A stretch of 64,000 nucleotides of DNA from Parapedobacter tibetensis (lineage in GTDB: Bacteria; Bacteroidota; Bacteroidia; Sphingobacteriales; Sphingobacteriaceae). Location of the stretch: contig NZ_JAMXBE010000012.1 in the NCBI RefSeq assembly GCF_024704835.1, forward strand, positions 62,001 through 126,000, written 5' to 3'. Positions 1 to 64,000 of this stretch are shown here, one piece after another. Each line of letters opens with the position of its first letter. The stretch's first letter is position 1. A program made the translations under genes and the position numbers. Under the pieces are notes generated by a model, which made no database searches, was not told where the DNA came from, and saw only the letters and a list, made by a program, of their open reading frames with translations.

Positions 1-178
1 GTGAGATTTTGATCGCTAATCGCTTTTTTTTGATTTTTCATTTCCCTTACTGTGAGTAAGAAAATAAGCGAAATGCATATATTTACTCCCTACTACCAGG
101 GGTTTTTTAAAAGAATCGCAACCGCTGCCATGAGGCCTTTAAAGAACAAACTTTATGATGAAATAAACTGTAACCGCG

Positions 179-1177
179 ATGAATACCATAGATTCTTTCA
201 TTTGCCAAATATTGGCAATCGTCATGCTTACTTTCACTTATCAGCTTAGTGCCCAAGAAGCCCTTACTCCTGTGCAAAAACATGGTTCCTTGCAAACTGC
301 GGGCAATCGCATCATCAACCAATATGGGGTATCGCCGCAATTACGTGGCATCAGCTTCTCTTGGAGTATATGGGAGGGCAAGAAATATTACAATAATGAT
401 GTGGTCGATTGGTTGGTTGATGATTTCAAGGTTTCACTCATTCGGCAATCGATGGCTATTGAACCTAAGGAAGGCTATCTACAAAAACCCGAAGAGCAGA
501 CGGCACTGATGTGCAAAGTGGCAGACCGCGCTATCAAACTGGGTATTTATGTAATTATCGACTGGCACGACCACCATGCTGACAGAAACAGAGAACAAGC
601 CAAGGCTTTCTTTACGCAAATGGCCCAACTATATGCCGGCACGCCGAATATCATCTACGAAATCTGGAACGAGCCCGAAAGACAAACATGGTCCGTCATC
701 AAAGCATATGCACTGGAAGTCATCGAGGAAATTCGAAAATATGACCCCGACAACCTGATTGTCGTAGGCACCCCTCATTGGGATCAAGATGTAGACATAG
801 CCGCACAAGACCCCATAACGGATTATACCAATATTGCTTACTCCCTTCACTTCTATGCTAGCGACCCCTATCATCAAGAAAATCTACGGCATAAGGCCAA
901 TACGGCTCTGGAGCTGGGGATTCCATTGTTTGTTACCGAATGGGGTGTCGGTGAGTCCGATGGAGATGGCATGTTTGACCGGGAGAAAACGGACAGCTGG
1001 ATGACTTGGATGGAAGAACGGCAACTGAGCTGGGCAAATTGGAATCTAACAGACAAAAAGGAAACTACTGCCATCCTCCTTCCCGATGCGCCAACAATGG
1101 GCAATTGGGGCACGGGGCATTTGACTGAAGCCGGAACGTATATCCGTGAGCAGCTTAGAAAACTAAACGACAGATGA
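179..1177 (+). CDS. GH5 family glycoside hydrolase (endoglucanase-like), secreted
   Basis: A 332-residue protein with an N-terminal hydrophobic segment (about residues 8-25, ending LSAQ) that looks like a Sec signal peptide. The rest reads as a single GH5 TIM barrel: the acid/base Glu165 sits in EIWNEP and the nucleophile Glu254 in FVTEWG, both at the expected strand ends, with an earlier IIDWHDHH stretch typical of the cellulase-type subfamily. Both catalytic residues are present and the length fits a catalytic domain without a carbohydrate-binding module. It would act outside the cytoplasm on beta-1,4-linked glucan or a related hemicellulose; the substrate cannot be read from sequence. It stands alone, followed by a divergent intergenic gap and a separate promoter for the next gene. 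Confidence 0.88.
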   Translation: MNTIDSFICQILAIVMLTFTYQLSAQEALTPVQKHGSLQTAGNRIINQYGVSPQLRGISFSWSIWEGKKYYNNDVVDWLVDDFKVSLIRQSMAIEPKEGYLQKPEEQTALMCKVADRAIKLGIYVIIDWHDHHADRNREQAKAFFTQMAQLYAGTPNIIYEIWNEPERQTWSVIKAYALEVIEEIRKYDPDNLIVVGTPHWDQDVDIAAQDPITDYTNIAYSLHFYASDPYHQENLRHKANTALELGIPLFVTEWGVGESDGDGMFDREKTDSWMTWMEERQLSWANWNLTDKKETTAILLPDAPTMGNWGTGHLTEAGTYIREQLRKLNDR

Positions 1178-1237
1178 AAGACCGATAATTGCGAAGCAAT
1201 CATGAACACCATTAAAGGTTAGCGTTAGTGAATAAAC

Positions 1238-1268
1238 TTGCATATAAACGGCCGTTTATCTAAGTTTG
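1238..1268 (+). promoter_or_regulatory. Bacteroidetes promoter with palindromic spacer
   Basis: TTG (1238-1240), 20 bases, then TAAGTTTG (1261-1268) fits the Bacteroidetes -33/-7 pattern. The spacer holds a perfect 16-bp palindrome (1244-1259, ATAAACGGCCGTTTAT). The start codon of the next gene is only 5 bases after the -7 box, so the transcript would be leaderless or nearly so. Confidence 0.6.
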
Positions 1269-1272
1269 TCCT

Positions 1273-1974
1273 ATGCATAACACCCTCAAAAAGGACATTT
1301 TCTTTGATTTGGACCACACCATCTGGGATTTCGAAAAAAATGCGGAAGAAACATTGATGGAGCTGTTTGACACCTATCACTTCCATGGTATCGGCATTGG
1401 CGCTGCAGATGTATTCATTGAAACATACAACAGGAATAACCAGCGCCTATGGGCACTGTACCACCATGGCAAAATAAACAAATCCGAATTGCGGGAGGCC
1501 CGTTTTGCGGATACGTTCATCGAATTGGGTGTAGATCCCAAATTATTTCCAATAGCTTTTGAAACGGATTATTTGCGGTTATGTCCACAAAAGACTAATC
1601 TATTTCCCTACGCGCATGAAACACTTGGCTATTTGCAGGAAAAATATACCCTGCATCTTATCTCGAACGGCTTTGGCGATGCAGCCGAGATCAAGATGAC
1701 CCGATGTGATCTGAAAAAATATTTCGCTACGATCGTGATTTCCGAGACGGTGGGTGTTCATAAACCTCATCCCCAAATTTTCCATTATGCCATCGCTAAT
1801 GCCAAAACGGAGATTCCCCAGAGTGTGATGGTAGGTGATAGCCTAGAGGCAGATATCCGCGGAGCCCAGAATATAGGCATGGATGCGATTTATTTCAATC
1901 CCAATAAAGCCGAGATACCCTCGGATGTCAGGAAAAGTATATCGGCATTAGAAGAATTGAAATCTTTATTCTGA
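1273..1974 (+). CDS. YjjG-family noncanonical pyrimidine nucleotidase (HAD superfamily)
   Basis: A 233-residue cytosolic HAD phosphatase. Motif I is FDLDHT with Asp12 (nucleophile) and Asp14, motif II is Ser131 in LISNGFG, motif III is Lys164 in VHKPHP, and motif IV is GDSLEAD (Asp189, Asp194). The helical cap between motifs I and II and the GVHKPHP signature match YjjG-type 5'-nucleotidases, which hydrolyse UMP, dTMP and modified pyrimidine nucleotides and help keep noncanonical nucleotides out of the pool. All catalytic residues are in place and the length is normal. The gene has its own promoter just upstream and no obvious operon partner; the next gene is convergent. Confidence 0.88.
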   Translation: MHNTLKKDIFFDLDHTIWDFEKNAEETLMELFDTYHFHGIGIGAADVFIETYNRNNQRLWALYHHGKINKSELREARFADTFIELGVDPKLFPIAFETDYLRLCPQKTNLFPYAHETLGYLQEKYTLHLISNGFGDAAEIKMTRCDLKKYFATIVISETVGVHKPHPQIFHYAIANAKTEIPQSVMVGDSLEADIRGAQNIGMDAIYFNPNKAEIPSDVRKSISALEELKSLF

Positions 1975-1998
1975 GGTTAGGTTGGCTATTAGACCAAC

Positions 1999-4476
1999 CT
2001 AAAATTCTTCACCCCCATTGAAATCATCCATATCCTGCTTCCGGCGTTTATCCTTGTCCTGGAAATCTTGCTGCCCAAAGCGGTAATTGAATGACAACAT
2101 GAACATTCTACGCATCCAGCGACTCTCAAAATAACGGTATACATTGTTTGAAACCGTATATCCGCCCCACCTACGCTGGTTAAGCAAATCCCGTACATTA
2201 AACATAATGCTTCCCTTTTTATTCAAAACATCCAGTTTCACACCCGCATCAACAACAAAGGTTTCGATACCCTTTCCCTGCGCCATGATACGGGGGGCCT
2301 GATAATCGAAACGTGCTTGGGCCGAAAGGGTCGATGTAAAACGGTAATTGGTTGTTGCATTTGCATTCCAACTGAATCCCTCGGATGGTGCTATCCCAAA
2401 AGCTTCACTACCTCTGAAACGGGTTTGAAAGGCGTTCACATTGGCCATAACATCCCATTTTTTGGAAAAATCAATCTTGGATATCAACTCAAACCCCGTG
2501 GCCTCATTGCGACTAATGTTTTGCCATTGCATCAACGTGACCCCCGTATTTTCATCGACCTCAATGATAATGGGTTGTACCACATCATTGACAATCCGGT
2601 GATAGATGGACGATGTAAGTATAAGTGAACTCCAGGTCTTGGTATATCCCAGTTCAAACGAATGAATGTCTTCAGGCAGGAGATTGGGGTTCCCTTGGCG
2701 GCGGTTCAAATTATCGGATACATCCACAAACGGATTGACCTGCCAACCCCTGGGCCTGCTTACCCTGCGTGTGTAACTCAATTGCAACTGATTTTCATTA
2801 CCAAACTCCTGTGTTAAAAAAACACTGGGATAAATTCTGAAATAATCAAGTTTTCCTTCTATCTGCTGTTCATTTTCCGGAAGGCCGGGGGTAAGTAAGC
2901 CCAATTCCGTATCCAAATAAGCTTGCTCCGCCCGCAACCCGACTTGAAACCCAAGCTTATCAGTCAATTTATTCTGGTAATTGGTATAAAGGGCATGCAC
3001 GGTGCTGGTCATGTCAAAATCATTACTCACGCTGTAATCGGGCAACAATCCTCCCCCAGTGGAGTCGGACTGGGAATATTGATAATCCTGGCTTGACCTA
3101 ATGATGGAGCGGTATCCCGCTTCAAACTTATGATTTTCACTAAAAGGCCTCACATAATCCAATTGGAGGTTGAGATTTCGCCCATCTTCTTCCGTGTCAT
3201 TAATCCGCATCCGCTCATATTCCCCCCCCGGAGGTTGGGAATAATCCTGATTAAACGTATTGATCCCCTCTTCGCTATCTTTGCCAAAAGCTACGTTAGC
3301 AATCAATTGCTCCCCGTCATTACGTAAGCTACGCCTTATATCAAGGTTAAGGTCAAAACCAAGGTCATCCTCATCCTGCCTTGACAACCGTGTGCTGGTA
3401 CCCGATAAGGAAGAGTGGTTAAGATAATTATAAAATAAATCTTCATTCCGTTCATTACCCCGCAAGCTGAGGTTACCGGATAAGCCAATCACGGTTTTTT
3501 CTCCCCAATAATAGTCCAGCCCTAATTGCACACCATGGTTAAGCCCTAATCGTTCACTTTCACTCACATTATTTGTAAGGCTATTATTGGTCAATAATTC
3601 CGTATTATTCACCCCATTGCCCACCATATTCCGGCGGTTAAATGTATAGCTGCCAAAGTAGTTGAATTTTTCATCCCGGAAATTCAGGTTTAAGCCCGCC
3701 ATATAATTATTATACGAGCCTCCTGAGGCATTGATTGCACCATTAAGTCCTGAGCGGGTATTTTTCTTGAGGATAATATCGATGATGCCCGACTGCCCCT
3801 CAGCATCGTACCTTGAAGACGGATTGGTTATTACTTCAATACGTTCAACAGAATTTGCCGGTAGCGATTGTAGAAACTGCGTGATATCACTACCCGCCAT
3901 CGCCGACTCACGGCCATTGATCAGTATGCGCACGCTACTGGATCCACGTAAACTCACCGTTCCATCCATATCAACCTGTAGCGAAGGCACATTGGCAAGC
4001 AGATCCGTAGCCGTGCCCCCTACACTGATGGTGCTTTGCGCCACATTGAAAATTTTGCGGTCTATCCCTAATTGCATGGCGGGTGGAGTACCTTCAACCA
4101 CCACCTCTTCCAGCAACTCGCCGGATGACTTCAATAAAATGCCGCCCAAATCTACATCCTTCCCCGCTTCGACGACAATATTTTCCTTTAGAAGGTCTTC
4201 ATACCCTACATAAGTGACCCGCACCATGTATGTCCCTGGAGCGACATCAGTAAATAAGATTTTACCATCCGCTGCCGTTTGCATTCCGTTGATATAATTT
4301 TCTGAGTCTTGCTTCAATAAGGTTGCACTGGCAAAGCCCACTGGCTCCTTTGATGCCTCATCAATGACTACACCCGATACTTTTGCATTCCCCTCCTGTG
4401 CAGCCACACCTAAGGGTAAAATAAAAATAACGATTAAAAAAATCCATCCAATCCTTATGTTACGCGCAAAGTCCAT
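1999..4476 (-). CDS. TonB-dependent-receptor-like outer membrane beta-barrel protein
   Basis: An 825-residue outer membrane protein. Residues 1-26 are a signal peptide ending GVAAQ. Residues about 32-115 are a carboxypeptidase-regulatory-like (CarbopepD_reg_2) beta-sandwich, followed by a plug-like domain (about 125-235; DIRKIF-type entry, VSLRGSS, ILINGR, RIEVITNPSSRYDAEG). The remainder is the beta-barrel of the 'outer membrane beta-barrel family' seen in Bacteroidetes. The C-terminal tail after the last strand is charged (residues about 805-825). Such proteins import or bind substrates at the outer membrane; no SusD partner is adjacent, so a glycan substrate is not indicated. Convergent with the HAD nucleotidase gene, about 25 bases apart. 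Substrate unknown. Confidence 0.85.
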   Translation of the reverse strand: MDFARNIRIGWIFLIVIFILPLGVAAQEGNAKVSGVVIDEASKEPVGFASATLLKQDSENYINGMQTAADGKILFTDVAPGTYMVRVTYVGYEDLLKENIVVEAGKDVDLGGILLKSSGELLEEVVVEGTPPAMQLGIDRKIFNVAQSTISVGGTATDLLANVPSLQVDMDGTVSLRGSSSVRILINGRESAMAGSDITQFLQSLPANSVERIEVITNPSSRYDAEGQSGIIDIILKKNTRSGLNGAINASGGSYNNYMAGLNLNFRDEKFNYFGSYTFNRRNMVGNGVNNTELLTNNSLTNNVSESERLGLNHGVQLGLDYYWGEKTVIGLSGNLSLRGNERNEDLFYNYLNHSSLSGTSTRLSRQDEDDLGFDLNLDIRRSLRNDGEQLIANVAFGKDSEEGINTFNQDYSQPPGGEYERMRINDTEEDGRNLNLQLDYVRPFSENHKFEAGYRSIIRSSQDYQYSQSDSTGGGLLPDYSVSNDFDMTSTVHALYTNYQNKLTDKLGFQVGLRAEQAYLDTELGLLTPGLPENEQQIEGKLDYFRIYPSVFLTQEFGNENQLQLSYTRRVSRPRGWQVNPFVDVSDNLNRRQGNPNLLPEDIHSFELGYTKTWSSLILTSSIYHRIVNDVVQPIIIEVDENTGVTLMQWQNISRNEATGFELISKIDFSKKWDVMANVNAFQTRFRGSEAFGIAPSEGFSWNANATTNYRFTSTLSAQARFDYQAPRIMAQGKGIETFVVDAGVKLDVLNKKGSIMFNVRDLLNQRRWGGYTVSNNVYRYFESRWMRRMFMLSFNYRFGQQDFQDKDKRRKQDMDDFNGGEEF

Positions 4477-4612
4477 TTTGTCTATCTAATAAAATAGTAT
4501 CTGAATATTCTGCCACAAAGATTGTGCTTTTATCGTAACCATACACCTATAGTAACCGCATTATTACAGCTTGGGAACTGCTTCGATTACATTGTTACGT
4601 ATGGGATCACCC

Positions 4613-4894
4613 CTACTCCACGCTCACCGTCAATCCTTCTGATTTGAGTATTTTTCGGTACACATCCACCTCGGTGTAGCTTCCTTCCAATACAGCGCAT
4701 TTGCCATCCGTATGTACTTTCCATGCGATTTTTTCAGCTTCGGGTTCAGTGTATTGCAAATGTTTCATCAAACAACTAATCACATGCTCAAATGTGTTGG
4801 TATCATCATTCCAGAGAATAAGCTTGTGACTGGGCGTAATAGCGGACAATACTTCGTCCAGTGTAAAGGTTTCTTCTTGCGTTTCGATGGTCAT
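4613..4894 (-). CDS. clpS: ATP-dependent Clp protease adaptor ClpS
   Basis: A 93-residue protein starting at the ATG of MTIETQEE; an upstream in-frame extension exists but has no family similarity. The core LILWNDDTNTFEHVI matches the ClpS N-degron binding fold (NDD.NTF.HVI), and WKVHTDGKCAVLEG matches the second conserved block. ClpS binds the N-terminal domain of ClpA/ClpC and delivers N-end-rule substrates to ClpP. A -7-like element on this strand (TAATTTTG, complement of 4900-4907) lies only about 5 bases before the start, which suggests a leaderless transcript. The next gene diverges. Confidence 0.9.
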   Translation of the reverse strand: MTIETQEETFTLDEVLSAITPSHKLILWNDDTNTFEHVISCLMKHLQYTEPEAEKIAWKVHTDGKCAVLEGSYTEVDVYRKILKSEGLTVSVE

Positions 4895-4967
4895 AAAGAC
4901 AAAATTACTTCTTTTTATAAAATTTCCGTACAATTGCATGTTATAAACCTATAAAAGATTGACATAC

Positions 4968-6014
4968 ATGTACCAATCAAAAATAGCTGGCATAGGGTAT
5001 TACGTTCCCAAGAACGTCTATACCAATCACGATTTAACCCGTTTCATGGATACGAGTGATGAATGGATACAGGAGCGCACTGGCATACAGGAACGCCGTT
5101 TTGCGGATCGTTATGCGGAAACTACCACCACAATGGCCATCGAAGCCGCTAAAATAGCCATTGAGCGGGCGAAGACTACGGCTCAGGATATTGATTTCAT
5201 CGTATTTGCCACATTAAGCCCCGATTATTATTTTCCAGGTTGTGGGGTATTGCTGCAACGTGAAATGGGTATGCATGAAATAGGTGCATTGGATGTACGT
5301 AACCAATGTTCGGGCTTTGTATACGCATTATCCGTGGCTGATCAGTTCATTAAAACGGGTATGTACAAAAACATTTTGGTAGTGGGAAGTGAAAAGCACT
5401 CATTTGCCATGGATTTTGAGACACGCAGCCGTAATATGTCGGTCATTTTCGGTGATGGCGCGGGTGCAGTTGTACTCCAACCTACTCAAGAAAAGGGAAA
5501 GGGCATCTTAAGCACCCATCTCCATAGCGATGGTGCCGATGCTGAAATATTGGCCATGTATTATCCCGGTGCTCATGCCAACAAATGGATGAAGGATAAA
5601 CCGCCCTTCCCAGATCAGGAGTTGGGAGGGCTCTTTCTTACTACGGAACAATTGGAAAGTGGGGCCGCACTACCCTACATGGATGGGCCCGCCGTATTCA
5701 AAAAAGCGATCGTAAAATTTCCGGAAGTCATCAAGGAAGCATTATCGACACACAGTTTTACGGAACAAGATATTGATCTGCTCATACCTCATCAGGCTAA
5801 TTTTCGCATCAGCCAATATGTGCAGAAGCTACTAGGCTTGGATGATAATCAAGTGTTCAATAATATCCAAAAATACGGAAATACCACCGCAGCATCGGTT
5901 CCGATTGCATTATGTGAGGCTTGGGAGGCGGGGAGAATTAAGGATGGTAATTTGATCTGCCTCGCTGCTTTTGGCTCAGGATTTACTTGGGCAAGTGCAT
6001 TGATTAGGTGGTGA
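4968..6014 (+). CDS. 3-oxoacyl-ACP synthase III family protein (FabH-like)
   Basis: A 348-residue thiolase-fold condensing enzyme, counted from the ATG at 4968 (a TTG three codons upstream is less likely). The full KAS III triad is visible: Cys114 in RNQCSGF, His275 in LLIPHQAN and Asn305 in KYGNTTAAS. FabH condenses an acyl-CoA primer with malonyl-ACP to start fatty acid synthesis. The segment between about residues 185 and 240 is longer than in E. coli FabH, as in many Bacteroidetes paralogues. It is not next to other fab genes, so it may be an accessory KAS III rather than the main FabH. The downstream gene is convergent. Confidence 0.85.
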   Translation: MYQSKIAGIGYYVPKNVYTNHDLTRFMDTSDEWIQERTGIQERRFADRYAETTTTMAIEAAKIAIERAKTTAQDIDFIVFATLSPDYYFPGCGVLLQREMGMHEIGALDVRNQCSGFVYALSVADQFIKTGMYKNILVVGSEKHSFAMDFETRSRNMSVIFGDGAGAVVLQPTQEKGKGILSTHLHSDGADAEILAMYYPGAHANKWMKDKPPFPDQELGGLFLTTEQLESGAALPYMDGPAVFKKAIVKFPEVIKEALSTHSFTEQDIDLLIPHQANFRISQYVQKLLGLDDNQVFNNIQKYGNTTAASVPIALCEAWEAGRIKDGNLICLAAFGSGFTWASALIRW

Positions 6015-6055
6015 TTTATTAAGCTATTGGCTGTCAGTTATCGGATGTCAGCCGT

Positions 6056-7996
6056 TTACCCCACCGAATCAAGCGCTTCAAAGGGAGAATTCTTGCTGAG
6101 AAATTCGGGGACAATCTCTTTCATTTTTCGAACCATACCACTGCTGTTTCTCCGTTCATTCAAAGCAAGCAATTCATAAATAATACGTTTTGCATGTTCA
6201 TGGTCCACCGGATTGACCCGAGCGATGTTGATTTTGTCGTGATGGGTAGGCAGCACTTTTTCGCCATCACTCAGTAATTCTTCATACAGTTTTTCTCCGC
6301 TTCGTAGACCGGTATAAATGATTTCGATGTCCTTTTCTGGTTTGAGTCCCGCGAGTTGGATCATTTTTTTAGCCAAATCAACAATTTTCACAGGTTTACC
6401 CATATCAAACACATAAATTTCGCCACCATTGCCCATCGTACCCGCTTCCAATACTAGCTGCACAGCTTCGGGTATGGTCATAAAATACCGAGTGATTTCG
6501 GGGTGCGTTACCGTGATGGGGCCGCCTTTTTCAATTTGTGAACTGAAACGCGGTATCACGGACCCATTTGAACCCAACACATTGCCAAACCGGGTGGTGA
6601 TGAAACGCGTCCCCTTCATCAATTTGCTCGTTCCAGTAGCTGCATCCACCAGTTGAATAGATTGTATTTCATCAAGGCTTTGCGTATAGATCTCGGCGAT
6701 GCGCTTTGAAGCACCCATCACATTAGTCGGGTTTACTGCTTTATCCGTAGATATCATCACAAACTTCTTGGCGCCAAAAAGGATAGATAGATCTGCTATA
6801 TTCTTTGTTCCGCCTATATTGGTGCTTACCGCTTCACCAGGGTTTTTCTCCATCATGGGCACATGCTTATACGCCGCGGCATGGTACACCAGTTCAGGCC
6901 GATAATCGTTGAATATTTGATGCATCCGTTCCAGGTTGCGAATATCCGCGATGGCTACAACCACATTGCTTTCTGGGAATTTTTCTTCGATTTCCAATTG
7001 GATTTCATGCATCGGCGACTCCGCTTGGTCACATAAGATAAGCATCTGGGGATCATAACGCAGTACCTGGCGCACGATTTCGGAACCAATGGATCCCGCG
7101 GCACCCGTGATCAGGATACGTTTACCACAAAGGTCATCGCAAATCTGGTCGTTATTGATCTTAATGGGCGCACGTTGTAGCAAATCCTCGATACGAAGGG
7201 TTTTTATTTGTTGCAATTTCAATCTTCCCGACGCCCATTCCGTAACTGGCGGAACGGTAAGCACCTTGATACCCAACCTTAAACAACGTTCTACGATGAC
7301 CTTTTTATCCCGGTGGCCCAAATGATCCTTCACGAAAATCATCTGGTCTATCGAATACTTATCATTCAAGACGGCGAGATCCTTCACATGATAGACCTTC
7401 TTCCGTTCGATGTAGCTATTTAGCTTACTTCTGCCTGTATCGATAAAACCTATAATGATAAATTTGGATTCCGTGCTGTTTTCCAAGGCCTGTTTGGCCA
7501 TGATGGCATTTTGATCCGCTCCATAAATCAATACCCTCACCGTGTCAACGTCACGTATCTTCCTCATTAACATGAAATAAACGCTTTTCACGACGATACG
7601 GAGCATGATGAGGAAAGATATCGCAATGAAAAAGTTAATCAGCATCACCAAAATCATTTCCGAGGCCGTAATCTCCAAAAGAGGTTTCAATACTAAATAA
7701 ATGGCCACCATATAGGTTAACGTGGTGATGAGCATGGCTGAAAATATCTTCAGCATATCCCGTGTATCCGAATACCTAATCAATCCAGTATGTATCCGCA
7801 TCAAAAAAAACACCGGCAATGCAATACCACTATATAAGGCCGTGCTTATAAAGAAATGACCTCGAATGATGTCATTGAAATTAAATTGATTAGCAATAAA
7901 ATAAGATAAGGAAAAAGACCAAGTCAATATCAGTAAGTCCAGCAACAAAATTGCCCAGCGAGGTACAGTTTTGAAGCGAAGTATTAATTTTTTCAT
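6056..7996 (-). CDS. Membrane-anchored nucleoside-diphosphate-sugar 4,6-dehydratase (CapD/WbpM/PglF family)
   Basis: A 646-residue protein with four predicted membrane helices in residues about 15-145, an N-terminal Rossmann-like domain (about 150-275; VLIYGADQNA) and a catalytic SDR domain from about 290. The NAD-binding motif GAAGSIG is at 298-304, followed by the STDKAVNP and MGASK segments, where the family uses Met-x3-Lys in place of Tyr-x3-Lys. These enzymes convert UDP-GlcNAc to a UDP-4-keto-6-deoxy sugar for capsule, O-antigen or glycan synthesis at the inner face of the membrane. Length is typical for the full-length class. No neighbouring polysaccharide genes are visible here. Confidence 0.88.
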   Translation of the reverse strand: MKKLILRFKTVPRWAILLLDLLILTWSFSLSYFIANQFNFNDIIRGHFFISTALYSGIALPVFFLMRIHTGLIRYSDTRDMLKIFSAMLITTLTYMVAIYLVLKPLLEITASEMILVMLINFFIAISFLIMLRIVVKSVYFMLMRKIRDVDTVRVLIYGADQNAIMAKQALENSTESKFIIIGFIDTGRSKLNSYIERKKVYHVKDLAVLNDKYSIDQMIFVKDHLGHRDKKVIVERCLRLGIKVLTVPPVTEWASGRLKLQQIKTLRIEDLLQRAPIKINNDQICDDLCGKRILITGAAGSIGSEIVRQVLRYDPQMLILCDQAESPMHEIQLEIEEKFPESNVVVAIADIRNLERMHQIFNDYRPELVYHAAAYKHVPMMEKNPGEAVSTNIGGTKNIADLSILFGAKKFVMISTDKAVNPTNVMGASKRIAEIYTQSLDEIQSIQLVDAATGTSKLMKGTRFITTRFGNVLGSNGSVIPRFSSQIEKGGPITVTHPEITRYFMTIPEAVQLVLEAGTMGNGGEIYVFDMGKPVKIVDLAKKMIQLAGLKPEKDIEIIYTGLRSGEKLYEELLSDGEKVLPTHHDKINIARVNPVDHEHAKRIIYELLALNERRNSSGMVRKMKEIVPEFLSKNSPFEALDSVG

Positions 7997-8274
7997 GTAT
8001 GGGTTTTAATGTAGCTCTCCCATCCTGATTGGTTAACCGAAAACACCCCTCCTCTTGCTACAATATGTACAATAATAATGAATTATTGACCAATAATTCA
8101 ACTCAGCACATCTCACACTCAATTACTCAATAACCCTGCCAAAGGCGCATTGAATCACCTTGTGGAGCTTATAACACAAAAGTACTACATTTGTTTGCTA
8201 TACAGCAATACCTATTTTCAGGTATTTTTAATGGTTGCATATTTCTCTTCCAAAAATTGATACTCCGTGGCTGC
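7997..8274. other. Intergenic gap, no gene seen
   Basis: The gap between the divergently oriented ends of the dehydratase gene and the ATP synthase terminator is A+T-rich. I see no plausible open reading frame, tRNA or hairpin in it. It presumably carries the promoter of the minus-strand dehydratase gene, but no clean TAnnTTTG box is evident. Confidence 0.4.
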
Positions 8275-8298
8275 AAAAAAAGGGGCCGTCAGGCCCCT
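8275..8298 (-). terminator. Rho-independent terminator of the ATP synthase cluster
   Basis: On the minus strand AGGGGCC, loop TGAC, GGCCCCT forms a 7-bp G+C-rich stem followed by a run of seven T. It lies about 25 bases after the atpG stop codon. Confidence 0.85.
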
Positions 8299-8323
8299 TC
8301 ATTATGCTATCATCTGATTGAAA

Positions 8324-9208
8324 CTATCCATTGGATAATGCGGCCGCGCCACTTACGATTTCCGTAAGCTCAGTGGTAATAGCGGCTTGCCGAGCCTGAT
8401 TATAGGATAATTTAAGTGCTTTCAATAACTCTCCTGCATTGTCGGTAGCCTTATCCATTGCTGTCATCCGCGCGCCATGCTCAGCAGCATGCGAATCCAG
8501 CACCGCCTTAAATAGCTGCGTCTTGATGGCTTTTGGAATCAATTCCTCAATGATTTTTTCTTTGGATGGTTCAATGATGTAATCCACTTCCGACTTTGGT
8601 TGGTCCAATCCTACTGTTGTAGGCAATAAAGGGAGCAGTTGTTCGGTGGTAAGGATTTGTACAGCTGCATTTTTGAACTGGTTGTATACCAACTCTACAC
8701 GGTCATAGTCGCCATCCGAAAACCCCTTCATGATGGCCTCGGTAATCTTCGACGTGTTTTCGAAATTAAGCGCCATAAACAATTCGCTGTTATCACCTAT
8801 TACACGGTACTTGCGCCTTTGGTAATAATCCTGGGCTCTTTTTCCAATGGCAATGATGCTTACATTTCCTGCCTTAAGCTGTTCACCGTACTTCTCGGCA
8901 ATCAGCCGGTTGGCGGTCTTCATCGCATTCGCGTTGAACGCCCCAGCCAACCCTCTATTGGAGGCAATCACCACCACTAATACCTGGTTTGGCTTGCGGT
9001 CGACCGTGTATGGAGAAGCGCTACCTTCCACACTCGCAGAGACACTGGCCAAAATCTCCCTCAACTTGTTGGCATAGGGCCGCAATTGCACAATGGCATT
9101 CGTAGCACGCTTGAGTTTGGCGGCCGAAACCATTTTCATGGCCTTGGTAATCTGCTGTGTGGAGCTGACCGATGTGATCCGGTTCCTTACTTCTTTTAAG
9201 TTTGCCAT
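8324..9208 (-). CDS. atpG: F-type ATP synthase subunit gamma
   Basis: A 294-residue central-stalk subunit. The N-terminal helix MANLKEVRNRITSV and the C-terminal helix with TEIVSGAAAL are the signature coiled-coil ends that insert into the alpha3beta3 head, and the conserved block ASNRGLAGAFN is present. Gamma transmits c-ring rotation to the catalytic sites. It is the last gene of the atp cluster here, and the strong terminator directly downstream shows that atpD and atpC (beta, epsilon) are encoded elsewhere, as in many Bacteroidetes. It is separated from atpA by a 108-base repeat-rich spacer. Confidence 0.96.
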   Translation of the reverse strand: MANLKEVRNRITSVSSTQQITKAMKMVSAAKLKRATNAIVQLRPYANKLREILASVSASVEGSASPYTVDRKPNQVLVVVIASNRGLAGAFNANAMKTANRLIAEKYGEQLKAGNVSIIAIGKRAQDYYQRRKYRVIGDNSELFMALNFENTSKITEAIMKGFSDGDYDRVELVYNQFKNAAVQILTTEQLLPLLPTTVGLDQPKSEVDYIIEPSKEKIIEELIPKAIKTQLFKAVLDSHAAEHGARMTAMDKATDNAGELLKALKLSYNQARQAAITTELTEIVSGAAALSNG

Positions 9209-9316
9209 ATCTTAGATGTGAGATGTGAGATATGAGATGTGAGACATGGAAAATATCAGCAAAAATCCCATATCAAAAATCTCAAATCTCAAATCTAATG
9301 TCTCATGTCTAAATTA
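9209..9316. repeat. Degenerate short tandem/inverted repeat between atpA and atpG
   Basis: The plus strand shows repeated units such as GATGTGA (9216-9247), followed after about 25 bases by TCTCAAA units and ATGTCTCATGTCTAAAT (9268-9316), which are roughly the inverted complement. Similar strings (ACATCTCATGTCTAAATC, near 52402-52420; TCACATCTCACATC, near 52560-52573) occur in the intergenic region before fumC. It looks like an interspersed chromosomal repeat placed inside an operon. Confidence 0.6.
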
Positions 9317-10891
9317 TTAATATTTTCCAGCCAACTCTTTGGCCACAGTATCCATTACATTAGTAAGTTCGTCCGTGAATTTACCTGCTTTCAATGCTTT
9401 CAACACTTCGGGATGGCGCTGTTCTAATTGTTGGAGGTACTCCGCTTCAAATTCCTTTACTTTATTTACCGGGACGCTACGGAACAAGCCTTTTACACCG
9501 GCATAAATAATAGCGACTTGCTTTTCAACGGCAACGGGTGAAAACTGTCCTTGCTTGAGAATTTCCACATTACGCACACCTTTATCCAACACCGCTTTGG
9601 TAGCCGTGTCTAGGTCCGAACCGAATTTTGAAAATGCTTCCAATTCACGGTACTGCGCTTGGTCCAGCTTTAATGTACCTGCCACTTTCTTCATGGATTT
9701 GATTTGCGCGTTGCCACCCACACGTGATACCGAGATACCTACGTTGATCGCTGGACGCACCCCAGCATTGAAGAGATTGGATTCCAAGAAAATCTGGCCA
9801 TCAGTAATGGAAATCACGTTAGTGGGAATGTAAGCCGATACGTCACCTGCTTGGGTTTCGATAATCGGTAGCGCTGTTAGTGACCCACCACCTTTCACGA
9901 TGTCTTTAATGGAATCGGGCAAATCATTCATGTTCTTGGCAATTGCATCTGACCCATTGATCTTCGCAGCACGTTCCAAAAGGCGGCTATGCAGGTAGAA
10001 TACATCACCAGGATAGGCTTCGCGACCTGGGGGACGGCGCAACAATAGTGACACCTCACGATAGGCTACGGCCTGTTTCGACAAGTCGTCATAGATAATC
10101 AAGGCCGGACGGCCCGTATCGCGGAAAAATTCACCGATAGCGGCTCCCGCCATGGGCGCATAAAATTGCATAGGCGCTGGGTCTGCCGCAGACGCTGCCA
10201 CCACAACGGTGTAAGGCATGGCCCCATTTTCATCCAGTGTACGCACAATATTGGCTACCGTGGAATTCTTTTGGCCGATAGCCACATAGATACAGAATAC
10301 CGGTTCACCTGCATCGTAAAACTCTTTTTGGTTGATGATGGTATCTATACAAACAGCTGTTTTACCTGTTTGGCGGTCGCCAATAACCAATTCACGTTGA
10401 CCACGTCCAATCGGAATCATGGCGTCAATCGCTTTGATACCTGTTTGCAATGGCTCGTTTACCGGTTGACGGAAGATGACACCCGGCGCTTTGCGTTCGA
10501 TAGGCATTTCATAGGTTTGGCCTAAGATAGGACCCTTGCCATCTATGGGTTGCCCCAATGTATTCACCACACGACCCAGCATACCTTCACCCACTTTAAT
10601 GGAAGCAATGCGGCGTGTACGTTTGATGGTGTCTCCCTCCTTTATTTCATCCGATTGGCCAAGAAGTACAACACCTACATTGTCCTCTTCAAGGTTTAAT
10701 ACGATACCTTGCAATCCACTATCAAATTCAACCAGTTCACCCGACTGAACCTTGGTCAAGCCGTAAATACGAGCGATACCGTCACCCACTTGTAATACGG
10801 TACCTACTTCTTCGAGTTCGGCTGCTGATTTAAAGCCCGACAATTGTTCTCTCAAAATTGCCGATACTTCATCTGGTCTTACCTCTATCAT
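9317..10891 (-). CDS. atpA: F-type ATP synthase subunit alpha
   Basis: A 524-residue subunit of the F1 head. The P-loop GDRQTGKT is at 171-178 and the alpha-type signature [17 protein letters not shown] lies in the second half. Alpha carries a noncatalytic nucleotide site and forms the alpha3beta3 hexamer that makes ATP on the inner face of the cytoplasmic membrane. Length and motifs are normal. It lies downstream of atpH with a 63-base gap, and the gap to atpG contains the repeat described separately. Confidence 0.97.
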
Positions 10892-10954
10892 TTGTCTATT
10901 ATTAGGGGTTTTTTGCTATTTAACTTTTTTTTGACTCCCATCTTTGGAAGTTCA

Positions 10955-11503
10955 TCAATTAACAACTTGGGATTTAAAATGGCGTTCGAGCTTATGGAGT
11001 TTACCGGCTATGCTAGCATCGATTTGCTTATCACCCACAGTAATTATAAACCCACCAATCAATGTGGCGTCTACCTTATTTTTTAAAATTATTTTTGCAT
11101 TAATTTCGCTGGCAATTATTTTTTCCAGTATATCAAGATGCTCAGGCGAAAATGCCACGGCTGATGCTACGGTCGCTTTTACAATACCTTTCACCTCATT
11201 GTATTCGCGGATAAATTCCTGTGCTGTGGCATACAATATACCGGCGCGGCCTTTTCGTACCATGATGTGGAAAAATGCCGTTATAGAGGGGTGTATCTTT
11301 GCTTCGAACAATGCATCTAGAATCTTGCTCTTCTTATCCTGTTTTATGATTGGATTCTTAAGCACAGCCTGCAGCTCCTTACTGGCACGCAATACCGCTA
11401 TGAATTGCGCCATATCCCCTTTTACGGTTTCAAGGCTACCTTGCTCCTGCGCCAAATCAATCAATGATTTTGCGTACCGTGATGCAACTTTAAACTCTGA
11501 CAT
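10955..11503 (-). CDS. atpH: F-type ATP synthase subunit delta
   Basis: A 182-residue OSCP/delta subunit. The N-terminal ASRYAKSLIDLAQEQG and the C-terminal LIGGFIITVGDKQIDASI are the two classic delta signatures. It connects the peripheral stalk (AtpF) to the top of the F1 head. It follows atpF by 29 bases and belongs to the same transcription unit. Confidence 0.95.
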   Translation of the reverse strand: MSEFKVASRYAKSLIDLAQEQGSLETVKGDMAQFIAVLRASKELQAVLKNPIIKQDKKSKILDALFEAKIHPSITAFFHIMVRKGRAGILYATAQEFIREYNEVKGIVKATVASAVAFSPEHLDILEKIIASEINAKIILKNKVDATLIGGFIITVGDKQIDASIAGKLHKLERHFKSQVVN

Positions 11504-11532
11504 ATCGTTATGCGATTAGCTTCAGGGGCCTA

Positions 11533-12033
11533 TTAATTCAATTTTACGTCCTTCAGCAAGTCTGCCACCAAAGCCTCTTGCTTTTTGTTGTCTTCAAATT
11601 CCTTTTGAAGCACTGTGCGCGCAATATCTATAGCAAGCGAAGACACTTGGTTTTTCACTTCGGCCATTGCCCGTTTCTTCTGATCGTCGATTTCTTTTTT
11701 TGCCTGTTCAATCAACTTGGCCCCTTCGGTTTGCGCTTGTACTTTAGCATCCGTCACAATTTGGTCCTTAAGTTCTTTGGCTTCTTTAAGAATTGTATCC
11801 CGTTCGACACGAGCTTGCTTAAGCAACTGCTCGTTTTCATTAGATAGCCGTGCCATTTCCTCCTTTGCCTTTTCGGCGGATGCCAAGGCATTTTCGATGG
11901 AGGTTTCCCGCTCATTCAACGCCTGGATAATTGGCTTCCATGCGAATTTCCGTAACAGCACCAACAGCAGCAAAAAAGCAATTAATGTCCAAAATACCAA
12001 TCCATAACTTGGATTACCAATATCAAAACTCAT
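11533..12033 (-). CDS. atpF: F-type ATP synthase subunit b
   Basis: A 166-residue peripheral stalk subunit with one N-terminal membrane helix (about residues 8-27, GLVFWTLIAFLLLLVLLRKF) followed by a long charged coiled-coil helix to the C terminus. The conserved FAWKPI and LNERE motifs follow the membrane segment. It dimerises and holds F1 against the rotating c-ring. It is separated from atpE by about 97 bases that contain a strong stem-loop. Confidence 0.95.
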   Translation of the reverse strand: MSFDIGNPSYGLVFWTLIAFLLLLVLLRKFAWKPIIQALNERETSIENALASAEKAKEEMARLSNENEQLLKQARVERDTILKEAKELKDQIVTDAKVQAQTEGAKLIEQAKKEIDDQKKRAMAEVKNQVSSLAIDIARTVLQKEFEDNKKQEALVADLLKDVKLN

Positions 12034-12064
12034 ATTCAGTTCTTAATTTCTACGTTGTGTAAAT

Positions 12065-12108
12065 AAAAGCCGGGAGCAAAACCAATCGTTAGGAGCCCGG
12101 CTTTTTTT
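12065..12108 (-). terminator. Stem-loop between atpE and atpF
   Basis: AAAAGCCGGG (12065-12074) pairs with CCCGGCTTTT (12096-12105) across a 21-base loop, with T-rich tails on both strands. On the transcribed minus strand it follows atpE by about 25 bases and precedes atpF. It could act as a leaky terminator or an mRNA end stabiliser that raises c-subunit output. Confidence 0.65.
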
Positions 12109-12130
12109 CCATTCAGCAACTTATGATGGA

Positions 12131-12349
<219 letters not shown>

Positions 12350-12384
12350 TTAATGTATATTGATCTATTAAGTATTTACTAAAA

Positions 12385-13470
12385 TCAATGATGCTCCTCT
12401 ATAGCCATCCCGATAAACAAGGAGGTGAGCAACGTAAAAATGAATGCCTGTAAAAATGCAACCAACAGTTCCAATACATTCATGAATAACACAAAAGCCA
12501 ATGAAATTGGAGCTACTGCCAATGATTGAAAGACAAATATCAACGAAATAAGGCTCAGAATAACGATGTGGCCAGCAGTGATGTTGGCAAACAAACGAAT
12601 CATCAATGCGAATGGCTTAGAAATCACGCCTACCAATTCAACAGGAATCATGATTGGATACAGCCACCAAGGCACATCAGGCATGAGGATATGCTTCCAA
12701 TAATATTTATTACCATTGACATTGACTACGACCAAAACAACTAGCGCCAAAACCAACGTGGTCGCAATATTTCCCGTCACGTTGGCCGCTCCCGGAAAAA
12801 TCGGTATCAATCCCAATAAGTTGTTAAACCAAATAAAAAAGAAAATGGTCAATAATAAAGGCATGAACCGGGCATATTTATGGCCGATGTTTGGCTTAGC
12901 AATATCGTCACGCACAAACAATATAATAGGCTCGATAAGTGACTGGAATCCCTTAGGTGCTTTACCTTCTCGCTTTTTGTAGGTCCTGGCAACAGACGAA
13001 AACAACAAGACTAATATAAACACCGATAAGAACATGGAAGCGACGTTCTTAGTGATTGAAAAATCCCAAACACGGCCTGAGGCTGCTTCATCAACTTCCC
13101 CATTGGCTCCCACCACCCAGATTTTTTTCTTATCTACCAACCTATAGGTATAATGCTTTCCTTCATAATCATGCGTTCCATGATGGAACTGTCCCGAAGA
13201 GAAAAACTCAAATCCTTTATCCGTATATAATATGATCGGTAGCGGAAGCGATAAATCTCCCCAAATATGCCAATCATGGGCATCACTGATATGCTCCATG
13301 ATGATCTCAGTCGGGTTAAATTTCTCCTCCCCATGAGCTCCTTGGGCAACAACGGCGGCACTATCAACGGAAATACTATTGGCGGCTCTTACAGTTGAAA
13401 ATATGGCAAAAACAACGAAAATTGCTGTGAAGGTGATTTTTTTTGAGTTGAAAAAGTGCCTAAAATTCAT
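12385..13470 (-). CDS. atpB: F-type ATP synthase subunit a
   Basis: A 361-residue membrane subunit of the proton channel. It begins with a hydrophobic segment resembling a cleavable signal (about residues 12-30), then a roughly 120-residue periplasmic domain rich in His and Asp. This extended N terminus is common in Bacteroidetes AtpB. The channel part follows with 5-6 helices, and the essential Arg lies in MIRLFANITAGHIV. It is the first core atp gene and is followed by atpE after 47 bases. Confidence 0.94.
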   Translation of the reverse strand: MNFRHFFNSKKITFTAIFVVFAIFSTVRAANSISVDSAAVVAQGAHGEEKFNPTEIIMEHISDAHDWHIWGDLSLPLPIILYTDKGFEFFSSGQFHHGTHDYEGKHYTYRLVDKKKIWVVGANGEVDEAASGRVWDFSITKNVASMFLSVFILVLLFSSVARTYKKREGKAPKGFQSLIEPIILFVRDDIAKPNIGHKYARFMPLLLTIFFFIWFNNLLGLIPIFPGAANVTGNIATTLVLALVVLVVVNVNGNKYYWKHILMPDVPWWLYPIMIPVELVGVISKPFALMIRLFANITAGHIVILSLISLIFVFQSLAVAPISLAFVLFMNVLELLVAFLQAFIFTLLTSLFIGMAIEEHH

Positions 13471-13484
13471 CTATTCCCAATTTT

Positions 13485-13874
13485 TTAAGATTTCTTTTGG
13501 TCGCGCAAGTTACGCAACAAACATATAACTTCAAAGACCGTAAACAAGAAATATAGTGAAAAAAAGTTAAGGGCTGTAAGAACCTTATTTTCAGGGAATT
13601 TAATTATTAATATGGCTACTACGGCCAAGCAAGCGAGTAGCTTGACGAAAAGTCCGGCAATGGGACCGTAAACAGATAATTCTTCTCCTTTGCGGATGCC
13701 CAAATCGCTCAACACATAGGCCACCAGCGTAAGGATAAAAACCACGGTAAAAAGCAACCAAAAATGGGGACTAAGTATTATTGTAGGATCAACGACGTGT
13801 TGTAATCCCACAGCTAGTAATGCCACAAGCAAAGCAAACACATGGTAGTATATCAAAAAACGGGGAAGTCTCAT
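13485..13874 (-). CDS. Small membrane protein upstream of atpB (AtpI-like position)
   Basis: I take the ATG at 13874 (MRLPRFLIYY), which gives 129 residues and begins one base after the dapF stop; a start ten codons upstream would overlap dapF. Four hydrophobic segments are visible (about residues 8-30, 38-60, 75-92 and 98-118). I do not recognise strong family motifs. The position directly before atpB resembles atpI/AtpZ-type accessory genes that assist c-ring assembly or Mg2+ handling, so a role in ATP synthase assembly is a positional inference only. Confidence 0.7.
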   Translation of the reverse strand: MRLPRFLIYYHVFALLVALLAVGLQHVVDPTIILSPHFWLLFTVVFILTLVAYVLSDLGIRKGEELSVYGPIAGLFVKLLACLAVVAILIIKFPENKVLTALNFFSLYFLFTVFEVICLLRNLRDQKKS

Positions 13875-13875
13875 G

Positions 13876-14664
13876 TCACCAAGCAACCTTACCTTCGAAA
13901 ACAAATTCAGCAGGCCCCACTAAAAACACCTGTGTAAAGAGGCTCCCTTTTTTGGAAAAACGGATATTCAGATTTCCTCCTGCCACCCGTATGGGGGTTT
14001 CCAATTCACCATCCTTACTTTCATGCCAAGCCATGGCCAACGCCACAGCCGTGGCACCCGTTCCGCATGCCAACGTCTCATCCTCCACGCCACGTTCATA
14101 CGTGCGGACAAAATAACCCAAGCCGTCAGCCTCTACGAAATTCACATTTATGCCTTCACTCCGATAAGCATTACTATAACGGATTTTACGTCCTTCTTCA
14201 ACCACGGGGAAGAGATTAAGGCCATCTACCAGCTTGATGTAATGTGGCGAACCGGTATTGACTATATAGGCATCACCGTCCTGTTTGATTTCATTTACAT
14301 CGATCATCTGCAGGCTTATCCATCCCTGTTGATCATGCATATAAGCACGATGCCCACCGTCAGCTGCCAAAAAGTCAGCTTCACGGTCAATGAGTCCTAG
14401 ATCCCGTGCAAAGGCTACAATACAGCGCCCACCATTGCCACACATGCTTCCTTCGCGTCCATCGGCATTGTAGTATACCATTTCAAAATCATAACCTGCT
14501 GCATGCTGCAATAGCATCAATCCATCCCCTCCTATACCAAACTTTCTATCGCAAAGGCGATGCACCAAATCCGCGTTATTCCTATCAAACAGCCCATTTC
14601 GGTTGTCAATAACAATAAAATCGTTGCCAGCGCCCTGGTATTTATAGAACAAATGTGTTTCCAT
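13876..14664 (-). CDS. dapF: Diaminopimelate epimerase
   Basis: A 262-residue enzyme that interconverts LL- and meso-diaminopimelate for lysine and peptidoglycan synthesis. Both catalytic cysteines are present: Cys75 in MCGNGGR and Cys200 in LACGTGATA. The substrate loop GAGNDFIVID at 11-20 is also conserved. It is the first gene of the minus-strand run that continues into the atp cluster, with essentially no gap to the next gene, so co-transcription is likely. Confidence 0.95.
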   Translation of the reverse strand: METHLFYKYQGAGNDFIVIDNRNGLFDRNNADLVHRLCDRKFGIGGDGLMLLQHAAGYDFEMVYYNADGREGSMCGNGGRCIVAFARDLGLIDREADFLAADGGHRAYMHDQQGWISLQMIDVNEIKQDGDAYIVNTGSPHYIKLVDGLNLFPVVEEGRKIRYSNAYRSEGINVNFVEADGLGYFVRTYERGVEDETLACGTGATAVALAMAWHESKDGELETPIRVAGGNLNIRFSKKGSLFTQVFLVGPAEFVFEGKVAW

Positions 14665-14780
14665 TGGAGGGCCAAAGGTAATTATATCCGTTCAATATTT
14701 CAGCACGTTAAGTGAAAAGCAACAAGGTGTTTCCCATTTATTTGCTTTAACATTATTTAACAGAAAAGTGCAGCCATACA

Positions 14781-14813
14781 TTTGCTTTGGTGTGACAAAT
14801 GGTATTACATTTG
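14781..14813 (+). promoter_or_regulatory. Bacteroidetes promoter of the htrA gene
   Basis: TTTG (14781-14784), 21 bases, TACATTTG (14806-14813) fits the -33/-7 pattern and leaves a leader of roughly 45 bases before the ATG at 14866. A second TACATTTG (14777-14784) overlaps the -33 box but lacks its own -33 element. Confidence 0.55.
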
Positions 14814-14865
14814 AACATCATTTTGCAACAGCAAAAATTTTCGACTTATAACGATTGGAAATATC

Positions 14866-16446
14866 ATGAAAAAATTAGGATTAACATTATTGACCGCACT
14901 CACAGGAGGCTTGATTGCATTGGGCGGTTACAAATTGTTTGAAAACAAACAGGAAAGCAAAATGTCTTTTGAAGAAAGACAAGAATTACATTATGCCAAT
15001 GATCCGGTTCCGAATGTGGTATCGTCTACCGGAAACCCGGATTTCACCCAGGCGGCGGCGGTAGTAGCCCCTGCGGTGGTCAATATTAAAACCACTTATG
15101 CTGCACGCCAATCCAGAGGGGGAGGCGGACAGGACCCTCTTGATTTGTTCGAGGAATTTTTTGGCATGCCCCGACAACGGCAACAACGCGCGCAACCAGC
15201 CCAGGCAACGGGCTCGGGAGTGATCATCTCAGACGATGGGTATATCGTGACCAATAACCATGTGGTAGTAGACGCCGATAAAATTGAGGTTACGCTGACC
15301 GATAAACGTGTATTGGAAGCCAAGGTAATCGGTAGGGATCCGAATACGGATATTGCATTGATTAAAATTAACGCCAAAAACCTGTCTTTTGCCAAGTTGG
15401 GTGATTCGGACGAGGTTCGCATTGGGGAATGGGTATTGGCTGTGGGATATCCTTTGGGATTGGAATCCACCGTTACTGCCGGTATCGTAAGTGCTACAGG
15501 GCGTTCCACCGGTATTATCCGGGCCGAACAATACCAGCAATATCAGCGGGATCAGCAACAACAAGGCTATCGCCAACCGCAAAATGAACAGGAAGAGTTT
15601 ATCGCAAATGCCGTAGAATCCTTTATCCAAACCGATGCGGTCATTAACAAAGGCAACAGTGGGGGTGCATTGGTCAATGCCAATGGCGAATTGATCGGCA
15701 TCAACTCCAACATCATGTCGCCTTCAGGGTACTACGCGGGCTATGGATTTGCCGTACCGGTAAACATTGTAAAGAAAATTTCGGATGATTTTGTAAAGTT
15801 TGGAGAGGTAAAACGCGGTTTGATTGGCATTACGTTTAGGGAGTTGAACCCATCAGCAGCCAAGGAATTAGGCATTGAAGATATTAATGGCCTCTATGTA
15901 AACGGTGTAACGGAAAAAGGTGCTGCTGTAGAAGCAGGAATCAAAGCGGGAGACATCATCACCAAACTAGAGGGCCGTACCATCACCTCGTCTGCTGAAT
16001 TGCAAGAACGCATCTACCGTTTACGCCCAGGCGACAAGGTGAAATTGACTTACAAACGTGACGGCAAGGAACGGGATGTAACGGTTACCTTGAAGGAAGA
16101 TACCCGCTCTTCTGCAGCCGCAGCTGAAAAAGAAACTGCCGCAACGCGTAGCGCAACGGAAATATACAACAAGCTGGGGGCTGGGTTTGTGCCCGCTACC
16201 GATGCGAAGAAAAAGGAGCTAGGGATATCATCTGGTGTGGTCGTAACGCAAGTGCATCGTGGAGGACTGTTCGACTACTTTAATGTACAACGTGGATTGG
16301 TCATTACCCATATTAATGGTAAACCCGTCAACAATGCGGACGCTGTGGAAGCGGCTTTGGCCGACTCCGAACGCAACATCGTAAGGATTGTAGGTGTACC
16401 GCAACGCGGCAGCCGCGTGGAGCTGAATATACCGATTGAATATTAA
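14866..16446 (+). CDS. Do/HtrA-family periplasmic serine protease
   Basis: A 526-residue envelope protease/chaperone with an N-terminal anchor or signal (about residues 3-22). The trypsin-like domain has His132 (TNNHVV), Asp162 (NTDIALI) and Ser265 (GNSGGALV), so it should be active. Two PDZ domains follow at about 300-405 and 425-520 with GLYVNGV and GVVVTQV entry strands. A Gln/Tyr/Arg-rich insertion (about residues 220-243) sits in the protease domain before the catalytic Ser and resembles the regulatory loop of DegP. It degrades or refolds damaged envelope proteins. It is monocistronic, with its own promoter and a terminator shared with the convergent next gene. Confidence 0.93.
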   Translation: MKKLGLTLLTALTGGLIALGGYKLFENKQESKMSFEERQELHYANDPVPNVVSSTGNPDFTQAAAVVAPAVVNIKTTYAARQSRGGGGQDPLDLFEEFFGMPRQRQQRAQPAQATGSGVIISDDGYIVTNNHVVVDADKIEVTLTDKRVLEAKVIGRDPNTDIALIKINAKNLSFAKLGDSDEVRIGEWVLAVGYPLGLESTVTAGIVSATGRSTGIIRAEQYQQYQRDQQQQGYRQPQNEQEEFIANAVESFIQTDAVINKGNSGGALVNANGELIGINSNIMSPSGYYAGYGFAVPVNIVKKISDDFVKFGEVKRGLIGITFRELNPSAAKELGIEDINGLYVNGVTEKGAAVEAGIKAGDIITKLEGRTITSSAELQERIYRLRPGDKVKLTYKRDGKERDVTVTLKEDTRSSAAAAEKETAATRSATEIYNKLGAGFVPATDAKKKELGISSGVVVTQVHRGGLFDYFNVQRGLVITHINGKPVNNADAVEAALADSERNIVRIVGVPQRGSRVELNIPIEY

Positions 16447-16474
16447 TCGGCAACGAAACCAAATTCAGACCCAT

Positions 16475-16510
16475 AAAAAAACCATCCCGAAAATTCGGGA
16501 TGGTTTTTTT
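16475..16510. terminator. Bidirectional rho-independent terminator
   Basis: AACCATCCCGA (16480-16490), loop AAAT, TCGGGATGGTT (16495-16505) is a perfect 11-bp stem with A-run before and T-run after, so it works on both strands. It lies between the convergent htrA and bacilliredoxin genes. Confidence 0.92.
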
Positions 16511-16537
16511 ATTAACTCAAAAATTTAAACGGCAATA

Positions 16538-16948
16538 CTAGCAATATTCATCAAATGCTGCCACTAAATTATCAGCAATCATTTGTGCGGGGCGGCCTTC
16601 GATCTGGTGGCGCTCAATCATGTGCACCAATTTACCGTCCTTGAACAAGGCCATGGCAGGTGAAGATGGTGGATAAGGCAGCATGTATGAGCGAGCCGCG
16701 TCAACCGCGTCTTTCTCCATCCCTGCAAAAACTGTCACCACCTTGTCTGGGTGTTTCTCATTTTTGACGGCGGTAATCGCAGCAGGGCGGGCATTAGCAG
16801 CCGCACAGCCACATACTGAATTGACAACTACGAAAACTGTTCCGTCTTGTTTAATGACCGTCTCAACTTCCTCCGGTGTTTTCAATTCTTCGAAACCTAC
16901 ATCGGTCAATTCTTTGCGCATCGGCGCTACCAAGTATTCTGGATACAT
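16538..16948 (-). CDS. BrxA/BrxB-family bacilliredoxin
   Basis: A 136-residue thioredoxin-fold protein with the active site CGC at residues 46-48 (NSVCGCAAANARPAA), the hallmark of YphP/YqiW bacilliredoxins. These reduce mixed disulfides between bacillithiol and proteins. The neighbouring GGRPAQMI-like C-terminal motif (EGRPAQM) is also typical. Bacillithiol is known from some Bacteroidetes, and the PIG-L deacetylase at 51.4 kb belongs to the fold of BshB, but a link between the two is not shown. Confidence 0.9.
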   Translation of the reverse strand: MYPEYLVAPMRKELTDVGFEELKTPEEVETVIKQDGTVFVVVNSVCGCAAANARPAAITAVKNEKHPDKVVTVFAGMEKDAVDAARSYMLPYPPSSPAMALFKDGKLVHMIERHQIEGRPAQMIADNLVAAFDEYC

Positions 16949-17073
16949 CGTGTTTAGTCCTTTCTTTTAGTTTAACAACTATTTCAATGTGCAAAGATAC
17001 ACTACATCATGACCCTAAACAAATGCCTTGTCTCAAATGAATGTCAGATTTTGTGATGTGATGCCTGTCAACG

Positions 17074-17105
17074 TTTGGTATTCAGCATCAAATAAGGTAA
17101 TTTTG
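17074..17105 (+). promoter_or_regulatory. Bacteroidetes promoter of ahcY
   Basis: TTTG (17074-17077), 20 bases, TAATTTTG (17098-17105) matches the -33/-7 pattern; the ATG follows 22 bases later. No SAH or SAM riboswitch-like fold is evident in the short leader. Confidence 0.6.
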
Positions 17106-17127
17106 CCATTCAATAAAACGTGAAACC

Positions 17128-18444
17128 ATGTCATCAATAGAAACTTCATACATCCCTTACAAAGTAAAAGACATTAGCCTCGCCGAATGGGGCCGCAAGG
17201 AAATCGAATTGGCCGAAGCCGAAATGCCGGGTCTCATGGCACTCCGTGAAGAATTCGGAGCTTCAAAGCCATTGAAGGGTGCCCGCATCGCCGGTTGCTT
17301 GCACATGACCATCCAAACGGCCGTGCTCATTGAAACCCTTATCGAATTGGGAGCCGAAGTCACTTGGTCGTCCTGCAACATTTTCTCCACACAGGATCAT
17401 GCCGCCGCCGCCATCGCCGTTACCGGTGTTCCGGTTTATGCTTGGAAAGGCCTGACTGAGGAAGAATTCAATTGGTGCATCGAACAAACCCTTTTCTTTG
17501 GTGAAGAACGGAAACCCCTCAACATGATATTGGATGATGGTGGCGACCTTACTAACATGGTATTCGACAAATATCCCGAACTGATTGAAGGCATCAAGGG
17601 GCTTTCCGAGGAAACCACCACCGGTGTACATCGCTTATATGAACGTATGAAAAATGGCACGTTGCACCTCCCGGCCATCAATGTGAATGATTCCGTCACC
17701 AAATCCAAATTTGACAACAAATACGGTTGCCGCGAGTCATTGGTTGATGCCATCCGCCGCGCCACAGATCTTATGTTGGCTGGCAAAGTTGCCGTGGTAG
17801 CTGGATACGGCGATGTGGGCAAAGGCTCGGCCGAGTCGCTGCGTAGTGCAGGCGTGCGGGTTATCGTCACCGAAATAGATCCCATATGTGCGCTGCAAGC
17901 CGCCATGGAAGGGTTTGAAGTAAAGAAATTTGCCAATGCTGTCAAGGAAGCGGACATCGTGGTTACTACCACCGGTAACCGTGACATCGTGCGTGGCGAG
18001 CATTTCAAAACCCTAAAAGACAAGACTGTAGTGTGCAATATCGGCCACTTCGACAACGAAATCGATGTGGCTTGGCTCAACCAGAATTACGGCCATACCA
18101 AAGTCGAAATCAAACCCCAAGTAGATAAATATACGATTGAGGGAAAAGATGTCATCTTGTTGGCCGAAGGCCGTTTGGTCAACCTCGGTTGCGCCACAGG
18201 GCATCCATCATTTGTGATGAGCAATTCGTTTACTAATCAAACATTGGCCCAAATTGAATTATGGACCAACACTGGTAACTACGAAAACAAGGTATATACA
18301 CTCCCCAAGCATCTGGATGAAAAGGTAGCCCGTCTGCATTTGGCGAAAATCGGTGTTGAGCTGGATATCTTGGAACCCCATCAGGCGGAATATATTGGCG
18401 TACCGGTAGAGGGGCCTTATAAACCCGAGCATTATCGGTATTGA
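17128..18444 (+). CDS. ahcY: Adenosylhomocysteinase
   Basis: A 438-residue cytosolic enzyme that splits S-adenosylhomocysteine into adenosine and homocysteine, relieving inhibition of methyltransferases. The NAD-binding motif [13 protein letters not shown], the substrate segments [13 protein letters not shown] and [13 protein letters not shown], and the C-terminal [10 protein letters not shown] that reaches into the neighbouring subunit's NAD site are all present. Length is normal for the bacterial form. It has its own promoter and is convergent with the nadR-like gene. Confidence 0.97.
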
Positions 18445-18459
18445 TTTGCTTATTCGCTT

Positions 18460-18509
18460 ATTTGCCGATTCGTACACTCGCTTATTCACGAATGTGCGAA
18501 TTGGCAAAT
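18460..18509. repeat. Long imperfect inverted repeat between convergent genes
   Basis: ATTTGCCGATTCGTACA (18460-18476) pairs with TGTGCGAATTGGCAAAT (18493-18509) at 15 of 17 positions around a 16-base loop. It fills the space between the convergent ahcY and nadR-like genes and may be a REP-like element or a bidirectional transcription stop, although it has no T-run. Confidence 0.6.
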
Positions 18510-19046
18510 CTACAAATTGGCGAGGAACCGTGTGACCGCTTCCAGTGCATGCGTAAACCGCTCCTCCCTCAATCCCGACACAACCGCATAGTTCGCTCCG
18601 ATTGCCTGTAATTCGCGATGCCATACCTGCATGAAATGCTCCCTAAGGTCCGGAAAATCTCGTAATGGATCATCCACCCAAGGCAAGTCGATATCCATCA
18701 AGAGGTAAAACTCATAACTAGGTGTTTCCAGTGCTTCGTGTATCTCGCGGGGTGTATGGCCAAAAAGGTGGTCGCACCATACCTTCATCGTGAGGAACAT
18801 GGTATCGCATATCAGGAGGTTGTTCTGTGCAAGGGGCAGCAGGCTCCGCTCCAAGGCCAATTGGCCATAGAACATGTTCATTTCATCCTGTAGCGTGTAT
18901 TCGCGGTTTAGATGTCGACAGTATTCACGCGCATATTCCGGCACGCATACAGTGCCGTAATGACGGGCCAACTGTTCGGCAATGCTCGATTTGCCCGTTG
19001 ATTCGGGCCCGACAACCGCTATTTTTATCAGTTGCTTGCTATCCAT
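18510..19046 (-). CDS. NadR-type nicotinamide riboside kinase (AAA ATPase)
   Basis: A 178-residue P-loop protein with Walker A GPESTGKS at residues 13-20, as in the C-terminal kinase domain of NadR. It lacks the NadR helix-turn-helix and adenylyltransferase domains, so it is the stand-alone kinase form. It would phosphorylate nicotinamide riboside to NMN in the cytosol. It overlaps the end of the pnuC-like gene by 19 bases, which is the usual transporter/kinase pair for NAD salvage. Confidence 0.85.
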   Translation of the reverse strand: MDSKQLIKIAVVGPESTGKSSIAEQLARHYGTVCVPEYAREYCRHLNREYTLQDEMNMFYGQLALERSLLPLAQNNLLICDTMFLTMKVWCDHLFGHTPREIHEALETPSYEFYLLMDIDLPWVDDPLRDFPDLREHFMQVWHRELQAIGANYAVVSGLREERFTHALEAVTRFLANL

Positions 19047-19633
19047 GTCTTCCTCCAGTCCCGGTATCCGGTATATGCGATGATGGCAAAAGCCAAGTAC
19101 AATACCGCAGTCAGTGTTAATCCCTTATATACATATAATGGAATATAGCAAATATCAACAATAATCCAAAGCAACCAGTTTTGCAGTACTTTTCGTGACA
19201 TGAGAAATTGGGCCACAAAACTGAGCGCCGTACAGGTGCCGTCTATAAAAGGCACATCCGTATCGGTAAAATGGCTTAAAAACAATCCCAGCAAAAAGGC
19301 CAATACGGTGGTGAGCGCCACTACGCCGGTAATCTGTTTGGTACTCAGTGACACAATTGGTTTCATATCCTGCGTGTCTCTTTTTGCCCAATAGTACCAT
19401 CCATATATAGCCGTACCAAGAAAATAAAACTGCAGTGCAGCATCGCCATATAGCTTACTTTGATAAAATAGTATAGCATATGCAGAAACACTGAGTATAC
19501 TGATCGGCCAATTGAGGATATGCTGACGAGCAGCAAGATACACACAAACAAAGCCTGTGATGGTTCCAAACCACTCCAGAGCAGATGTCTGCCGGAATTG
19601 GTCAACTAACAGCTCGAAAAAAGAGACATCCAT
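19028..19633 (-). CDS. pnuC: PnuC-family nicotinamide riboside transporter
   Basis: I choose the ATG at 19633 (MDVSFFELL), giving 201 residues; an upstream in-frame start adds a non-membrane stretch. Seven hydrophobic segments and the aromatic motif YGWYYWAKR, plus the downstream block NWLLWIIVDICYIPLY, are typical of PnuC. It mediates facilitated diffusion of nicotinamide riboside, trapped by the kinase encoded by the overlapping next gene. Thiamine-linked PnuT proteins look similar, but no TPP riboswitch or thiamine gene is nearby. Confidence 0.87.
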   Translation of the reverse strand: MDVSFFELLVDQFRQTSALEWFGTITGFVCVYLAARQHILNWPISILSVSAYAILFYQSKLYGDAALQFYFLGTAIYGWYYWAKRDTQDMKPIVSLSTKQITGVVALTTVLAFLLGLFLSHFTDTDVPFIDGTCTALSFVAQFLMSRKVLQNWLLWIIVDICYIPLYVYKGLTLTAVLYLAFAIIAYTGYRDWRKTWIASN

Positions 19634-19725
19634 AATTTGTCCAAGATCGTTCTTTGGCAATAGCTGACACAAAAATGGCCAACCAAACGAATTGGCTGGC
19701 CATTGCACTTTTTATCTTTTAACCA

Positions 19726-20232
19726 TTAAAACGTGTACCTTGCGGTCACACCTCCATTGGCGTAAAAATTTTCACGGCCTCGAAAGTCAGAGCCGTTCAC
19801 GATATGGATTGTAGGTCTGATGTCTGCTGAAAAAGCAAAGGGTGCATTTTTTAACTTGTAGTCCACACCGCCTGTTGGATAAATTCCAGCATTGAAGCCA
19901 TCTACGTCATCAACATCAGAAAAGGTATTGGATAGCACAACACCTCCACCTACGAACCATTTGAATCCTGCAATGTCTCCGATGGGAAAATGATGTTGGT
20001 ACGCACCAGAAAAAGAAAGGTTTGTCCGCTTGGCCCACCCTGAATAAGGCCGGAATCCCAGGTCAAACTCTAAAGCACCCGGTTGGCTGATGAATGTCTT
20101 GAAAGCAACGGCGACAGCATCATAATACCCCGAACCTAAGCGGATACCAATTGAATTTTTGTAATCACTTTGTGCAGACACCGTCATGGTACATACAGCG
20201 AAAAAAGCTAACAACGTCAATTTAATTTTCAT
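19726..20232 (-). CDS. Small outer membrane beta-barrel protein
   Basis: From the ATG at 20232 the protein has 168 residues with a clear signal peptide (MKIKLTLLAFFAV...VSAQ, about 20 residues). The rest is alternating beta strands (IGIRLGSGYY, LEFDLGFRPY, FKWFVGGGVVL) ending in an aromatic strand (GVTARYTF), the signature of an outer membrane barrel insertion signal. An ORF extension upstream to 20367 has no signal sequence and is unlikely to be translated. Function unknown. It precedes pnuC by about 90 bases on the same strand and could supply outer membrane passage for the salvage substrate, but this is a positional guess. Confidence 0.75.
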   Translation of the reverse strand: MKIKLTLLAFFAVCTMTVSAQSDYKNSIGIRLGSGYYDAVAVAFKTFISQPGALEFDLGFRPYSGWAKRTNLSFSGAYQHHFPIGDIAGFKWFVGGGVVLSNTFSDVDDVDGFNAGIYPTGGVDYKLKNAPFAFSADIRPTIHIVNGSDFRGRENFYANGGVTARYTF

Positions 20233-20399
20233 AATGTAATTTCTAATTAATATTATCTCCCTATTTTTAATTCCCAAAAGTAGACTTTTATTCGCATTCT
20301 GAAAAAAAAAGTTAGTGACGGCTAACAAAATACCTAAAAAGTGGTAGGATAGAAATCGCTTCATCAAAAATAATTAATCGTTTATTTCATAAAAAAATG

Positions 20400-20470
20400 T
20401 ATCTTTGCACTCCGACAAAACAGTCGGAATATCCTACCAAGATTCCCCGGGCTTTCTCACTGTTTTGGCG
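20400..20470 (+). promoter_or_regulatory. carB promoter box and structured leader
   Basis: TATCTTTG (20400-20407) is a good -7 box; the -33 region is weak. In the leader, TCCGAC (20411-20416) and GTCGGA (20423-20428) form a 6-bp hairpin. The loop/arm sequence AAAACAGT (20417-20424) is also complementary to ACTGTTTT (20459-20466), so two mutually exclusive pairings are possible before the ATG at 20512. Confidence 0.45.
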
Positions 20471-20511
20471 CCATAAAATAGTTGGAAATTGTTAACATTT
20501 TTCTCCATATA

Positions 20512-23328
20512 ATGCCCAGAAACACCTCCATTAATTCTGTATTGATCATCGGCTCAGGCCCAATTGTCATCGGACAAGCTTGCGAATTTGACTATTCTGG
20601 TTCTCAGGCTGCCCTTTCACTTAAAGAGGAAGGAATTAAAGTATCCATCATCAACTCCAACCCAGCTACCATCATGACCGACAAAGTTATTGCCGATCAT
20701 GTGTATTTGCTGCCCTTGACATGCGAGAGTATCGAAACCATCTTGCAGGAGCAGCACATAGACGCTGTACTGCCTACCATGGGCGGACAGACAGCGCTCA
20801 ACCTATGCATTGAAGCTGATGAACGTGGTCTTTGGAAAAAATACAACATAGAAATTATTGGAGTAGATGTGGCCGCCATCGAAAAAACCGAAAACCGTGA
20901 AGCGTTTAGGAAACTCATGGTAGATATCGGTATCGGCGTGGCCAAATCCAAAATCGCCAATTCATTCCTTGAGGGAAAAGAAGCAGCCCAGGAGATTGGT
21001 TTTCCTTTAGTTATCCGGCCGTCCTACACCTTGGGAGGCACCGGTGGTGGCTTTGTCCATAAAAAGGAAGATTTTGAGGTAGCACTCAGCCGTGGGCTGC
21101 AAGCATCGCCTACGCATGAGGTATTGGTAGAGCAGGCCGTATTAGGTTGGAAGGAATTCGAATTGGAGTTGCTCCGCGATAGCAATGATAATGTAATCAT
21201 CATTTGTACTATCGAGAACTTCGACCCGATGGGTATCCATACAGGCGACTCGATTACCGTAGCCCCGGGCATGACACTAAGTGACCGCTGCTACCAAGAT
21301 ATGCGTAATCAAGCCATCCAGATGATGCGTGCCATTGGCAATTTCGCCGGAGGGTGTAACGTACAATTTTCCGTCAATCCGGAAAATGAAGACATCATTG
21401 CTATCGAAATCAATCCGCGTGTATCACGTTCTTCCGCATTGGCTTCCAAAGCCACCGGATATCCCATTGCCAAGATTGCATCCAAACTGGCGATTGGCTA
21501 CAACCTTGACGAAATTGAAAATCAGATTACCAAAACCACCTCGGCTTACTTCGAACCCACGCTCGACTATGTGATTGTAAAGGTTCCCCGTTGGAATTTT
21601 GCCAAATTCAAGGGAGCTAACCGGGAACTTGGCCTACAGATGAAATCCGTGGGTGAAGTGATGGCCATTGGCCGCACGTTCATCGAAGCCCTGCAGAAGG
21701 CCTGCCAAAGCCTGGAAACTGGCCGCCATGGACTTGGAGCCGATGGGAAGCAAATCCGGAACCTAGAAGAAATCATGTACAGCCTCGAACATCCGAGCAG
21801 CGACCGCCTCTTCCATATCAAGGATGCTTTTGAGTTAGGCGTGCCCCTTGAATCCATTCGCAAGATTACCCATATCGACAAATGGTTCTTATCGCAAATC
21901 CAAGAGCTGGTGCTCTTGGAAACCGAATTGCGTCGCTACCAGCTGTACAACATCCCAAAAGATTTCTTCCTATCGCTGAAGCAAAAAGGGTATTCGGATG
22001 TGCAAATCGCTTGGCTGCTTGGCAATGTCTCTGAAGATGATGTATACAACCGACGCGTACAATTGGGCATCAAGCGGGTGTATAAGATGGTAGATACCTG
22101 CGCTGCTGAATTTCAAGCGCAGACCCCATATTACTACTCCACGTTTGAACATGAAAATGAGTCCATCGCATCAGATAAGAAGAAAATTATCGTGCTTGGC
22201 TCCGGTCCCAATCGAATTGGGCAAGGTATCGAGTTTGATTACTCATGCGTGCATGGTCTGCTGGCCGCCAAAGAGGCCGGGTATGAAGCCATCATGATCA
22301 ACTGTAACCCGGAAACGGTGTCCACAGATTTCAATATGGCAGACAAGCTCTACTTTGAACCCGTTTATTGGGAGCATGTCCGTGAAATCATTGAGCTGGA
22401 AAAACCGGAAGGCGTCATCGTGCAGCTAGGTGGGCAAACCGCCCTGAAGATGGCCGAGCAGCTGGAAACCAATGGCATCAAAATCATCGGCACCTCATTC
22501 CAGAACATGGATTTGGCCGAAGACCGCGGCAGCTTCTCCGATCTGTTGAAGGAATTGGATATCCCCTACCCCCAATACGGTGTGGCTGAAAGTGCCGAAG
22601 AAGCACTTCAAGTGGCCAAAGAGGTGGGTTACCCAGTGCTGGTTCGCCCCAGCTATGTGCTAGGTGGGGAGCGAATGAGCATCGTTATCAACGACGAAGA
22701 ACTTGAAACGGCTGTTGTTAAACTCCTGCGCAATTTACCCGGCAACCGGGTGTTGATCGATCATTTCCTCGACCGCGCCGAGGAGGCAGAATCCGATTCC
22801 ATCTGCGATGGCGAAGATGTCCACATCATCGGTATGATGGAACACATCGAACCCGCTGGTATCCACTCTGGCGATTCCAGTGCCGTATTGCCCCCGTTCA
22901 GTTTGCCAGCAGCTGTGCAACAAAAAATGGAAGAATATACCATAAAACTGGCCAAAGCATTGAATGTAAGCGGACTGCTCAATATCCAGTTTGCGATAAA
23001 GGACGAAAAAGTATATGTGATAGAAGCCAACCCACGGGCATCACGTACCGTTCCTTTTATCGCGAAGGCATATGATGTACCTTATATCAATATTGCTACC
23101 AAAGTGATGCTTGGCGCAAACAAACTGAAGGATTTTACCATTGAGCGCAAGCTAACCGGGTATGCTATCAAAGAACCAATATTCTCCTTTGATAAGTTCC
23201 CGGATGTGGATAAACAGTTGGGGCCGGAAATGAAATCGACTGGTGAGGCCATTCGCTTCATCAAGGATTTAGAGGATCCATTTTTCAGGGAAATGTACGC
23301 GAAGAAATCGATGTATTTGAGTAAGTAA
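20512..23328 (+). CDS. carB: Carbamoyl-phosphate synthase large subunit
   Basis: A 938-residue enzyme counted from the ATG of [10 protein letters not shown]; the ten-codon upstream extension is not conserved in the family. Two ATP-grasp halves are evident: the first begins [20 protein letters not shown] and the second [20 protein letters not shown] near residue 550. The protein ends about 130 residues earlier than E. coli CarB, apparently lacking the C-terminal allosteric (MGS-like) domain, which fits the shorter Bacteroidetes form. It makes carbamoyl phosphate for pyrimidine and arginine synthesis with a glutaminase subunit (CarA) that is not in this window. Confidence 0.95.
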
Positions 23329-23357
23329 GATAATTAATCATAAAGTATAACCCTTTC

Positions 23358-25550
23358 TTACAAACTAATAGCCTGCTTGAGAATCACGTCCTGGTCTCTT
23401 AAAAGTTCTTCAAGGGTTCTTTTCACCTCAATATCCGGGGCGATGCCGACATTTTGTGTCTCTGTCCCATTCGGAAACATAACCCGTGCCCCTGAGAACG
23501 CGAGTTTATACTTATTTACGCCCACTACCGGAATCCAGGTCACATTTCCGTTTGATCCGCAGGTATTTCTCCCGATAAATACCGCATCTTCTACCCCGGC
23601 TTTCAGCTGCATGGTGACGGTTTCCGGATAGCTCTTACTATTTTCCGAAACCAGCACCACTACCTTTCCGGAGAACAAATAATCTTTGTTTGGGGATATG
23701 GCTTGGGGGACTACTTTCACGTAACCCGGAACTCGAATGGGCATTGAGAACCTCACAAATTCCTCTTGCTCTTTAAATAAAAAGTTCCAATTATAATTAG
23801 CTTTGGGACGGTCTCGCATATCGATAATGAGCTTCTTTACATTTTTGAGCAAACCAACGTCATCAAATTGTTTTTCCCAATAACCACTGTTGAGATAAAG
23901 CGTCGTATCGTTCACCCGCCATACGCCCTTGTGCGCTGCTGCAAAGTGACTGGGCTTTTTAGCATCTTTCATGAGCTTCATCGCGTCTGCGAACATAGAC
24001 GGATCAAACCGAAAGCCAACATCCTGTTGCACCGAATCCGTTAGATAGACCAACCGGATGGAATCATTGACGACCGGCATATAACTCAATAATTCACCTT
24101 GTACTTCATTGCCGTTTATAATGTGTTCCAAAACATCGTCCCGGCCGGTACTAATGTGTTCGGCCAGTAGTGCGATATGCGCTGCTATGGGACGGTTATT
24201 GATTTTCAGTATACGACTTCCTTTCTGCAAACCTGTAGCGGCCTGGAATGCGGGGCTCACCTGTTTTACATATACTTCGCCGTTCAGTACACGGAGTTTA
24301 ACAGGCATCATAGGCGTAAAACCGTTGAATACAGTAGAAGTCACCGTCGATGCACGGCATGGGAGCGCGGTGTGGGCATCATTAATTGCGGCATTCAATC
24401 GAAGCAGGGCACGACCATAAGCGTTGCCGGTAGTCGCATTGACAAATACCGGGATCATTTGTTCCAGTATCGTGTCCCACTTATCGGCTACCGTGTATTT
24501 ATAAGGGTAATAGTATTGGATAATGTTCCAGTACCTAAACAGCATCAATATCCGTTCATTTGCGGTCGGAACCGGATTCCCATGGCGTTTTTCCTCAAAA
24601 AACTGAGCCGCACCATCCCTTGGACTGATGCGTTCGTCTGCAGCATCCCAGGTGGCGACGTATTTGTTGGCGAATGGCTGATAATGGTTTCTTGCTTTGC
24701 TCAACAAGGATCGCGTCTGTCCATCAAGCACATCGTTTTGCTCGATCCATGCGTCATCTATGTTGATCCGTTCGGCATCGGTAAACGTGCGTATAGTTTT
24801 CCCGACAATAGCCGCAGTATCCGGATAAGCAAGCTGAAGCCAACGGTCAATGATTCCCTTGGAATTGTTCTTCGTGTTTGAACCGAACAGACTGTCGAGG
24901 CTATGGATCAAAACTTGATCCCAATCCATATCGTCATTGCTGATGTTAGGCCCATGGTATTTAAGCAATCCCCAAACCTTTCCCATTACAGCTAGTTGTT
25001 TGCGGAAGGAAGGGTCTTCAACGCGTTGTGCGTATTGCCGCTGCCACTCCTTGGTATATTCGCCCTGTGTGAGGGTAGAATGAACCTTTGACAAGCGCAT
25101 GGCAGACCTACCAGTCAGCATAAAGTGTATGGCCATTGAGTCGACCGGCGTGTCGACGACTATATTGATAGCTTGTTCCGTAGAAGGATACATCGCCGAC
25201 TTACTCAATGGTAAGTTTACGTAAATCGGAAAGGTTTTGTTATGGGTGCCGATAATGATGACCGAAATATTGGATGTCGTATCGAATAACGCCATGCTAT
25301 CGATACGAAAGCGCAGTGTCATTCCTCCTTTTTCGAGATCCTTGAAACGGAATGTTTTGGTGATGTACGTCGTATCGGGTGCATTTTTGTTGGTCCATTC
25401 AATCGGTTCGTGGTTACCTGAGGTGGTATGTAATGTTCCATTTCTAACCTGGTCCTTGTATTCCCATGGCCCCTCAAAAATGACTTGTTGGGAAAAACAA
25501 ATCTGGTTGATGAACGCGAGGAAAAAGATAATTGAATAACGAATGGTCAT
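23358..25550 (-). CDS. S41 family peptidase (C-terminal processing protease type), secreted
   Basis: A 730-residue protein with a signal peptide (about 1-20, ending CFSQQ), a beta-rich N-terminal domain (about 25-170), a helical middle, a PDZ-like segment (about 395-465, GLQKGSRILKIN) and a C-terminal S41 catalytic domain. The likely nucleophile is Ser640 in SKSYPE, followed by NTCGSNGNV and the closing strand typical of the family. Proteases of this type cut unstructured C termini in the envelope. It is the last gene before the A+T-rich island; its start lies 39 bases from the left 175-bp repeat, so the repeat forms its upstream leader region. Confidence 0.82.
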   Translation of the reverse strand: MTIRYSIIFFLAFINQICFSQQVIFEGPWEYKDQVRNGTLHTTSGNHEPIEWTNKNAPDTTYITKTFRFKDLEKGGMTLRFRIDSMALFDTTSNISVIIIGTHNKTFPIYVNLPLSKSAMYPSTEQAINIVVDTPVDSMAIHFMLTGRSAMRLSKVHSTLTQGEYTKEWQRQYAQRVEDPSFRKQLAVMGKVWGLLKYHGPNISNDDMDWDQVLIHSLDSLFGSNTKNNSKGIIDRWLQLAYPDTAAIVGKTIRTFTDAERINIDDAWIEQNDVLDGQTRSLLSKARNHYQPFANKYVATWDAADERISPRDGAAQFFEEKRHGNPVPTANERILMLFRYWNIIQYYYPYKYTVADKWDTILEQMIPVFVNATTGNAYGRALLRLNAAINDAHTALPCRASTVTSTVFNGFTPMMPVKLRVLNGEVYVKQVSPAFQAATGLQKGSRILKINNRPIAAHIALLAEHISTGRDDVLEHIINGNEVQGELLSYMPVVNDSIRLVYLTDSVQQDVGFRFDPSMFADAMKLMKDAKKPSHFAAAHKGVWRVNDTTLYLNSGYWEKQFDDVGLLKNVKKLIIDMRDRPKANYNWNFLFKEQEEFVRFSMPIRVPGYVKVVPQAISPNKDYLFSGKVVVLVSENSKSYPETVTMQLKAGVEDAVFIGRNTCGSNGNVTWIPVVGVNKYKLAFSGARVMFPNGTETQNVGIAPDIEVKRTLEELLRDQDVILKQAISL

Positions 25551-25588
25551 AACTGTTTTGATTATTTTTTCTTTATGGCTAGCTTATA

Positions 25589-25763
25589 TTGAACTCGTTT
25601 AAACTTTTTTCTTCTTTAATCCTCCTTAGGAACAATAGGCTGTTAGCTTGTCGAGCTATTGAAATATCGAACGAAGCGATTAACAAGACAAAGGAAAATA
25701 AAAATCCTATTCCTCCTTCACACCTAAATTGTGGGAAATACTACCCCAATTTAGGTGATATAA
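25589..25763. repeat. Left 175-bp direct repeat bounding the RiPP island
   Basis: This stretch matches 43490-43664 base for base with about 12 substitutions and no indels, in the same orientation, 17,901 bases apart. Its right end is a hairpin: CACCTAAATTGTGGG (25720-25734) against CCCCAATTTAGGTG (25744-25757) around about 9 bases. There is no T-run, so it is not a plain terminator. On the minus strand a short reading frame (LIASFDISIARQ, LFLRRIKEEKSLNEF) is nearly unchanged between copies, but without a convincing start. Both copies lie 36-39 bases upstream of a minus-strand start codon. Confidence 0.85.
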
Positions 25764-25845
25764 CAGGGGATGATGAGCTCAGTGATTCTTTTCCCTGACG
25801 AGGTATAAGCATACCAATATTTATGACTGAATTTATAACTGTCCT

Positions 25846-26304
25846 CTATCGAATGCTCTTCTCCAAAAATCGATCATTAGTCCCAGCAAGCTGAATCAAA
25901 GCCAATCCCATTCCAGCTAGGCCATGGCCTATCCCACAATCTCCAGTTAAATTATCAATGTACTCTGCAGTGCCATTTTCTGAGTTTGTCTTTTGCGTTA
26001 TAAATTGTTCTTTGTCAGCCCATGAAAATACTTTTTCTACGAAATTCAGCTTATCGATTGTATAGTAATTTTCATATAATAGGTCAAATAGTACAGCCTT
26101 ATAATATTCAGCACGTGGGTTTTCATTGGAGGATCGTGCTCGACAATTTATGGAAATGTCTTTAATTAAGTCCTCACATTCCGCTTTTCTCTTTTGGCTG
26201 GTTATGTGCGGTAATACGTTTTGGATAGTTTGAAGAAAAATGTAGCGCTCTATCAACGTATCAAATTTAACTGACGATTTAAAATACAGAGGTAAAATAT
26301 TCAA
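25846..26304 (-). CDS. LanC-like C-terminal fragment (partial lanthionine cyclase-like)
   Basis: A 152-residue reading frame whose only plausible start is a TTG 25 bases after the upstream glycosyltransferase stop. The C-terminal segment GIGHGLAGMGLALIQLAG resembles the (N/H)GLAGIGL repeat of the LanC alpha-toroid. Complete LanC proteins have about 400 residues and bind zinc through two Cys and one His; no such set is visible, and the single Cys/His in GDCGIGHG is not enough to infer a site. It is the last gene of the RiPP cluster. It may be a truncated cyclase, a small LanC-like helper, or an unrelated helical protein; the LanC link rests on one motif. Confidence 0.5.
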   Translation of the reverse strand: MNILPLYFKSSVKFDTLIERYIFLQTIQNVLPHITSQKRKAECEDLIKDISINCRARSSNENPRAEYYKAVLFDLLYENYYTIDKLNFVEKVFSWADKEQFITQKTNSENGTAEYIDNLTGDCGIGHGLAGMGLALIQLAGTNDRFLEKSIR

Positions 26305-26329
26305 TAAAAACTCAGTCCGGTGAAAAACG

Positions 26330-27220
26330 TTACCTAGTACTAAAAGCTATCAGGATAGCCCTGATTTTCTTCAATACCTGTCTTCCGAGCTTTATCGATT
26401 GCAACGTGAATCTATAGACTTCTTTTTTAAGATTACGTTCCCAGAGTAACGGACGCCATGCCAGGTGGTCTATTAAATAATGTAGAACTTCATTTCTTTC
26501 ATCAAAAAAACCTCCTCTCAACCAGGAGGCATATTCATCTAGACCATATTGAATTTTCAGATTCCCACTTGTCTCCTCACTGGTCTGCTTTGGAACTATT
26601 GTTCGTATACCCGCCTTGATTTTGCACATTGCAGATAAGTGCATGTCTTCTGCAGTCTCAAGGGTAAATGGACTCGCACTCCAAAAATAGTCTAGCCATT
26701 GGCGTTTAAAAAGCCAACCATTACAACCAAAGTCAACAACTGTATTTTTGAAACAAAGATTCTGCGAACCTTGCCTTGGGACATCTCCGAAAAAGAACTG
26801 GTTAACATTTTCTAGCCGCTCAGGGAAATAGTCTCCTTTTGGGATAATTCTACCTGCACTACTTATAATTGCATTTTCTTTTTCGCACAACTGCAACGAT
26901 TTTATTAGCCAGTTAGAAGAGGGGATAACGTCGTCGTCCAATATCCAGACATAATTTGTCTTAACATATCGGGCCAATGAAAAGCGACCGAAATATTTAA
27001 GGTCAACCGAAGAATGTAAATGTTCGACGAACGGGAACTTTGCCAAAGTAGCGGAAACATCGACATAATTTTTACATTGATATACCCATATTGCATTAGG
27101 CGTTACCGTCTGTGATAACATTGATTCAATTTGTTCCTCCAAATGATTTCGTTTCCAAACGGTAAGTATTACGGTAACAGTGTTATTTTCGTTGTACATC
27201 GTATTATGTAAATTGTCCAT
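26330..27220 (-). CDS. Family 2 glycosyltransferase
   Basis: A 296-residue GT-A fold protein. It starts with the usual nucleotide-binding strand (VTVILTVWKRN), has the metal-binding acidic motif DDD at residues 95-97 (WILDDDVIP), and a downstream acceptor-site block ETAEDMHLSA with the ED pair typical of catalytic-base regions. No membrane helix is visible, so it acts in the cytosol, using an NDP-sugar. It lies between the LanB glutamylation gene and the LanC-like fragment, so it may modify the precursor peptide, but acceptor and sugar are unknown. An intergenic stretch of about 190 bases upstream contains no gene. Confidence 0.8.
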   Translation of the reverse strand: MDNLHNTMYNENNTVTVILTVWKRNHLEEQIESMLSQTVTPNAIWVYQCKNYVDVSATLAKFPFVEHLHSSVDLKYFGRFSLARYVKTNYVWILDDDVIPSSNWLIKSLQLCEKENAIISSAGRIIPKGDYFPERLENVNQFFFGDVPRQGSQNLCFKNTVVDFGCNGWLFKRQWLDYFWSASPFTLETAEDMHLSAMCKIKAGIRTIVPKQTSEETSGNLKIQYGLDEYASWLRGGFFDERNEVLHYLIDHLAWRPLLWERNLKKEVYRFTLQSIKLGRQVLKKIRAILIAFSTR

Positions 27221-27411
27221 ACGTTATAGTAATATTTGTACTTAAAATGATCGTCTGTTTATTTATCTTATGCGTGAAAGCCACACTAAATGTCCCAGGT
27301 TATTAATTTACAAATCAATTTTGATAAACGAGCATGTATACGTAGTTCAAGGCTCTAAGACTATAGTAATTAGGTCGATACTATGTTGCAGCCTTCTGTA
27401 AACGTAAACAA

Positions 27412-29919
27412 TTATAGACTCATTACGTACTCCCTAACTCGGCCCGGGGAGCTTTCAGTCGCAGAAGGAAGAGCGGGCAGCACTTCAGATAATTCTAGCA
27501 CGCTGTCACTCTTATTAAGCATATTCATGAAGACCAATATTGATAACGGCGCAACGAAGTTTATGTAAAAAGGCTTATAACTATCATAAGACTGACCATC
27601 ATTCCGCTTTCGTGTGTGCGAGAATTTAACAAAGACTTCGCTGGGAATAGAATAATCGCGAATAAATGCATTCAATTTTAAACAAAAAACTTCAGGACGC
27701 TCTTCGAAGACGCCTATGTAAGATCGCAAATAATCCACCTTAATATGCCATTGCTTCCGTTTTAGAATTATTTTTCTGTCGAATATAATTCTGGGGCTCA
27801 TGTGAACATTACAACTAAACGCGGAGTTGATTAAAAAATCGCCAATTCTTTGCATTAAATAGCTGTACCCAAAAAGGTCTGTGCTGTTGAATAAATCCAA
27901 AAATTGTGTAAATTTTGATTTCCTATGTACTGCTTCCATAGAAAAATTCACCGGTTTAACGACTACTCCGTCTCCATTGATAATTCTTACCTTGTTATCG
28001 TCACAAACAGCTAAAAACAAGGAGTTTAGGGGAATATCTTCATTCGAATCAGTATCCGAAGAAGCGATATCTATAGTATAATTTGCTAAAATTGGAAAAG
28101 AATTTGAATTATGGATAGAAGCGTCCCTAACATCAGCAACCATTGAGTCTTTTTCGCAATTAATTACGTATTCGCGACATCTTTCTAAAACATTAGTAGG
28201 GCAAAACCCCAGATATCTAGACACATTAGATCCAAATCCGCCGGAAAAAGAATTAATAATAACGTCCTCAAATTTATTATTAATGAATTGCACAAATGCC
28301 CCAAACTTTATATTGTTATCAATTACGATTGATGATCGGTCTACAAAAGACGAAATATCTATTGGACGGTCACCATCTCCTTTTGCAAGTTCGGCAAGAA
28401 GCTTATCGAGTATAACATTGGCAGCATCAAAATCCACATTCTCGCTGTCGATTGCTTTTTTATTCTTCAGATAAATCTCAGTGTACGCCTCCAATAATGG
28501 CATTCTTTTAACTCCATTTTGCACCATGTACCGATAAAGAAAACTTATACTTCTTTCTTTCAAAGAAATACAGTTTAATGCAAAAAAAACCTCTCGTATC
28601 CTATCCTGCACCGCCTCAATGTGTATACTTTCCAGTTCAACATCAGATGTGGTGAAAACATTTTCGTAGAATAAATTTTTTGAAAGGACCAACTTATTTA
28701 AATAATCGCAAGTTCCGTCAAAATTCAGTGCTTTGCTAATTTGTCGGGAGCAATCATCCATATATTGCCTGCGCTTAGAAATATCATGCGTTGACTCCAA
28801 GGAAAGCACGGTAGACCTAAGAAGCACTAAAAAGCTACGCACTTTCAATACTTCTAAATCGAGGTTTAGCTTATTTCTGTCAATAAAGTCTATCAGACTA
28901 TTGACCCACTCCATGTTGTCTATTGCTACTGGGAATTGGAGGATCAGAATTCCCACGTCTATCAACGCGTTTAAAAATTCACCGATCGTTTCCTCTCCCT
29001 GAGGATATTTAATAGCTATTAAATCTTCCAAATCGCGATGATGAACCGATTGTTTAGCAAGCTCAATAATCGCTATAACGACAGCATTTTTTTTCGCTTT
29101 TTTGAAATACTCGTTATTCTTGACATTAACAAAAAAATGAAAGAATTCATCATCTTCTATTTCTTTGCAAATTGCTGAATTAGGTTTTACGATCAAATGT
29201 CGAACAAAATTCTTATTTCCAAGCAATATTTCTTTGACGCGAAAAAATATTAAATTAGAAATTTGAATTCTAGATTCTTGTTGATTAAAGTCGACTTTTT
29301 TGTATCGTTTTTCCTTCAACTCCAATACAAACACGCTATTTAAGCTGCTAAACGGGGTGGTTTTCGTAACGCTTCTTATAAAGTATTTTGTTATTGCAAT
29401 TAAAAGATTCTTGTTGCTTTTGTCTATTTTAGAGTCTTTAGGTAGTGTTTTTCTGATTTCTTCGTATAGAACATTAGAAGAAAATAAGATTCCGTTAGCC
29501 AAGAAATGTTGTCCCCAGCTCTCTCTAATTGTGTTAACACTTTTTCTTAACTGATTTTTAAAGCTTATTTCAAATTGCTCTTTCTTACTGGCTACTTGGA
29601 ATGAGCAAGAAATATACAAATCGATGGCCTTTTTTAGATCGTCATAGTCACTTACTATACCACTGTATTTTGCGAGATCGCGATTATTGAATACGTCTCT
29701 TTTCAAGGATAAAAGAATATTTCTAGCAGTATCGTTTGATTCTTTACCAATTAAATCGAAGAGAATATTAACAACGGTCTGTTTCAAAGCGTCAGCTTCC
29801 AAGTTAAGTGATGTAATGGAATTACACTCTTCATAGCCTTGTTTCATTGTTAAAAAATCCAATAAGTTGGTACTAGCACCTCCTTGTCGCCCGAAGATTA
29901 ATGGAAATGTAGTTCTCAT
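27412..29919 (-). CDS. Lantibiotic dehydratase, N-terminal (glutamylation) part of split LanB
   Basis: An 835-residue protein that looks like the Lant_dehydr_N domain: an N-terminal segment ending with the conserved block TKTTPFSSL (residues 185-193), equivalent to the R.TPFGLF motif of class I dehydratases, followed by a long helical/beta region without the C-terminal elimination domain. In LanB enzymes this part transfers glutamate from glutamyl-tRNA to Ser/Thr of the precursor. The missing elimination domain is encoded separately at 37978-38862, so the enzyme is split, as in the pinensin cluster of Chitinophaga. It is strongly A+T-rich compared with flanking genes. Cytosolic. Confidence 0.82.
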   Translation of the reverse strand: MRTTFPLIFGRQGGASTNLLDFLTMKQGYEECNSITSLNLEADALKQTVVNILFDLIGKESNDTARNILLSLKRDVFNNRDLAKYSGIVSDYDDLKKAIDLYISCSFQVASKKEQFEISFKNQLRKSVNTIRESWGQHFLANGILFSSNVLYEEIRKTLPKDSKIDKSNKNLLIAITKYFIRSVTKTTPFSSLNSVFVLELKEKRYKKVDFNQQESRIQISNLIFFRVKEILLGNKNFVRHLIVKPNSAICKEIEDDEFFHFFVNVKNNEYFKKAKKNAVVIAIIELAKQSVHHRDLEDLIAIKYPQGEETIGEFLNALIDVGILILQFPVAIDNMEWVNSLIDFIDRNKLNLDLEVLKVRSFLVLLRSTVLSLESTHDISKRRQYMDDCSRQISKALNFDGTCDYLNKLVLSKNLFYENVFTTSDVELESIHIEAVQDRIREVFFALNCISLKERSISFLYRYMVQNGVKRMPLLEAYTEIYLKNKKAIDSENVDFDAANVILDKLLAELAKGDGDRPIDISSFVDRSSIVIDNNIKFGAFVQFINNKFEDVIINSFSGGFGSNVSRYLGFCPTNVLERCREYVINCEKDSMVADVRDASIHNSNSFPILANYTIDIASSDTDSNEDIPLNSLFLAVCDDNKVRIINGDGVVVKPVNFSMEAVHRKSKFTQFLDLFNSTDLFGYSYLMQRIGDFLINSAFSCNVHMSPRIIFDRKIILKRKQWHIKVDYLRSYIGVFEERPEVFCLKLNAFIRDYSIPSEVFVKFSHTRKRNDGQSYDSYKPFYINFVAPLSILVFMNMLNKSDSVLELSEVLPALPSATESSPGRVREYVMSL

Positions 29920-29973
29920 GAAAACTCGATCCGGATTTGTAAAAATTAAATTTTCTATGGCAGTATCAGTAAT

Positions 29974-31149
29974 TTAACTCAAAGTATGTTTTATGACCTC
30001 TTCAATGTCAAATTCGAGCATCGTTTGGTGTATCTCTCTTTTTAAACTTAAAAGCATAGGAAGACTACACAACCTCCCATTTTTAAATTGGTCAACACAC
30101 TCTACAAATATTTCAAAATGATTTTCGTTGTCTTTTGGATGCGGGACGTGTTTTGATACTTGCTTCATTTGCAATACCATTGCTACATCTTCTCTATCAT
30201 AGCACAATGTTCCCAACGTTATTGCAGGCTTCTCATTCAGTATGGGATAGTGGTATATCCCGGAGCCGCACTGATGAATTATCAAATCCACGGAAGACGA
30301 AACAATATCTAGCGGCAAAAATTTATTTTGAAAAACCCTCGGCCTTTCATGGTCTTTTTTGACTATATAATCAACTGTGGTGATTACGCAGAATTCCTGT
30401 TCCACCAGATAATCAATATAGGCTTCCGCCGGGGTATTATCGATCAGACCCAATGTTAGGAACACTTTTCTTCTATCGCGATTAGCCTCAAAAAACTTTT
30501 CTAAATTTTTAATTAGCAAGTCTGAAGGATTGTCTTTTACGGTAAGCGGACCAGCAAAGAAGTATGAAGTATCATCAGACAAAGAATCCGGAAGTATTTC
30601 AATAGACCGTATTCCCGGGACAATTTTTGTCTTGGCGTTTAAGTATTGTTTTAAGAACTTTGATTCCGGAGTAGAATCGTTAAGCTGGGATTGGTCGTGA
30701 AAAAAATCAAGCAATCTGCTGGCTCTATTACCTTTATCGTCTTTCTCTGCAGAATGAATGTGATGTTCCCGCCTATATCGATTATCTATAGACCTGAAAA
30801 AACCAGTCCGTTGGACTGAAATTCTGGGAACGCCATTCTTTTCTGATATTAATGGGCTAGTAAAGCAGTTATCCTCAATTACAATGGAAGGTTTTATCAA
30901 ATCGAACGATTCTTGTTCGGCAGCAAAGATCTCCCGTCTCAGCTTTTCTAAGCTGTGGTGGGATCGGACCGAATAATCTAAGTTAACACAGTTTATGCCA
31001 CTAGCCTTAAGTAGCTCTTTATTCTGTTCTCCAACCAAAAAGAAGTTATTTACATAACTTAACCTTCTGAGATAACGCTGGTGGAAAACAAATAGAGGAA
31101 TTAAGTGAGAATGCCCTCCAACCAAACTGGGTATTGATAAAATATTCAT
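29974..31149 (-). CDS. Glycosyltransferase, GT1/MGT-like (GT-B fold)
   Basis: A 391-residue protein starting with a GT-B N-terminal strand (MNILSIPSLVGGHSHLIPL; the HxxP pattern is typical of macrolide/UDP-glycosyltransferases). The C-terminal donor site has HQCGSG at 292-297 and YDRED at 317-321, matching the HGG.GT...DQ signature with changes: Cys replaces Gly and Arg-Glu replaces Gln. It may thus use an unusual donor or be weakened. It overlaps the upstream DUF2927-like gene by four bases (ATGA), which implies translational coupling, and precedes the LanB gene by 54 bases. A role in decorating the peptide is inferred from position. Confidence 0.72.
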   Translation of the reverse strand: MNILSIPSLVGGHSHLIPLFVFHQRYLRRLSYVNNFFLVGEQNKELLKASGINCVNLDYSVRSHHSLEKLRREIFAAEQESFDLIKPSIVIEDNCFTSPLISEKNGVPRISVQRTGFFRSIDNRYRREHHIHSAEKDDKGNRASRLLDFFHDQSQLNDSTPESKFLKQYLNAKTKIVPGIRSIEILPDSLSDDTSYFFAGPLTVKDNPSDLLIKNLEKFFEANRDRRKVFLTLGLIDNTPAEAYIDYLVEQEFCVITTVDYIVKKDHERPRVFQNKFLPLDIVSSSVDLIIHQCGSGIYHYPILNEKPAITLGTLCYDREDVAMVLQMKQVSKHVPHPKDNENHFEIFVECVDQFKNGRLCSLPMLLSLKREIHQTMLEFDIEEVIKHTLS

Positions 31150-32513
31150 TTGGCCATGTCTAATTCAATTTCCTTAAAATCCGCTAATTTCAGGCCATCT
31201 ATAAATTCGTTGGAATAAACTAGCTTCAATAAGTTTGCATATCGAGGGGTAAATTCTATTTCATTTCCATTGGTCTTAAACAACTCGTTGGTACGGGATG
31301 GCTCATTGGGCATCTGAATTAAGCTGAAGTAGATCGCATCAATTATACTCCGCGGCCTTAATTCCTGAGCGCTTTCACTAGCGTTAAAAGAAAGCTGAAC
31401 CTTATTTTTGATAAGCTTTGGAAACATACAGGTTCTCCCCGCGATTATTTCGTTACTGCCTTTTACCGATGCTTTCTGGTTATCCGATTGACGGAAGTCA
31501 AAAACAATTCCGTGACTGGGTTCCATAGCGGGTGACGCAGCTAGTTTGAGGTTTATATTGGGAGATATCTTATTGAGGGCCAAAATGGCACGCGCTATGG
31601 TGAGTGAGTCCTCTTTTTGTATCGGTCCATACAAGTATAGGTTTGTTTCTTTTGGGTGTTTTAGGAAGACGCCATCGAAAAAACATTTTTCTACATCCTC
31701 ATACGACGTTTGCGGGTATTTTGCTAGCAAATTTTCAATCTTCTGATGTGTGTTAACCGCGTAGAGCTCATCAGCAAAATTCTTTTCAAATGACTCCCTC
31801 GTGTAGTTTGCAGGAATCACTGGTTCGTAGAGTAATGACAGCACATCAACGTCTAATGGTGTTAACGATTTAGCCGGATTGTAATTTTCAAAGAAAAGAC
31901 TGCTCGGATAGTTATAACTGTCGCCTATGATACCAAGCGATTGTATAATTTCCTCCAGCACGATCTTGTACCTGGTTGAGTAGGTCAGGTCCTTTTCCGT
32001 GTAATAAATGCCGACGTTAGCCTGCTCTATAATGCCATCATAAGCAGTTGATCTCACCATTCCAACATGCCAATCGGCATCATTATCGCTTATAAAAACG
32101 CTGTCTGGCTTAAAAAAGGCGTTAACCTCTTTTAGATCTCCAAAAAAAATCCTGATCAATGCGGAATCACCTGGAGCAGCCAAGGATAACCTGATAGGAA
32201 GTTTCAACTTATTTACATCCGAAATTGCTCTTTCTACATATCCAATCTCCTCTTCAGTTGGATGCCCTAAAATTGCAATCGTGGGGTTGGAACTCAGTTT
32301 TGTAATGACATTACTCATTCCGTTGTCATCCTCATGAAAAACAGTTTCATAAAAGTAATTCAATGTTTCGATACCGTATTTGTCTTTTAGATATTTCAAG
32401 TTTCTAGAACTGATTGTCGATTCATCCTTTGGAAGGCAGCTGGGGGATATAGCTAAGAAATGAATCCCTAGCATCCAATAAACGAATTGACTTTTTATTG
32501 ACGATAGCGCCAT
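31146..32513 (-). CDS. Exported protein with two DUF2927-like domains
   Basis: A 455-residue protein with an N-terminal hydrophobic segment (about 8-25) followed by Cys26, a possible but weak lipobox. Residues about 75-240 look like DUF2927: a ferredoxin-like strand set, then LEEIIQSLG (186-194), GDS, and LTPLDVDVLSLLYEP (217-231). Residues about 288-445 repeat the same plan (NLYLYGPIQKED, LALNKISPNINLKLAASP, ... RPRSIIDAIYFSL, LLKLVYS) but lack the EEIIQ and LTPLD signatures. The family has no assigned function. It sits directly after the precursor gene, separated by a hairpin, and could be an immunity or surface-associated factor; this is a guess from position. Confidence 0.65.
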   Translation of the reverse strand: MALSSIKSQFVYWMLGIHFLAISPSCLPKDESTISSRNLKYLKDKYGIETLNYFYETVFHEDDNGMSNVITKLSSNPTIAILGHPTEEEIGYVERAISDVNKLKLPIRLSLAAPGDSALIRIFFGDLKEVNAFFKPDSVFISDNDADWHVGMVRSTAYDGIIEQANVGIYYTEKDLTYSTRYKIVLEEIIQSLGIIGDSYNYPSSLFFENYNPAKSLTPLDVDVLSLLYEPVIPANYTRESFEKNFADELYAVNTHQKIENLLAKYPQTSYEDVEKCFFDGVFLKHPKETNLYLYGPIQKEDSLTIARAILALNKISPNINLKLAASPAMEPSHGIVFDFRQSDNQKASVKGSNEIIAGRTCMFPKLIKNKVQLSFNASESAQELRPRSIIDAIYFSLIQMPNEPSRTNELFKTNGNEIEFTPRYANLLKLVYSNEFIDGLKLADFKEIELDMAK

Positions 32514-32545
32514 AGTGTTATATTAAGCATGTGATAAGCAATGAT

Positions 32546-32583
32546 AAAAGTGGGTTCAATGAAGATTCAAAGAACCCACTTTT
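32546..32583 (-). terminator. Stem-loop downstream of the precursor peptide gene
   Basis: AAAAGTGGGTTC (32546-32557) and GAACCCACTTTT (32572-32583) form a perfect 12-bp stem with a 14-base loop; the minus-strand transcript ends the stem in a short T-run. It lies 107 bases after the precursor stop and 33 bases before the next start, the place where RiPP operons often have a leaky terminator favouring precursor expression. Confidence 0.75.
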
Positions 32584-32689
32584 AATAGTCTACAAAGTAA
32601 CATTTCTTCTTTTGGAATTCAGTACCTAATCATTTTCCTTAATCATGCCAAAAAAATTGAAAATGAGTACTTGAAATGTCACCTGTAGT

Positions 32690-32962
32690 TTAATTAGGGT
32701 AATAATCATACTCTTCTTTAACCACGGTACTATCGCCACCATCGGCTTTTTTAAATGTAGTAGTCGTTGTTTTTTTTGTTTTAACCTGTTTCGGTTTGCT
32801 AGCGGTAGCAGCAACAATAATTCCAATTGTGGTTATTACGGTTCCGACAAGTACATAAACCCCACAGGGAACAGTAGTACCACCTTTAATCTCCGTAAGC
32901 TCTTGCTCACATAGCTGAACAGCATAGCTGTCAACCATTAAATCTTCAATTGATAATTTCAT
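32690..32962 (-). CDS. RiPP precursor peptide with Gly-Gly leader
   Basis: A 90-residue peptide. The leader (1-28) begins MKLSIEDLMV and ends ELTEIKGG, the double-glycine cleavage signal of C39 exporters and close to Bacteroidetes GG-leader precursors. The 62-residue core starts TTVPCGVYVL, contains a hydrophobic Gly/Thr-rich helix (about 33-54), then a Lys/Thr-rich tail with TTTTT and a Tyr-rich end (DYYPN). It has about 15 Thr and only one Cys (Cys33), so at most one lanthionine ring could form. It lies 86 bases after the HlyD gene and before a terminator-like hairpin. The shape also fits a class II-like pore-forming bacteriocin. No homologue was recognised. Confidence 0.75.
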   Translation of the reverse strand: MKLSIEDLMVDSYAVQLCEQELTEIKGGTTVPCGVYVLVGTVITTIGIIVAATASKPKQVKTKKTTTTTFKKADGGDSTVVKEEYDYYPN

Positions 32963-33048
32963 AAAAAATAAAAATAAAAATGATATTAAACTCCTACTCT
33001 TTTATTGGTTTTTCGGATTCCACCATGGCTATGATTTTCTTTAATGCA

Positions 33049-34323
33049 TTATTTCTTATTAAATACGTATAAAATGTTTGAAAACACTCTTTCAAGTAAG
33101 TTTCGGTCATTTGTAATTATCTCTCCGATACCCCTCATATTATCCCTAATTACCATTCGGCTATTCGAAATATTTTCATTGTCAAGTTTAATCCTTCCTA
33201 CATAAAAATCCTCCCCTGCAATTGACGAAAACTCCGACAGGTTACCCTCAAGTAAACCGTACTCCTTGTAAGGATAATCATTAAGCTTTATTAGAACCCG
33301 CTGACCAAGCTTGACTTTACCTGCACCGGCAACGTTTATATTAGCTTTGACAGAATGAAAGGTACTGTGAGGCAATACAGTAAGCATTTTGCCAGAAAAA
33401 AAATTACCTTCCTCCAAATTTTGCAAGAAATGAACTTTGCCCTGTACCGGTGAAACGAACAAATAGCGTTTTTTCCAAGCTTCGATAGCGGAATGAATAC
33501 GTCCCAAGGATGTTTTAATTGATACGGTTTGAGTTAATAAACTTTGTCTTTCCTCATTCAACAAACTATTCCTTTTATTCTTAAGTGTACCTATTTCTGC
33601 TTCAATCCTAGTTAGCTGTATTTCATTTTGTTTCAGTTCCAATTGCTTGATGTAGTAACTCTGCCTACTGTTGTTATATTCACCCTTACTTAGGACTTTT
33701 CGTGAAAACAAAATAGAGTCAGCTTTAAACCTCTCCTCATTGATATCATCTTGGTTATTATTGATTTGAGTTAACGTAGAATACTGCCGTTTCAACTTTA
33801 TCCGGTCTTCAAGTTCTTCCTCTATATACTCGACTTGCACCTTGAAAAAGTTCAATTTTTGAATTTTGTAATATGATAATAATTGATCTGACAAAGAGCT
33901 CCATTCGTTTTCGATAGTTTCGCCTAACTGCATTTCCTTTCCGATATATTTCTCAAAAAATCCGACTAGTCCTTCTTCGTCGAGAGAAATAGTTTTCAGG
34001 TCTTTGTCCAACATCAACACATCCTGATAATTTGCACTATTCCTGAAAACTAAAAGACTTGTGCCGTCTTTTACCGTCGCATTATTTTTAACCAAAATTT
34101 TTTCAATTTCGTTACCTTCTGCGATTTGAAATGTAATACTCGGATTGTTGGTGGAAACTTCAATATCACATTTGATAATATCCGGATACCTAACAATGTA
34201 GGCGAAGAAAAACAATAGCAGAAATATACCCAGAAAAATTGTAATCCCCCAACGCATCCACCACTTAGGCTTCATCGTGTATACGTCGTTAAAAAACTCT
34301 TCCCGTAAATCAAAATTTTCCAT
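33049..34323 (-). CDS. HlyD-family secretion periplasmic adaptor
   Basis: A 424-residue protein from the ATG at 34323 (MENFDLREEF), 7 bases after the ABC transporter stop; a TTG eight codons upstream would overlap that gene. It has a short cytosolic N terminus, one membrane helix (about residues 26-48), a biotinyl-lipoyl-like half (VKDGTSLLVF), a long coiled-coil hairpin (about 145-255) and the second lipoyl half (RYLFVSPVQGKVHF). This is the standard membrane fusion protein of bacteriocin exporters. It pairs with the C39 ABC transporter to move the processed peptide across the periplasm. The outer membrane partner is not in the cluster. Confidence 0.88.
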   Translation of the reverse strand: MENFDLREEFFNDVYTMKPKWWMRWGITIFLGIFLLLFFFAYIVRYPDIIKCDIEVSTNNPSITFQIAEGNEIEKILVKNNATVKDGTSLLVFRNSANYQDVLMLDKDLKTISLDEEGLVGFFEKYIGKEMQLGETIENEWSSLSDQLLSYYKIQKLNFFKVQVEYIEEELEDRIKLKRQYSTLTQINNNQDDINEERFKADSILFSRKVLSKGEYNNSRQSYYIKQLELKQNEIQLTRIEAEIGTLKNKRNSLLNEERQSLLTQTVSIKTSLGRIHSAIEAWKKRYLFVSPVQGKVHFLQNLEEGNFFSGKMLTVLPHSTFHSVKANINVAGAGKVKLGQRVLIKLNDYPYKEYGLLEGNLSEFSSIAGEDFYVGRIKLDNENISNSRMVIRDNMRGIGEIITNDRNLLERVFSNILYVFNKK

Positions 34324-34330
34324 CCCTGTT

Positions 34331-36508
34331 TTAACTATCAAGTTCAATTTGATTGCTAACTAAATTGAAATAATGACCTCTAACTGCGACAAGCTCTGAG
34401 TGGGTTCCAACTTCAACAATCTCACCCTTATGTAAAACGACAATTTTATCGGCTCTTTTTACTGTACTAAGGCGATGGGCAATTATTACGCTTGTCTTTT
34501 CTTTTAGGATTCGTTCAAAATTATCGCTTATTTCTCTTTCGTTTTTTGCATCTAAGGAATTTGTTGCTTCATCAAAAAATAGAAAATCAGGATTCTTATA
34601 GAGCGCTCGAGCGATTAAAATTCGTTGCTTTTGCCCCCCACTAATACCGAATCCACCGTTTCCTATAGGAGTGTATAGCTTAAGAGAAGTCCCATTTATA
34701 TATTCCCTAAGATTTGAAAATTCAATAACGGATTTCAACCTCTCTTCATCAATGCTTTCTGAGTCTAACACAATATTCATCAGTATAGTGTCATTGAATA
34801 TTTTGCCGTCTTGAAGTACTGCCGCACTTTTTTGTCGCCAATTATATAGGTTTATCGAATTTAACGGTGTGTCGCCGACGAATATTTCACCTTCGTAGGT
34901 ATCGTAAAGTCGCAGCAGCAGTTTCATTAAAGTAGTTTTCCCGCTACCGCTCTGACCAACTATCGCCGTCATTTTGCCCTCTTCTATTTCGAGGTTTATT
35001 TGCTTCAACACGTTTGGTGTGCTCTCATGATATTTAAAAGACAGATTAACTAGTCGTATAGTTCTCTTCGATGGAAGAGAGGATTCAAAGCCGTCAAAAA
35101 TTTTTTCTTCCTTCTCCTCTTCTACAACTTCGTTTACTCTCTCTAAACTAATATTTGCATCCTGGTATGACTGAACCAATCCAATTATTTGTCCTACGGG
35201 GCCATTCATTTGACCAATAATGTACTGAGCGGATAGCATCATTCCTATAGTCATTTCACCTTCTACTACCGCTTTTGCTGCAACGAATGTGATCACAATG
35301 TTTTTAATTCTATCAATTAAAGTTGTTCCGAAATGCTGAGTTTGTGATAGATTCAATGATTTTACAGTTAAATTGGAAATCTCTGCTCTACTTTTTTCCC
35401 AATCCCACCTCTTTTTCTGATTTAAGTTGTTGATTTTTATTTCCGTGCTATTATCGACAATCTGGATAATTTCATTTTGATTTTCAGTGTTGGCATCGAA
35501 CAATCCAAGATCCAGCCTTCTTCTTGCCCCAAGAAATAAAAAGATCCAAATTAAATACAAAATCGTGCCGCCAAGAAACACCAGGAATAATTGAATTTTA
35601 TAAAAACATAATATCGCGGCATAAACAATGAAACTTAAAGTTGAAACAATAATTCCTAAGAAAGCATTCATAAGAAAAGCTTGAATACGGTTATGATCCC
35701 CGATTCGGTTCAATATATCGCTTGTCATCTTTCTTTCGAAGAAGTTAATGGGCAATCGTAATAACTTAGATAAAAAGTCTGACACCATGCTGATATTAAT
35801 TCTATCCGCAACAAACAATATAACTCTGCTCTGTATGTAGTGTGAAATTACTGAGCTTAGTGTTAACACCAGAGAGGCAACTAAAAGAATGTTAATAAAG
35901 TCGAAATCTTTTGTCTCTATTCCAATATCGACAATTGACTGTGTAATAAACGGGAACACAAGACTGACAGCCACTCCGGTTATCATTCCGATCAGGACTT
36001 GGAAAAGAAAGTTTTTGTATGGCAATACATACCCAGCATATCGGTAGATGTTTTTTCTAACTTTTACGTCTTTCTGTTGATATAATTTAGGGCTTGGCTC
36101 GATTACCAGAACGACTCCCTTTTCGTGGCGCCCTGTCCAACACTTTTCAAACTCAGCTTTAGTATATTTTACCAAGCCGATTTGAGGGTCTGACAGAAAG
36201 AATATGCTTTTACTAATTTTGTATATCACAACGAAGTGAGTATATCTCCAATGTATAATACAAGGCAACTGCACTTTTTCGGTGAGATCCTTTACTGATA
36301 ATTTTAGTGGCAAAGTCCGTAATCCAATTTCGTCTGCGACACGGCTAATATCCTTCAAAGAAACCCCTTCTCTGGCTATGTTACACTTTTCGCGCAAATA
36401 CTTCATGGAAAAATTTTTTCCGTAGTATTTACAAATAATCTTTAAAGATGCCGGACCACAATCCATCGCATCTAATTGTTTAAAGAAAGGAAATCTTCCC
36501 AGGCTCAT
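34331..36508 (-). CDS. Peptidase-domain (C39) bacteriocin ABC exporter
   Basis: A 725-residue protein combining three modules. The C39 peptidase occupies about 1-130 with Cys17 (AMDCGPASL), His91 (RYTHFVVIY) and Asp107 (LSDPQIG), all catalytic residues present. The membrane domain (about 160-440) has six helices. The ATPase carries Walker A GQSGSGKT (518-525), signature ISGGQ (622-626), Walker B FLFFDE (642-647) and the H-loop AHRLST. It should cut the precursor after the Gly-Gly leader and export the core. The length is typical for LctT/SunT-type transporters. It lies one step upstream of hlyD in the same operon. Confidence 0.94.
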   Translation of the reverse strand: MSLGRFPFFKQLDAMDCGPASLKIICKYYGKNFSMKYLREKCNIAREGVSLKDISRVADEIGLRTLPLKLSVKDLTEKVQLPCIIHWRYTHFVVIYKISKSIFFLSDPQIGLVKYTKAEFEKCWTGRHEKGVVLVIEPSPKLYQQKDVKVRKNIYRYAGYVLPYKNFLFQVLIGMITGVAVSLVFPFITQSIVDIGIETKDFDFINILLVASLVLTLSSVISHYIQSRVILFVADRINISMVSDFLSKLLRLPINFFERKMTSDILNRIGDHNRIQAFLMNAFLGIIVSTLSFIVYAAILCFYKIQLFLVFLGGTILYLIWIFLFLGARRRLDLGLFDANTENQNEIIQIVDNSTEIKINNLNQKKRWDWEKSRAEISNLTVKSLNLSQTQHFGTTLIDRIKNIVITFVAAKAVVEGEMTIGMMLSAQYIIGQMNGPVGQIIGLVQSYQDANISLERVNEVVEEEKEEKIFDGFESSLPSKRTIRLVNLSFKYHESTPNVLKQINLEIEEGKMTAIVGQSGSGKTTLMKLLLRLYDTYEGEIFVGDTPLNSINLYNWRQKSAAVLQDGKIFNDTILMNIVLDSESIDEERLKSVIEFSNLREYINGTSLKLYTPIGNGGFGISGGQKQRILIARALYKNPDFLFFDEATNSLDAKNEREISDNFERILKEKTSVIIAHRLSTVKRADKIVVLHKGEIVEVGTHSELVAVRGHYFNLVSNQIELDS

Positions 36509-36579
36509 AATTAATAGGTTTGAATCGACTCTGAAACCTAACTAAAAGGACGCGTTTACGTGTTTATCGCCTCTTACTT

Positions 36580-37932
36580 TTAGAAAATACATACATTCAT
36601 TTTAATTAAAACTTGCAGGTTTTCAATCGAGTATCTATCGTTAACCCGCCCTTTAAACTTACGTAGCGATTCCCGATAGATGTCGTTATCTAATACATCT
36701 TTCATTTTTTGTTTCAGACTATCCACACGTTCGTAATCAAGTACACCTCTAAGTCCTAACTTATGAAACTCCACTTTATGGGCATTACTATTTTGGTCAT
36801 AAAAAAGATCTAATGGAAATACAATCATTGGCACTTCGTAAAATATGCTTTCCTTTATGCTGCCCATACCACCGTGAGTAATAAAAGCAGCAGCATTTTG
36901 TAACACTAAGGTTTGGGGAACTTTATAAAAAAGCGAAATGCGGTCTCTCTCCTGTTTTTCTAAATTGATAGCATCGATTACATACTTGTTAACTGAACAC
37001 ACTAGGTGTACCCGTTCAAAATCCCCTAGTGTAGTCGAAAGCAGCTTTATAAAGTTTAATAGTTTTCTATCAGCTCTATCGAAAAAAGTACCAAAGCTGC
37101 AATAGACAATTCTTTCACCATTGGCCTTTTTTTTCAATATATCCGGCCAATTTCTGCAAAAAGAATCATCCAGCTCAGTGTCAACTCTTTCGTTTCGTTG
37201 GCAAAGGCCCAAGTAGAATTGATGCGCTTTTCCAGCATTTAATTCATATTCAAATTCTTCAGGTAAAAGTATTAGTTCAGGAACGTCCTTAAAAAGAAGC
37301 GTGAACTTGCTTCTAACCGGCATTTCCTTACCGCTAAGGCCGACCTTCTTTATCAAATTAAAATATTGAATATCCCTCGCTAATCGTAAAAGAGACTGCT
37401 TACCTCCGAGAATTAAGTCCCATAAATTTACTTTTAGAATTTCTGGTTCCGAGTAAGAAGTATCTGTTTCTGTTCCATTTGAAAAACTAGGGAATGTATC
37501 TATGGTATAAATAGATGGCATCGGATTGAAAAATGCGATATTTAAACTGCGGTATTGTTTTAGTACGAAAAAATCGGTACTCATGAAGACATCTATGATC
37601 ACTAGATCTGGTTGCCAATCCCTTACAATTCGGTCATAAAGATCTTTCCTTTTCCAATACAATTCGTTTGTTACATATGCCTTGAATAATCGCGCAAAAC
37701 TGACCTTTCCATATTTTTCCTTTATATACCTCTCTTCAAAACCTAAACCTATTTTTGGACCACCTAATGTAAAATATCTAAAGCCGTTTTTTTTACACAG
37801 CGTTCCTAAAGCTTCTGAACAAACTGCATACACAACCTCATATTCTTCAGAGAGCAACTCCGCTAAATAAAAAGAGGGAAGCACATGGCTCCTTATGCAT
37901 GCAGGAATGAAAATTGCCTTTTTTTTAGACAT
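36580..37932 (-). CDS. MGT-family glycosyltransferase (GT1)
   Basis: A 450-residue GT-B enzyme. The acceptor half starts KKAIFIPACIRSHVLPSF, with a His-x2-Pro motif, and the donor half ends with the GT1 signature HGGMGS (353-358) and DQN (379-381), all intact. Such enzymes transfer a sugar from an NDP donor to a small molecule or peptide. Of the three glycosyltransferases in this cluster it is the most canonical. It lies between the LanB elimination gene (45 bases upstream) and the ABC exporter (71 bases downstream), so modification before export is likely but inferred. Confidence 0.84.
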   Translation of the reverse strand: MSKKKAIFIPACIRSHVLPSFYLAELLSEEYEVVYAVCSEALGTLCKKNGFRYFTLGGPKIGLGFEERYIKEKYGKVSFARLFKAYVTNELYWKRKDLYDRIVRDWQPDLVIIDVFMSTDFFVLKQYRSLNIAFFNPMPSIYTIDTFPSFSNGTETDTSYSEPEILKVNLWDLILGGKQSLLRLARDIQYFNLIKKVGLSGKEMPVRSKFTLLFKDVPELILLPEEFEYELNAGKAHQFYLGLCQRNERVDTELDDSFCRNWPDILKKKANGERIVYCSFGTFFDRADRKLLNFIKLLSTTLGDFERVHLVCSVNKYVIDAINLEKQERDRISLFYKVPQTLVLQNAAAFITHGGMGSIKESIFYEVPMIVFPLDLFYDQNSNAHKVEFHKLGLRGVLDYERVDSLKQKMKDVLDNDIYRESLRKFKGRVNDRYSIENLQVLIKMNVCIF

Positions 37933-37977
37933 CGGGTTCTTAAATTGGTTGGTAGATGAAATTATATCAATGTTTCT

Positions 37978-38862
37978 TTAATTATTACAAATTTTGGTTT
38001 CGTTAAAAACGGTATAAATCATAAATGCTATAAAAGACTCATCCCTCAAGTACACCCCTAAACGGTTATTAGTCATGTGGATATGATTTTCGCAATATTG
38101 AACAAGCTGATTGGGTGGAATTAGGTGTTGTGTACTCAGGTCAACATTAACCTGTTGGCAGCATCGCAACCACTGTTCTTCCCAACCTTCACATTTAGTC
38201 TCTTCAAGTTCCGTAAAAAATGTACTCCTAACTATTGAAACAATCTTTTCCTTTTGCTCGAGGAAAGTTTTCTCGAATGCCTTTTTTACCCTTTCAATAT
38301 TTGCCTGTGTAATTTGATTATCAATATCGAGTTTTACAGAATGCATCATACAATTTTCAAAAATGCGTTTAAATAGTTCTTTCCTCGATTCTGATTCCTC
38401 GATTAAACTCTTCGCAAAAATTACATGCATTTTAATTGCAATGGCTATCGCAAGTCCATTGTTCCATCTAGACTCATACTGATTAATGATATTTATCACA
38501 GCCATTGAGGAGTATTGAAATATGGATTCGGCTATTTTTACTCCATTTTTGCCAGAATATCGGTCGACTTCTCTTTCGTAAGGAACGAATTCTATACGAT
38601 AATGCTGGCGGTCTTTTTGTGATTCATAAAATGTAGATCCATTTCTCACGATGTAGCTTCTGACGTCAGGGATGCTTTTATTTCCTTTTGGTAAAACCCT
38701 CAACCTGATGTGGCTTCCACCTTCCCAGTATCGTATAAAGAAATAGGAGCGAATCAAATCCATATTGGTTAGTTCCACTACAATTTTTCTGATCAAGGCG
38801 GCAATAACTCGCTCGAATGAAAGGTCGCTATATAGATATACCGAGATCCAATTATGTTTCAT
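37978..38862 (-). CDS. LanB C-terminal elimination domain protein (thiopeptide-type bacteriocin biosynthesis family)
   Basis: A 294-residue protein of the SpaB_C/thiopeptide-type family. The N-terminal block W.S.YLYS and the motif FFIRYWEGGSHIRLR (41-55) match the conserved (F)FIRY.DPG.HLRLR of LanB elimination domains. This domain removes glutamate from glutamylated Ser/Thr to leave dehydroalanine/dehydrobutyrine. The glutamylation half is encoded 8 kb downstream at 27412-29919. It overlaps the preceding gene by four bases (ATGA), so translation is coupled. Cytosolic. Confidence 0.85.
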   Translation of the reverse strand: MKHNWISVYLYSDLSFERVIAALIRKIVVELTNMDLIRSYFFIRYWEGGSHIRLRVLPKGNKSIPDVRSYIVRNGSTFYESQKDRQHYRIEFVPYEREVDRYSGKNGVKIAESIFQYSSMAVINIINQYESRWNNGLAIAIAIKMHVIFAKSLIEESESRKELFKRIFENCMMHSVKLDIDNQITQANIERVKKAFEKTFLEQKEKIVSIVRSTFFTELEETKCEGWEEQWLRCCQQVNVDLSTQHLIPPNQLVQYCENHIHMTNNRLGVYLRDESFIAFMIYTVFNETKICNN

Positions 38863-40451
38863 CCTTTCAGGTTAACATTTAACATCCTTTTTATATCAGA
38901 AGCATTATATATCATAGGTAATTCTGCCCCATCCATAAGTATGATGGGCAACTCTGATCGTAAGGCAGATAATTCAAACCAACGAAAATGGTGTATAAGT
39001 TGCTCTAAGCCTAGTTTCTTATCGAATTGCAAAGTTTTGCTCCAATCTTCAAACTTGATAGGCATTTGCTTGTACCAATCCTCCAATGCGACTTTCGCCG
39101 GCACAGAAGTAGTACCTAGTATGGCAGATGCAAGGGTATAATCGAATGATTCTGGATTTTGTGAAACAGCTAAAAAAATCTCACATCTTATTCCGTGATT
39201 CGCTAAAATTAATTCTTGAGTCTGAAAAAAAGCAGTTCTACTCATAAAACAGATAGGACTTAAAACTAGCGTTATGCAGGTACGAGCCTCACTTACTCCG
39301 ATGGTGACAGAATTCATTTTAGAAAACAGTGGTGGCAATTCCTTTTTCTTAGCTAATAAACTTCTTAAATATGCAGGATCATACATCATTTTTTTAATGG
39401 TGTAATAATGCCCTTGGGCCGTAGAAGAGCTTCCTAAGACACCTTTAAAAGAGACCCAGATAACTGTTGGAATTGAAAAAAGTAGAATTAATTGTGTGGT
39501 ATCTTTCCAATCTCCGGAAAATGTAGGAATAACTTTAAACAGTATCAAAAACTCAGCACATAAAAGACCTGAAACTAGTACACAAAGAGGAGACCATCCT
39601 TTTAACTTAGACTGAACATAAAGAATCCATGCAGTGAGACCTAAGGCCAAATAGCTGAAAATTTGCAGCGCATCAATTCTAGAAGGAAGATTACTTAGAT
39701 TTGAAGTTAGTAGGGAAAGCAGTCCACCAGAGAAAAATAATAAGCACAGCTCGGCCCAGTGTAGGCCAAAAATAGACTTCGACATTTTAGATCGGAGTAT
39801 CCGTTCTGAATTTGATGGAAAATTTAGACGTTTATCCTTTCTCCAAAAGCTATCATATTTATCCATCGAGATCTGGACAAGTTTGAAACTAGCTACACTT
39901 CCTATTATTTTGATAAAAAGAAGTAAGTTGAATAGCGTATTGGTAGTTGCTGGACTTTCGAGTAGCCATAACAAAAAAAGTATTAGCGATGCTATCCAAA
40001 GAGAATACCTCTTCCTGCGCCTGTTAGTTTCTTCTAGTTTGTACTTCTCGTAATCGGTATCTCCTGATAGTGCACTCGGTTCAATCACGAGAGAAACGCC
40101 ATTCCATTTTCTCGAAAAGTCCGCTATATGATCTCGGCCAGCTCCCAAATCGTTGTGAAACCACTCGACAAAACCATTTTCCACCTTTTCGACAGTCACA
40201 TATCCAATGTTGTTATTCAGGTATACGATGACAGGAAGCGTGATTCTCTGAAGCAAAATAGGATCGATTCTAACAGCTAAATTGGAGACATTAAAAGATG
40301 TGAGGGTATCCTTTAAGGATTGCATTGACGGAAAATGCGGATGTTCGAGTAAAGTTTCTTGCAACCGTGTGTCAGTAACTTTAATATTAACAATTTTGCA
40401 AGCTCTCCGAACAGTAAAAGCGGCATTACGTTCTATGGAGTTTATTTTCAT
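38859..40451 (-). CDS. C39-like/VKOR/thioredoxin fusion membrane protein lacking redox cysteine pairs
   Basis: A 530-residue protein with a degenerate C39-like N-terminal domain (about 1-125; EHPHFPSMQSLKDTL, but no peptidase Cys at the expected site), five or so membrane helices of a vitamin K epoxide reductase-like domain (about 150-335) and a thioredoxin-like C-terminal domain (about 380-525). Bacteroidetes proteins of this type normally have CPLC in the VKOR domain and CxxC in the thioredoxin domain. Here these read SPLC (287-290) and CFMS (401-404), and the loop position normally occupied by Cys before VL.SK is Ser (213 or 215). It is unlikely to form disulfides; it may be a scaffold or a decayed gene. 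First long gene of the RiPP operon. Confidence 0.72.
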   Translation of the reverse strand: MKINSIERNAAFTVRRACKIVNIKVTDTRLQETLLEHPHFPSMQSLKDTLTSFNVSNLAVRIDPILLQRITLPVIVYLNNNIGYVTVEKVENGFVEWFHNDLGAGRDHIADFSRKWNGVSLVIEPSALSGDTDYEKYKLEETNRRRKRYSLWIASLILFLLWLLESPATTNTLFNLLLFIKIIGSVASFKLVQISMDKYDSFWRKDKRLNFPSNSERILRSKMSKSIFGLHWAELCLLFFSGGLLSLLTSNLSNLPSRIDALQIFSYLALGLTAWILYVQSKLKGWSPLCVLVSGLLCAEFLILFKVIPTFSGDWKDTTQLILLFSIPTVIWVSFKGVLGSSSTAQGHYYTIKKMMYDPAYLRSLLAKKKELPPLFSKMNSVTIGVSEARTCITLVLSPICFMSRTAFFQTQELILANHGIRCEIFLAVSQNPESFDYTLASAILGTTSVPAKVALEDWYKQMPIKFEDWSKTLQFDKKLGLEQLIHHFRWFELSALRSELPIILMDGAELPMIYNASDIKRMLNVNLKG

Positions 40452-40514
40452 GGGCGAAATGTGTCTAGTAAAACCCGTTGTGCGGTTTAAACGGCGAGCG
40501 CGTGTTTCAACCTG

Positions 40515-40922
40515 TTAATATTTCTGTTGTTTAAAAAGTTCATGTACTGCAATACAGCCACTGCGGATACCTTGGTACTTTCCGGCGATTTCACTGTCCG
40601 ACAAGACACCAGAAAAACTCATTTGTACGTGACCCTGGTGCAAAACGAAATAGAGCGTATCGTCGCTGTAGGTAAAAGTATCAAGTTTGGCGTTGTCGAC
40701 AGAAAGTGCAGGAATACTCAAGTACCCAACAGGTTCGTTGTCTGGGCCGTTACAAACTTCCAAAATATAGTTAAACGGTTCCTCAGACCCGGGATCCAAC
40801 GCTTCCCAAAGCCCTAAGATATTCTCATTTTCTTCCTGACCTTGACACGCAAAAAAAAAGAATAGCTCAGACCAATCAAAAGAACAAACATTTTTATCTG
40901 AGTCATGCTTTTCCAAATTCAT
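40515..40922 (-). CDS. Lipoprotein with a lipocalin-like GxW domain, signal peptide out of frame
   Basis: The 135-residue frame from 40922 has no signal peptide, but its first 25 residues are an odd mix. In the next frame, ATG at 40906 gives MTQIKMFVLLIGLSYS, a perfect lipoprotein signal, and adding one T to the run of nine (plus-strand A9 at 40851-40859) joins it to FFACQGQEENEN, a lipobox. The downstream domain (LGLWEA ... SFSGVLSDSEIAGKY) resembles the N-terminal domain of the hydrolase lipoprotein encoded at 41244-42716. Either phase variation or a homopolymer error explains the break. It leads the RiPP operon 63 bases before the C39/VKOR gene. Immunity is possible but unproven. Confidence 0.6.
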   Translation of the reverse strand: MNLEKHDSDKNVCSFDWSELFFFFACQGQEENENILGLWEALDPGSEEPFNYILEVCNGPDNEPVGYLSIPALSVDNAKLDTFTYSDDTLYFVLHQGHVQMSFSGVLSDSEIAGKYQGIRSGCIAVHELFKQQKY

Positions 40923-41243
40923 TTATACCATAATGCTATTACCTTTTGTGGGTCTCCGTTGCTTTTCAGACCTAGGGTCTGCACTTTTGCAAGTATTAAT
41001 ATAATAAGCTGACATTTTTTAACTTTAGTCTATTGCAATACAAATGTAAGTAGTTAACATAAAAGGATTTGATCTTTAATTTTCCATTTTGAATTACTTT
41101 TTTACATTTAAATCCAAAAAGGCATGTTTCTCAATTGATTTATAAAATGCTATATATTCGCAAGCCGATTAAGATAGGATTCTGCTACCTTCTCGGTTTT
41201 AGGACTGTTTTTTCGTATCATCTTATAATAGGGTGCAATTAGC
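40923..41243. other. A+T-rich intergenic region, likely promoter of the RiPP operon
   Basis: No credible gene. On the minus strand TACATTTG (complement of 41041-41048) is a -7-like box about 120 bases before the operon's first start codon, but no -33 TTG is at the right distance. The other strand shows nothing beyond poly-T runs. Confidence 0.35.
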
Positions 41244-42716
41244 TTAATCCGCATTAAGTCGTTCGATCAGCCAATGCTTCAATAGTTCCAAGACCTCAGG
41301 GGACACCGTCTCATCCGATTCAAACACCTCGGTGTCATTCATGCTGTTTGATGTCTGCAAGAAATGGTTCATGCGTGCGAAACATTTTGCCTCCAACTCA
41401 ATTCCGGATCGGCTAACAAGGAAATCCAAACGTTCTTCCTCTGCCGGAAAGCTTATGCGGTTGTCGTGGCCACCATAAATTGCCAAAACAGGGCATGTGA
41501 TTTTTGGAAACACCGCATCAGGGTCATATGACAAAATGTAGTAGTGGTCTCTGGAAAAATAATATCCAAACGATTTCTCTAGCATTTCCCGGATCGCCAT
41601 TTCATTCGCCACATCATCAGGCGTAAATAGGAAAGCAGATAAGGCCTCCTTATCGTCGCGGTTGTACTCCAACCATATCTTGAGCTTGTCCAGTATCAGG
41701 TCCGCAGCCCTCCTTTTTGACGGGGTTTCTTTTATCATGTTGAAGATTTCAGACATTAGCCTTGTAACCTTCTTTTTAGATTGATGAGTCATATTCGCTA
41801 TGAAAGGCTCATAATGGTTTAAGAAGTAATCACCACCCGTAACGGAAATGGGGGAGCCGAGCGACACAACCGCTGCAAGATCAGGGACAGCAGCCGCAAC
41901 CTCCATCGCAATTAATCCTCCTTGGCTATGCCCAACAATACCGATGCGCCTGCAGTCCACATTCGCATGCCCCCTCAGGAATTCGATAGCGCACATCGCG
42001 TCGTCCACAAAATCGACTTTGGCCCCAGGAGCCTCCACCGTCCTCCCCACATTACGGTCGTCCAGTCTGAGAACGGCAATGCCGTGCCGCGTGAGGTAAT
42101 CAGCGATGACCAAATAAGGGTCATGAAAATACAGATCCCCATCGCGATCCTGCGGGCCAGACCCTGTAGCGACCAAAACAGCAGGATATCGACCGCCTCC
42201 TTTCGGAAATGTAAACGTGCCGCTAAACACGACCGAGCTGTCACGGTTGGCAAAGTGGACTTCTTCTTCGACATATGGAAAAGGACGGATTGGTGTCTGA
42301 GGTCGGTGGGCTTTCAAGTCGAATCTACGGAAAGTCATCTCCCGTGTTTGATCGTTCCGGGTGAATTCACCACTGATTACGTCGCCATCCAACTTCCCCT
42401 TAAAGATGTCTTTAATCCCGGTATTGTCGCTCCAAAAGCGGACTGAGTCACCGTAAACAAAAGCGGTATCAAATTGCATTCGGACAGGATGACCCAAATA
42501 AGTTGCTCTTGCTGAAACAGCAAGACCTTCACCATCTATTTCATCCAGTTGCAACACGTGTTTGTAGAGAACACCGTTTAGGGAATCTTCAGCTGTCCAT
42601 ATACCATGAATATACTTATTATCATGTTGTTGGCCACATGAAATGGAAGAGAAAGCTCCAACCAATAACGGAACAAAGTAAGCTAACCGCTTTAAGGCAA
42701 GAAGGTCTATAAGCAT
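41244..42716 (-). CDS. Alpha/beta hydrolase lipoprotein
   Basis: A 490-residue lipoprotein: hydrophobic start, then FSSISCGQQ as lipobox (Cys27). Residues about 35-135 form a GxW beta domain, and the C-terminal half is an alpha/beta hydrolase with the nucleophile elbow GHSQGG, a YGGHD acid turn and MNHFLQ as the His loop. The middle segment VLVATGSGPQDRDGD forms the oxyanion side. It would be a membrane-anchored esterase or peptidase-like hydrolase of unknown substrate. The N-terminal domain resembles the small lipoprotein at 40515-40922, so the two may interact with the same partner. It lies inside the island but is separated from the RiPP operon by about 320 bases. Confidence 0.8.
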   Translation of the reverse strand: MLIDLLALKRLAYFVPLLVGAFSSISCGQQHDNKYIHGIWTAEDSLNGVLYKHVLQLDEIDGEGLAVSARATYLGHPVRMQFDTAFVYGDSVRFWSDNTGIKDIFKGKLDGDVISGEFTRNDQTREMTFRRFDLKAHRPQTPIRPFPYVEEEVHFANRDSSVVFSGTFTFPKGGGRYPAVLVATGSGPQDRDGDLYFHDPYLVIADYLTRHGIAVLRLDDRNVGRTVEAPGAKVDFVDDAMCAIEFLRGHANVDCRRIGIVGHSQGGLIAMEVAAAVPDLAAVVSLGSPISVTGGDYFLNHYEPFIANMTHQSKKKVTRLMSEIFNMIKETPSKRRAADLILDKLKIWLEYNRDDKEALSAFLFTPDDVANEMAIREMLEKSFGYYFSRDHYYILSYDPDAVFPKITCPVLAIYGGHDNRISFPAEEERLDFLVSRSGIELEAKCFARMNHFLQTSNSMNDTEVFESDETVSPEVLELLKHWLIERLNAD

Positions 42717-42722
42717 AAAAAC

Positions 42723-43058
42723 CTAAAATAAAACGAAATTGCTTGATTTCCCTATTCCAACAGCAAGCTGACGATGTATTCTAGAAAATCTTTGGCTGCC
42801 GCCAACCACAACTCCAAGTTGCGCTTTGTAAAACAAAAGTGACTTGCACCGCACACCTTGAAGCAACGCCGCGAAAAATTCTGTGATTAGATTTCGAACT
42901 GGCAACTTATTAAATTCAGATAAACTCGTCCCAATAATATTCCGATATTCGTCCTGATGACTGATGTAAGATTGATCTATTTTATCTTGATGGTTGTTAC
43001 AGCTAATATTAAGCAAAATAGAAGATACTACAGCAACAACAATTTTTGTTTTCGACAT
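42723..43058 (-). CDS. Short lipoprotein, possibly frameshifted
   Basis: The first 60 residues are a clear lipoprotein start (MSKTKIVVAVVSSILLNISC, lipobox Cys20) with a hydrophilic follow-up. The last 45 residues of this frame look unnatural. In the +1 frame the same DNA encodes LELWLAAAKDFLEYIVSLLLE followed by a stop, which reads much more like a protein terminus. A frameshift near 42880-42890 is therefore likely, but I cannot fix the exact base. No family recognised. It lies between the XRE regulator and the hydrolase lipoprotein on the same strand. Confidence 0.45.
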   Translation of the reverse strand: MSKTKIVVAVVSSILLNISCNNHQDKIDQSYISHQDEYRNIIGTSLSEFNKLPVRNLITEFFAALLQGVRCKSLLFYKAQLGVVVGGSQRFSRIHRQLAVGIGKSSNFVLF

Positions 43059-43121
43059 CGCGTATTAATTTGTTTGATTATTCGCTAACCATAAAATCAT
43101 TCAGTATTTCCTCAAAAACTA

Positions 43122-43454
43122 CTACCTCAAATCTTCATTCTTAACTCCATTAAATAGAAAGGATTTTATTGATTTAATATCATTTTGTATACCTTCTATG
43201 CCAGATCCAGAAGTCCGCGCTGAAGTTGTATTTAAGATATCATAATCGATATTTAATACTTCTTTTATTTCCTCGTTGCTTAGTTTGAAGTAACTCACTA
43301 CCTTTTTAAATGAACCTAGAGGCATTTTCTCAATGTCCATTTCCCACGATCGATATGTTGGTCTGCTAACATATAGTAAATCAGCCATTTTTTGCTGAGT
43401 AAGCTGATTTCTGATTCGAAGGGAATATAGAATATTGCATACTGATCCAATCAT
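43122..43454 (-). CDS. XRE-family transcriptional regulator
   Basis: A 110-residue protein with a helix-turn-helix (about residues 12-60: RNQLTQQKMADLL, VSRPTYRSWEM) of the Cro/CI type, where Gln20 and the SRPTYRSWE recognition helix are clearly visible. The C-terminal half is hydrophilic and unassigned. It lies at the right edge of the island, all genes of which run in the same direction, and its start is 36 bases from the right 175-bp repeat. It is the only regulator in the island and a reasonable candidate to control the RiPP operon, but no operator was found. Confidence 0.8.
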   Translation of the reverse strand: MIGSVCNILYSLRIRNQLTQQKMADLLYVSRPTYRSWEMDIEKMPLGSFKKVVSYFKLSNEEIKEVLNIDYDILNTTSARTSGSGIEGIQNDIKSIKSFLFNGVKNEDLR

Positions 43455-43489
43455 AAAGCGCTATCATTTTGACTATCGGATATTATATC

Positions 43490-43664
43490 TTGAACTCGTT
43501 TAAACTTTTTTCTTCTTTAATCCTCCTTAGGAACAGTACGCTGCTAGCTTGTCGAGCTATTGAAATATCGAACGAAGCGATTAACGAGACAAAGAAAAAT
43601 AAAAATTTTATCGTTTCTTCACACCTAATTTGTGGGAAATACTACCCCAATTTAGGTGATATAA
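43490..43664. repeat. Right 175-bp direct repeat bounding the RiPP island
   Basis: Second copy of 25589-25763 (about 93% identical, no indels). The terminal hairpin is retained with one changed base (CACCTAATTTGTGGG against CCCCAATTTAGGTG). The substitutions cluster in one short stretch (43606-43616), while both ends are conserved. The copy lies immediately upstream of the XRE gene in its direction of transcription. Confidence 0.85.
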
Positions 43665-43982
43665 AGTACCATGTCTCTTTAGATAGATACGATCCTTTCG
43701 TGATCTTTACCCCACGGAAGTTCAAAAAAACATCAGATTACCACACCTAATTGTAAGTGACTGGTTTTCAGAATGTAAAATTTATACCTTTTTAATGCTA
43801 TCGATTCTTTTTATACTACGAACAATTTCTTCCGGAAGGCTTGGGCCATATATCCAATAGTCATTTTATGTAAATCTAAGTAAGTTTAGTATTATGTATC
43901 AACGAGATCCACCTAACCATACGATAAGTTGGCGTGGATGCTCCGAACGGCGAGTGAAGAGGTGTGTCTAGTCCTAAAATAG
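43665..43982. other. Intergenic gap, no gene seen
   Basis: Between the right repeat and the terminator there is no plausible coding frame or RNA gene. Codon-like structure is absent on both strands. Confidence 0.4.
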
Positions 43983-44009
43983 GGGATGGGTTTCAACCCA
44001 TCCCTTTTT
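43983..44009. terminator. Rho-independent terminator
   Basis: GGGATGGGTT (43983-43992), 2-base loop, AACCCATCCC (43995-44004), then five T on the plus strand. It lies just after the stop of the small minus-strand gene at 44014, so it may serve transcripts from either side; the T-run is better on the plus strand. Confidence 0.75.
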
Positions 44010-44013
44010 CTCG

Positions 44014-44187
44014 CTATTTCCGTTTCCGCTGCCAGCGTTGTAACGGCAGGCTTACGCCGAAGCTCACCACCGCACCGATGGCTGCAAGCACGGCTGTTTT
44101 GAGCATATCGTGTAGGCCCAGCTGGCCCATAATGCTCAGCAACGTGCCGCCTGTTGTGCCGATGCCCAGCTGCTGGCTAACTTTCAT
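44014..44187 (-). CDS. Small membrane protein (holin-like size)
   Basis: 57 residues from the ATG of MKVSQQLGIG. It has a Gly-rich start, one hydrophobic helix (about 28-46, TAVLAAIGAVVSFGV) and a basic C terminus (QRWQRKRK). Its start overlaps the end of another small frame on the same strand (44177-44346), a coupled pair that resembles small phage or mobile-element genes. G+C is higher than in the island. I do not recognise the family; a holin-like role is only suggested by size and layout. Confidence 0.5.
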   Translation of the reverse strand: MKVSQQLGIGTTGGTLLSIMGQLGLHDMLKTAVLAAIGAVVSFGVSLPLQRWQRKRK

Positions 44188-44346
44188 CGCCCGTCCCTTC
44201 CTTCGCCGCTCCTTCCACCGCTTCCAATACACCCAATGCCAGGGCGAGGTACTTGGCCACCGCCACCACTTTGGGCGGCAGTTTCAACGGTGATGCAATA
44301 ACGAGTTGGCTGGCCACGGCCAGTGTTCCCTTTATCCGTTCGTAAA
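44177..44346 (-). pseudogene. 5'-truncated small hypothetical gene
   Basis: The minus strand is open from an upstream TAG to the TAG at 44177-44179 and encodes a credible protein end (LKLPPKVVAVAKYLALALGV, then LEAVEGAAKEG). No start codon with a ribosome binding site is visible, and the frame ends near 44346 where a plus-strand fragment begins. The ATG of the next gene overlaps its end, so it was once part of a coupled pair. It looks truncated by rearrangement. Confidence 0.45.
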
Positions 44347-44521
44347 CCTACTTGATGCCATAAAGAATGCGGTAGCTCAATTTGAGAAAAAACACGGCTC
44401 CGCCTATGTGGTAAAGGTAAGCAAGAACGGCAAGGAGTCCAAAACACTGAACCCGAAACTGAAAACCCTCTTACGTGGCATCGTGGAGCAATATGGGAAG
44501 GACGGGACGCTTCCGAAATAG
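44338..44521 (+). pseudogene. 5'-truncated hypothetical gene
   Basis: The plus strand encodes NLLDAIKNAVAQFEKKHGS... and ends VEQYGKDGTLPK, a protein-like C terminus, but upstream codons are the antisense of the minus-strand fragment at 44177-44346. Both fragments therefore lost their 5' ends at about 44340-44347. Function unknown. Confidence 0.45.
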
Positions 44522-44579
44522 AAAAGCCATACCCAAATGGATATGGCTCAATATCAATATATGGTAGTTCGGGCTACCG

Positions 44580-45542
44580 TTATTTCTTTTTTTGCAAGGC
44601 TAAGCGGACTTTCTGCACGAAGTCTGTGGATACTTCGGCGACCCCTGCTGCGGCTTGGTCGTCCAATCCCAATTGCTGGATTAGATTGGCTACAACTTTA
44701 TAACTTTTAGTTTCTTCGCCTTTTTCCATACCTTTTTGGATTCCTTGCTTTTCGGCCTTATCCAATAAATACTCTGTTGTTCCCATTGCTTCGGTACTCC
44801 TTCCTTCTATTTCAGATGTTTCACTTTCAAAGATAATGAATTGATTTGGATCCACAAAAGAAACGTAATATTTTAAAAAGTCATATATCCCTGCCCGCGT
44901 GTGCTTTGGCATCTTGCGGCCCTTCATCTCGAAATACAGATCGCGTTTGATGCCCCGCAGGGTGTCGTCGTCCACACCCTTGCGCCTGATGGCCATCAGC
45001 GCCGTGAGCACCACCACCGAGAACGGGTTGCGGTCTGCCCGCAGCGCCGCCTCGTCCTGGTCCAGTATCTTATAACTGGTGAACTCATACGTGAGTTTGG
45101 TGCCCAGCAATCCTTCCTCGTAACCTGATGGACGGTAGTTTTTGTTGCCGTCCCCGAGTATGGCGACGGCCGTAATCGGAACCTTGTATTTTTCGCGGAG
45201 CTTGATGTAGTAATCCGCCATGCGCCTGGCCAAATCGCCTTTGCCTTTCTGCGACTGCACTTCCACATGGGTGAGGATGAATCGCTCGCCGCCGTCCTTA
45301 AGGAATACCTTGACCAGCTTGTCCACATAGCGCACGCCTTTGTTCCCTCCCTGCCTATGCTCGGGGAAAAGTTCGTCCATTTCCTTGTCGAGGTAGACGA
45401 AGCCCCTTCTGAAATCGAATAGGTCTTTTGACGCTGGGAAGAAGAACAGCAGGAAATGCCGGAACACATGCTCCAGCACGGCTTTCCAGAGGCGGTCGTC
45501 CTGCCTGCCGTTGGTTTTTATGCTGTTTTCGGGGTCTGCCAT
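44580..45542 (-). CDS. Rpn-family recombination-promoting nuclease / putative transposase (PD-(D/E)XK)
   Basis: A 320-residue protein with the PD-(D/E)XK layout: DLFDFRRGF (about 40-48), then HVEVQSQKGKGDLARRM (about 92-108), where E-x-Q supplies the core catalytic pair. A flexible C-terminal region with KAEKQGIQKGMEKGEE (about 268-283) matches the Rpn/transposase_31 family pattern. Such proteins promote RecA-independent recombination and are spread as mobile-like genes. It is more G+C-rich than its neighbours, in agreement with acquisition. It lies next to broken small genes. Confidence 0.82.
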   Translation of the reverse strand: MADPENSIKTNGRQDDRLWKAVLEHVFRHFLLFFFPASKDLFDFRRGFVYLDKEMDELFPEHRQGGNKGVRYVDKLVKVFLKDGGERFILTHVEVQSQKGKGDLARRMADYYIKLREKYKVPITAVAILGDGNKNYRPSGYEEGLLGTKLTYEFTSYKILDQDEAALRADRNPFSVVVLTALMAIRRKGVDDDTLRGIKRDLYFEMKGRKMPKHTRAGIYDFLKYYVSFVDPNQFIIFESETSEIEGRSTEAMGTTEYLLDKAEKQGIQKGMEKGEETKSYKVVANLIQQLGLDDQAAAGVAEVSTDFVQKVRLALQKKK

Positions 45543-45713
45543 GTTTTTCCGGGTATGGTGCTGGAAGCAAACTTACGTAAACAGCGATAAACTAACAAAC
45601 TTAGTTTCCAGTTTCCCTACAAGCCCTCCGATTTCGGAGCAATCCGTTTTTGCTGAGGAGAAAACAATCCGGCAAATAATTTCGTATCTTTGAATAATTA
45701 AAATAGAAAGCGT

Positions 45714-45896
45714 ATGGGAACTACGATAGAAAATAAAGGTCTTAAAAAGAAGCAGTATACAGAGGAAGAGCGCTTTGCCTTAAGTCTACAATCACCTGCC
45801 TTTGTAAAAAAGAAGAAGGATGCAGAAGCATTTCTCAAAAAAGCAGGGCTACCCGAGTGGCATCCTCATTATGATAAATTCAAAAAACAACAATAA
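45714..45896 (+). CDS. Small hypothetical protein, 60 aa
   Basis: A highly charged, mostly helical small protein (KKKQYTEEERFALSLQS, KKAGLPEWHPHYDKF). A -7-like TATCTTTG (45685-45692) lies 21 bases before the ATG, but no -33 box is at the usual distance. No signal peptide, no membrane helix. It is divergent from the nuclease gene. I do not recognise the family. Confidence 0.5.
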   Translation: MGTTIENKGLKKKQYTEEERFALSLQSPAFVKKKKDAEAFLKKAGLPEWHPHYDKFKKQQ

Positions 45897-46663
45897 TATA
45901 GTCTCTTAATTATTGTATGCATATTAAGCCTTACACCTGCTGGATGTGAGGTTTTTTATTTAAGAGTAAAATCCCCCGCCCCATTGCCATCGGAGAACCT
46001 TCCGGGAAATGCCACTACCTATATACCATCACCGACAGAGGCGGGTGACTTAACCCTTTCTATAGCAAAGAACTACAAGGCATGAGTCATTTATTTTCTA
46101 AGGCGTAGGTTCTGGGAGGGATTAAATTGACGAAACAACGCCAAAAGCGAAACGCCACCTAGGGGTGGCTATTGGATATTTGAATGCATGGTCGATATTA
46201 CAGCTTCGCGACCTTTCAATCAACTACATCGCTATTGTTTGTCAGTAATCTTCCCTGCTTTCATACCGCTTGAAATCCCGGTGGCCCCAACTGGTGAGGT
46301 GGTAGCCACCGCGATGCTGGCAATGGTAAGTCCTGCGTTGCTTGGGTCGGCCCTGACGGTGCTTGATGCGTCTGCCATCCAATTTGCTGTGCGACATCTT
46401 GAATCCCCACCTCAACCTATAGATGGCAACACTTGCCTCAACCCTGGACACACTTTTAGCTATAACTATTCATTATGAGTGAAGAAAGCCTATCCAATAT
46501 TCCGGTTTCCCGTAATAAGAGGTACATATTCATCCTTAATTTTGGATGATATTATGTCAAAGCATTACGACGCGCCAAAAACAGCGCTATAAAATGCATC
46601 TCAAAAAATGAGATGATAATCGGATCTATACTTATCTTGTGAGGCATTTCAATAGTGGGAACA
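45897..46663. other. Gene-poor scrap region
   Basis: No gene I can support. Open frames of 70-96 codons exist on both strands around 46190-46480, but neither looks like a conserved protein. A short palindrome, GCCACC TAGG GGTGGC (46154-46169), is the only structure noted. Confidence 0.4.
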
Positions 46664-46759
46664 ATGAACCGAATCAAAGCCGTATTGCAGGAGAAACGCA
46701 TAGGTATGCTGATTAACAAGGTTGAGAAAGTTATGTCATCTAAAAAAGAACGAACATGA
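46664..46759 (+). pseudogene. Remnant of an XRE/HTH gene N terminus
   Basis: The frame MNRIKAVLQEK (46664-46696) matches the standard beginning of small XRE regulators of Bacteroidetes (MNRIK.VLEEKG), but after 11 residues it leaves that family and stops at residue 31. It is best read as a truncated regulator remnant. Weak evidence because it is short. Confidence 0.35.
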
Positions 46760-46942
46760 CACGATTATCGACACGAATAGCTGCGCGAAAAGTTGTTTCA
46801 TGCCGTAAAAATGGTTGTTCTCGGCAAAATCGATTGATTCTTAACAGGTTTTAACGTTCGATTATGATCTGTTTTTTTAAATCGATACAATTTAAGATCA
46901 ATCTAATTTGTTTTACTAAAAAAAACAGGTATATATTTGTGT

Positions 46943-47143
46943 ATGTATAACCAAATCGAAATATACCAAGCCAAGGACGGCCAAACGCAAATCGAGGTGA
47001 CATTTGAGCAAGATGCGGTGTGGCTTAACAGAAAATCAATTGGCCTTATTTGTCGCGGCCAGCAAGCCCGACGGACCATTCATGTTTGCCCTTGGAAACA
47101 GACAAAATATGAATGCTCCATTAGTCCATTGAAAAGCAAATAA
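46943..47143 (+). pseudogene. Decayed RhuM-family (virulence RhuM) gene fragment
   Basis: The start MYNQIEIYQAKDGQTQIEV and VWL match the N terminus of RhuM-family proteins. At about 47020 the frame breaks: deleting one A in CTTAACAG restores VWLTENQLALF, the family's conserved continuation, but this frame ends soon after. About 35 codons of the roughly 330-codon gene remain. The promoter is intact: TTTG (46907-46910), 21 bases, TATATTTG (46932-46939), with the ATG 3 bases later. Confidence 0.6.
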
Positions 47144-47215
47144 TGTACTAATGAAATGGAGATGGTGAAGAAATTGGTGTTAGTGTATTGAATAGAAACA
47201 AGTATAGTAAGTAAG

Positions 47216-48196
47216 ATGAGAATCAGTATCAGTTTTTTATTCGTTCTAATGACTATCCAGTCTTGTGGTCAGAACAAAGAGCGTGTTGAAAATCAAACCA
47301 CGGGAAAGACAATACGGGAAATTGAAAAATACGATAATGAACCAGTATATCGGCTTAAGGTCACGAGCTCGTTATCGTATACCATCAGAATAAACGGCAT
47401 AACGACCGCCAGCAAGAATCAGAATACAGGGAATACGAGGTGGTTTTTAGTGAATAACTGTATTCCGGCCTCAGGGGAGCAGGAGCTGGAGATTAATATT
47501 CGTCCATCAATGACCAGTGACGGAACGAGCCACAAGGAGTTCATAGAAAATAGTAATACGTTTAAAATTGAACTTGAGAGCACTTCTGGAATAAGCGGCA
47601 GTTTGGAAGAACCGACGATCGTTTATCAGTATGAATTGCCGGAGGGAGATTATTCCCGGCAAGAAACGTTTGTTCACAAAGCCTCTTTTAAGGCGGAAGT
47701 GCCTTATGAATTGATAGATTGGCGGAACGGAAAAACGTTTAAAGACAAAGATAGCACGATATTGAAAACAGCGGTTCTTGAATTTTATAAAGATTTAAAA
47801 GATCACTACGAGCATAAAAACGGAGAAGAATATATAAAGCTTATTGAAAAAGGAATGTATAATTTGGCACAAGGGGCCTACTACGATAATGATGCGTTTG
47901 AGAAACTGAAAAAGAATAAAATAGACTTCATAAATAGAAAATCGAGAGAATTGGAGGATTTAGATAATTACCAACTGGAAATTTCAGGAAACGGAAAACT
48001 TTTATCTTTAAGAAAAATCGATGGATATAATCGGGAAGAAGGGGTATTGAGAAGAAAGTATACAAAGAACGGTCAGGAAACGGTTCATATTGATGACATT
48101 TACCTTTATGCTCCCCAAGGGATTGACTCAGATAATGGCAAAGAAAAATTAGAAGTGATCGTATATCAAAATCTGGTTAAACCATATTTTCCATGA
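47216..48196 (+). CDS. Lipoprotein, paralogue A of a tandem pair
   Basis: 326 residues with a lipoprotein signal (FVLMTIQSCGQNK, Cys17). The mature protein is beta-rich in the first half (YRLKVTSSLSYTIRINGI, FLVNNCIPASGEQELEI), followed by a charged helical part (about 185-255) and a C-terminal DUF-like closing with LLSLRKIDGYNREEGVLRR. It is about 45-50% identical by eye to the next gene and overlaps it by four bases. No family recognised. Acidic, membrane-anchored lipoproteins in tandem paralogous arrays often act as immunity proteins, but no toxin gene is seen here. Confidence 0.75.
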   Translation: MRISISFLFVLMTIQSCGQNKERVENQTTGKTIREIEKYDNEPVYRLKVTSSLSYTIRINGITTASKNQNTGNTRWFLVNNCIPASGEQELEINIRPSMTSDGTSHKEFIENSNTFKIELESTSGISGSLEEPTIVYQYELPEGDYSRQETFVHKASFKAEVPYELIDWRNGKTFKDKDSTILKTAVLEFYKDLKDHYEHKNGEEYIKLIEKGMYNLAQGAYYDNDAFEKLKKNKIDFINRKSRELEDLDNYQLEISGNGKLLSLRKIDGYNREEGVLRRKYTKNGQETVHIDDIYLYAPQGIDSDNGKEKLEVIVYQNLVKPYFP

Positions 48197-49170
48197 CGAA
48201 TACATTAAGTACCATTTGCTGTTTCATGTTTTTGACGCCATTTTTGGCTTGTAGCCAGCAAAATACAAATGGAATAAAAAGTATAAACATCATAGACGAA
48301 ATTGATCACCTTGAAAATTTCGGCGATGAACCCACCTATCAATTAAGGGTTAATACGGGGTATTCGTTTACCGTATTAATAAATGGTATACCCATCGGGA
48401 ATAAATATGTGAACTATTTGAGTCATTATTTGACGGAAATTAATTCCTGCATACCCAATAAGGGGGAGCAAAAAATAGAAATACAAATTTATCCAAGGTA
48501 TGTGGATGAGCTTACCCAAAACGAATCATTGGAACATGATATCGGTTTTAAGCTAACCATCGAGCAAACGGCATGGAAAGACGGTGGCATGGAAGAACCC
48601 AAGATTATATATAGCTATAGCTTGCCCGAAGGGGATTATGCCGGGCAAAAATCATTCATACATGCAGCTATATTTACCGCCGCCGTGCCTTATGAGCTCA
48701 TCGATTGGCGAATGGGAAGAACCTTTGATGAGCAGGATACGGCGACCTTAAAAATAAAGGTTTTACAGGCCTATGAAAAACTGATATCCGATTTTGAAAA
48801 CCAACAAGGGGAGGATTATGTAAATGCGTTGGGCAAAGGGTTATTTAATCTATACCAATCAAGCTATTTTGATAAAGAAGAGGCGTTAAACCACATCAAC
48901 CACAGAATCTCGTTTATCAATAAGAAAAAGCGAAAACTTGCAGAAATAGCGAATTACAAGTTGGAAATTCTGGGTGATGGAAAGTTACTCTCGCTAAAAC
49001 GAATAGACGGATATAACCGTAGAGAGGGGGTGATTAGAAGACACTATAAGAAGGGACCTAAAGAGATGGTGCAAGTTGATGATATACTCTTTTATGCTCC
49101 CCAGTCGTCAAAAAGCGATGACCTTCAAGTCATCTGGCATAGGAACCTGGTTAAAGGCGCCAATCCGTAA
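48193..49170 (+). CDS. Lipoprotein, paralogue B of a tandem pair
   Basis: 325 residues with a lipoprotein signal (FLTPFLACSQQN, Cys20). It shares blocks with paralogue A along its full length: VPYELIDWR.G.TF, LLSLKRIDGYNR.EGV and the YAPQ segment. The start overlaps the stop of A (ATGA), so translation is coupled. A deleted third copy lies about 1 kb downstream (50121-50282) and retains two segments almost identical to this gene. Function unknown. Confidence 0.75.
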   Translation: MTNTLSTICCFMFLTPFLACSQQNTNGIKSINIIDEIDHLENFGDEPTYQLRVNTGYSFTVLINGIPIGNKYVNYLSHYLTEINSCIPNKGEQKIEIQIYPRYVDELTQNESLEHDIGFKLTIEQTAWKDGGMEEPKIIYSYSLPEGDYAGQKSFIHAAIFTAAVPYELIDWRMGRTFDEQDTATLKIKVLQAYEKLISDFENQQGEDYVNALGKGLFNLYQSSYFDKEEALNHINHRISFINKKKRKLAEIANYKLEILGDGKLLSLKRIDGYNRREGVIRRHYKKGPKEMVQVDDILFYAPQSSKSDDLQVIWHRNLVKGANP

Positions 49171-49194
49171 ATAAACGTAAGTAAAAATTGGTCT

Positions 49195-50001
49195 ATGATG
49201 TATAGAAAAGCGACACTATCAGGCTTACTTGCTTTCTTAATCCTGCAAGGTTGTGCGCAGGAAAGTAAAAAAGAGGGGAACCTCGTGCTAAAAAGTATAT
49301 ACGAGGTCACGAAAGGGGATAGTAATCAGCTATTAGTCTATGGTTTGAAGGGTAACGTAAAAACGGTGGAACAGAAGACGTATCTTGTGCCCCAAGATTC
49401 CGTCATTGACCTTGGCGGCTATGAGGCTTCGGGTTTGAGCGAAGACGTTCATTATCCCTTTCTTTCGGAAATGGACAATGATTGTAAGCTAACATTTGAT
49501 GAAGCGGGCAAGCTGTTATACCGCATTGCATACGGGGAAAGGTTTTCAAGTAAAACGGTTGAAACCGATACGTTGCATTACAACGCAAAGGGTGATCTTG
49601 CGCGAATCAAAAACAGACTGGTGGGTGACGATTCCGTCTTTAATAATGACACTAAATTCGATTATGATGAAAATGGGCATCTTGTCAGAGATGCAACCAA
49701 TAATAAAGCGATATTTGAATATACGTATGATGAAGCCAAGAACCAGGTAAGGGTTGTGCATTACGACGACGGCGAGTTTTGGTTTGACAAACTTCACACG
49801 CATGACAAATTCGGATTAACTACGGAAACACAGAATTATAATGAAGACGGCAGTTTGGATACGCGCTGGGTGTATGAGTATGACGATTCGGGAGGCATTG
49901 AAAAAGAGATCGCATACTTCCCGAATGGAGACTTTCACGAATATAAAAAGGCGGAAGTGGACAAAACAATCAAGGTTTACCGCCAATATGACAAGAAATA
50001 A
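49195..50001 (+). CDS. Lipoprotein with YD/RHS-like repeats
   Basis: 268 residues. The signal is FLILQGCAQESK (lipobox Cys20). The mature part contains repeated G.L.....Y.Y.....L units (DEAGKLLYRIAYGE, YNAKGDLARIKN, YDENGHLVRDA, FEYTYDEAKNQV, YEYDDSGGIEKEI), as in YD-repeat surface proteins, and no enzymatic domain. It follows paralogue B by 24 bases. The sequence immediately after the stop continues to look like such a repeat in another frame (TIRERKFEYYR ends at 50080), a sign of local duplication and decay. Confidence 0.72.
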   Translation: MMYRKATLSGLLAFLILQGCAQESKKEGNLVLKSIYEVTKGDSNQLLVYGLKGNVKTVEQKTYLVPQDSVIDLGGYEASGLSEDVHYPFLSEMDNDCKLTFDEAGKLLYRIAYGERFSSKTVETDTLHYNAKGDLARIKNRLVGDDSVFNNDTKFDYDENGHLVRDATNNKAIFEYTYDEAKNQVRVVHYDDGEFWFDKLHTHDKFGLTTETQNYNEDGSLDTRWVYEYDDSGGIEKEIAYFPNGDFHEYKKAEVDKTIKVYRQYDKK

Positions 50002-50120
50002 GAATTGCACAAAAAGGGTTATTGTTGATTCAAATGGAAGGATGACGATCAGAGAACGGAAATTTGAGTATTATCGATGATATGCTCTACCGGTGCGGAA
50101 TTGAAGGCGTTTCATCAGCT

Positions 50121-50282
50121 GGAATGAAAAGTATAAACATCATGTGGATGAGCTTACCCAAAACGCATCGTTGGAACATGATATAGAGGATCATCATGCT
50201 GTATGTGCCTAAAAAATCAATGAACGGTAATTACGGCTTTGAAGTTATTTGGTATATGGAAGTAATCAAGGGCACTCAGTAA
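50121..50282 (+). pseudogene. Deleted third copy of the tandem lipoprotein gene
   Basis: GGAATGAAAAGTATAAACAT (50121-50140) matches 48271-48290 of paralogue B with one mismatch. Directly joined to it, 50144-50185 matches 48512-48553 of the same gene, so about 218 bases are deleted between a 2-base repeat (AT). The end 50196-50282 encodes YVPKKS...FEVIWYMEVIKGTQ, comparable to the C terminus of B (YAPQSS...LQVIWHRNLVKGANP). Confidence 0.72.
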
Positions 50283-50347
50283 TCCATATGTTTGGGGATA
50301 CAAAGTTGGAGCATACCTTTATTAAAAACCGGAAAGATGAAATATAA

Positions 50348-50378
50348 AAGGCCGCCCGGAATTTCTCCGGGCGGCCTT
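50348..50378. terminator. Strong G+C-rich stem-loop
   Basis: AAGGCCGCCCGGA (50348-50360), loop ATTTC, TCCGGGCGGCCTT (50366-50378) is a perfect 13-bp stem. There is no T-run after it, so it may be an mRNA end or an attenuator ahead of the gene at 50401 rather than a classic terminator. Confidence 0.55.
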
Positions 50379-50400
50379 CGAAACAGACAAATATGAAGAA

Positions 50401-50976
50401 ATGAATCTATCGGGATTAATACTAAAAAGCCATATACTGCTGGTCAGCCTCTACTGCGCTGGTACGGTCCGGGTGCACGGACAGGAGAAATTAGTCAAAG
50501 ACACCCTCCTGTTAGGGAGCTACACCGAACAAGGCAGTGCTGCTTTGATAGCAGGGACACGCACGGTAACGCTGCCCAAAAATAGCGCATATCGGCTATA
50601 TGAAGTGCCGGCGGCTTATTTTGTGGAAGCCATGATGAACGGGCTTTTAACTTTTCTGGCGGCGGGCGATAAGGGAGAAATATGGGAAGCCGGGTTCCGT
50701 AAGAACCAGCTGCATTTTAAATCGTTTACCTCAGATCGGGAAAAGACCCTGCACATTACCTATCACAGCGATCAGCTGCCCAGTCAAACCATTATGTTTT
50801 CGGCAGCAGATAATAAATGTTATGGCATGATTAAAGCAGTGGATTTTAACGGGGATGATAAACGGGAGCTGCCCGCCTGTGTGTACTCTATCAATGACCA
50901 GGAAATGCTGTTCGAAATATTCCTGAATATCGATGGTAAGGTATTGAAAGGTTGCGGCACATTTGCAAAGAACTGA
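50401..50976 (+). CDS. Secreted hypothetical protein, 191 aa
   Basis: A 191-residue protein with an N-terminal signal (about 1-28, ending VHGQEK). The mature part is beta-rich (LLLGSYTEQGSAAL, VTLPKNSAYRLYEV) with four Cys that could form disulfides. The segment VDFNGDDKRELPACVY resembles an EF-hand-like or FG-GAP-type Asp-rich turn but is single. I do not recognise the family. It starts 22 bases after the strong stem-loop at 50348-50378, which may influence its expression. Confidence 0.55.
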   Translation: MNLSGLILKSHILLVSLYCAGTVRVHGQEKLVKDTLLLGSYTEQGSAALIAGTRTVTLPKNSAYRLYEVPAAYFVEAMMNGLLTFLAAGDKGEIWEAGFRKNQLHFKSFTSDREKTLHITYHSDQLPSQTIMFSAADNKCYGMIKAVDFNGDDKRELPACVYSINDQEMLFEIFLNIDGKVLKGCGTFAKN

Positions 50977-51214
50977 CTCAACTATTACGGCGGTAAGGGC
51001 GGGTGGTTTATGAAAAGGCTGGGCCCATTTCCTGTGACACCAGGAAATAGTTTTTGTTTATGAACCCGACATGATTAAAATAATGTTATTCGCCTTCGTG
51101 CTTGTTTTAAGAGGCGTTCATGAATGCTTCGCATTTAAACAACCTTGCCCGTAGCGAGGCATTTCCTTTTGTCCGATATCGATTGAAATGCCATCAGCCG
51201 CTCCTCTCAAAACG
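50977..51214. other. Intergenic gap, no gene seen
   Basis: Nothing convincing. An 81-codon open frame on the minus strand overlaps the terminator and lacks a start context or protein-like composition. Confidence 0.35.
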
Positions 51215-51239
51215 AAAAACCGCCCGCTTTCGCGGACGG
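51215..51239 (-). terminator. Rho-independent terminator with GAAA tetraloop
   Basis: On the minus strand CCGTCCGC, GAAA, GCGGGCGG (complement of 51220-51239) forms an 8-bp stem with one G-T wobble and a GNRA loop, followed by TTTTT (complement of 51215-51219). It lies about 180 bases beyond the stop of the PIG-L gene, with no gene between. Confidence 0.75.
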
Positions 51240-51416
51240 CAGCCCCAATGGGATTAGGGGCTATCAACCTAAACCTAGCACGAAGATAAGGATTTTTTTT
51301 GAACAGCCATAAGGCCGTTATATTGTATTTTGCATTGTTTGAGTTTATGTTTGGTAAGCGCATAAGTTTAAATCACTTCGATTAATGGGGTAGTTTTTCC
51401 CGGGAAGAGGGTTCAC

Positions 51417-52304
51417 TCAATCCGTACATAATATGGGGAACAGCATATGGATTTCATCATCGGTCACCCGTCTGCCATACTCGCAGATTTCGAATGATTC
51501 AATGCGTTTGACATCGCTAAGTTTCTTGTGCGGACACCGTTTAAGCAATTGCTTTTCTATTTCATCCGTGATAATGGATTGGGGTAGGCGCCAAGCCCTT
51601 AGCCATGCCCGCCGTTCAGCGGCTCCAGTGGGAGGTTCATCCAATTGCATAATCCACGGCAGCCATTCGTAAAACTGTGATGCATGTGCATCCAACAAAT
51701 CTACCATCCCATCTAGCACCGAGGTCACATCAACGACAATATCAGGGCGGAATGGATTGGGTTGCTGGAAATTGTCGCTGAAATACAAGAATAGGGGGTT
51801 CTTTTTCAAAGCGGGCACCTTGCTCACAATATTTGGGACAGTCACCAAAAAAGCGGCATCCTGTACTAACACGCCGGTGTATCGATGGTCAGGATGATAC
51901 GTATTGGGGCGGTGTGATATCACAATATCCGCCTCCCATTCGCGAATCAAGCGGATGACTTCATGCCTATTCTCCAGGGTTGCCATCAGCTCCCCGTCGG
52001 GGATATCCAGAATCTCATAGGTGACCCCGATCTTCCGCGCCGCTTCCATGCTTTCTTCATAGCGGTGTTTAGCTAGCTCCTTCCCCTTCATCCGAACATG
52101 CCCTTTGTCGCCATTGGTCATAGACACGAATTTCACTGCATGTCCTTGGTTGGCATATAAAATGGCTAGTCCCCCAGCCCCTACTTCACAATCATCCGGA
52201 TGGGCACCTATTACGATTACACGCAGGGGTTTTTCTTGCGCGAATAATGTTGTACTTCCTACTAACAGTATAATGCTTAAAATTAGTCTGTATGCTTTCA
52301 TCAT
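51417..52304 (-). CDS. PIG-L family deacetylase, exported
   Basis: A 295-residue protein from the ATG pair at 52304/52301 (MMKAYRLIL), followed by a signal peptide (ending TLFAQ); an upstream start would put 15 residues ahead of the signal. The zinc motif AHPDDCEVGAGG and HPDH (in PNTYHPDHR) are intact, as required for LmbE/PIG-L N-deacetylases that remove acetyl from N-acetylglucosaminyl compounds. The family includes BshB (bacillithiol synthesis), but export argues for a different substrate, perhaps a cell-wall or extracellular GlcNAc derivative. Confidence 0.85.
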   Translation of the reverse strand: MMKAYRLILSIILLVGSTTLFAQEKPLRVIVIGAHPDDCEVGAGGLAILYANQGHAVKFVSMTNGDKGHVRMKGKELAKHRYEESMEAARKIGVTYEILDIPDGELMATLENRHEVIRLIREWEADIVISHRPNTYHPDHRYTGVLVQDAAFLVTVPNIVSKVPALKKNPLFLYFSDNFQQPNPFRPDIVVDVTSVLDGMVDLLDAHASQFYEWLPWIMQLDEPPTGAAERRAWLRAWRLPQSIITDEIEKQLLKRCPHKKLSDVKRIESFEICEYGRRVTDDEIHMLFPILCTD

Positions 52305-52425
52305 ATTCCAAAATTGAAACAGCTGCCCAATATAGTTAATAACAGGCAAAATGATAGGGATTTATGTGGTTTTTCTGGGACATCTATGATTCGACAAGAG
52401 CACATCTCATGTCTAAATCTAATAT

Positions 52426-52551
52426 TTAAAAAGGTTCACGCAGAGACACAAAGGCACTCCGCTTTCTCGCGAAGGCCGCTAAGGAATGGGCTCGGCGCAC
52501 TTTGCGTGAAAAAAACCTTCGCGTGCTTTGCGTGAAACCTGCTAGCTGTCG
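52426..52551. repeat. MITE-like repeat, copy 1
   Basis: About 126 bases that recur at 62634-62757 with roughly 90% identity and small indels, same orientation. The outer segments AGGTTCACGCA and TGCGTGAAACCT are inverted relative to each other with one base inserted, giving terminal inverted repeats. The interior is G+C-rich (CTTTCTCGCGAAGGCCGC). No protein is encoded. Confidence 0.8.
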
Positions 52552-52659
52552 TACACCCTCACATCTCACATCAAATCCCTATATTTCCTCTACAAAAGTT
52601 GTCTTTCAATGGCAGCCGGAGAGACCGATAAATCCACTTTTTTATGCAACGCGATTAAA

Positions 52660-52690
52660 TTGCATATAAAAGCGGATTTATCTAAGTTTG
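52660..52690 (+). promoter_or_regulatory. Bacteroidetes promoter of fumC
   Basis: TTG (52660-52662), 20 bases, TAAGTTTG (52683-52690). The flanks TTGCATATAAA and TTTATCTAAGTTTG are identical to the HAD nucleotidase promoter at 1238-1268; only the six central spacer bases differ. Confidence 0.62.
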
Positions 52691-52717
52691 CATACGTAAT
52701 CAAAAACATCAAAATTC

Positions 52718-54115
52718 ATGTCTTATAGAGTAGAACACGACACCATGGGTGAAGTGCAGGTACCTGCCGATAAATACTGGGGGGCACAGACCGAACGTTC
52801 GCGCAATAACTTCAAAATTGGCCCGGCGGCATCCATGCCGAAAGAAATTATCGAAGCCTTCGCCTACCTCAAGAAGGCAGCGGCCTATACGAATACCGAT
52901 GCAGGTGTATTGCCGGCAGAGAAACGGGATTTAATTGCCCAGGTATGTGATGAAATATTGGATGGGCAGTTGGATGGGCAGTTTCCGTTGGTCATTTGGC
53001 AAACCGGATCAGGTACGCAGTCAAACATGAACGTCAATGAAGTGATAGCCAACCGCGTGCATGTCATTCAGGGCAACAAACTTGGTGAGGGTAAACCATT
53101 CGTCCACCCTAATGATGACGTGAACAAGTCACAATCTTCAAACGACACCTACCCCACGGCTATGCACATCGCCGCTTATAAAAGATTGATGGAAACGACT
53201 ATCCCCGGCGTGGAAAAACTAAGGGATACGCTGCAAGCAAAATCCGAAGCATTCGCCAGCGTAGTCAAAATTGGCCGCACACACCTCATGGATGCTACGC
53301 CACTCACCTTGGGGCAGGAATTTTCGGGCTATGTAGCCCAGCTTAATTATGGTCTCAAGGCATTGAAAAATACACTGGAGCACCTTTCCGACCTTGCCCT
53401 TGGCGGTACGGCCGTAGGTACCGGGATCAATACCCCCAAAGGATACGCAGAAAATGTGGCCAAGTATATCGCTGATTTCACCGGGCTACCCTTGCGCACG
53501 GCACCCAATAAATTCGAGGCGCTCGCATCTCACGACGCCATCGTAGAAAGCCATGGTGCGTTGAAACAATTGGCCGTATCGCTGATGAAAATTGCCAACG
53601 ACATCCGCATGTTGGCTTCCGGTCCACGCTCCGGTATCGGTGAACTGATGATTCCTGAAAACGAACCCGGCTCATCCATCATGCCGGGTAAGGTAAACCC
53701 CACACAATGTGAGGCACTCACCATGGTTGCTGCACAAGTCATCGGCAATGATGTAGCCATCGCTGTAGGCGGTGCCAATGGACATTACGAGCTCAACGTG
53801 TTCAAACCCATGATGGCCGCCAATTTCCTGCAATCTGCACGGTTAATTGGCGATGCCTGTGTCTCGTTCAATGACCATTGTGCGGTAGGTATCGAACCTA
53901 ACCGTGATGGCATCAAAAAACACCTCGAAAATTCATTGATGCTCGTTACGGCCCTCAACCCACACATCGGTTATGAAAATGCGGCCAAAATTGCGAAAAA
54001 AGCTCATAAGGAAAAAAAATCCCTACGGGAGGCTGCATTGGAATTGGGATTATTGACCAATGACCAATTCGATGAATGGGTGCGGCCGGAAGATATGATT
54101 GGAGGACTGAAATAA
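52718..54115 (+). CDS. fumC: Class II fumarate hydratase
   Basis: A 465-residue cytosolic TCA-cycle enzyme that hydrates fumarate to malate without iron-sulfur clusters. The superfamily signature [11 protein letters not shown] is intact, the substrate block [14 protein letters not shown] is present, and the length is normal. The gene has its own promoter and is closely followed (6 bases) by a small lipoprotein gene. Confidence 0.97.
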
Positions 54116-54121
54116 CATCAC

Positions 54122-54655
54122 GTGCTTCATTACAATCCAAATAAATTACGTAACATCACATACCGGTTTCTACTAGCCGGTATGTTTTTTCTGTCCGTTT
54201 GCAGTTGCCGTTTCAATCCAGATATCCAGCATGAAGGTGCCGAGTACCTGCAAGGGGTATGGATACAAGACAGCATCCCGATGCAGGATGCCCTGCTGCA
54301 ATATACCCTGCATGAATTGAAATTCACCTGCGATTCCATCTATGCAACCTTGCACACCACATCCAAAGTCAAGAACATTGCCGATTCATGCTACAACAAT
54401 GGGTTATGGACGGAATATGCAAAAGGGGTATACGTGGTAAGAGGCGATAGCCTCTTGGTGGATGGATTATACACAAGGGCCAATTGGCGGCAAAAAATCT
54501 CAGGCTGCTATCGCATAGGCCAATACCTGCCTCGTTTTAAAATTGTACGATATACTACGGATTCCCTTGTATTGGAAAACCGATATGACCAACGACCGAT
54601 TCTGCTGCGGAAAACAGCTGATATTACATGTGTACCTAAAAAACGTTGGGAATAA
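54122..54655 (+). CDS. Lipoprotein downstream of fumC
   Basis: 177 residues from a GTG start six bases after the fumC stop. The signal runs LLAGMFFLSVCSC, with a lipobox Cys27 or Cys29. The mature part is a beta-rich domain beginning LQGVWIQDSIP, which resembles the GxW start of lipocalin-like domains, with four further Cys. Homologues next to fumC are sometimes named 'fumarate hydratase' in databases because of the neighbour; nothing in the sequence supports that. Probably co-transcribed with fumC. Confidence 0.7.
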   Translation: MLHYNPNKLRNITYRFLLAGMFFLSVCSCRFNPDIQHEGAEYLQGVWIQDSIPMQDALLQYTLHELKFTCDSIYATLHTTSKVKNIADSCYNNGLWTEYAKGVYVVRGDSLLVDGLYTRANWRQKISGCYRIGQYLPRFKIVRYTTDSLVLENRYDQRPILLRKTADITCVPKKRWE

Positions 54656-54710
54656 AATAAACGGAACGCTGATTTATATAGAAAAAAATCACCGTTAATC
54701 TGCCCATCAG

Positions 54711-54861
54711 TGTTATCCGTCAGGGATTTCGCATTTAAAAGAATCGCAACCCCTCGTCCTTGCGAGCAAGTGCGCTGGGGGGTGAAATGGAGCGACCGCG
54801 AAGCCCAACACAGCCTCGCAATGAAGAAAAAAGTTAAAAGCGAAATCCCTGTGTTATCCGT
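54711..54861. mobile_element. 131-bp MITE with perfect inverted ends and target duplication
   Basis: The element spans 54721-54851. Its ends are CAGGGATTTCGC (54721-54732) and GCGAAATCCCTG (54840-54851), perfect 12-bp inverted repeats. It is flanked by identical 10-base direct repeats TGTTATCCGT at 54711-54720 and 54852-54861, a classic target site duplication. It contains no gene. The surrounding sequence (AATCTGCCCATCAG, GTTCAATT) itself resembles an interspersed repeat. Confidence 0.85.
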
Positions 54862-54998
54862 GTTCAATTAACTAACCAACAAAAAAGGCGGCACGGAAAA
54901 TCGCACCACCCATTTTGATTTATATTACAATTAAATTATACCCTGTTAGTATCTGTCCATAAAATCAGTGGCCAGGCGACATTATAGACGGACACTAT

Positions 54999-55391
54999 TT
55001 AAAAAGGCAAATCATCGTCTTTTCCTTCGTCAGCAGAAATATCCACTGTGGGAGGCGTATCAAATGCCTGCGGGCTGGGAGCCGATTGTCCACTGGCATC
55101 CACGGGTGTAGTCGTGACCTTGCTCACCCGCCAAGCCACCAATGAATTAAAATAGGTGGTTACCCCCTCTTTATTGGTCCAAGGACGCCCACGCAAGTTG
55201 AATGAAACTTCCACCTCATCACCCACATTCAGGTTGTCGAATATATTGGTTCTGTCTTGTGTTGCTTCAAAACGAATATATTCTACAAACTGAGGGTTTT
55301 CCGCATACTGAATAATCAAATCTCTTTTTTTGAACGTATCAGTGACCTGTTGTGTATCACCAATTTCGTGCACTTTTCCACGTATTTCCAT
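54999..55391 (-). CDS. DUF3127 domain protein (OB-fold, SSB-like tail)
   Basis: A 130-residue protein. DUF3127 spans about 1-90 (VHEIGDTQQVTDTFKKRDLI, VSFNLRGRPW), followed by a Pro/Ser/Thr-rich linker and the acidic C terminus KDDDLPF. The OB-like core and the DDLPF tail copy the layout of single-stranded DNA-binding proteins, whose last residues recruit repair enzymes. The family is nearly limited to Bacteroidetes and uncharacterised. A binding role for nucleic acid is therefore plausible but not shown. Divergent from the methyltransferase gene. Confidence 0.85.
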   Translation of the reverse strand: MEIRGKVHEIGDTQQVTDTFKKRDLIIQYAENPQFVEYIRFEATQDRTNIFDNLNVGDEVEVSFNLRGRPWTNKEGVTTYFNSLVAWRVSKVTTTPVDASGQSAPSPQAFDTPPTVDISADEGKDDDLPF

Positions 55392-55465
55392 TGCTTATTT
55401 TTTGTTGAAACCCCAAAATTACATATTTTTTACCTAACAATAATAACTAACTTTGCCAAAATCTT

Positions 55466-56659
55466 ATGGAAGTTTTCAACACCCCCAGCAAAGTTATCAT
55501 CACCTGCAGTAGGCGCTTGTCGCCCTATTTACAATATGAAATCCGGCAATTGGGATTTGACATCGAGCGTGGATTCGCCACCGGTGTCGAGCTATTGGCC
55601 ACCGTCAACGACTGCATCCGGCTCAACCTTAACCTGCGTTGTGCCAGCCAAGTGCTCTATTCCCTGCATTCATTCCCGGCAACCAACCCCGAGGAACTTT
55701 ATCAATCGATACTGGGCATCCCATGGGAAGAGCTCATTGCATTCGATGGATATGTTACCGTTACGTCCAATGTGAATAATTCCACTATTTCTACGCCTTT
55801 GTTTGCCAACCTGAAGGTAAAGGATGCAATTGCCGACCGCATCAAGGAAAAGAAGGGTCTGAGGCCAGATAGCGGGCCTGATTTGCATAAAACCGTGGTA
55901 CACCTCTACTGGCAGGATGACCAAGCTGAAATCTTTCTCGACACTTCAGGTGAAACATTAGCCAAACACGGATATCGCAAGCATCCCGGCAAAGCACCCA
56001 TGCTTGAAGCCTTGGCCTCAGGAGTGGTTTATGCTACCGCCTGGGATGGAGAGTCTGCTTTTGCCAATCCCATGTGCGGATCGGGCACATTGGCCATTGA
56101 AGCAGCACTCATCGCCACCAACCGGAAACCGGGTCTTTTCCGGATGAACTATGCCTTCATGCATATCCTTGGATATGATGAGCAAGTCTTTTTTGCGGAA
56201 CGGCGAAAATTAAAAGAACAGGTAAGCAAAAATATCATGGCAAAAATCATCGCTTCAGATCTATCCAAAGAAGCCATTGATATCGCTTTGATGAATGCCA
56301 AAACGGCCGGGGTAGACAGCCTTATCGATTTCCATGTATGCGACTTTGCGGATACCCCTTTGCCTGATGGTGCCGGAGTGGTAGTTTTCAATCCCGAATA
56401 TGGGGAGCGTATGGGGGTGCACACCAAGCTAGAAGCCACCTATGCTCGTATCGGCGATTTCCTCAAGCAACGATGTGCTGGCCGGCGGGGCTATGTATTT
56501 ACGGGCAACCTCGACCTTGCCAAAAAAATCGGGTTACGGGCGTCGCGAAAAATAGAATTCTACAATGGTAAACTAGATTGCCGCCTACTGGAATATGAAG
56601 TATATGAAGGTAGTCGCAGAACAGGGGACGAAAAGGCCGATGATGCAAGCATACATTGA
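55466..56659 (+). CDS. THUMP-domain class I SAM-dependent RNA methyltransferase (RlmL N-half type)
   Basis: A 397-residue protein with an N-terminal ferredoxin-like/THUMP region (about 1-160), then a Rossmann methyltransferase. The SAM motif I region contains MCGSGTLAIEAAL; motif IV is NPEY at 309-312 followed by GER, as in Bacteroidetes relatives of RlmL/YcbY that methylate 23S rRNA guanine. The second (RlmK) half is absent, which is normal here. A TAACTTTG box (55448-55455) sits 10 bases before the ATG, so the leader would be very short. It overlaps the following HD gene by 20 bases. Confidence 0.87.
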   Translation: MEVFNTPSKVIITCSRRLSPYLQYEIRQLGFDIERGFATGVELLATVNDCIRLNLNLRCASQVLYSLHSFPATNPEELYQSILGIPWEELIAFDGYVTVTSNVNNSTISTPLFANLKVKDAIADRIKEKKGLRPDSGPDLHKTVVHLYWQDDQAEIFLDTSGETLAKHGYRKHPGKAPMLEALASGVVYATAWDGESAFANPMCGSGTLAIEAALIATNRKPGLFRMNYAFMHILGYDEQVFFAERRKLKEQVSKNIMAKIIASDLSKEAIDIALMNAKTAGVDSLIDFHVCDFADTPLPDGAGVVVFNPEYGERMGVHTKLEATYARIGDFLKQRCAGRRGYVFTGNLDLAKKIGLRASRKIEFYNGKLDCRLLEYEVYEGSRRTGDEKADDASIH

Positions 56660-57290
56660 CCAAACAGCGGATTACGTGCGCAAACAGCTGGCTAACGCCG
56701 AAGCAGGGCACGATTGGTGGCACATTCTTCGGGTTTGGAACAACGTAAAGCTATTGCTCCAACATGAAACAGCTGACCGGATAACTTGTGAGTTAGCCGC
56801 ATTGCTGCACGATATTGCCGACAGCAAGTTTCATGACGGTGATGAAACCATTGGCCCGCAGATGGCTGGTGAATTTCTGAGCAAAATCGGAGTGGAGGCC
56901 AGCACCGTACAGCATGTGCAAAACATCATCTTCAACATGTCTTACAAAGCGAGCTTGGGCGATGTAACGTTTTACTCGAAAGAGCTCGAAATCGTTCAGG
57001 ATGCCGACCGTCTAGATGCCATGGGAGCCATTGGCATCGCCCGTGCCTTTCATTACGGTGGCTTTAAAAACAGGGAATTGTATAATCCCAATATTCCTCC
57101 AGTTGCCCATCACGACAAGGAATCATATAAAAACACGACCGCTCCTACCCTGAATCATTTCTACGAAAAGCTTCTGTTACTCAAAGACAAGATGAATACC
57201 CAAGCAGCTAGAACGATAGCCAAACAACGCCATGAATTCATGGAGCAATTTTTAAGTCGGTTTTATGACGAGTGGGAAGGGAACAATTAA
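56640..57290 (+). CDS. HD-domain phosphohydrolase
   Basis: 216 residues from the ATG pair at 56640, inside the 3' end of the methyltransferase gene; longer in-frame starts fall deeper into it. The metal-binding residues follow the HD pattern: HDWWH (about 24-28), LLHDIADSKF (about 59-68, the central His-Asp) and DADRLDAMG (about 124-132). It resembles YedJ-type cytosolic phosphohydrolases acting on nucleotides or other phosphate esters; substrate unknown. It ends convergently with the TM2 gene, sharing the last bases (57287-57290). Confidence 0.85.
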   Translation: MMQAYIDQTADYVRKQLANAEAGHDWWHILRVWNNVKLLLQHETADRITCELAALLHDIADSKFHDGDETIGPQMAGEFLSKIGVEASTVQHVQNIIFNMSYKASLGDVTFYSKELEIVQDADRLDAMGAIGIARAFHYGGFKNRELYNPNIPPVAHHDKESYKNTTAPTLNHFYEKLLLLKDKMNTQAARTIAKQRHEFMEQFLSRFYDEWEGNN

Positions 57291-57646
57291 AATCCACTCA
57301 GCACCATGTGCATGCACTCACGTGTCACACGTTGGTTGTACTCATCCGTCATACTTTTATGGTTGATCAGGTCTACAATGGTACCAATCCAACAAAAACC
57401 TATCGTGAGAAAATAGATAATCCCCATCCCCACTTGGTTTAACACAAAACGTTGGATTCCGGCAAACCCAAGAAATCCCAGCAACGTAAATAGCATGATG
57501 TCTTGCGCATTTTTCCGCTTGCCACTGTATAAGAATACGAAGTTCTTCAATTGGTCATCATTCAACGAAGCCGTGGCTTGTTGCAGGTACATCAATTCCT
57601 CTGGGGTAATCCCTTGGATGCCCATTAATATATTACGGTTACTCAT
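57287..57646 (-). CDS. TM2 domain protein
   Basis: A 119-residue membrane protein with a cytosolic helical N terminus (about 1-45) and two C-terminal helices (about 52-70 and 73-92) enclosing GFAGIQRFVLNQVGMGI, the TM2 signature with its polar turn. The C-terminal YNQRVTREC segment is typical too. Function unknown; the DUF2752 gene overlaps its start by 8 bases, so the two are co-translated, as commonly seen in Bacteroidetes. Confidence 0.87.
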   Translation of the reverse strand: MSNRNILMGIQGITPEELMYLQQATASLNDDQLKNFVFLYSGKRKNAQDIMLFTLLGFLGFAGIQRFVLNQVGMGIIYFLTIGFCWIGTIVDLINHKSMTDEYNQRVTRECMHMVLSGF

Positions 57647-57956
57647 GGTGGTTATGTTTTGTCCAAATTATGTATTCTCTTTTTGATAATGTGTATATGC
57701 GATGGATGATGATAAGCAAAGCAGGTATCCCAAGCCAATGCATGCTTAATGAAGCCTTCAGCTCCCCATGCATTAATAAGGTAATCGAGCGTCCCAACCC
57801 GCATCCCGGGCACCACGTAAAACCCGCATTTTCCAATGGGCACAATGAAAAATGATGCGCGTGTGGATTGGAAAAGTAAAGTAATACCAATGCCAATACC
57901 CAACATGCCAATTCAATTGGCAATTTTGATATCGACAGCTTACTGTACATTTCCAT
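57639..57956 (-). CDS. DUF2752 membrane protein
   Basis: A 105-residue protein with three hydrophobic segments and the family signature CPGCGLGRSITLLMHGE (about 49-65), where two Cys flank Pro-Gly. No catalytic function is established for the family. It is translated together with the TM2 gene through an 8-base overlap, so a joint role in the membrane is likely. Confidence 0.86.
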   Translation of the reverse strand: MEMYSKLSISKLPIELACWVLALVLLYFSNPHAHHFSLCPLENAGFTWCPGCGLGRSITLLMHGELKASLSMHWLGIPALLIIIHRIYTLSKREYIIWTKHNHHE

Positions 57957-58119
57957 TTGGATAGTTTTCCCTTTAGCGGTTCCATTAGGATGTCTGATTA
58001 ACGATAAAGTTACAACAGTTTTTCTAATTTTTACTTTAATCCGTCAATCTTCCATCTTTTCTGTTGGTTTGTTTGAAGATTTATTATTTTGGCCCACTAA
58101 AATTAAATACATACTCAAG

Positions 58120-59019
58120 ATGAATGTTCATGCGTTGATTAAAATTACGAGAAGACGCTATTCCTATCTAATCGTATTACTTTGTCTTTATATCCTACCC
58201 CAACTGTCTATTGCCCAAACTCCAATAGACTCGTTGCTGATTGCCGAAGCGCACTGGCAAGAGAAGACCTTAAAACCCGGAATTACCTGGCGGCAGGCTC
58301 ATTTCGAGAACCTATTTGAATCCCAGCAAGAAATAAATCTGCTGGAAATCGATTTGTCCGTACCCGAGCGAAGGTTAGCTTTTGTAGGCTTGTCTCAAGA
58401 CCTTAAACTCACCAGTGAATTTGCGCGTGAAGCCGATGCCCTTGGCGCCATTAATGCCACGTTTTTTGACACCAAACTAGGCGGTTCGGTAACGTTCTTG
58501 AAAATCAATAAACAAATCGTCAATGAAACCTCCTTGCTGCTACCTAATGGCGCAAACCACGAACGGGCTAATGGCGCGCTCATCATGAATGGGCAAGAAG
58601 CGTCCATAGTCATTGGCGTTGATCAAACCATTGGATGGGATAAACAATTGCCTGCGGATCACGTTATGGTTTGCGGCCCTACCCTACTTCATGGTGGAGC
58701 CGAAATACTGCTACAAAAGAATGCATTCAATGACAATCGCCATCCTCGGTCTGCGGTTGGCCTCACGGCCGACAACAAGATTATCCTACTTACCGTAGAC
58801 GGGAGGAATGCGCTTGCTCATGGCATGAACTTACATCAACTGGCCTTTTTGTTGCGTGTGATGGATGTGCAAGACGCCCTGAATCTTGACGGCGGAGGAT
58901 CTACCACTTTGTACATAAAGGGAGAAAATCATTCCGGGGTGGTTAATTATCCATCGGATAACAAAGCCTTTGATCATGATGGAGAACGCAAAGTGGCCAA
59001 TGCTATTTTAGTCTTTTAA
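58120..59019 (+). CDS. Phosphodiester glycosidase family (NAGPA-like), secreted
   Basis: 299 residues from the ATG at 58120, with a signal peptide (about 1-33, ending LSIAQ). The NAGPA/DUF2233 domain occupies about 60-295: GAINATFFD, the Asn/Gly-rich core and LNLDGGGSTTLY, the conserved catalytic-region motif. Family members hydrolyse phosphodiester-linked sugars or hydrolyse the GlcNAc-1-phosphodiester bond. It is the first of three exported phosphoester-active genes (GDPD and EEP follow), suggesting a periplasmic phosphate-scavenging set, but they are not tightly spaced with this one. Confidence 0.84.
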   Translation: MNVHALIKITRRRYSYLIVLLCLYILPQLSIAQTPIDSLLIAEAHWQEKTLKPGITWRQAHFENLFESQQEINLLEIDLSVPERRLAFVGLSQDLKLTSEFAREADALGAINATFFDTKLGGSVTFLKINKQIVNETSLLLPNGANHERANGALIMNGQEASIVIGVDQTIGWDKQLPADHVMVCGPTLLHGGAEILLQKNAFNDNRHPRSAVGLTADNKIILLTVDGRNALAHGMNLHQLAFLLRVMDVQDALNLDGGGSTTLYIKGENHSGVVNYPSDNKAFDHDGERKVANAILVF

Positions 59020-59201
59020 TAGCTGTGAGCATTCGTTAATGCTAATGAAAACACAGAAGAGATTAATAATTTGATTACCTTTAGCCAACAAAACGCTAAC
59101 ACATAAACATTCTATTTGGTGAACCGTCACGAGCAATCGCTCACCTGCTTATGATAGGCAGGCAGACAATAGAAACAACTATGCTAATGAACATTAAAAA
59201 C

Positions 59202-59987
59202 ATGAAGACAGTAACCCGTATTTTTCTGACATTAACCGTATGCATTATGTGGCATGTATCTGCTGCCCAATTTATCAAGAACCAAGCGATCGCTCACCGC
59301 GGCGCATGGAAAGCTGATAACTTTCCACAAAATTCAATTGCCTCCTTGCATCGTGCAATAGCATTGGGATGTGCTGGCACCGAGTTTGACGTACACCTCA
59401 CCAAAGACGATGTGCTCGTCGTAAACCATGATAAGGATTTCTATGGCATGGATATCGCCACATCCACATATAAGGAATTGTTGACCAAGAAGCATCCAAA
59501 CGGAGAATCAATCCCTACGGCCAAGGAATACCTCCGCGAGGGGATGAAACAAAAAAAGACCAAACTTATCTATGAGCTAAAGACATCTAACTTGGGAAAA
59601 GAACGCACCCGGTATTCCGCAGATTTGTCTGTACAACTCGTCAAAAAACTGAATGCGGATGAGTGGGTAGAATATATCCTTTTCGATTACGATGGCGCCA
59701 AACGCATCATCGAACTCGACCCCAATGCCAAGGTATATTACCTGAATGGAGACGTTGCTCCGGACCAAGCTAAAAAAGACGGTTTTTATGGCCTCGACTA
59801 TAATTTCAACGTGTATAAGAAGAATCCTACCTGGATTAAGGAAGCTCATGACCTGGGCCTCGTAATCAATGCGTGGACCGTAAATACCGAAGATGAAATG
59901 CTCAACCTATTGAATCAAAATGTGGAATTCCTCACCACGGACGAACCTGCGTTAGCCATAGAAGTAATCAACAAACATAACAACTGA
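59202..59987 (+). CDS. Glycerophosphodiester phosphodiesterase, secreted
   Basis: 261 residues from MKTVTRIFL, with a signal peptide (about 1-22, ending SAAQ). The metal-binding pattern of GDPD is complete: AHRG (His-Arg), TEFDVHLTKD (Glu-x-Asp) and the second His in NHDKDF. It hydrolyses glycerophosphodiesters to glycerol-3-phosphate. Upstream in-frame starts lie up to 17 codons earlier; the chosen start puts the signal at the N terminus. It is followed after 4 bases by the EEP gene, so the two form an operon. Confidence 0.87.
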   Translation: MKTVTRIFLTLTVCIMWHVSAAQFIKNQAIAHRGAWKADNFPQNSIASLHRAIALGCAGTEFDVHLTKDDVLVVNHDKDFYGMDIATSTYKELLTKKHPNGESIPTAKEYLREGMKQKKTKLIYELKTSNLGKERTRYSADLSVQLVKKLNADEWVEYILFDYDGAKRIIELDPNAKVYYLNGDVAPDQAKKDGFYGLDYNFNVYKKNPTWIKEAHDLGLVINAWTVNTEDEMLNLLNQNVEFLTTDEPALAIEVINKHNN

Positions 59988-59991
59988 TAAA

Positions 59992-60825
59992 ATGAAAAGG
60001 ATCATCAGCATCTCCATTCTTATATGGCTTTGCATATCGGTTGGTTTTGCACAGCAATTCATTGTGGCCTCCTACAATGTCAGGTATGACGCATCTCGCG
60101 ATGTGGGCAATTTGTGGAAAGATAGGCATCCACATCTTGTGCAGCTAATCCGATTCCACGAGTTCGATATCTTTGGTACGCAGGAAGGACTCAAGCACCA
60201 GCTTGAGGATATCAAGAAAAACCTGCCCGGCTTTGAATACATTGGCGTGGGCCGTAATGACGGTAAGGATGATGGAGAATACGCAGCGATATTTTACAAC
60301 ACGGATAAATTCGAGGCGATAAAACAAGGCAATTTCTGGCTTGCTGAGCAAACGGAAGTGCCCAATAAGGGTTGGGATGCTGCCTTACCCCGCATCTGCA
60401 CATGGGGGCTCTTTAAAGACAAACGTACCGGCTTCCAGTTTTTCCTATTTAACGCCCATTTTGACCATGTGGGTGTAGAGGCACGTAAGGAAAGTGCGAA
60501 ACTCATTATCAAAAAGGCTCATGAATTGGGGAGCGGTACGCCAATGATTATCACGGGTGATTTCAATGTGGACCAACGGAATGAAAGCTATCACGTGCTC
60601 AATTCCAGCGGTGTAGTAACAGATGCTTATGAATTATCGCCCTTGAAATATGCACCAAATGGCACGTTTAATGGGTTTGACATCAATAAGGTGAGTGATC
60701 GTAGGATTGATCATATTTTTCTTTCATCTCCCTTCACCGTAACTCGTTATGGCATTCTTACCGACAGTTACCAAGGCAAATTGCCTTCTGATCATTATCC
60801 CGTGCTGGTGGAAGTACATTATTGA
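59992..60825 (+). CDS. Endonuclease/exonuclease/phosphatase family protein, secreted
   Basis: 277 residues with a signal peptide (about 1-20, ending GFAQQ). The EEP motifs are in order: SYNVRYD, GTQEG, TGDFN, RIDHIFL and SDHYPV, including the catalytic His and Asp near the end. Members of this exported subgroup act as phosphodiesterases or sphingomyelinase-like enzymes on small substrates rather than on DNA. The 4-base gap to the GDPD gene shows co-transcription and a shared envelope phosphodiester role. Confidence 0.87.
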   Translation: MKRIISISILIWLCISVGFAQQFIVASYNVRYDASRDVGNLWKDRHPHLVQLIRFHEFDIFGTQEGLKHQLEDIKKNLPGFEYIGVGRNDGKDDGEYAAIFYNTDKFEAIKQGNFWLAEQTEVPNKGWDAALPRICTWGLFKDKRTGFQFFLFNAHFDHVGVEARKESAKLIIKKAHELGSGTPMIITGDFNVDQRNESYHVLNSSGVVTDAYELSPLKYAPNGTFNGFDINKVSDRRIDHIFLSSPFTVTRYGILTDSYQGKLPSDHYPVLVEVHY

Positions 60826-60893
60826 TATCGTTAATTTCGTCTATTATGTTAACTTTGGCGGAATCCATATTCAGTTACTTAAAATAGCATGCT

Positions 60894-61670
60894 ATGAACA
60901 GCTTAAAAGCACTTTCTTTTGCATCCTGTCTGTTGTTTTTTACCCAATGCGACACACTGAGCCAAATGGCCACTACCAATGGGACAGGTACCGGAACAAA
61001 TCCGTCCACTTCCGGTTCAACAGCAGGTACCTCGGTTACTTCCAGTGAAATATCCTCGGGCCTTAAACAAGCGCTAAGCCAAGGGTTAGACCGTAGTATT
61101 AAGTCATTGGCAGTACAGGATGGTTTTTTGGGCAACGCGGCCGTGAAAATACTCATGCCCCCTGAAGCCCAAAAGGTAGAAAGCACATTGCGTGGCATCG
61201 GTCTTGGATCGTTATGCGATAACTTTATCCAAAGCCTCAACCGAGCAGCGGAAAGCGCCGTGAGCGAAGCGGCGCCGGTTTTTGTGTCGGCACTCTCGCA
61301 ATTGACCATTAAAGACGCCACCAATATCCTACTCAGTGGACAACAAGATGCCGCAACCGGTTTTTTTAAACGAACCACTACTAATGAATTGGCTAAAAGA
61401 TTCAGCCCCATCGTGGAAGGGGCACTCGGCAAACATAATGTAGCCAAATATTGGAGCGACGTGGTGACTCGCTACAACCAAATCCCACTGGTAAACGATA
61501 AGATAGAAACAGACTTGAACAAGTATGTCACCCAAAAGGCCATCGACGGTCTTTTCCATCAGGTGGCACAGGAAGAGCTCAAAATACGCGATAATCTAGG
61601 CGGAACACGTACTACACCCTTGTTGCAAAAAGTATTTGGTTACGCCGACGAAAATAAAAGTGAGATTTAG
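60894..61670 (+). CDS. DUF4197 lipoprotein
   Basis: A 258-residue lipoprotein: signal LSFASCLLFFTQCDT with lipobox Cys19, a Ser/Thr/Gly-rich linker (about 25-48, TNGTGTGTNPSTSGS) and the helical DUF4197 domain (about 55-258). The block AVKILMPPEA and the C-terminal GLFHQVAQEELKIRDN are typical. Function unknown; it faces the periplasm. It is separated by 68 bases from the preceding EEP gene. Confidence 0.86.
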   Translation: MNSLKALSFASCLLFFTQCDTLSQMATTNGTGTGTNPSTSGSTAGTSVTSSEISSGLKQALSQGLDRSIKSLAVQDGFLGNAAVKILMPPEAQKVESTLRGIGLGSLCDNFIQSLNRAAESAVSEAAPVFVSALSQLTIKDATNILLSGQQDAATGFFKRTTTNELAKRFSPIVEGALGKHNVAKYWSDVVTRYNQIPLVNDKIETDLNKYVTQKAIDGLFHQVAQEELKIRDNLGGTRTTPLLQKVFGYADENKSEI

Positions 61671-61778
61671 CAGATAAGATTTTCCTTTCTGATAAAAAAT
61701 CACTAAATTACCTAACCATAGTTCATAAACCCATGTCCAATCATCGGTTTATGAAATTTTCTTTTAAACCAATATTAG

Positions 61779-62618
61779 ATGAAAACGCTTTTAATTCCGA
61801 TAGATTTCTCTGATGTATCTTATACAGCAGCACAATATGGCCTGGATTTGGCTGATCATTTGAATGCGCTAAAGGTAATTTTTTATCACTCTTATGTAAC
61901 AACGCCCGTAGCATTATCCAATTCCGAGCAAAGTGAAAACCTGTATTACGATGCTGCCATAAAACACCTCGAGAAAATGACCGATAGACTCCGCATCCCC
62001 AAAGCGATATCTCGGGATAAAATCATCTTGTTAGCCAATAACCATCCTGTGAAAACAGGTGTGGAGGCTATCGTCAATCAGCATAATGTTTCATTGATTG
62101 TGATGGGGATTGCTGGTTTATCGGATATCGAAAATACGCTCATTGGCCGAAATACACTTGCAGTGGCAGCATCTGGAGTCGCGCCTTTGCTGATCGTTCC
62201 CAGGAACCATGTCTTTCAAACTGTAAAAAAGGTAGTCTATGCCACTGATTTAAGGGATATTGAAACCTCCACTCCCGTTGATAGTATCAAGCGTATCGCC
62301 GGGCAATTGGATGCTGAAACATATATCGTACATGTGGATTATGAATCACAGCATCAGTCGCCCGAAACCCTCCTATGTCAAAAACAACTCACCAGGTTAC
62401 TTGGTGAGCTGAACCCCGTATTTGATATGGTAAATGAACATAAGGATAAGGCCTATGGTATATTCGATTATGTCAAAAAACATGATATCGATCTCATTCT
62501 CATGGCATCACGCAATTATGGTTTCTTCGAACGCCTCTTTCACAACAGTGTCAGTAAAAAGCTCTTGAATATTGCGGATGTACCCGTGGTGTTGCTGAAG
62601 AACAAACCTGTCGCTTAA
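61779..62618 (+). CDS. Universal stress protein, two-domain
   Basis: A 279-residue protein with two Usp domains (about 1-145 and 148-279). The first starts TLLIPIDFSD and ends with the ATP-binding loop GRNTLAVAASGVAPLLIVP, the second starts KVVYATDL and ends HNSVSKKLLNIADVPVVLL. The G-x2-G-x9-G pattern is present in the first domain only in modified form, so nucleotide binding is plausible but not sure. Cytosolic stress-related protein; single gene followed by a MITE-like repeat. Confidence 0.86.
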   Translation: MKTLLIPIDFSDVSYTAAQYGLDLADHLNALKVIFYHSYVTTPVALSNSEQSENLYYDAAIKHLEKMTDRLRIPKAISRDKIILLANNHPVKTGVEAIVNQHNVSLIVMGIAGLSDIENTLIGRNTLAVAASGVAPLLIVPRNHVFQTVKKVVYATDLRDIETSTPVDSIKRIAGQLDAETYIVHVDYESQHQSPETLLCQKQLTRLLGELNPVFDMVNEHKDKAYGIFDYVKKHDIDLILMASRNYGFFERLFHNSVSKKLLNIADVPVVLLKNKPVA

Positions 62619-62633
62619 CTTTTTCATGATGTA

Positions 62634-62757
62634 TTAAAAAGGTTCACGCAGAGACCACAAAGGCGCTCCGCTTTCTCGCGAAGGCCGCTAAGGAATGGGT
62701 TTGGCCACTTTGCGTGAAAAACCTTCGCGTGCTTTGCGTGAAACCTGCTAGCTGTCG
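62634..62757. repeat. MITE-like repeat, copy 2
   Basis: Copy of 52426-52551, in the same orientation, with a few substitutions and indels. It occupies the gap between the universal stress protein gene and pepT and ends about 50 bases before the pepT start. Confidence 0.8.
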
Positions 62758-62809
62758 GTGCACCCATGAACGATATTTGCCACCAACATTTGCTATCTTT
62801 GACGCTATT

Positions 62810-64000
62810 ATGAGCAATACCATCATAAACAAGATTACCGAATTTACCGTGGAAGAACGGTTTCTCCGCTATGTACAAATAGATACCGAATCCGACCCTA
62901 CGTCCAATACATATCCATCGACAGAAAAACAGAAAAACCTTGGTAAAATACTGGCGCAAGAGCTGTTGGAAATGGGGCTGTTGGATGCTCATCTCGATGA
63001 ACATGGTTACGTCTACGCTACCATTCCGGCCAATACGGACAAGAGTGTCCCGGTCATCTGCTTTTGTTCACATATGGATACCTCGCCAGATTGCTCTGGG
63101 GCCGATGTAAAGCCCATCATACACCGCGATTACCAAGGCGAAGACATCACCCTGCCCGATGATCCTTCGGTCGTTATTCGACCAAGCGAACATGCCGACT
63201 TACATAACCAACTTGGAAATGATATCATCACAGCCAGTGGCACCACCTTGTTAGGTGCCGACGATAAGGCAGGCATCGCTGAAATCATGTCTGCCGCGCA
63301 GCTGCTGATGTTCCACCCCGAAATTAAGCATGGCACCATCAAAATCCTTTTCACCCCCGATGAGGAAATCGGCCGGGGCGTAGATAAGGTGGACCTGAAA
63401 AAATTGGATGCCGACTTTGCTTATACCGTAGATGGCGAAGTAGCAGGTTCCATCGAGGACGAAACTTTCTCGGCAGATGGTGTATCGGTTGTCATCAATG
63501 GGATTAGCGTACATCCAGGCTTCGCGAAAGGCAAATTACAGAGTGCCATCAAAATCGCTTCGGATGTAATCAATAAGCTGCCCAAAGATAGGCTATCACC
63601 CGAAAGCACAGGCGGCCGCCAAGGTTTTGTACACCCTGTAACCATCAGTGGTAGCGTAGAACAGGCTACGATAGATTTCATCATACGTGACTTTATTGAT
63701 GAAAACCTCCATGCGCATGAATCCGAACTGGAAGGCATCATAAAAGAAGTGGTCTCCAATTACCCCGGCTGCACCTATCATTTCGATATCAAGGAACAAT
63801 ACCGCAACATGAAACAGGTACTTGACAGGCACCCGCAAATCATGGACATTGGCATGGAAGCCATCCGTCGTGCAGGTATGCAACCCATTAAGCGCAGCAT
63901 ACGCGGTGGTACAGATGGATCGCGTCTATCACTCATGGGCTTACCCTGCCCCAACATCTTTGCCGGTGGACACGCATTCCACGGCAAGCAAGAATGGGTA
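62810..64000 (+). CDS. pepT: Peptidase T (tripeptide aminopeptidase), cut by the window end
   Basis: The frame from ATG at 62810 is open to the window edge, 397 codons, compared with about 410-415 for complete PepT, so only some 15 residues are missing. Metal and catalytic residues are visible: His88/Asp90 in SHMDTSPD, the GADDKAG Asp that bridges the zinc ions, and DEEIGRG with the catalytic Glu. The dimerisation domain and the histidine in the final GGTDGS/GGHAFHG region are also present. It cleaves N-terminal residues from tripeptides in the cytosol. A TATCTTTG box (62794-62801) lies 8 bases before the start codon. Confidence 0.93.
   Translation, partial: MSNTIINKITEFTVEERFLRYVQIDTESDPTSNTYPSTEKQKNLGKILAQELLEMGLLDAHLDEHGYVYATIPANTDKSVPVICFCSHMDTSPDCSGADVKPIIHRDYQGEDITLPDDPSVVIRPSEHADLHNQLGNDIITASGTTLLGADDKAGIAEIMSAAQLLMFHPEIKHGTIKILFTPDEEIGRGVDKVDLKKLDADFAYTVDGEVAGSIEDETFSADGVSVVINGISVHPGFAKGKLQSAIKIASDVINKLPKDRLSPESTGGRQGFVHPVTISGSVEQATIDFIIRDFIDENLHAHESELEGIIKEVVSNYPGCTYHFDIKEQYRNMKQVLDRHPQIMDIGMEAIRRAGMQPIKRSIRGGTDGSRLSLMGLPCPNIFAGGHAFHGKQEWV

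Follow-up and report, generated by a model that had tools for sequence, protein, structure and literature searches.

A 64,000-nt window of Parapedobacter tibetensis DNA (GCF_024704835.1, NZ_JAMXBE010000012.1, forward positions 62,001-126,000) holds a cluster of 12 ORFs (25846-40922) that combines a split LanB with glycosyltransferases, a GG-leader peptide, a C39 exporter, an HlyD adaptor, a DUF2927 protein and a C39-VKOR fusion. On balance, if narrowly, the probable account is that this RiPP cluster is a side branch of the pinensin family that does without LanC. Its product would be a peptide dehydrated at Thr/Ser and probably glycosylated, hydrophobic in its core and closed by one small ring at most. 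The observations behind it are gene content and order, the LanB columns that are kept, the likeness of the leader, and one syntenic cluster without a LanC match. An earlier note on this DNA had described a split-LanB cluster with glycosyltransferases and no complete LanC, all on one strand. That description holds: the genes all lie on the minus strand (Table 1), and the lack of LanC is bolstered by synteny with a Maribacter cluster and by a case in a Chitinophagaceae MAG.

Table 1. Features of the cluster, in window coordinates
Feature	Position	Strand	Evidence
152-aa ORF with a lone LanC-like GxxG motif close to its end; doubtful in role and membership	25846..26304	-	weak LanC-profile match
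GT2 glycosyltransferase, 296 aa	26330..27220	-	PF00535 1.1e-5, above cut-off
LanBN, split LanB glutamylation protein, 835 aa	27412..29919	-	PF04738 1.1e-19, above cut-off
Probable GT1-like glycosyltransferase, weak assignment, 391 aa	29974..31149	-	NCBIfam TIGR04516 0.013
Candidate immunity (or processing) protein of the DUF2927 family, 455 aa; apparent lipoprotein	31146..32513	-	PF11150 3e-12, above cut-off
Hairpin and U tract 3' of the precursor gene, terminator/attenuator-like	32545..32584	-	z -4.9
Precursor peptide, 90 aa	32690..32962	-	pinensin-type leader HMM; likeness to Maribacter precursor
HlyD-type adaptor, 424 aa (ATG start) or 432 aa (upstream TTG start)	33049..34323	-	TIGR01843 4.9e-28, below cut-off
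C39 peptidase-ABC exporter, 725 aa	34331..36508	-	PF03412 4.2e-35, PF00664, PF00005
GT1/UGT-type glycosyltransferase, 450 aa	36580..37932	-	PF00201 5.3e-11, above cut-off
LanBC, split LanB elimination protein, 294 aa	37978..38862	-	PF14028 4.1e-35, TIGR03891 3.4e-27, both above cut-off
C39-like + VKOR + thioredoxin-like fusion, 530 aa	38859..40451	-	PF03412 1.8e-7, above cut-off; PF07884 3.6e-5
135-aa ORF lying upstream of the fusion; uncertain member	40515..40922	-	no Pfam/NCBIfam match

Enzymes, precursor and export

Both halves of the split LanB named in the earlier note were recovered by the Pfam searches it had proposed (PF04738, PF14028, PF03412 and PF11150 matched; PF05147 gave no match in the 152-aa ORF), with TIGR03891 also matching LanBC. 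The best PF04738 stretch of LanBN covers just profile positions 4-215 of 649. Measured against 14 relatives (mean identity 22%), LanBN retains 52 of 83 invariant columns, R11, Y179, R182, K186, P189 and F190 included, and loses 31, H608 among them; LanBC retains 23 of 30, including H51, R53, R55, E98, R101, H262, N266 and R267, and loses seven. The LanB dehydratase, full or split, that marks a class I lanthipeptide cluster is present; the in-cluster LanC cyclase is not. In genome searches that score just a few candidates per genome, LanBN found no counterpart in any of the genus's 8 other genomes or in a first scan of named genomes, and none at E 1e-12 in 394 other genomes phylum-wide; 18 others among 301 genomes of its own family gave distant matches, and the sole match among plasmids had 20% coverage.

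The expected GG-leader peptide with one core Cys consists of a 28-aa leader ending in GG and a 62-aa core; the Cys stands at core position 5, followed by a hydrophobic stretch (19 residues, mean hydropathy 2.24) and a Thr-rich tail (TTTTT). Cut after GG and without modification, this core would have a monoisotopic mass of 6595.50 Da; it contains 15 Ser/Thr. A pinensin-type leader HMM ranks it first of the 945 ORFs in the window, at a modest E of 0.0016, a likeness that the earlier note had overlooked; the NCBIfam leader_pinensin model, NF038180, does not list it at E up to 1. The Maribacter precursor resembles it (36% identity over 67 aa, E 2e-10), likewise has a single core Cys, at position 5, with a Ser/Thr at position 2, and passes NF038180 (24.7 bits; cut-off 24), as does the precursor of the Chitinophagaceae locus. 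Between 25500 and 44600 there are 162 small ORFs (25-130 aa). A GG, GA or GS at a position that would suit a leader occurs in 17, of which 7 are not inside the large genes; judged by eye, only the 90-aa peptide within the cluster reads as a GG-leader peptide. None of 200 shuffles was as stable as the hairpin that follows its gene, and the Maribacter cluster has a hairpin at the same place (z -3.75). A simple terminator scan does not list the window hairpin; as it returned 18 sites where 12.6 were expected, the scan is uninformative.

Three unrelated glycosyltransferases had been claimed. Two stand, the GT2 and one GT1; the third has the NCBIfam match alone, without a match in Pfam or PDB, and its gene overlaps the DUF2927 gene by 4 bases. 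PDB relatives of the firm GT1 include oleandomycin glycosyltransferases; a PDB search with the GT2 found no match. The cluster holds the glycosyltransferase genes looked for in a glycosylated RiPP, one of the three weakly assigned. The C39 ABC exporter is, as previously described, equipped with its catalytic residues (C17, H91 and D107, along with a Walker motif), and the HlyD assignment stands on a match below cut-off.

The chemical steps, glycosylation of the peptide, the part of TolC, immunity and an antagonistic role of the cluster we infer as follows. LanBN would bind the pinensin-like GG leader of the 90-aa precursor and transfer Glu from Glu-tRNA onto core Ser/Thr; LanBC would eliminate Glu to give Dha/Dhb; the glycosyltransferases would decorate either the remaining Thr/Ser, most obviously in the TTTTT tail, or the single Cys; the exporter would cleave after GG and, together with HlyD and a TolC from another locus, release the product. 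There would be no enzymatic lanthionine ring and at most one small Thr2-Cys5 ring, formed spontaneously or via the LanC of the genome's other cluster. The DUF2927 lipoprotein would most likely protect the producer.

LanC and the related clusters

No LanC was found near the cluster. Across the genome, PF05147 matches only on contig C56, twice, and the sole complete LanC found (C56:303897-304949, 2.4e-28) is part of a second cluster, of canonical class I type, which also contains glycosyltransferases; its leader is of type NF038153 and fails the pinensin-type HMM. The earlier note had said that a complete LanC elsewhere with matching distribution would tell against its proposal. Half of this holds: such a LanC exists, but inside its own cluster and with a different leader type. 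The note had also seen a LanC-like end in the 152-aa ORF. That claim was not confirmed: the ORF has no match to LanC families in Pfam or NCBIfam, and the likeness is a weak local one (residues 71-139) to a profile built from 16 relatives' LanCs, with E-values that flatter because they were computed against 1 or 16 targets. The ORF occurs in 1 of 301 genomes, its own, and its AlphaFold model is uninformative (pLDDT 42); it was rejected as a LanC, the resemblance being short, at the level of a motif, and near the end.

A search for the same gene set in relatives, which the earlier note had suggested, turned up a Maribacter cluster (L091; uncultured assembly, different bacterial family), the sole syntenic relative found. 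Its order, LanBC-exporter-HlyD-peptide-hairpin-DUF2927-LanBN, is that of the window; phmmer pairs the exporters at 2e-292 and the HlyD proteins at 3e-63, and the LanBN proteins share 24-26% identity. It also has an outer-membrane efflux protein and GT2s, and no LanC match was found within 22.5 kb of contig. This shared LanC-less order means that the window cluster is more than a single deletion derivative. A second objection raised in advance, that orthologous clusters might carry a full LanC, applies to distant pinensin-type clusters (LanC is present in 57 of 71 annotated loci) but not to the nearest syntenic one.

The third LanC-less locus with glycosyltransferases is the Chitinophagaceae MAG locus, L118. 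Core Cys number is 1 in the window, 1 in Maribacter and 0 in L118; all 50 LanC-bearing loci with a recognised precursor have at least 2. Among loci with LanBC and at least 18 kb of sequence, glycosyltransferases matched in 0 of 54 with LanC, drawn largely from a few genera, and in 2 of 5 without, precisely the 2 from Bacteroidota, the queries having come partly from L091 and L118 themselves. A quick LanBN tree (42 rows; 31 near-copies, short or poor rows left out) pairs the window with Maribacter at 99% SH-aLRT; long branches meet in this tree, and the three LanC-less rows together have just 65% support.

The VKOR fusion and the DUF2927 lipoprotein

The fusion noted earlier has its C39 part above cut-off and its VKOR part just below (24.3 vs 27.5 bits). 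It shares the three-part architecture of Bacteroidota C39-VKOR-thioredoxin fusions at 22-31% identity. The 9 relatives aligned all carry three intact Cys pairs, which we take to be the catalytic ones: the loop pair, the VKOR CxxC and the thioredoxin CxxC. At these places the window protein has K and S, SPLC and CFMS, so that every pair is broken; this is a new observation, the absence of any intact pair having been overlooked before. An active VKOR/thioredoxin disulfide system would need all three, and the fusion was rejected as the product's disulfide maker because its redox Cys pairs are broken.

The DUF2927 gene lies 3' of the precursor in both clusters. It had been called tandem: the family assignment stands, but PF11150 matches one stretch of the window protein, so that support for the term comes from a related Maribacter protein of 676 aa, which has two. 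Relatives with 80, 71 and 55.5% identity occur in genomes G078, G007 and G229, outside clusters; against G078, dN/dS is about 0.21, indicating purifying selection. The family is uncommon: PF11150 matched in 8 genomes out of 395 across Bacteroidota, in 17 out of 301 from the same family (own genome counted in both) and in 12 out of 249 from family f4. None of 14 fetched PF11150 loci, those of the three closest relatives included, has a LanB match nearby, and the protein was rejected as a marker of LanC-less clusters. Its occurrence alone, a new observation, weakens a strictly cluster-bound role and gave rise to the idea of orphan immunity; it suggests that the protein serves immunity, and the window copy could therefore be a captured resident gene. 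Its AlphaFold model is uninformative (pLDDT 32.7), and no paper in the literature library searched mentions the family.

Alternative explanations

One alternative supposes that the cluster is an ordinary pinensin-family lanthipeptide system borrowing the C56 LanC: the LanB pair dehydrates and LanC closes a four-residue Thr2-Cys5 ring. A complete LanC is encoded in the genome, and Cys5 with a Ser/Thr at position 2 is common to both cores. We consider this unlikely: the C56 cluster serves another leader type, pinensin-type clusters keep LanC adjacent (typically about 600-690 aa), and the LanC-less state recurs in the Maribacter and L118 loci. Quite unlikely, too, is decay, which the earlier note had itself raised; that is, an ancestral lanthipeptide cluster, now without LanC and redox partner, is losing its remaining genes. 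The redox-dead fusion, the LanC-like scrap, the uncertain ORF at 40515-40922 and the lack of a LanBN match in any of 8 further genus genomes are all compatible with such a fate. Yet the main ORFs are open, LanBN and LanBC keep 52 of 83 and 23 of 30 invariant columns, the exporter has its catalytic residues, purifying selection acts on the DUF2927 gene (in a comparison with relatives that stand outside clusters), and Maribacter has the same layout.

It is very improbable that the 90-aa peptide is left unmodified by LanB, or just glycosylated, as a membrane-active bacteriocin of class II or glycocin-like type, the LanB pair serving another, unseen precursor. The hydrophobic stretch, single Cys, glycosyltransferases and missing NF038180 listing would suit such a peptide; against it, the peptide has the best leader match in the window and resembles a Maribacter precursor whose leader passes NF038180, and no other GG-leader peptide was seen in the cluster. 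The LanC-independent offshoot can also be extended, tentatively and rather doubtfully, to a distinct LanC-free Bacteroidota RiPP class: split-LanB, poly-dehydrated, glycosylated peptides that would seek membranes with a hydrophobic N-terminal half and bear sugars on a Ser/Thr-rich tail, glycosylation replacing lanthionine rings as stabiliser, with DUF2927 lipoproteins as a new dedicated immunity, orphan in non-producers.

Relation to known systems

In glycocins and glycosylated lanthipeptides such as cacaoidin, a glycosyltransferase adjoins a short leader-peptide precursor, as in the window, which has a split LanB as well. LanBN weakly matches 9jhq, a goadsporin protein (0.01), and 6ec7 (0.048), which we take to be TbtB. 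Goadsporin and thiopeptide systems (GodF/GodG, TbtB/TbtC) use a split LanB for Dha, as the window pair would (for GodF/GodG, PMC5303826); neither their YcaO cyclodehydratase nor another azole enzyme has a match among the scanned cluster proteins.

Pinensin belongs to family I 17 of the class I lanthipeptides in PMC7268733. The window cluster shares with that family (NF038180) the split LanB, C39-ABC exporter, leader likeness and GG cleavage site; it differs in lacking the adjacent LanC and the two or more core Cys, in a core that is hydrophobic and has a Thr-rich tail, and in the presence of glycosyltransferases, HlyD and DUF2927. Neither the TonB receptor nor the paired ABC-2 permeases of the pinensin-type locus L045 have a counterpart among the scanned cluster proteins. 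PMC7268733 gives pinensins as the only ones isolated from the phylum as of 2020, and limits the distance from LanC-domain protein to precursor to seven genes; LanC-first surveys so limited would be blind to clusters like this one. Should LanB-only clusters with glycosyltransferases prove real, dehydrated glycopeptides may have escaped notice as a group in the phylum; the DUF2927 family gains a testable role; and within one LanB lineage the presence of LanC would track core Cys number, with three LanC-less cases so far.

Genomic setting

The cluster is a low-GC stretch, with GC3 of 0.28-0.42 across its 12 ORFs; of 10 flanking genes measured, 6 have 0.50-0.63 and the other 4 have 0.28-0.43. At E 1e-50, a search for the flanking S41 gene across 9 genomes of the genus recovered only this genome's own copy, and no empty site is therefore demonstrable. 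At the upstream edge, the 135-aa ORF shares 25% identity over 103 aa with the N-terminus of the adjoining hydrolase (41244-42716; E 2e-4 in a single comparison).

Gene set of the cluster

The earlier note described a one-strand set of split-LanB, exporter and glycosyltransferase genes; this was largely right, with library matches for the cluster genes of 26330-40451 (table). Between the fusion gene and the GT2 gene, neighbouring genes are spaced by -4 to 191 bases; two of the junctions are 4-base overlaps.

Genes of the window cluster, with the basis of each assignment
Feature	Position	Strand	Basis
C39-like/VKOR fusion	38859-40451	-	library match; VKOR below its cut-off; open over 530 residues
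LanB elimination protein (LanBC)	37978-38862	-	library match
GT1	36580-37932	-	library match
C39-ABC exporter	34331-36508	-	library match
HlyD	33049-34323	-	library match
90-aa peptide, leader ending GG	32690-32962	-	
DUF2927 protein	31146-32513	-	library match
GT1-like protein	29974-31149	-	weakly assigned
LanB glutamylation protein (LanBN)	27412-29919	-	library match
GT2	26330-27220	-	library match

GC3 is 0.28-0.42 in the 12 ORFs of 25846-40922 versus 0.50-0.63 in six of 10 measured flanking genes; values of 0.28-0.43 were measured for the remaining four (42723-43454 and 47216-49170). In composition the stretch seems to stand apart, and it was perhaps acquired. A long S41-type peptidase, possibly a peptide-processing enzyme in each case, flanks both LanB clusters of the genome (window 23358-25550 and, beside the cluster on contig C56, L003:7759-9975; 28% identity, E 6e-54).

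The LanB pair and the precursor

LanBN keeps 52 of 83 columns invariant in 14 relatives, and LanBC 23 of 30, at 22-23% mean identity. When each relative is left out in turn, its share of invariant columns is 0.66-1.00 (glutamylation) or 0.77-1.00 (elimination); the window, at 0.63 and 0.77, thus lies at the low end, equal to the most diverged relative, L044. Among those retained are R11, Y179, R182, K186, P189 and F190 of the glutamylation protein and H51, R53, R55, E98, R101, H262, N266 and R267 of the elimination protein, several of which presumably correspond to catalytic residues of NisB/TbtB; other invariant columns are lost, as in H608 to F. Among solved structures, 9g04 is nearest in sequence to the elimination protein (E 3.9e-7); for the glutamylation protein the best matches are weak, to a goadsporin protein (0.01) and a lantibiotic dehydratase domain protein (0.048). 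A search with LanBN found distant relatives in 18 further genomes among the family's 301; it found none in the eight other genomes of the genus, nor, at E 1e-12, in 394 others across the phylum.

A leader HMM built from 31 leaders of relatives, excluding the LanC-less loci L091 and L118, ranks the 90-aa ORF first among 945 window ORFs (E 0.0016; runner-up 0.054); no second GG-leader peptide was seen within the cluster. The same HMM gives 8e-7 for the L091 peptide, 2.3e-6 for that of L118 and 40 for the C56 peptide. NCBIfam NF038180 (pinensin leader) accepts the peptides of L091 (24.7 bits, cut-off 24), L118 and one Pedobacter example; the window peptide is not among its matches.

LanC in the genome and among relatives

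A 152-aa ORF (25846-26304) had been read as a leftover LanC end. That reading is unsupported: the sole likeness is a GxxG motif close to its end, with no LanC family match. The ORF was found in none of the other genomes among the 301 searched for it, and its predicted structure is uninformative. The window locus has no LanC match, and PF05147 matches in the genome are confined to C56 (one LanC complete, the other partial, 228 aa). That contig carries another class I lanthipeptide cluster, itself complete (C56:300585-315791; loci L003 and L008), which combines both with a LanB pair, exporter, HlyD, zinc dehydrogenase, CAAX-protease-like protein, UDP-galactopyranose mutase and several glycosyltransferases; LanC and glycosyltransferases are therefore able to coexist. 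The precursor there has two core Cys, and its class I leader belongs to type NF038153.

A named-genome scan with the LanBN alignment gave 70 loci, 71 with L044, annotated by phmmer using the proteins of the window together with a LanC profile derived from 16 loci (four members were compared with PF05147). LanC matches were found in 57, mostly about 600-690 aa and as a rule adjoining the exporter and LanB pair. Our leader pattern recognised a precursor in 50 of these, each with at least two core Cys, and found none in the other seven. In L117 (Chryseobacterium sp. CH21) the LanC-type gene appears as a pair of ORFs of 425 and 166 aa (13497-15420), possibly through a frameshift. The 14 loci without a LanC match include several short contigs, three Actinobacteria and four Saprospiraceae MAGs (L082, L083, L093 and L122) with C39 exporter, HlyD and LanBN and no elimination-protein or LanC match in the locus; their LanB is perhaps used like an aminoacyl-tRNA ligase.

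LanC-less clusters with glycosyltransferases

The closest counterpart is L091, from an uncultured Maribacter, whose 22.5 kb contain no LanC match. Its order is GT2, DUF6625, LanBC, exporter, HlyD, precursor, DUF2927 (two Pfam stretches), LanBN, outer-membrane efflux protein, GT2, GT2, methyltransferase; the run from LanBC to LanBN is common to both, the window alone interposing two GT1-type genes. Over 67 residues the precursors share 36% identity (E 2e-10); the single Cys of each lies at core position 5, Thr or Ser occupies position 2, and a hairpin follows both (folded stretches, z -4.9 in the window, -3.75 in L091). DUF2927 (E 4e-19) and LanBC (E 1e-16) also match pairwise, and a quick tree pairs the LanBN proteins at 99% SH-aLRT, subject to a long-branch warning.

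A third LanC-less cluster lies in L118, a Chitinophagaceae MAG (18.4 kb of a 24.2-kb contig examined), with LanBN, two LanBC-type proteins, exporter, HlyD, GT2, hexapeptide transferases and methyltransferases, a zinc dehydrogenase resembling that of C56, and a hydrophobic, Cys-free precursor; those 18.4 kb hold no DUF2927 match. L118:8488-9513 encodes the additional PF14028 protein, next to LanBN and LanBC.

Eleven chosen queries (ten glycosyltransferase-type and DUF6625), some of them from L091 and L118, were run against the loci by phmmer rather than in a Pfam scan. Where LanBC is present and the locus spans at least 18 kb, these queries matched 0 of 54 loci with LanC, largely Pedobacter, Chryseobacterium and Chitinophaga, versus two of five without: L091 and L118, the other three being Actinobacteria. 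The short L102, without LanBC, also matched. HlyD matched in six of the 54 and in both L091 and L118.

Goadsporin and thiopeptides offer a precedent for a split LanB whose product lacks lanthionine, in both cases accompanied by azoles (PMC5303826, PMC10676384). In a lanthipeptide survey, a precursor had to lie within seven genes of LanC, and pinensin falls into family I 17 (PMC7268733). The literature searched (titles and abstract openings, few subscription journals) yielded no description of a LanC-less, glycosyltransferase-bearing split-LanB cluster. The proposal of a new type is strengthened by the syntenic cluster in another family (L091); judged by its genes, the cluster is a variant within a known kind and not yet categorically new.

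The DUF2927 protein and the VKOR fusion

Close relatives of the DUF2927 protein occur in G078 (same genus, 80%; dN/dS about 0.21 against the window), G007 (71%) and G229 (55.5%), and the 19.9 kb surrounding each of them contains no LanB match. In all of these proteins a hydrophobic stretch at the N-terminus precedes a Cys, which suggests a lipoprotein; the listed G229 ORF begins 70-odd codons further upstream. Because DUF2927 is rare, chance is unlikely to have placed it next to the precursor in two distant clusters. A lipoprotein gene that neighbours the precursor in a producer and stands by itself in non-producers would fit an immunity gene, by analogy with the immunity protein LanI; the window copy may also be a captured resident gene.

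Nine aligned relatives of the VKOR fusion, including the same-genome paralogue C19:16885-18465, carry a loop Cys pair, a VKOR CxxC and a thioredoxin CxxC; at the corresponding sites of the window protein stand K and S, SPLC and CFMS. A product with one Cys needs no disulfide, and the fusion is either drifting or a non-redox partner. On an Emticicia plasmid (L183, NC_018742.1 68263-82919), a C39-VKOR/TlpA/exporter/HlyD/TolC set adjoins the Kiwa defence genes kwaA/kwaB, and a protein annotated as thiopeptide-type biosynthesis is encoded close by.
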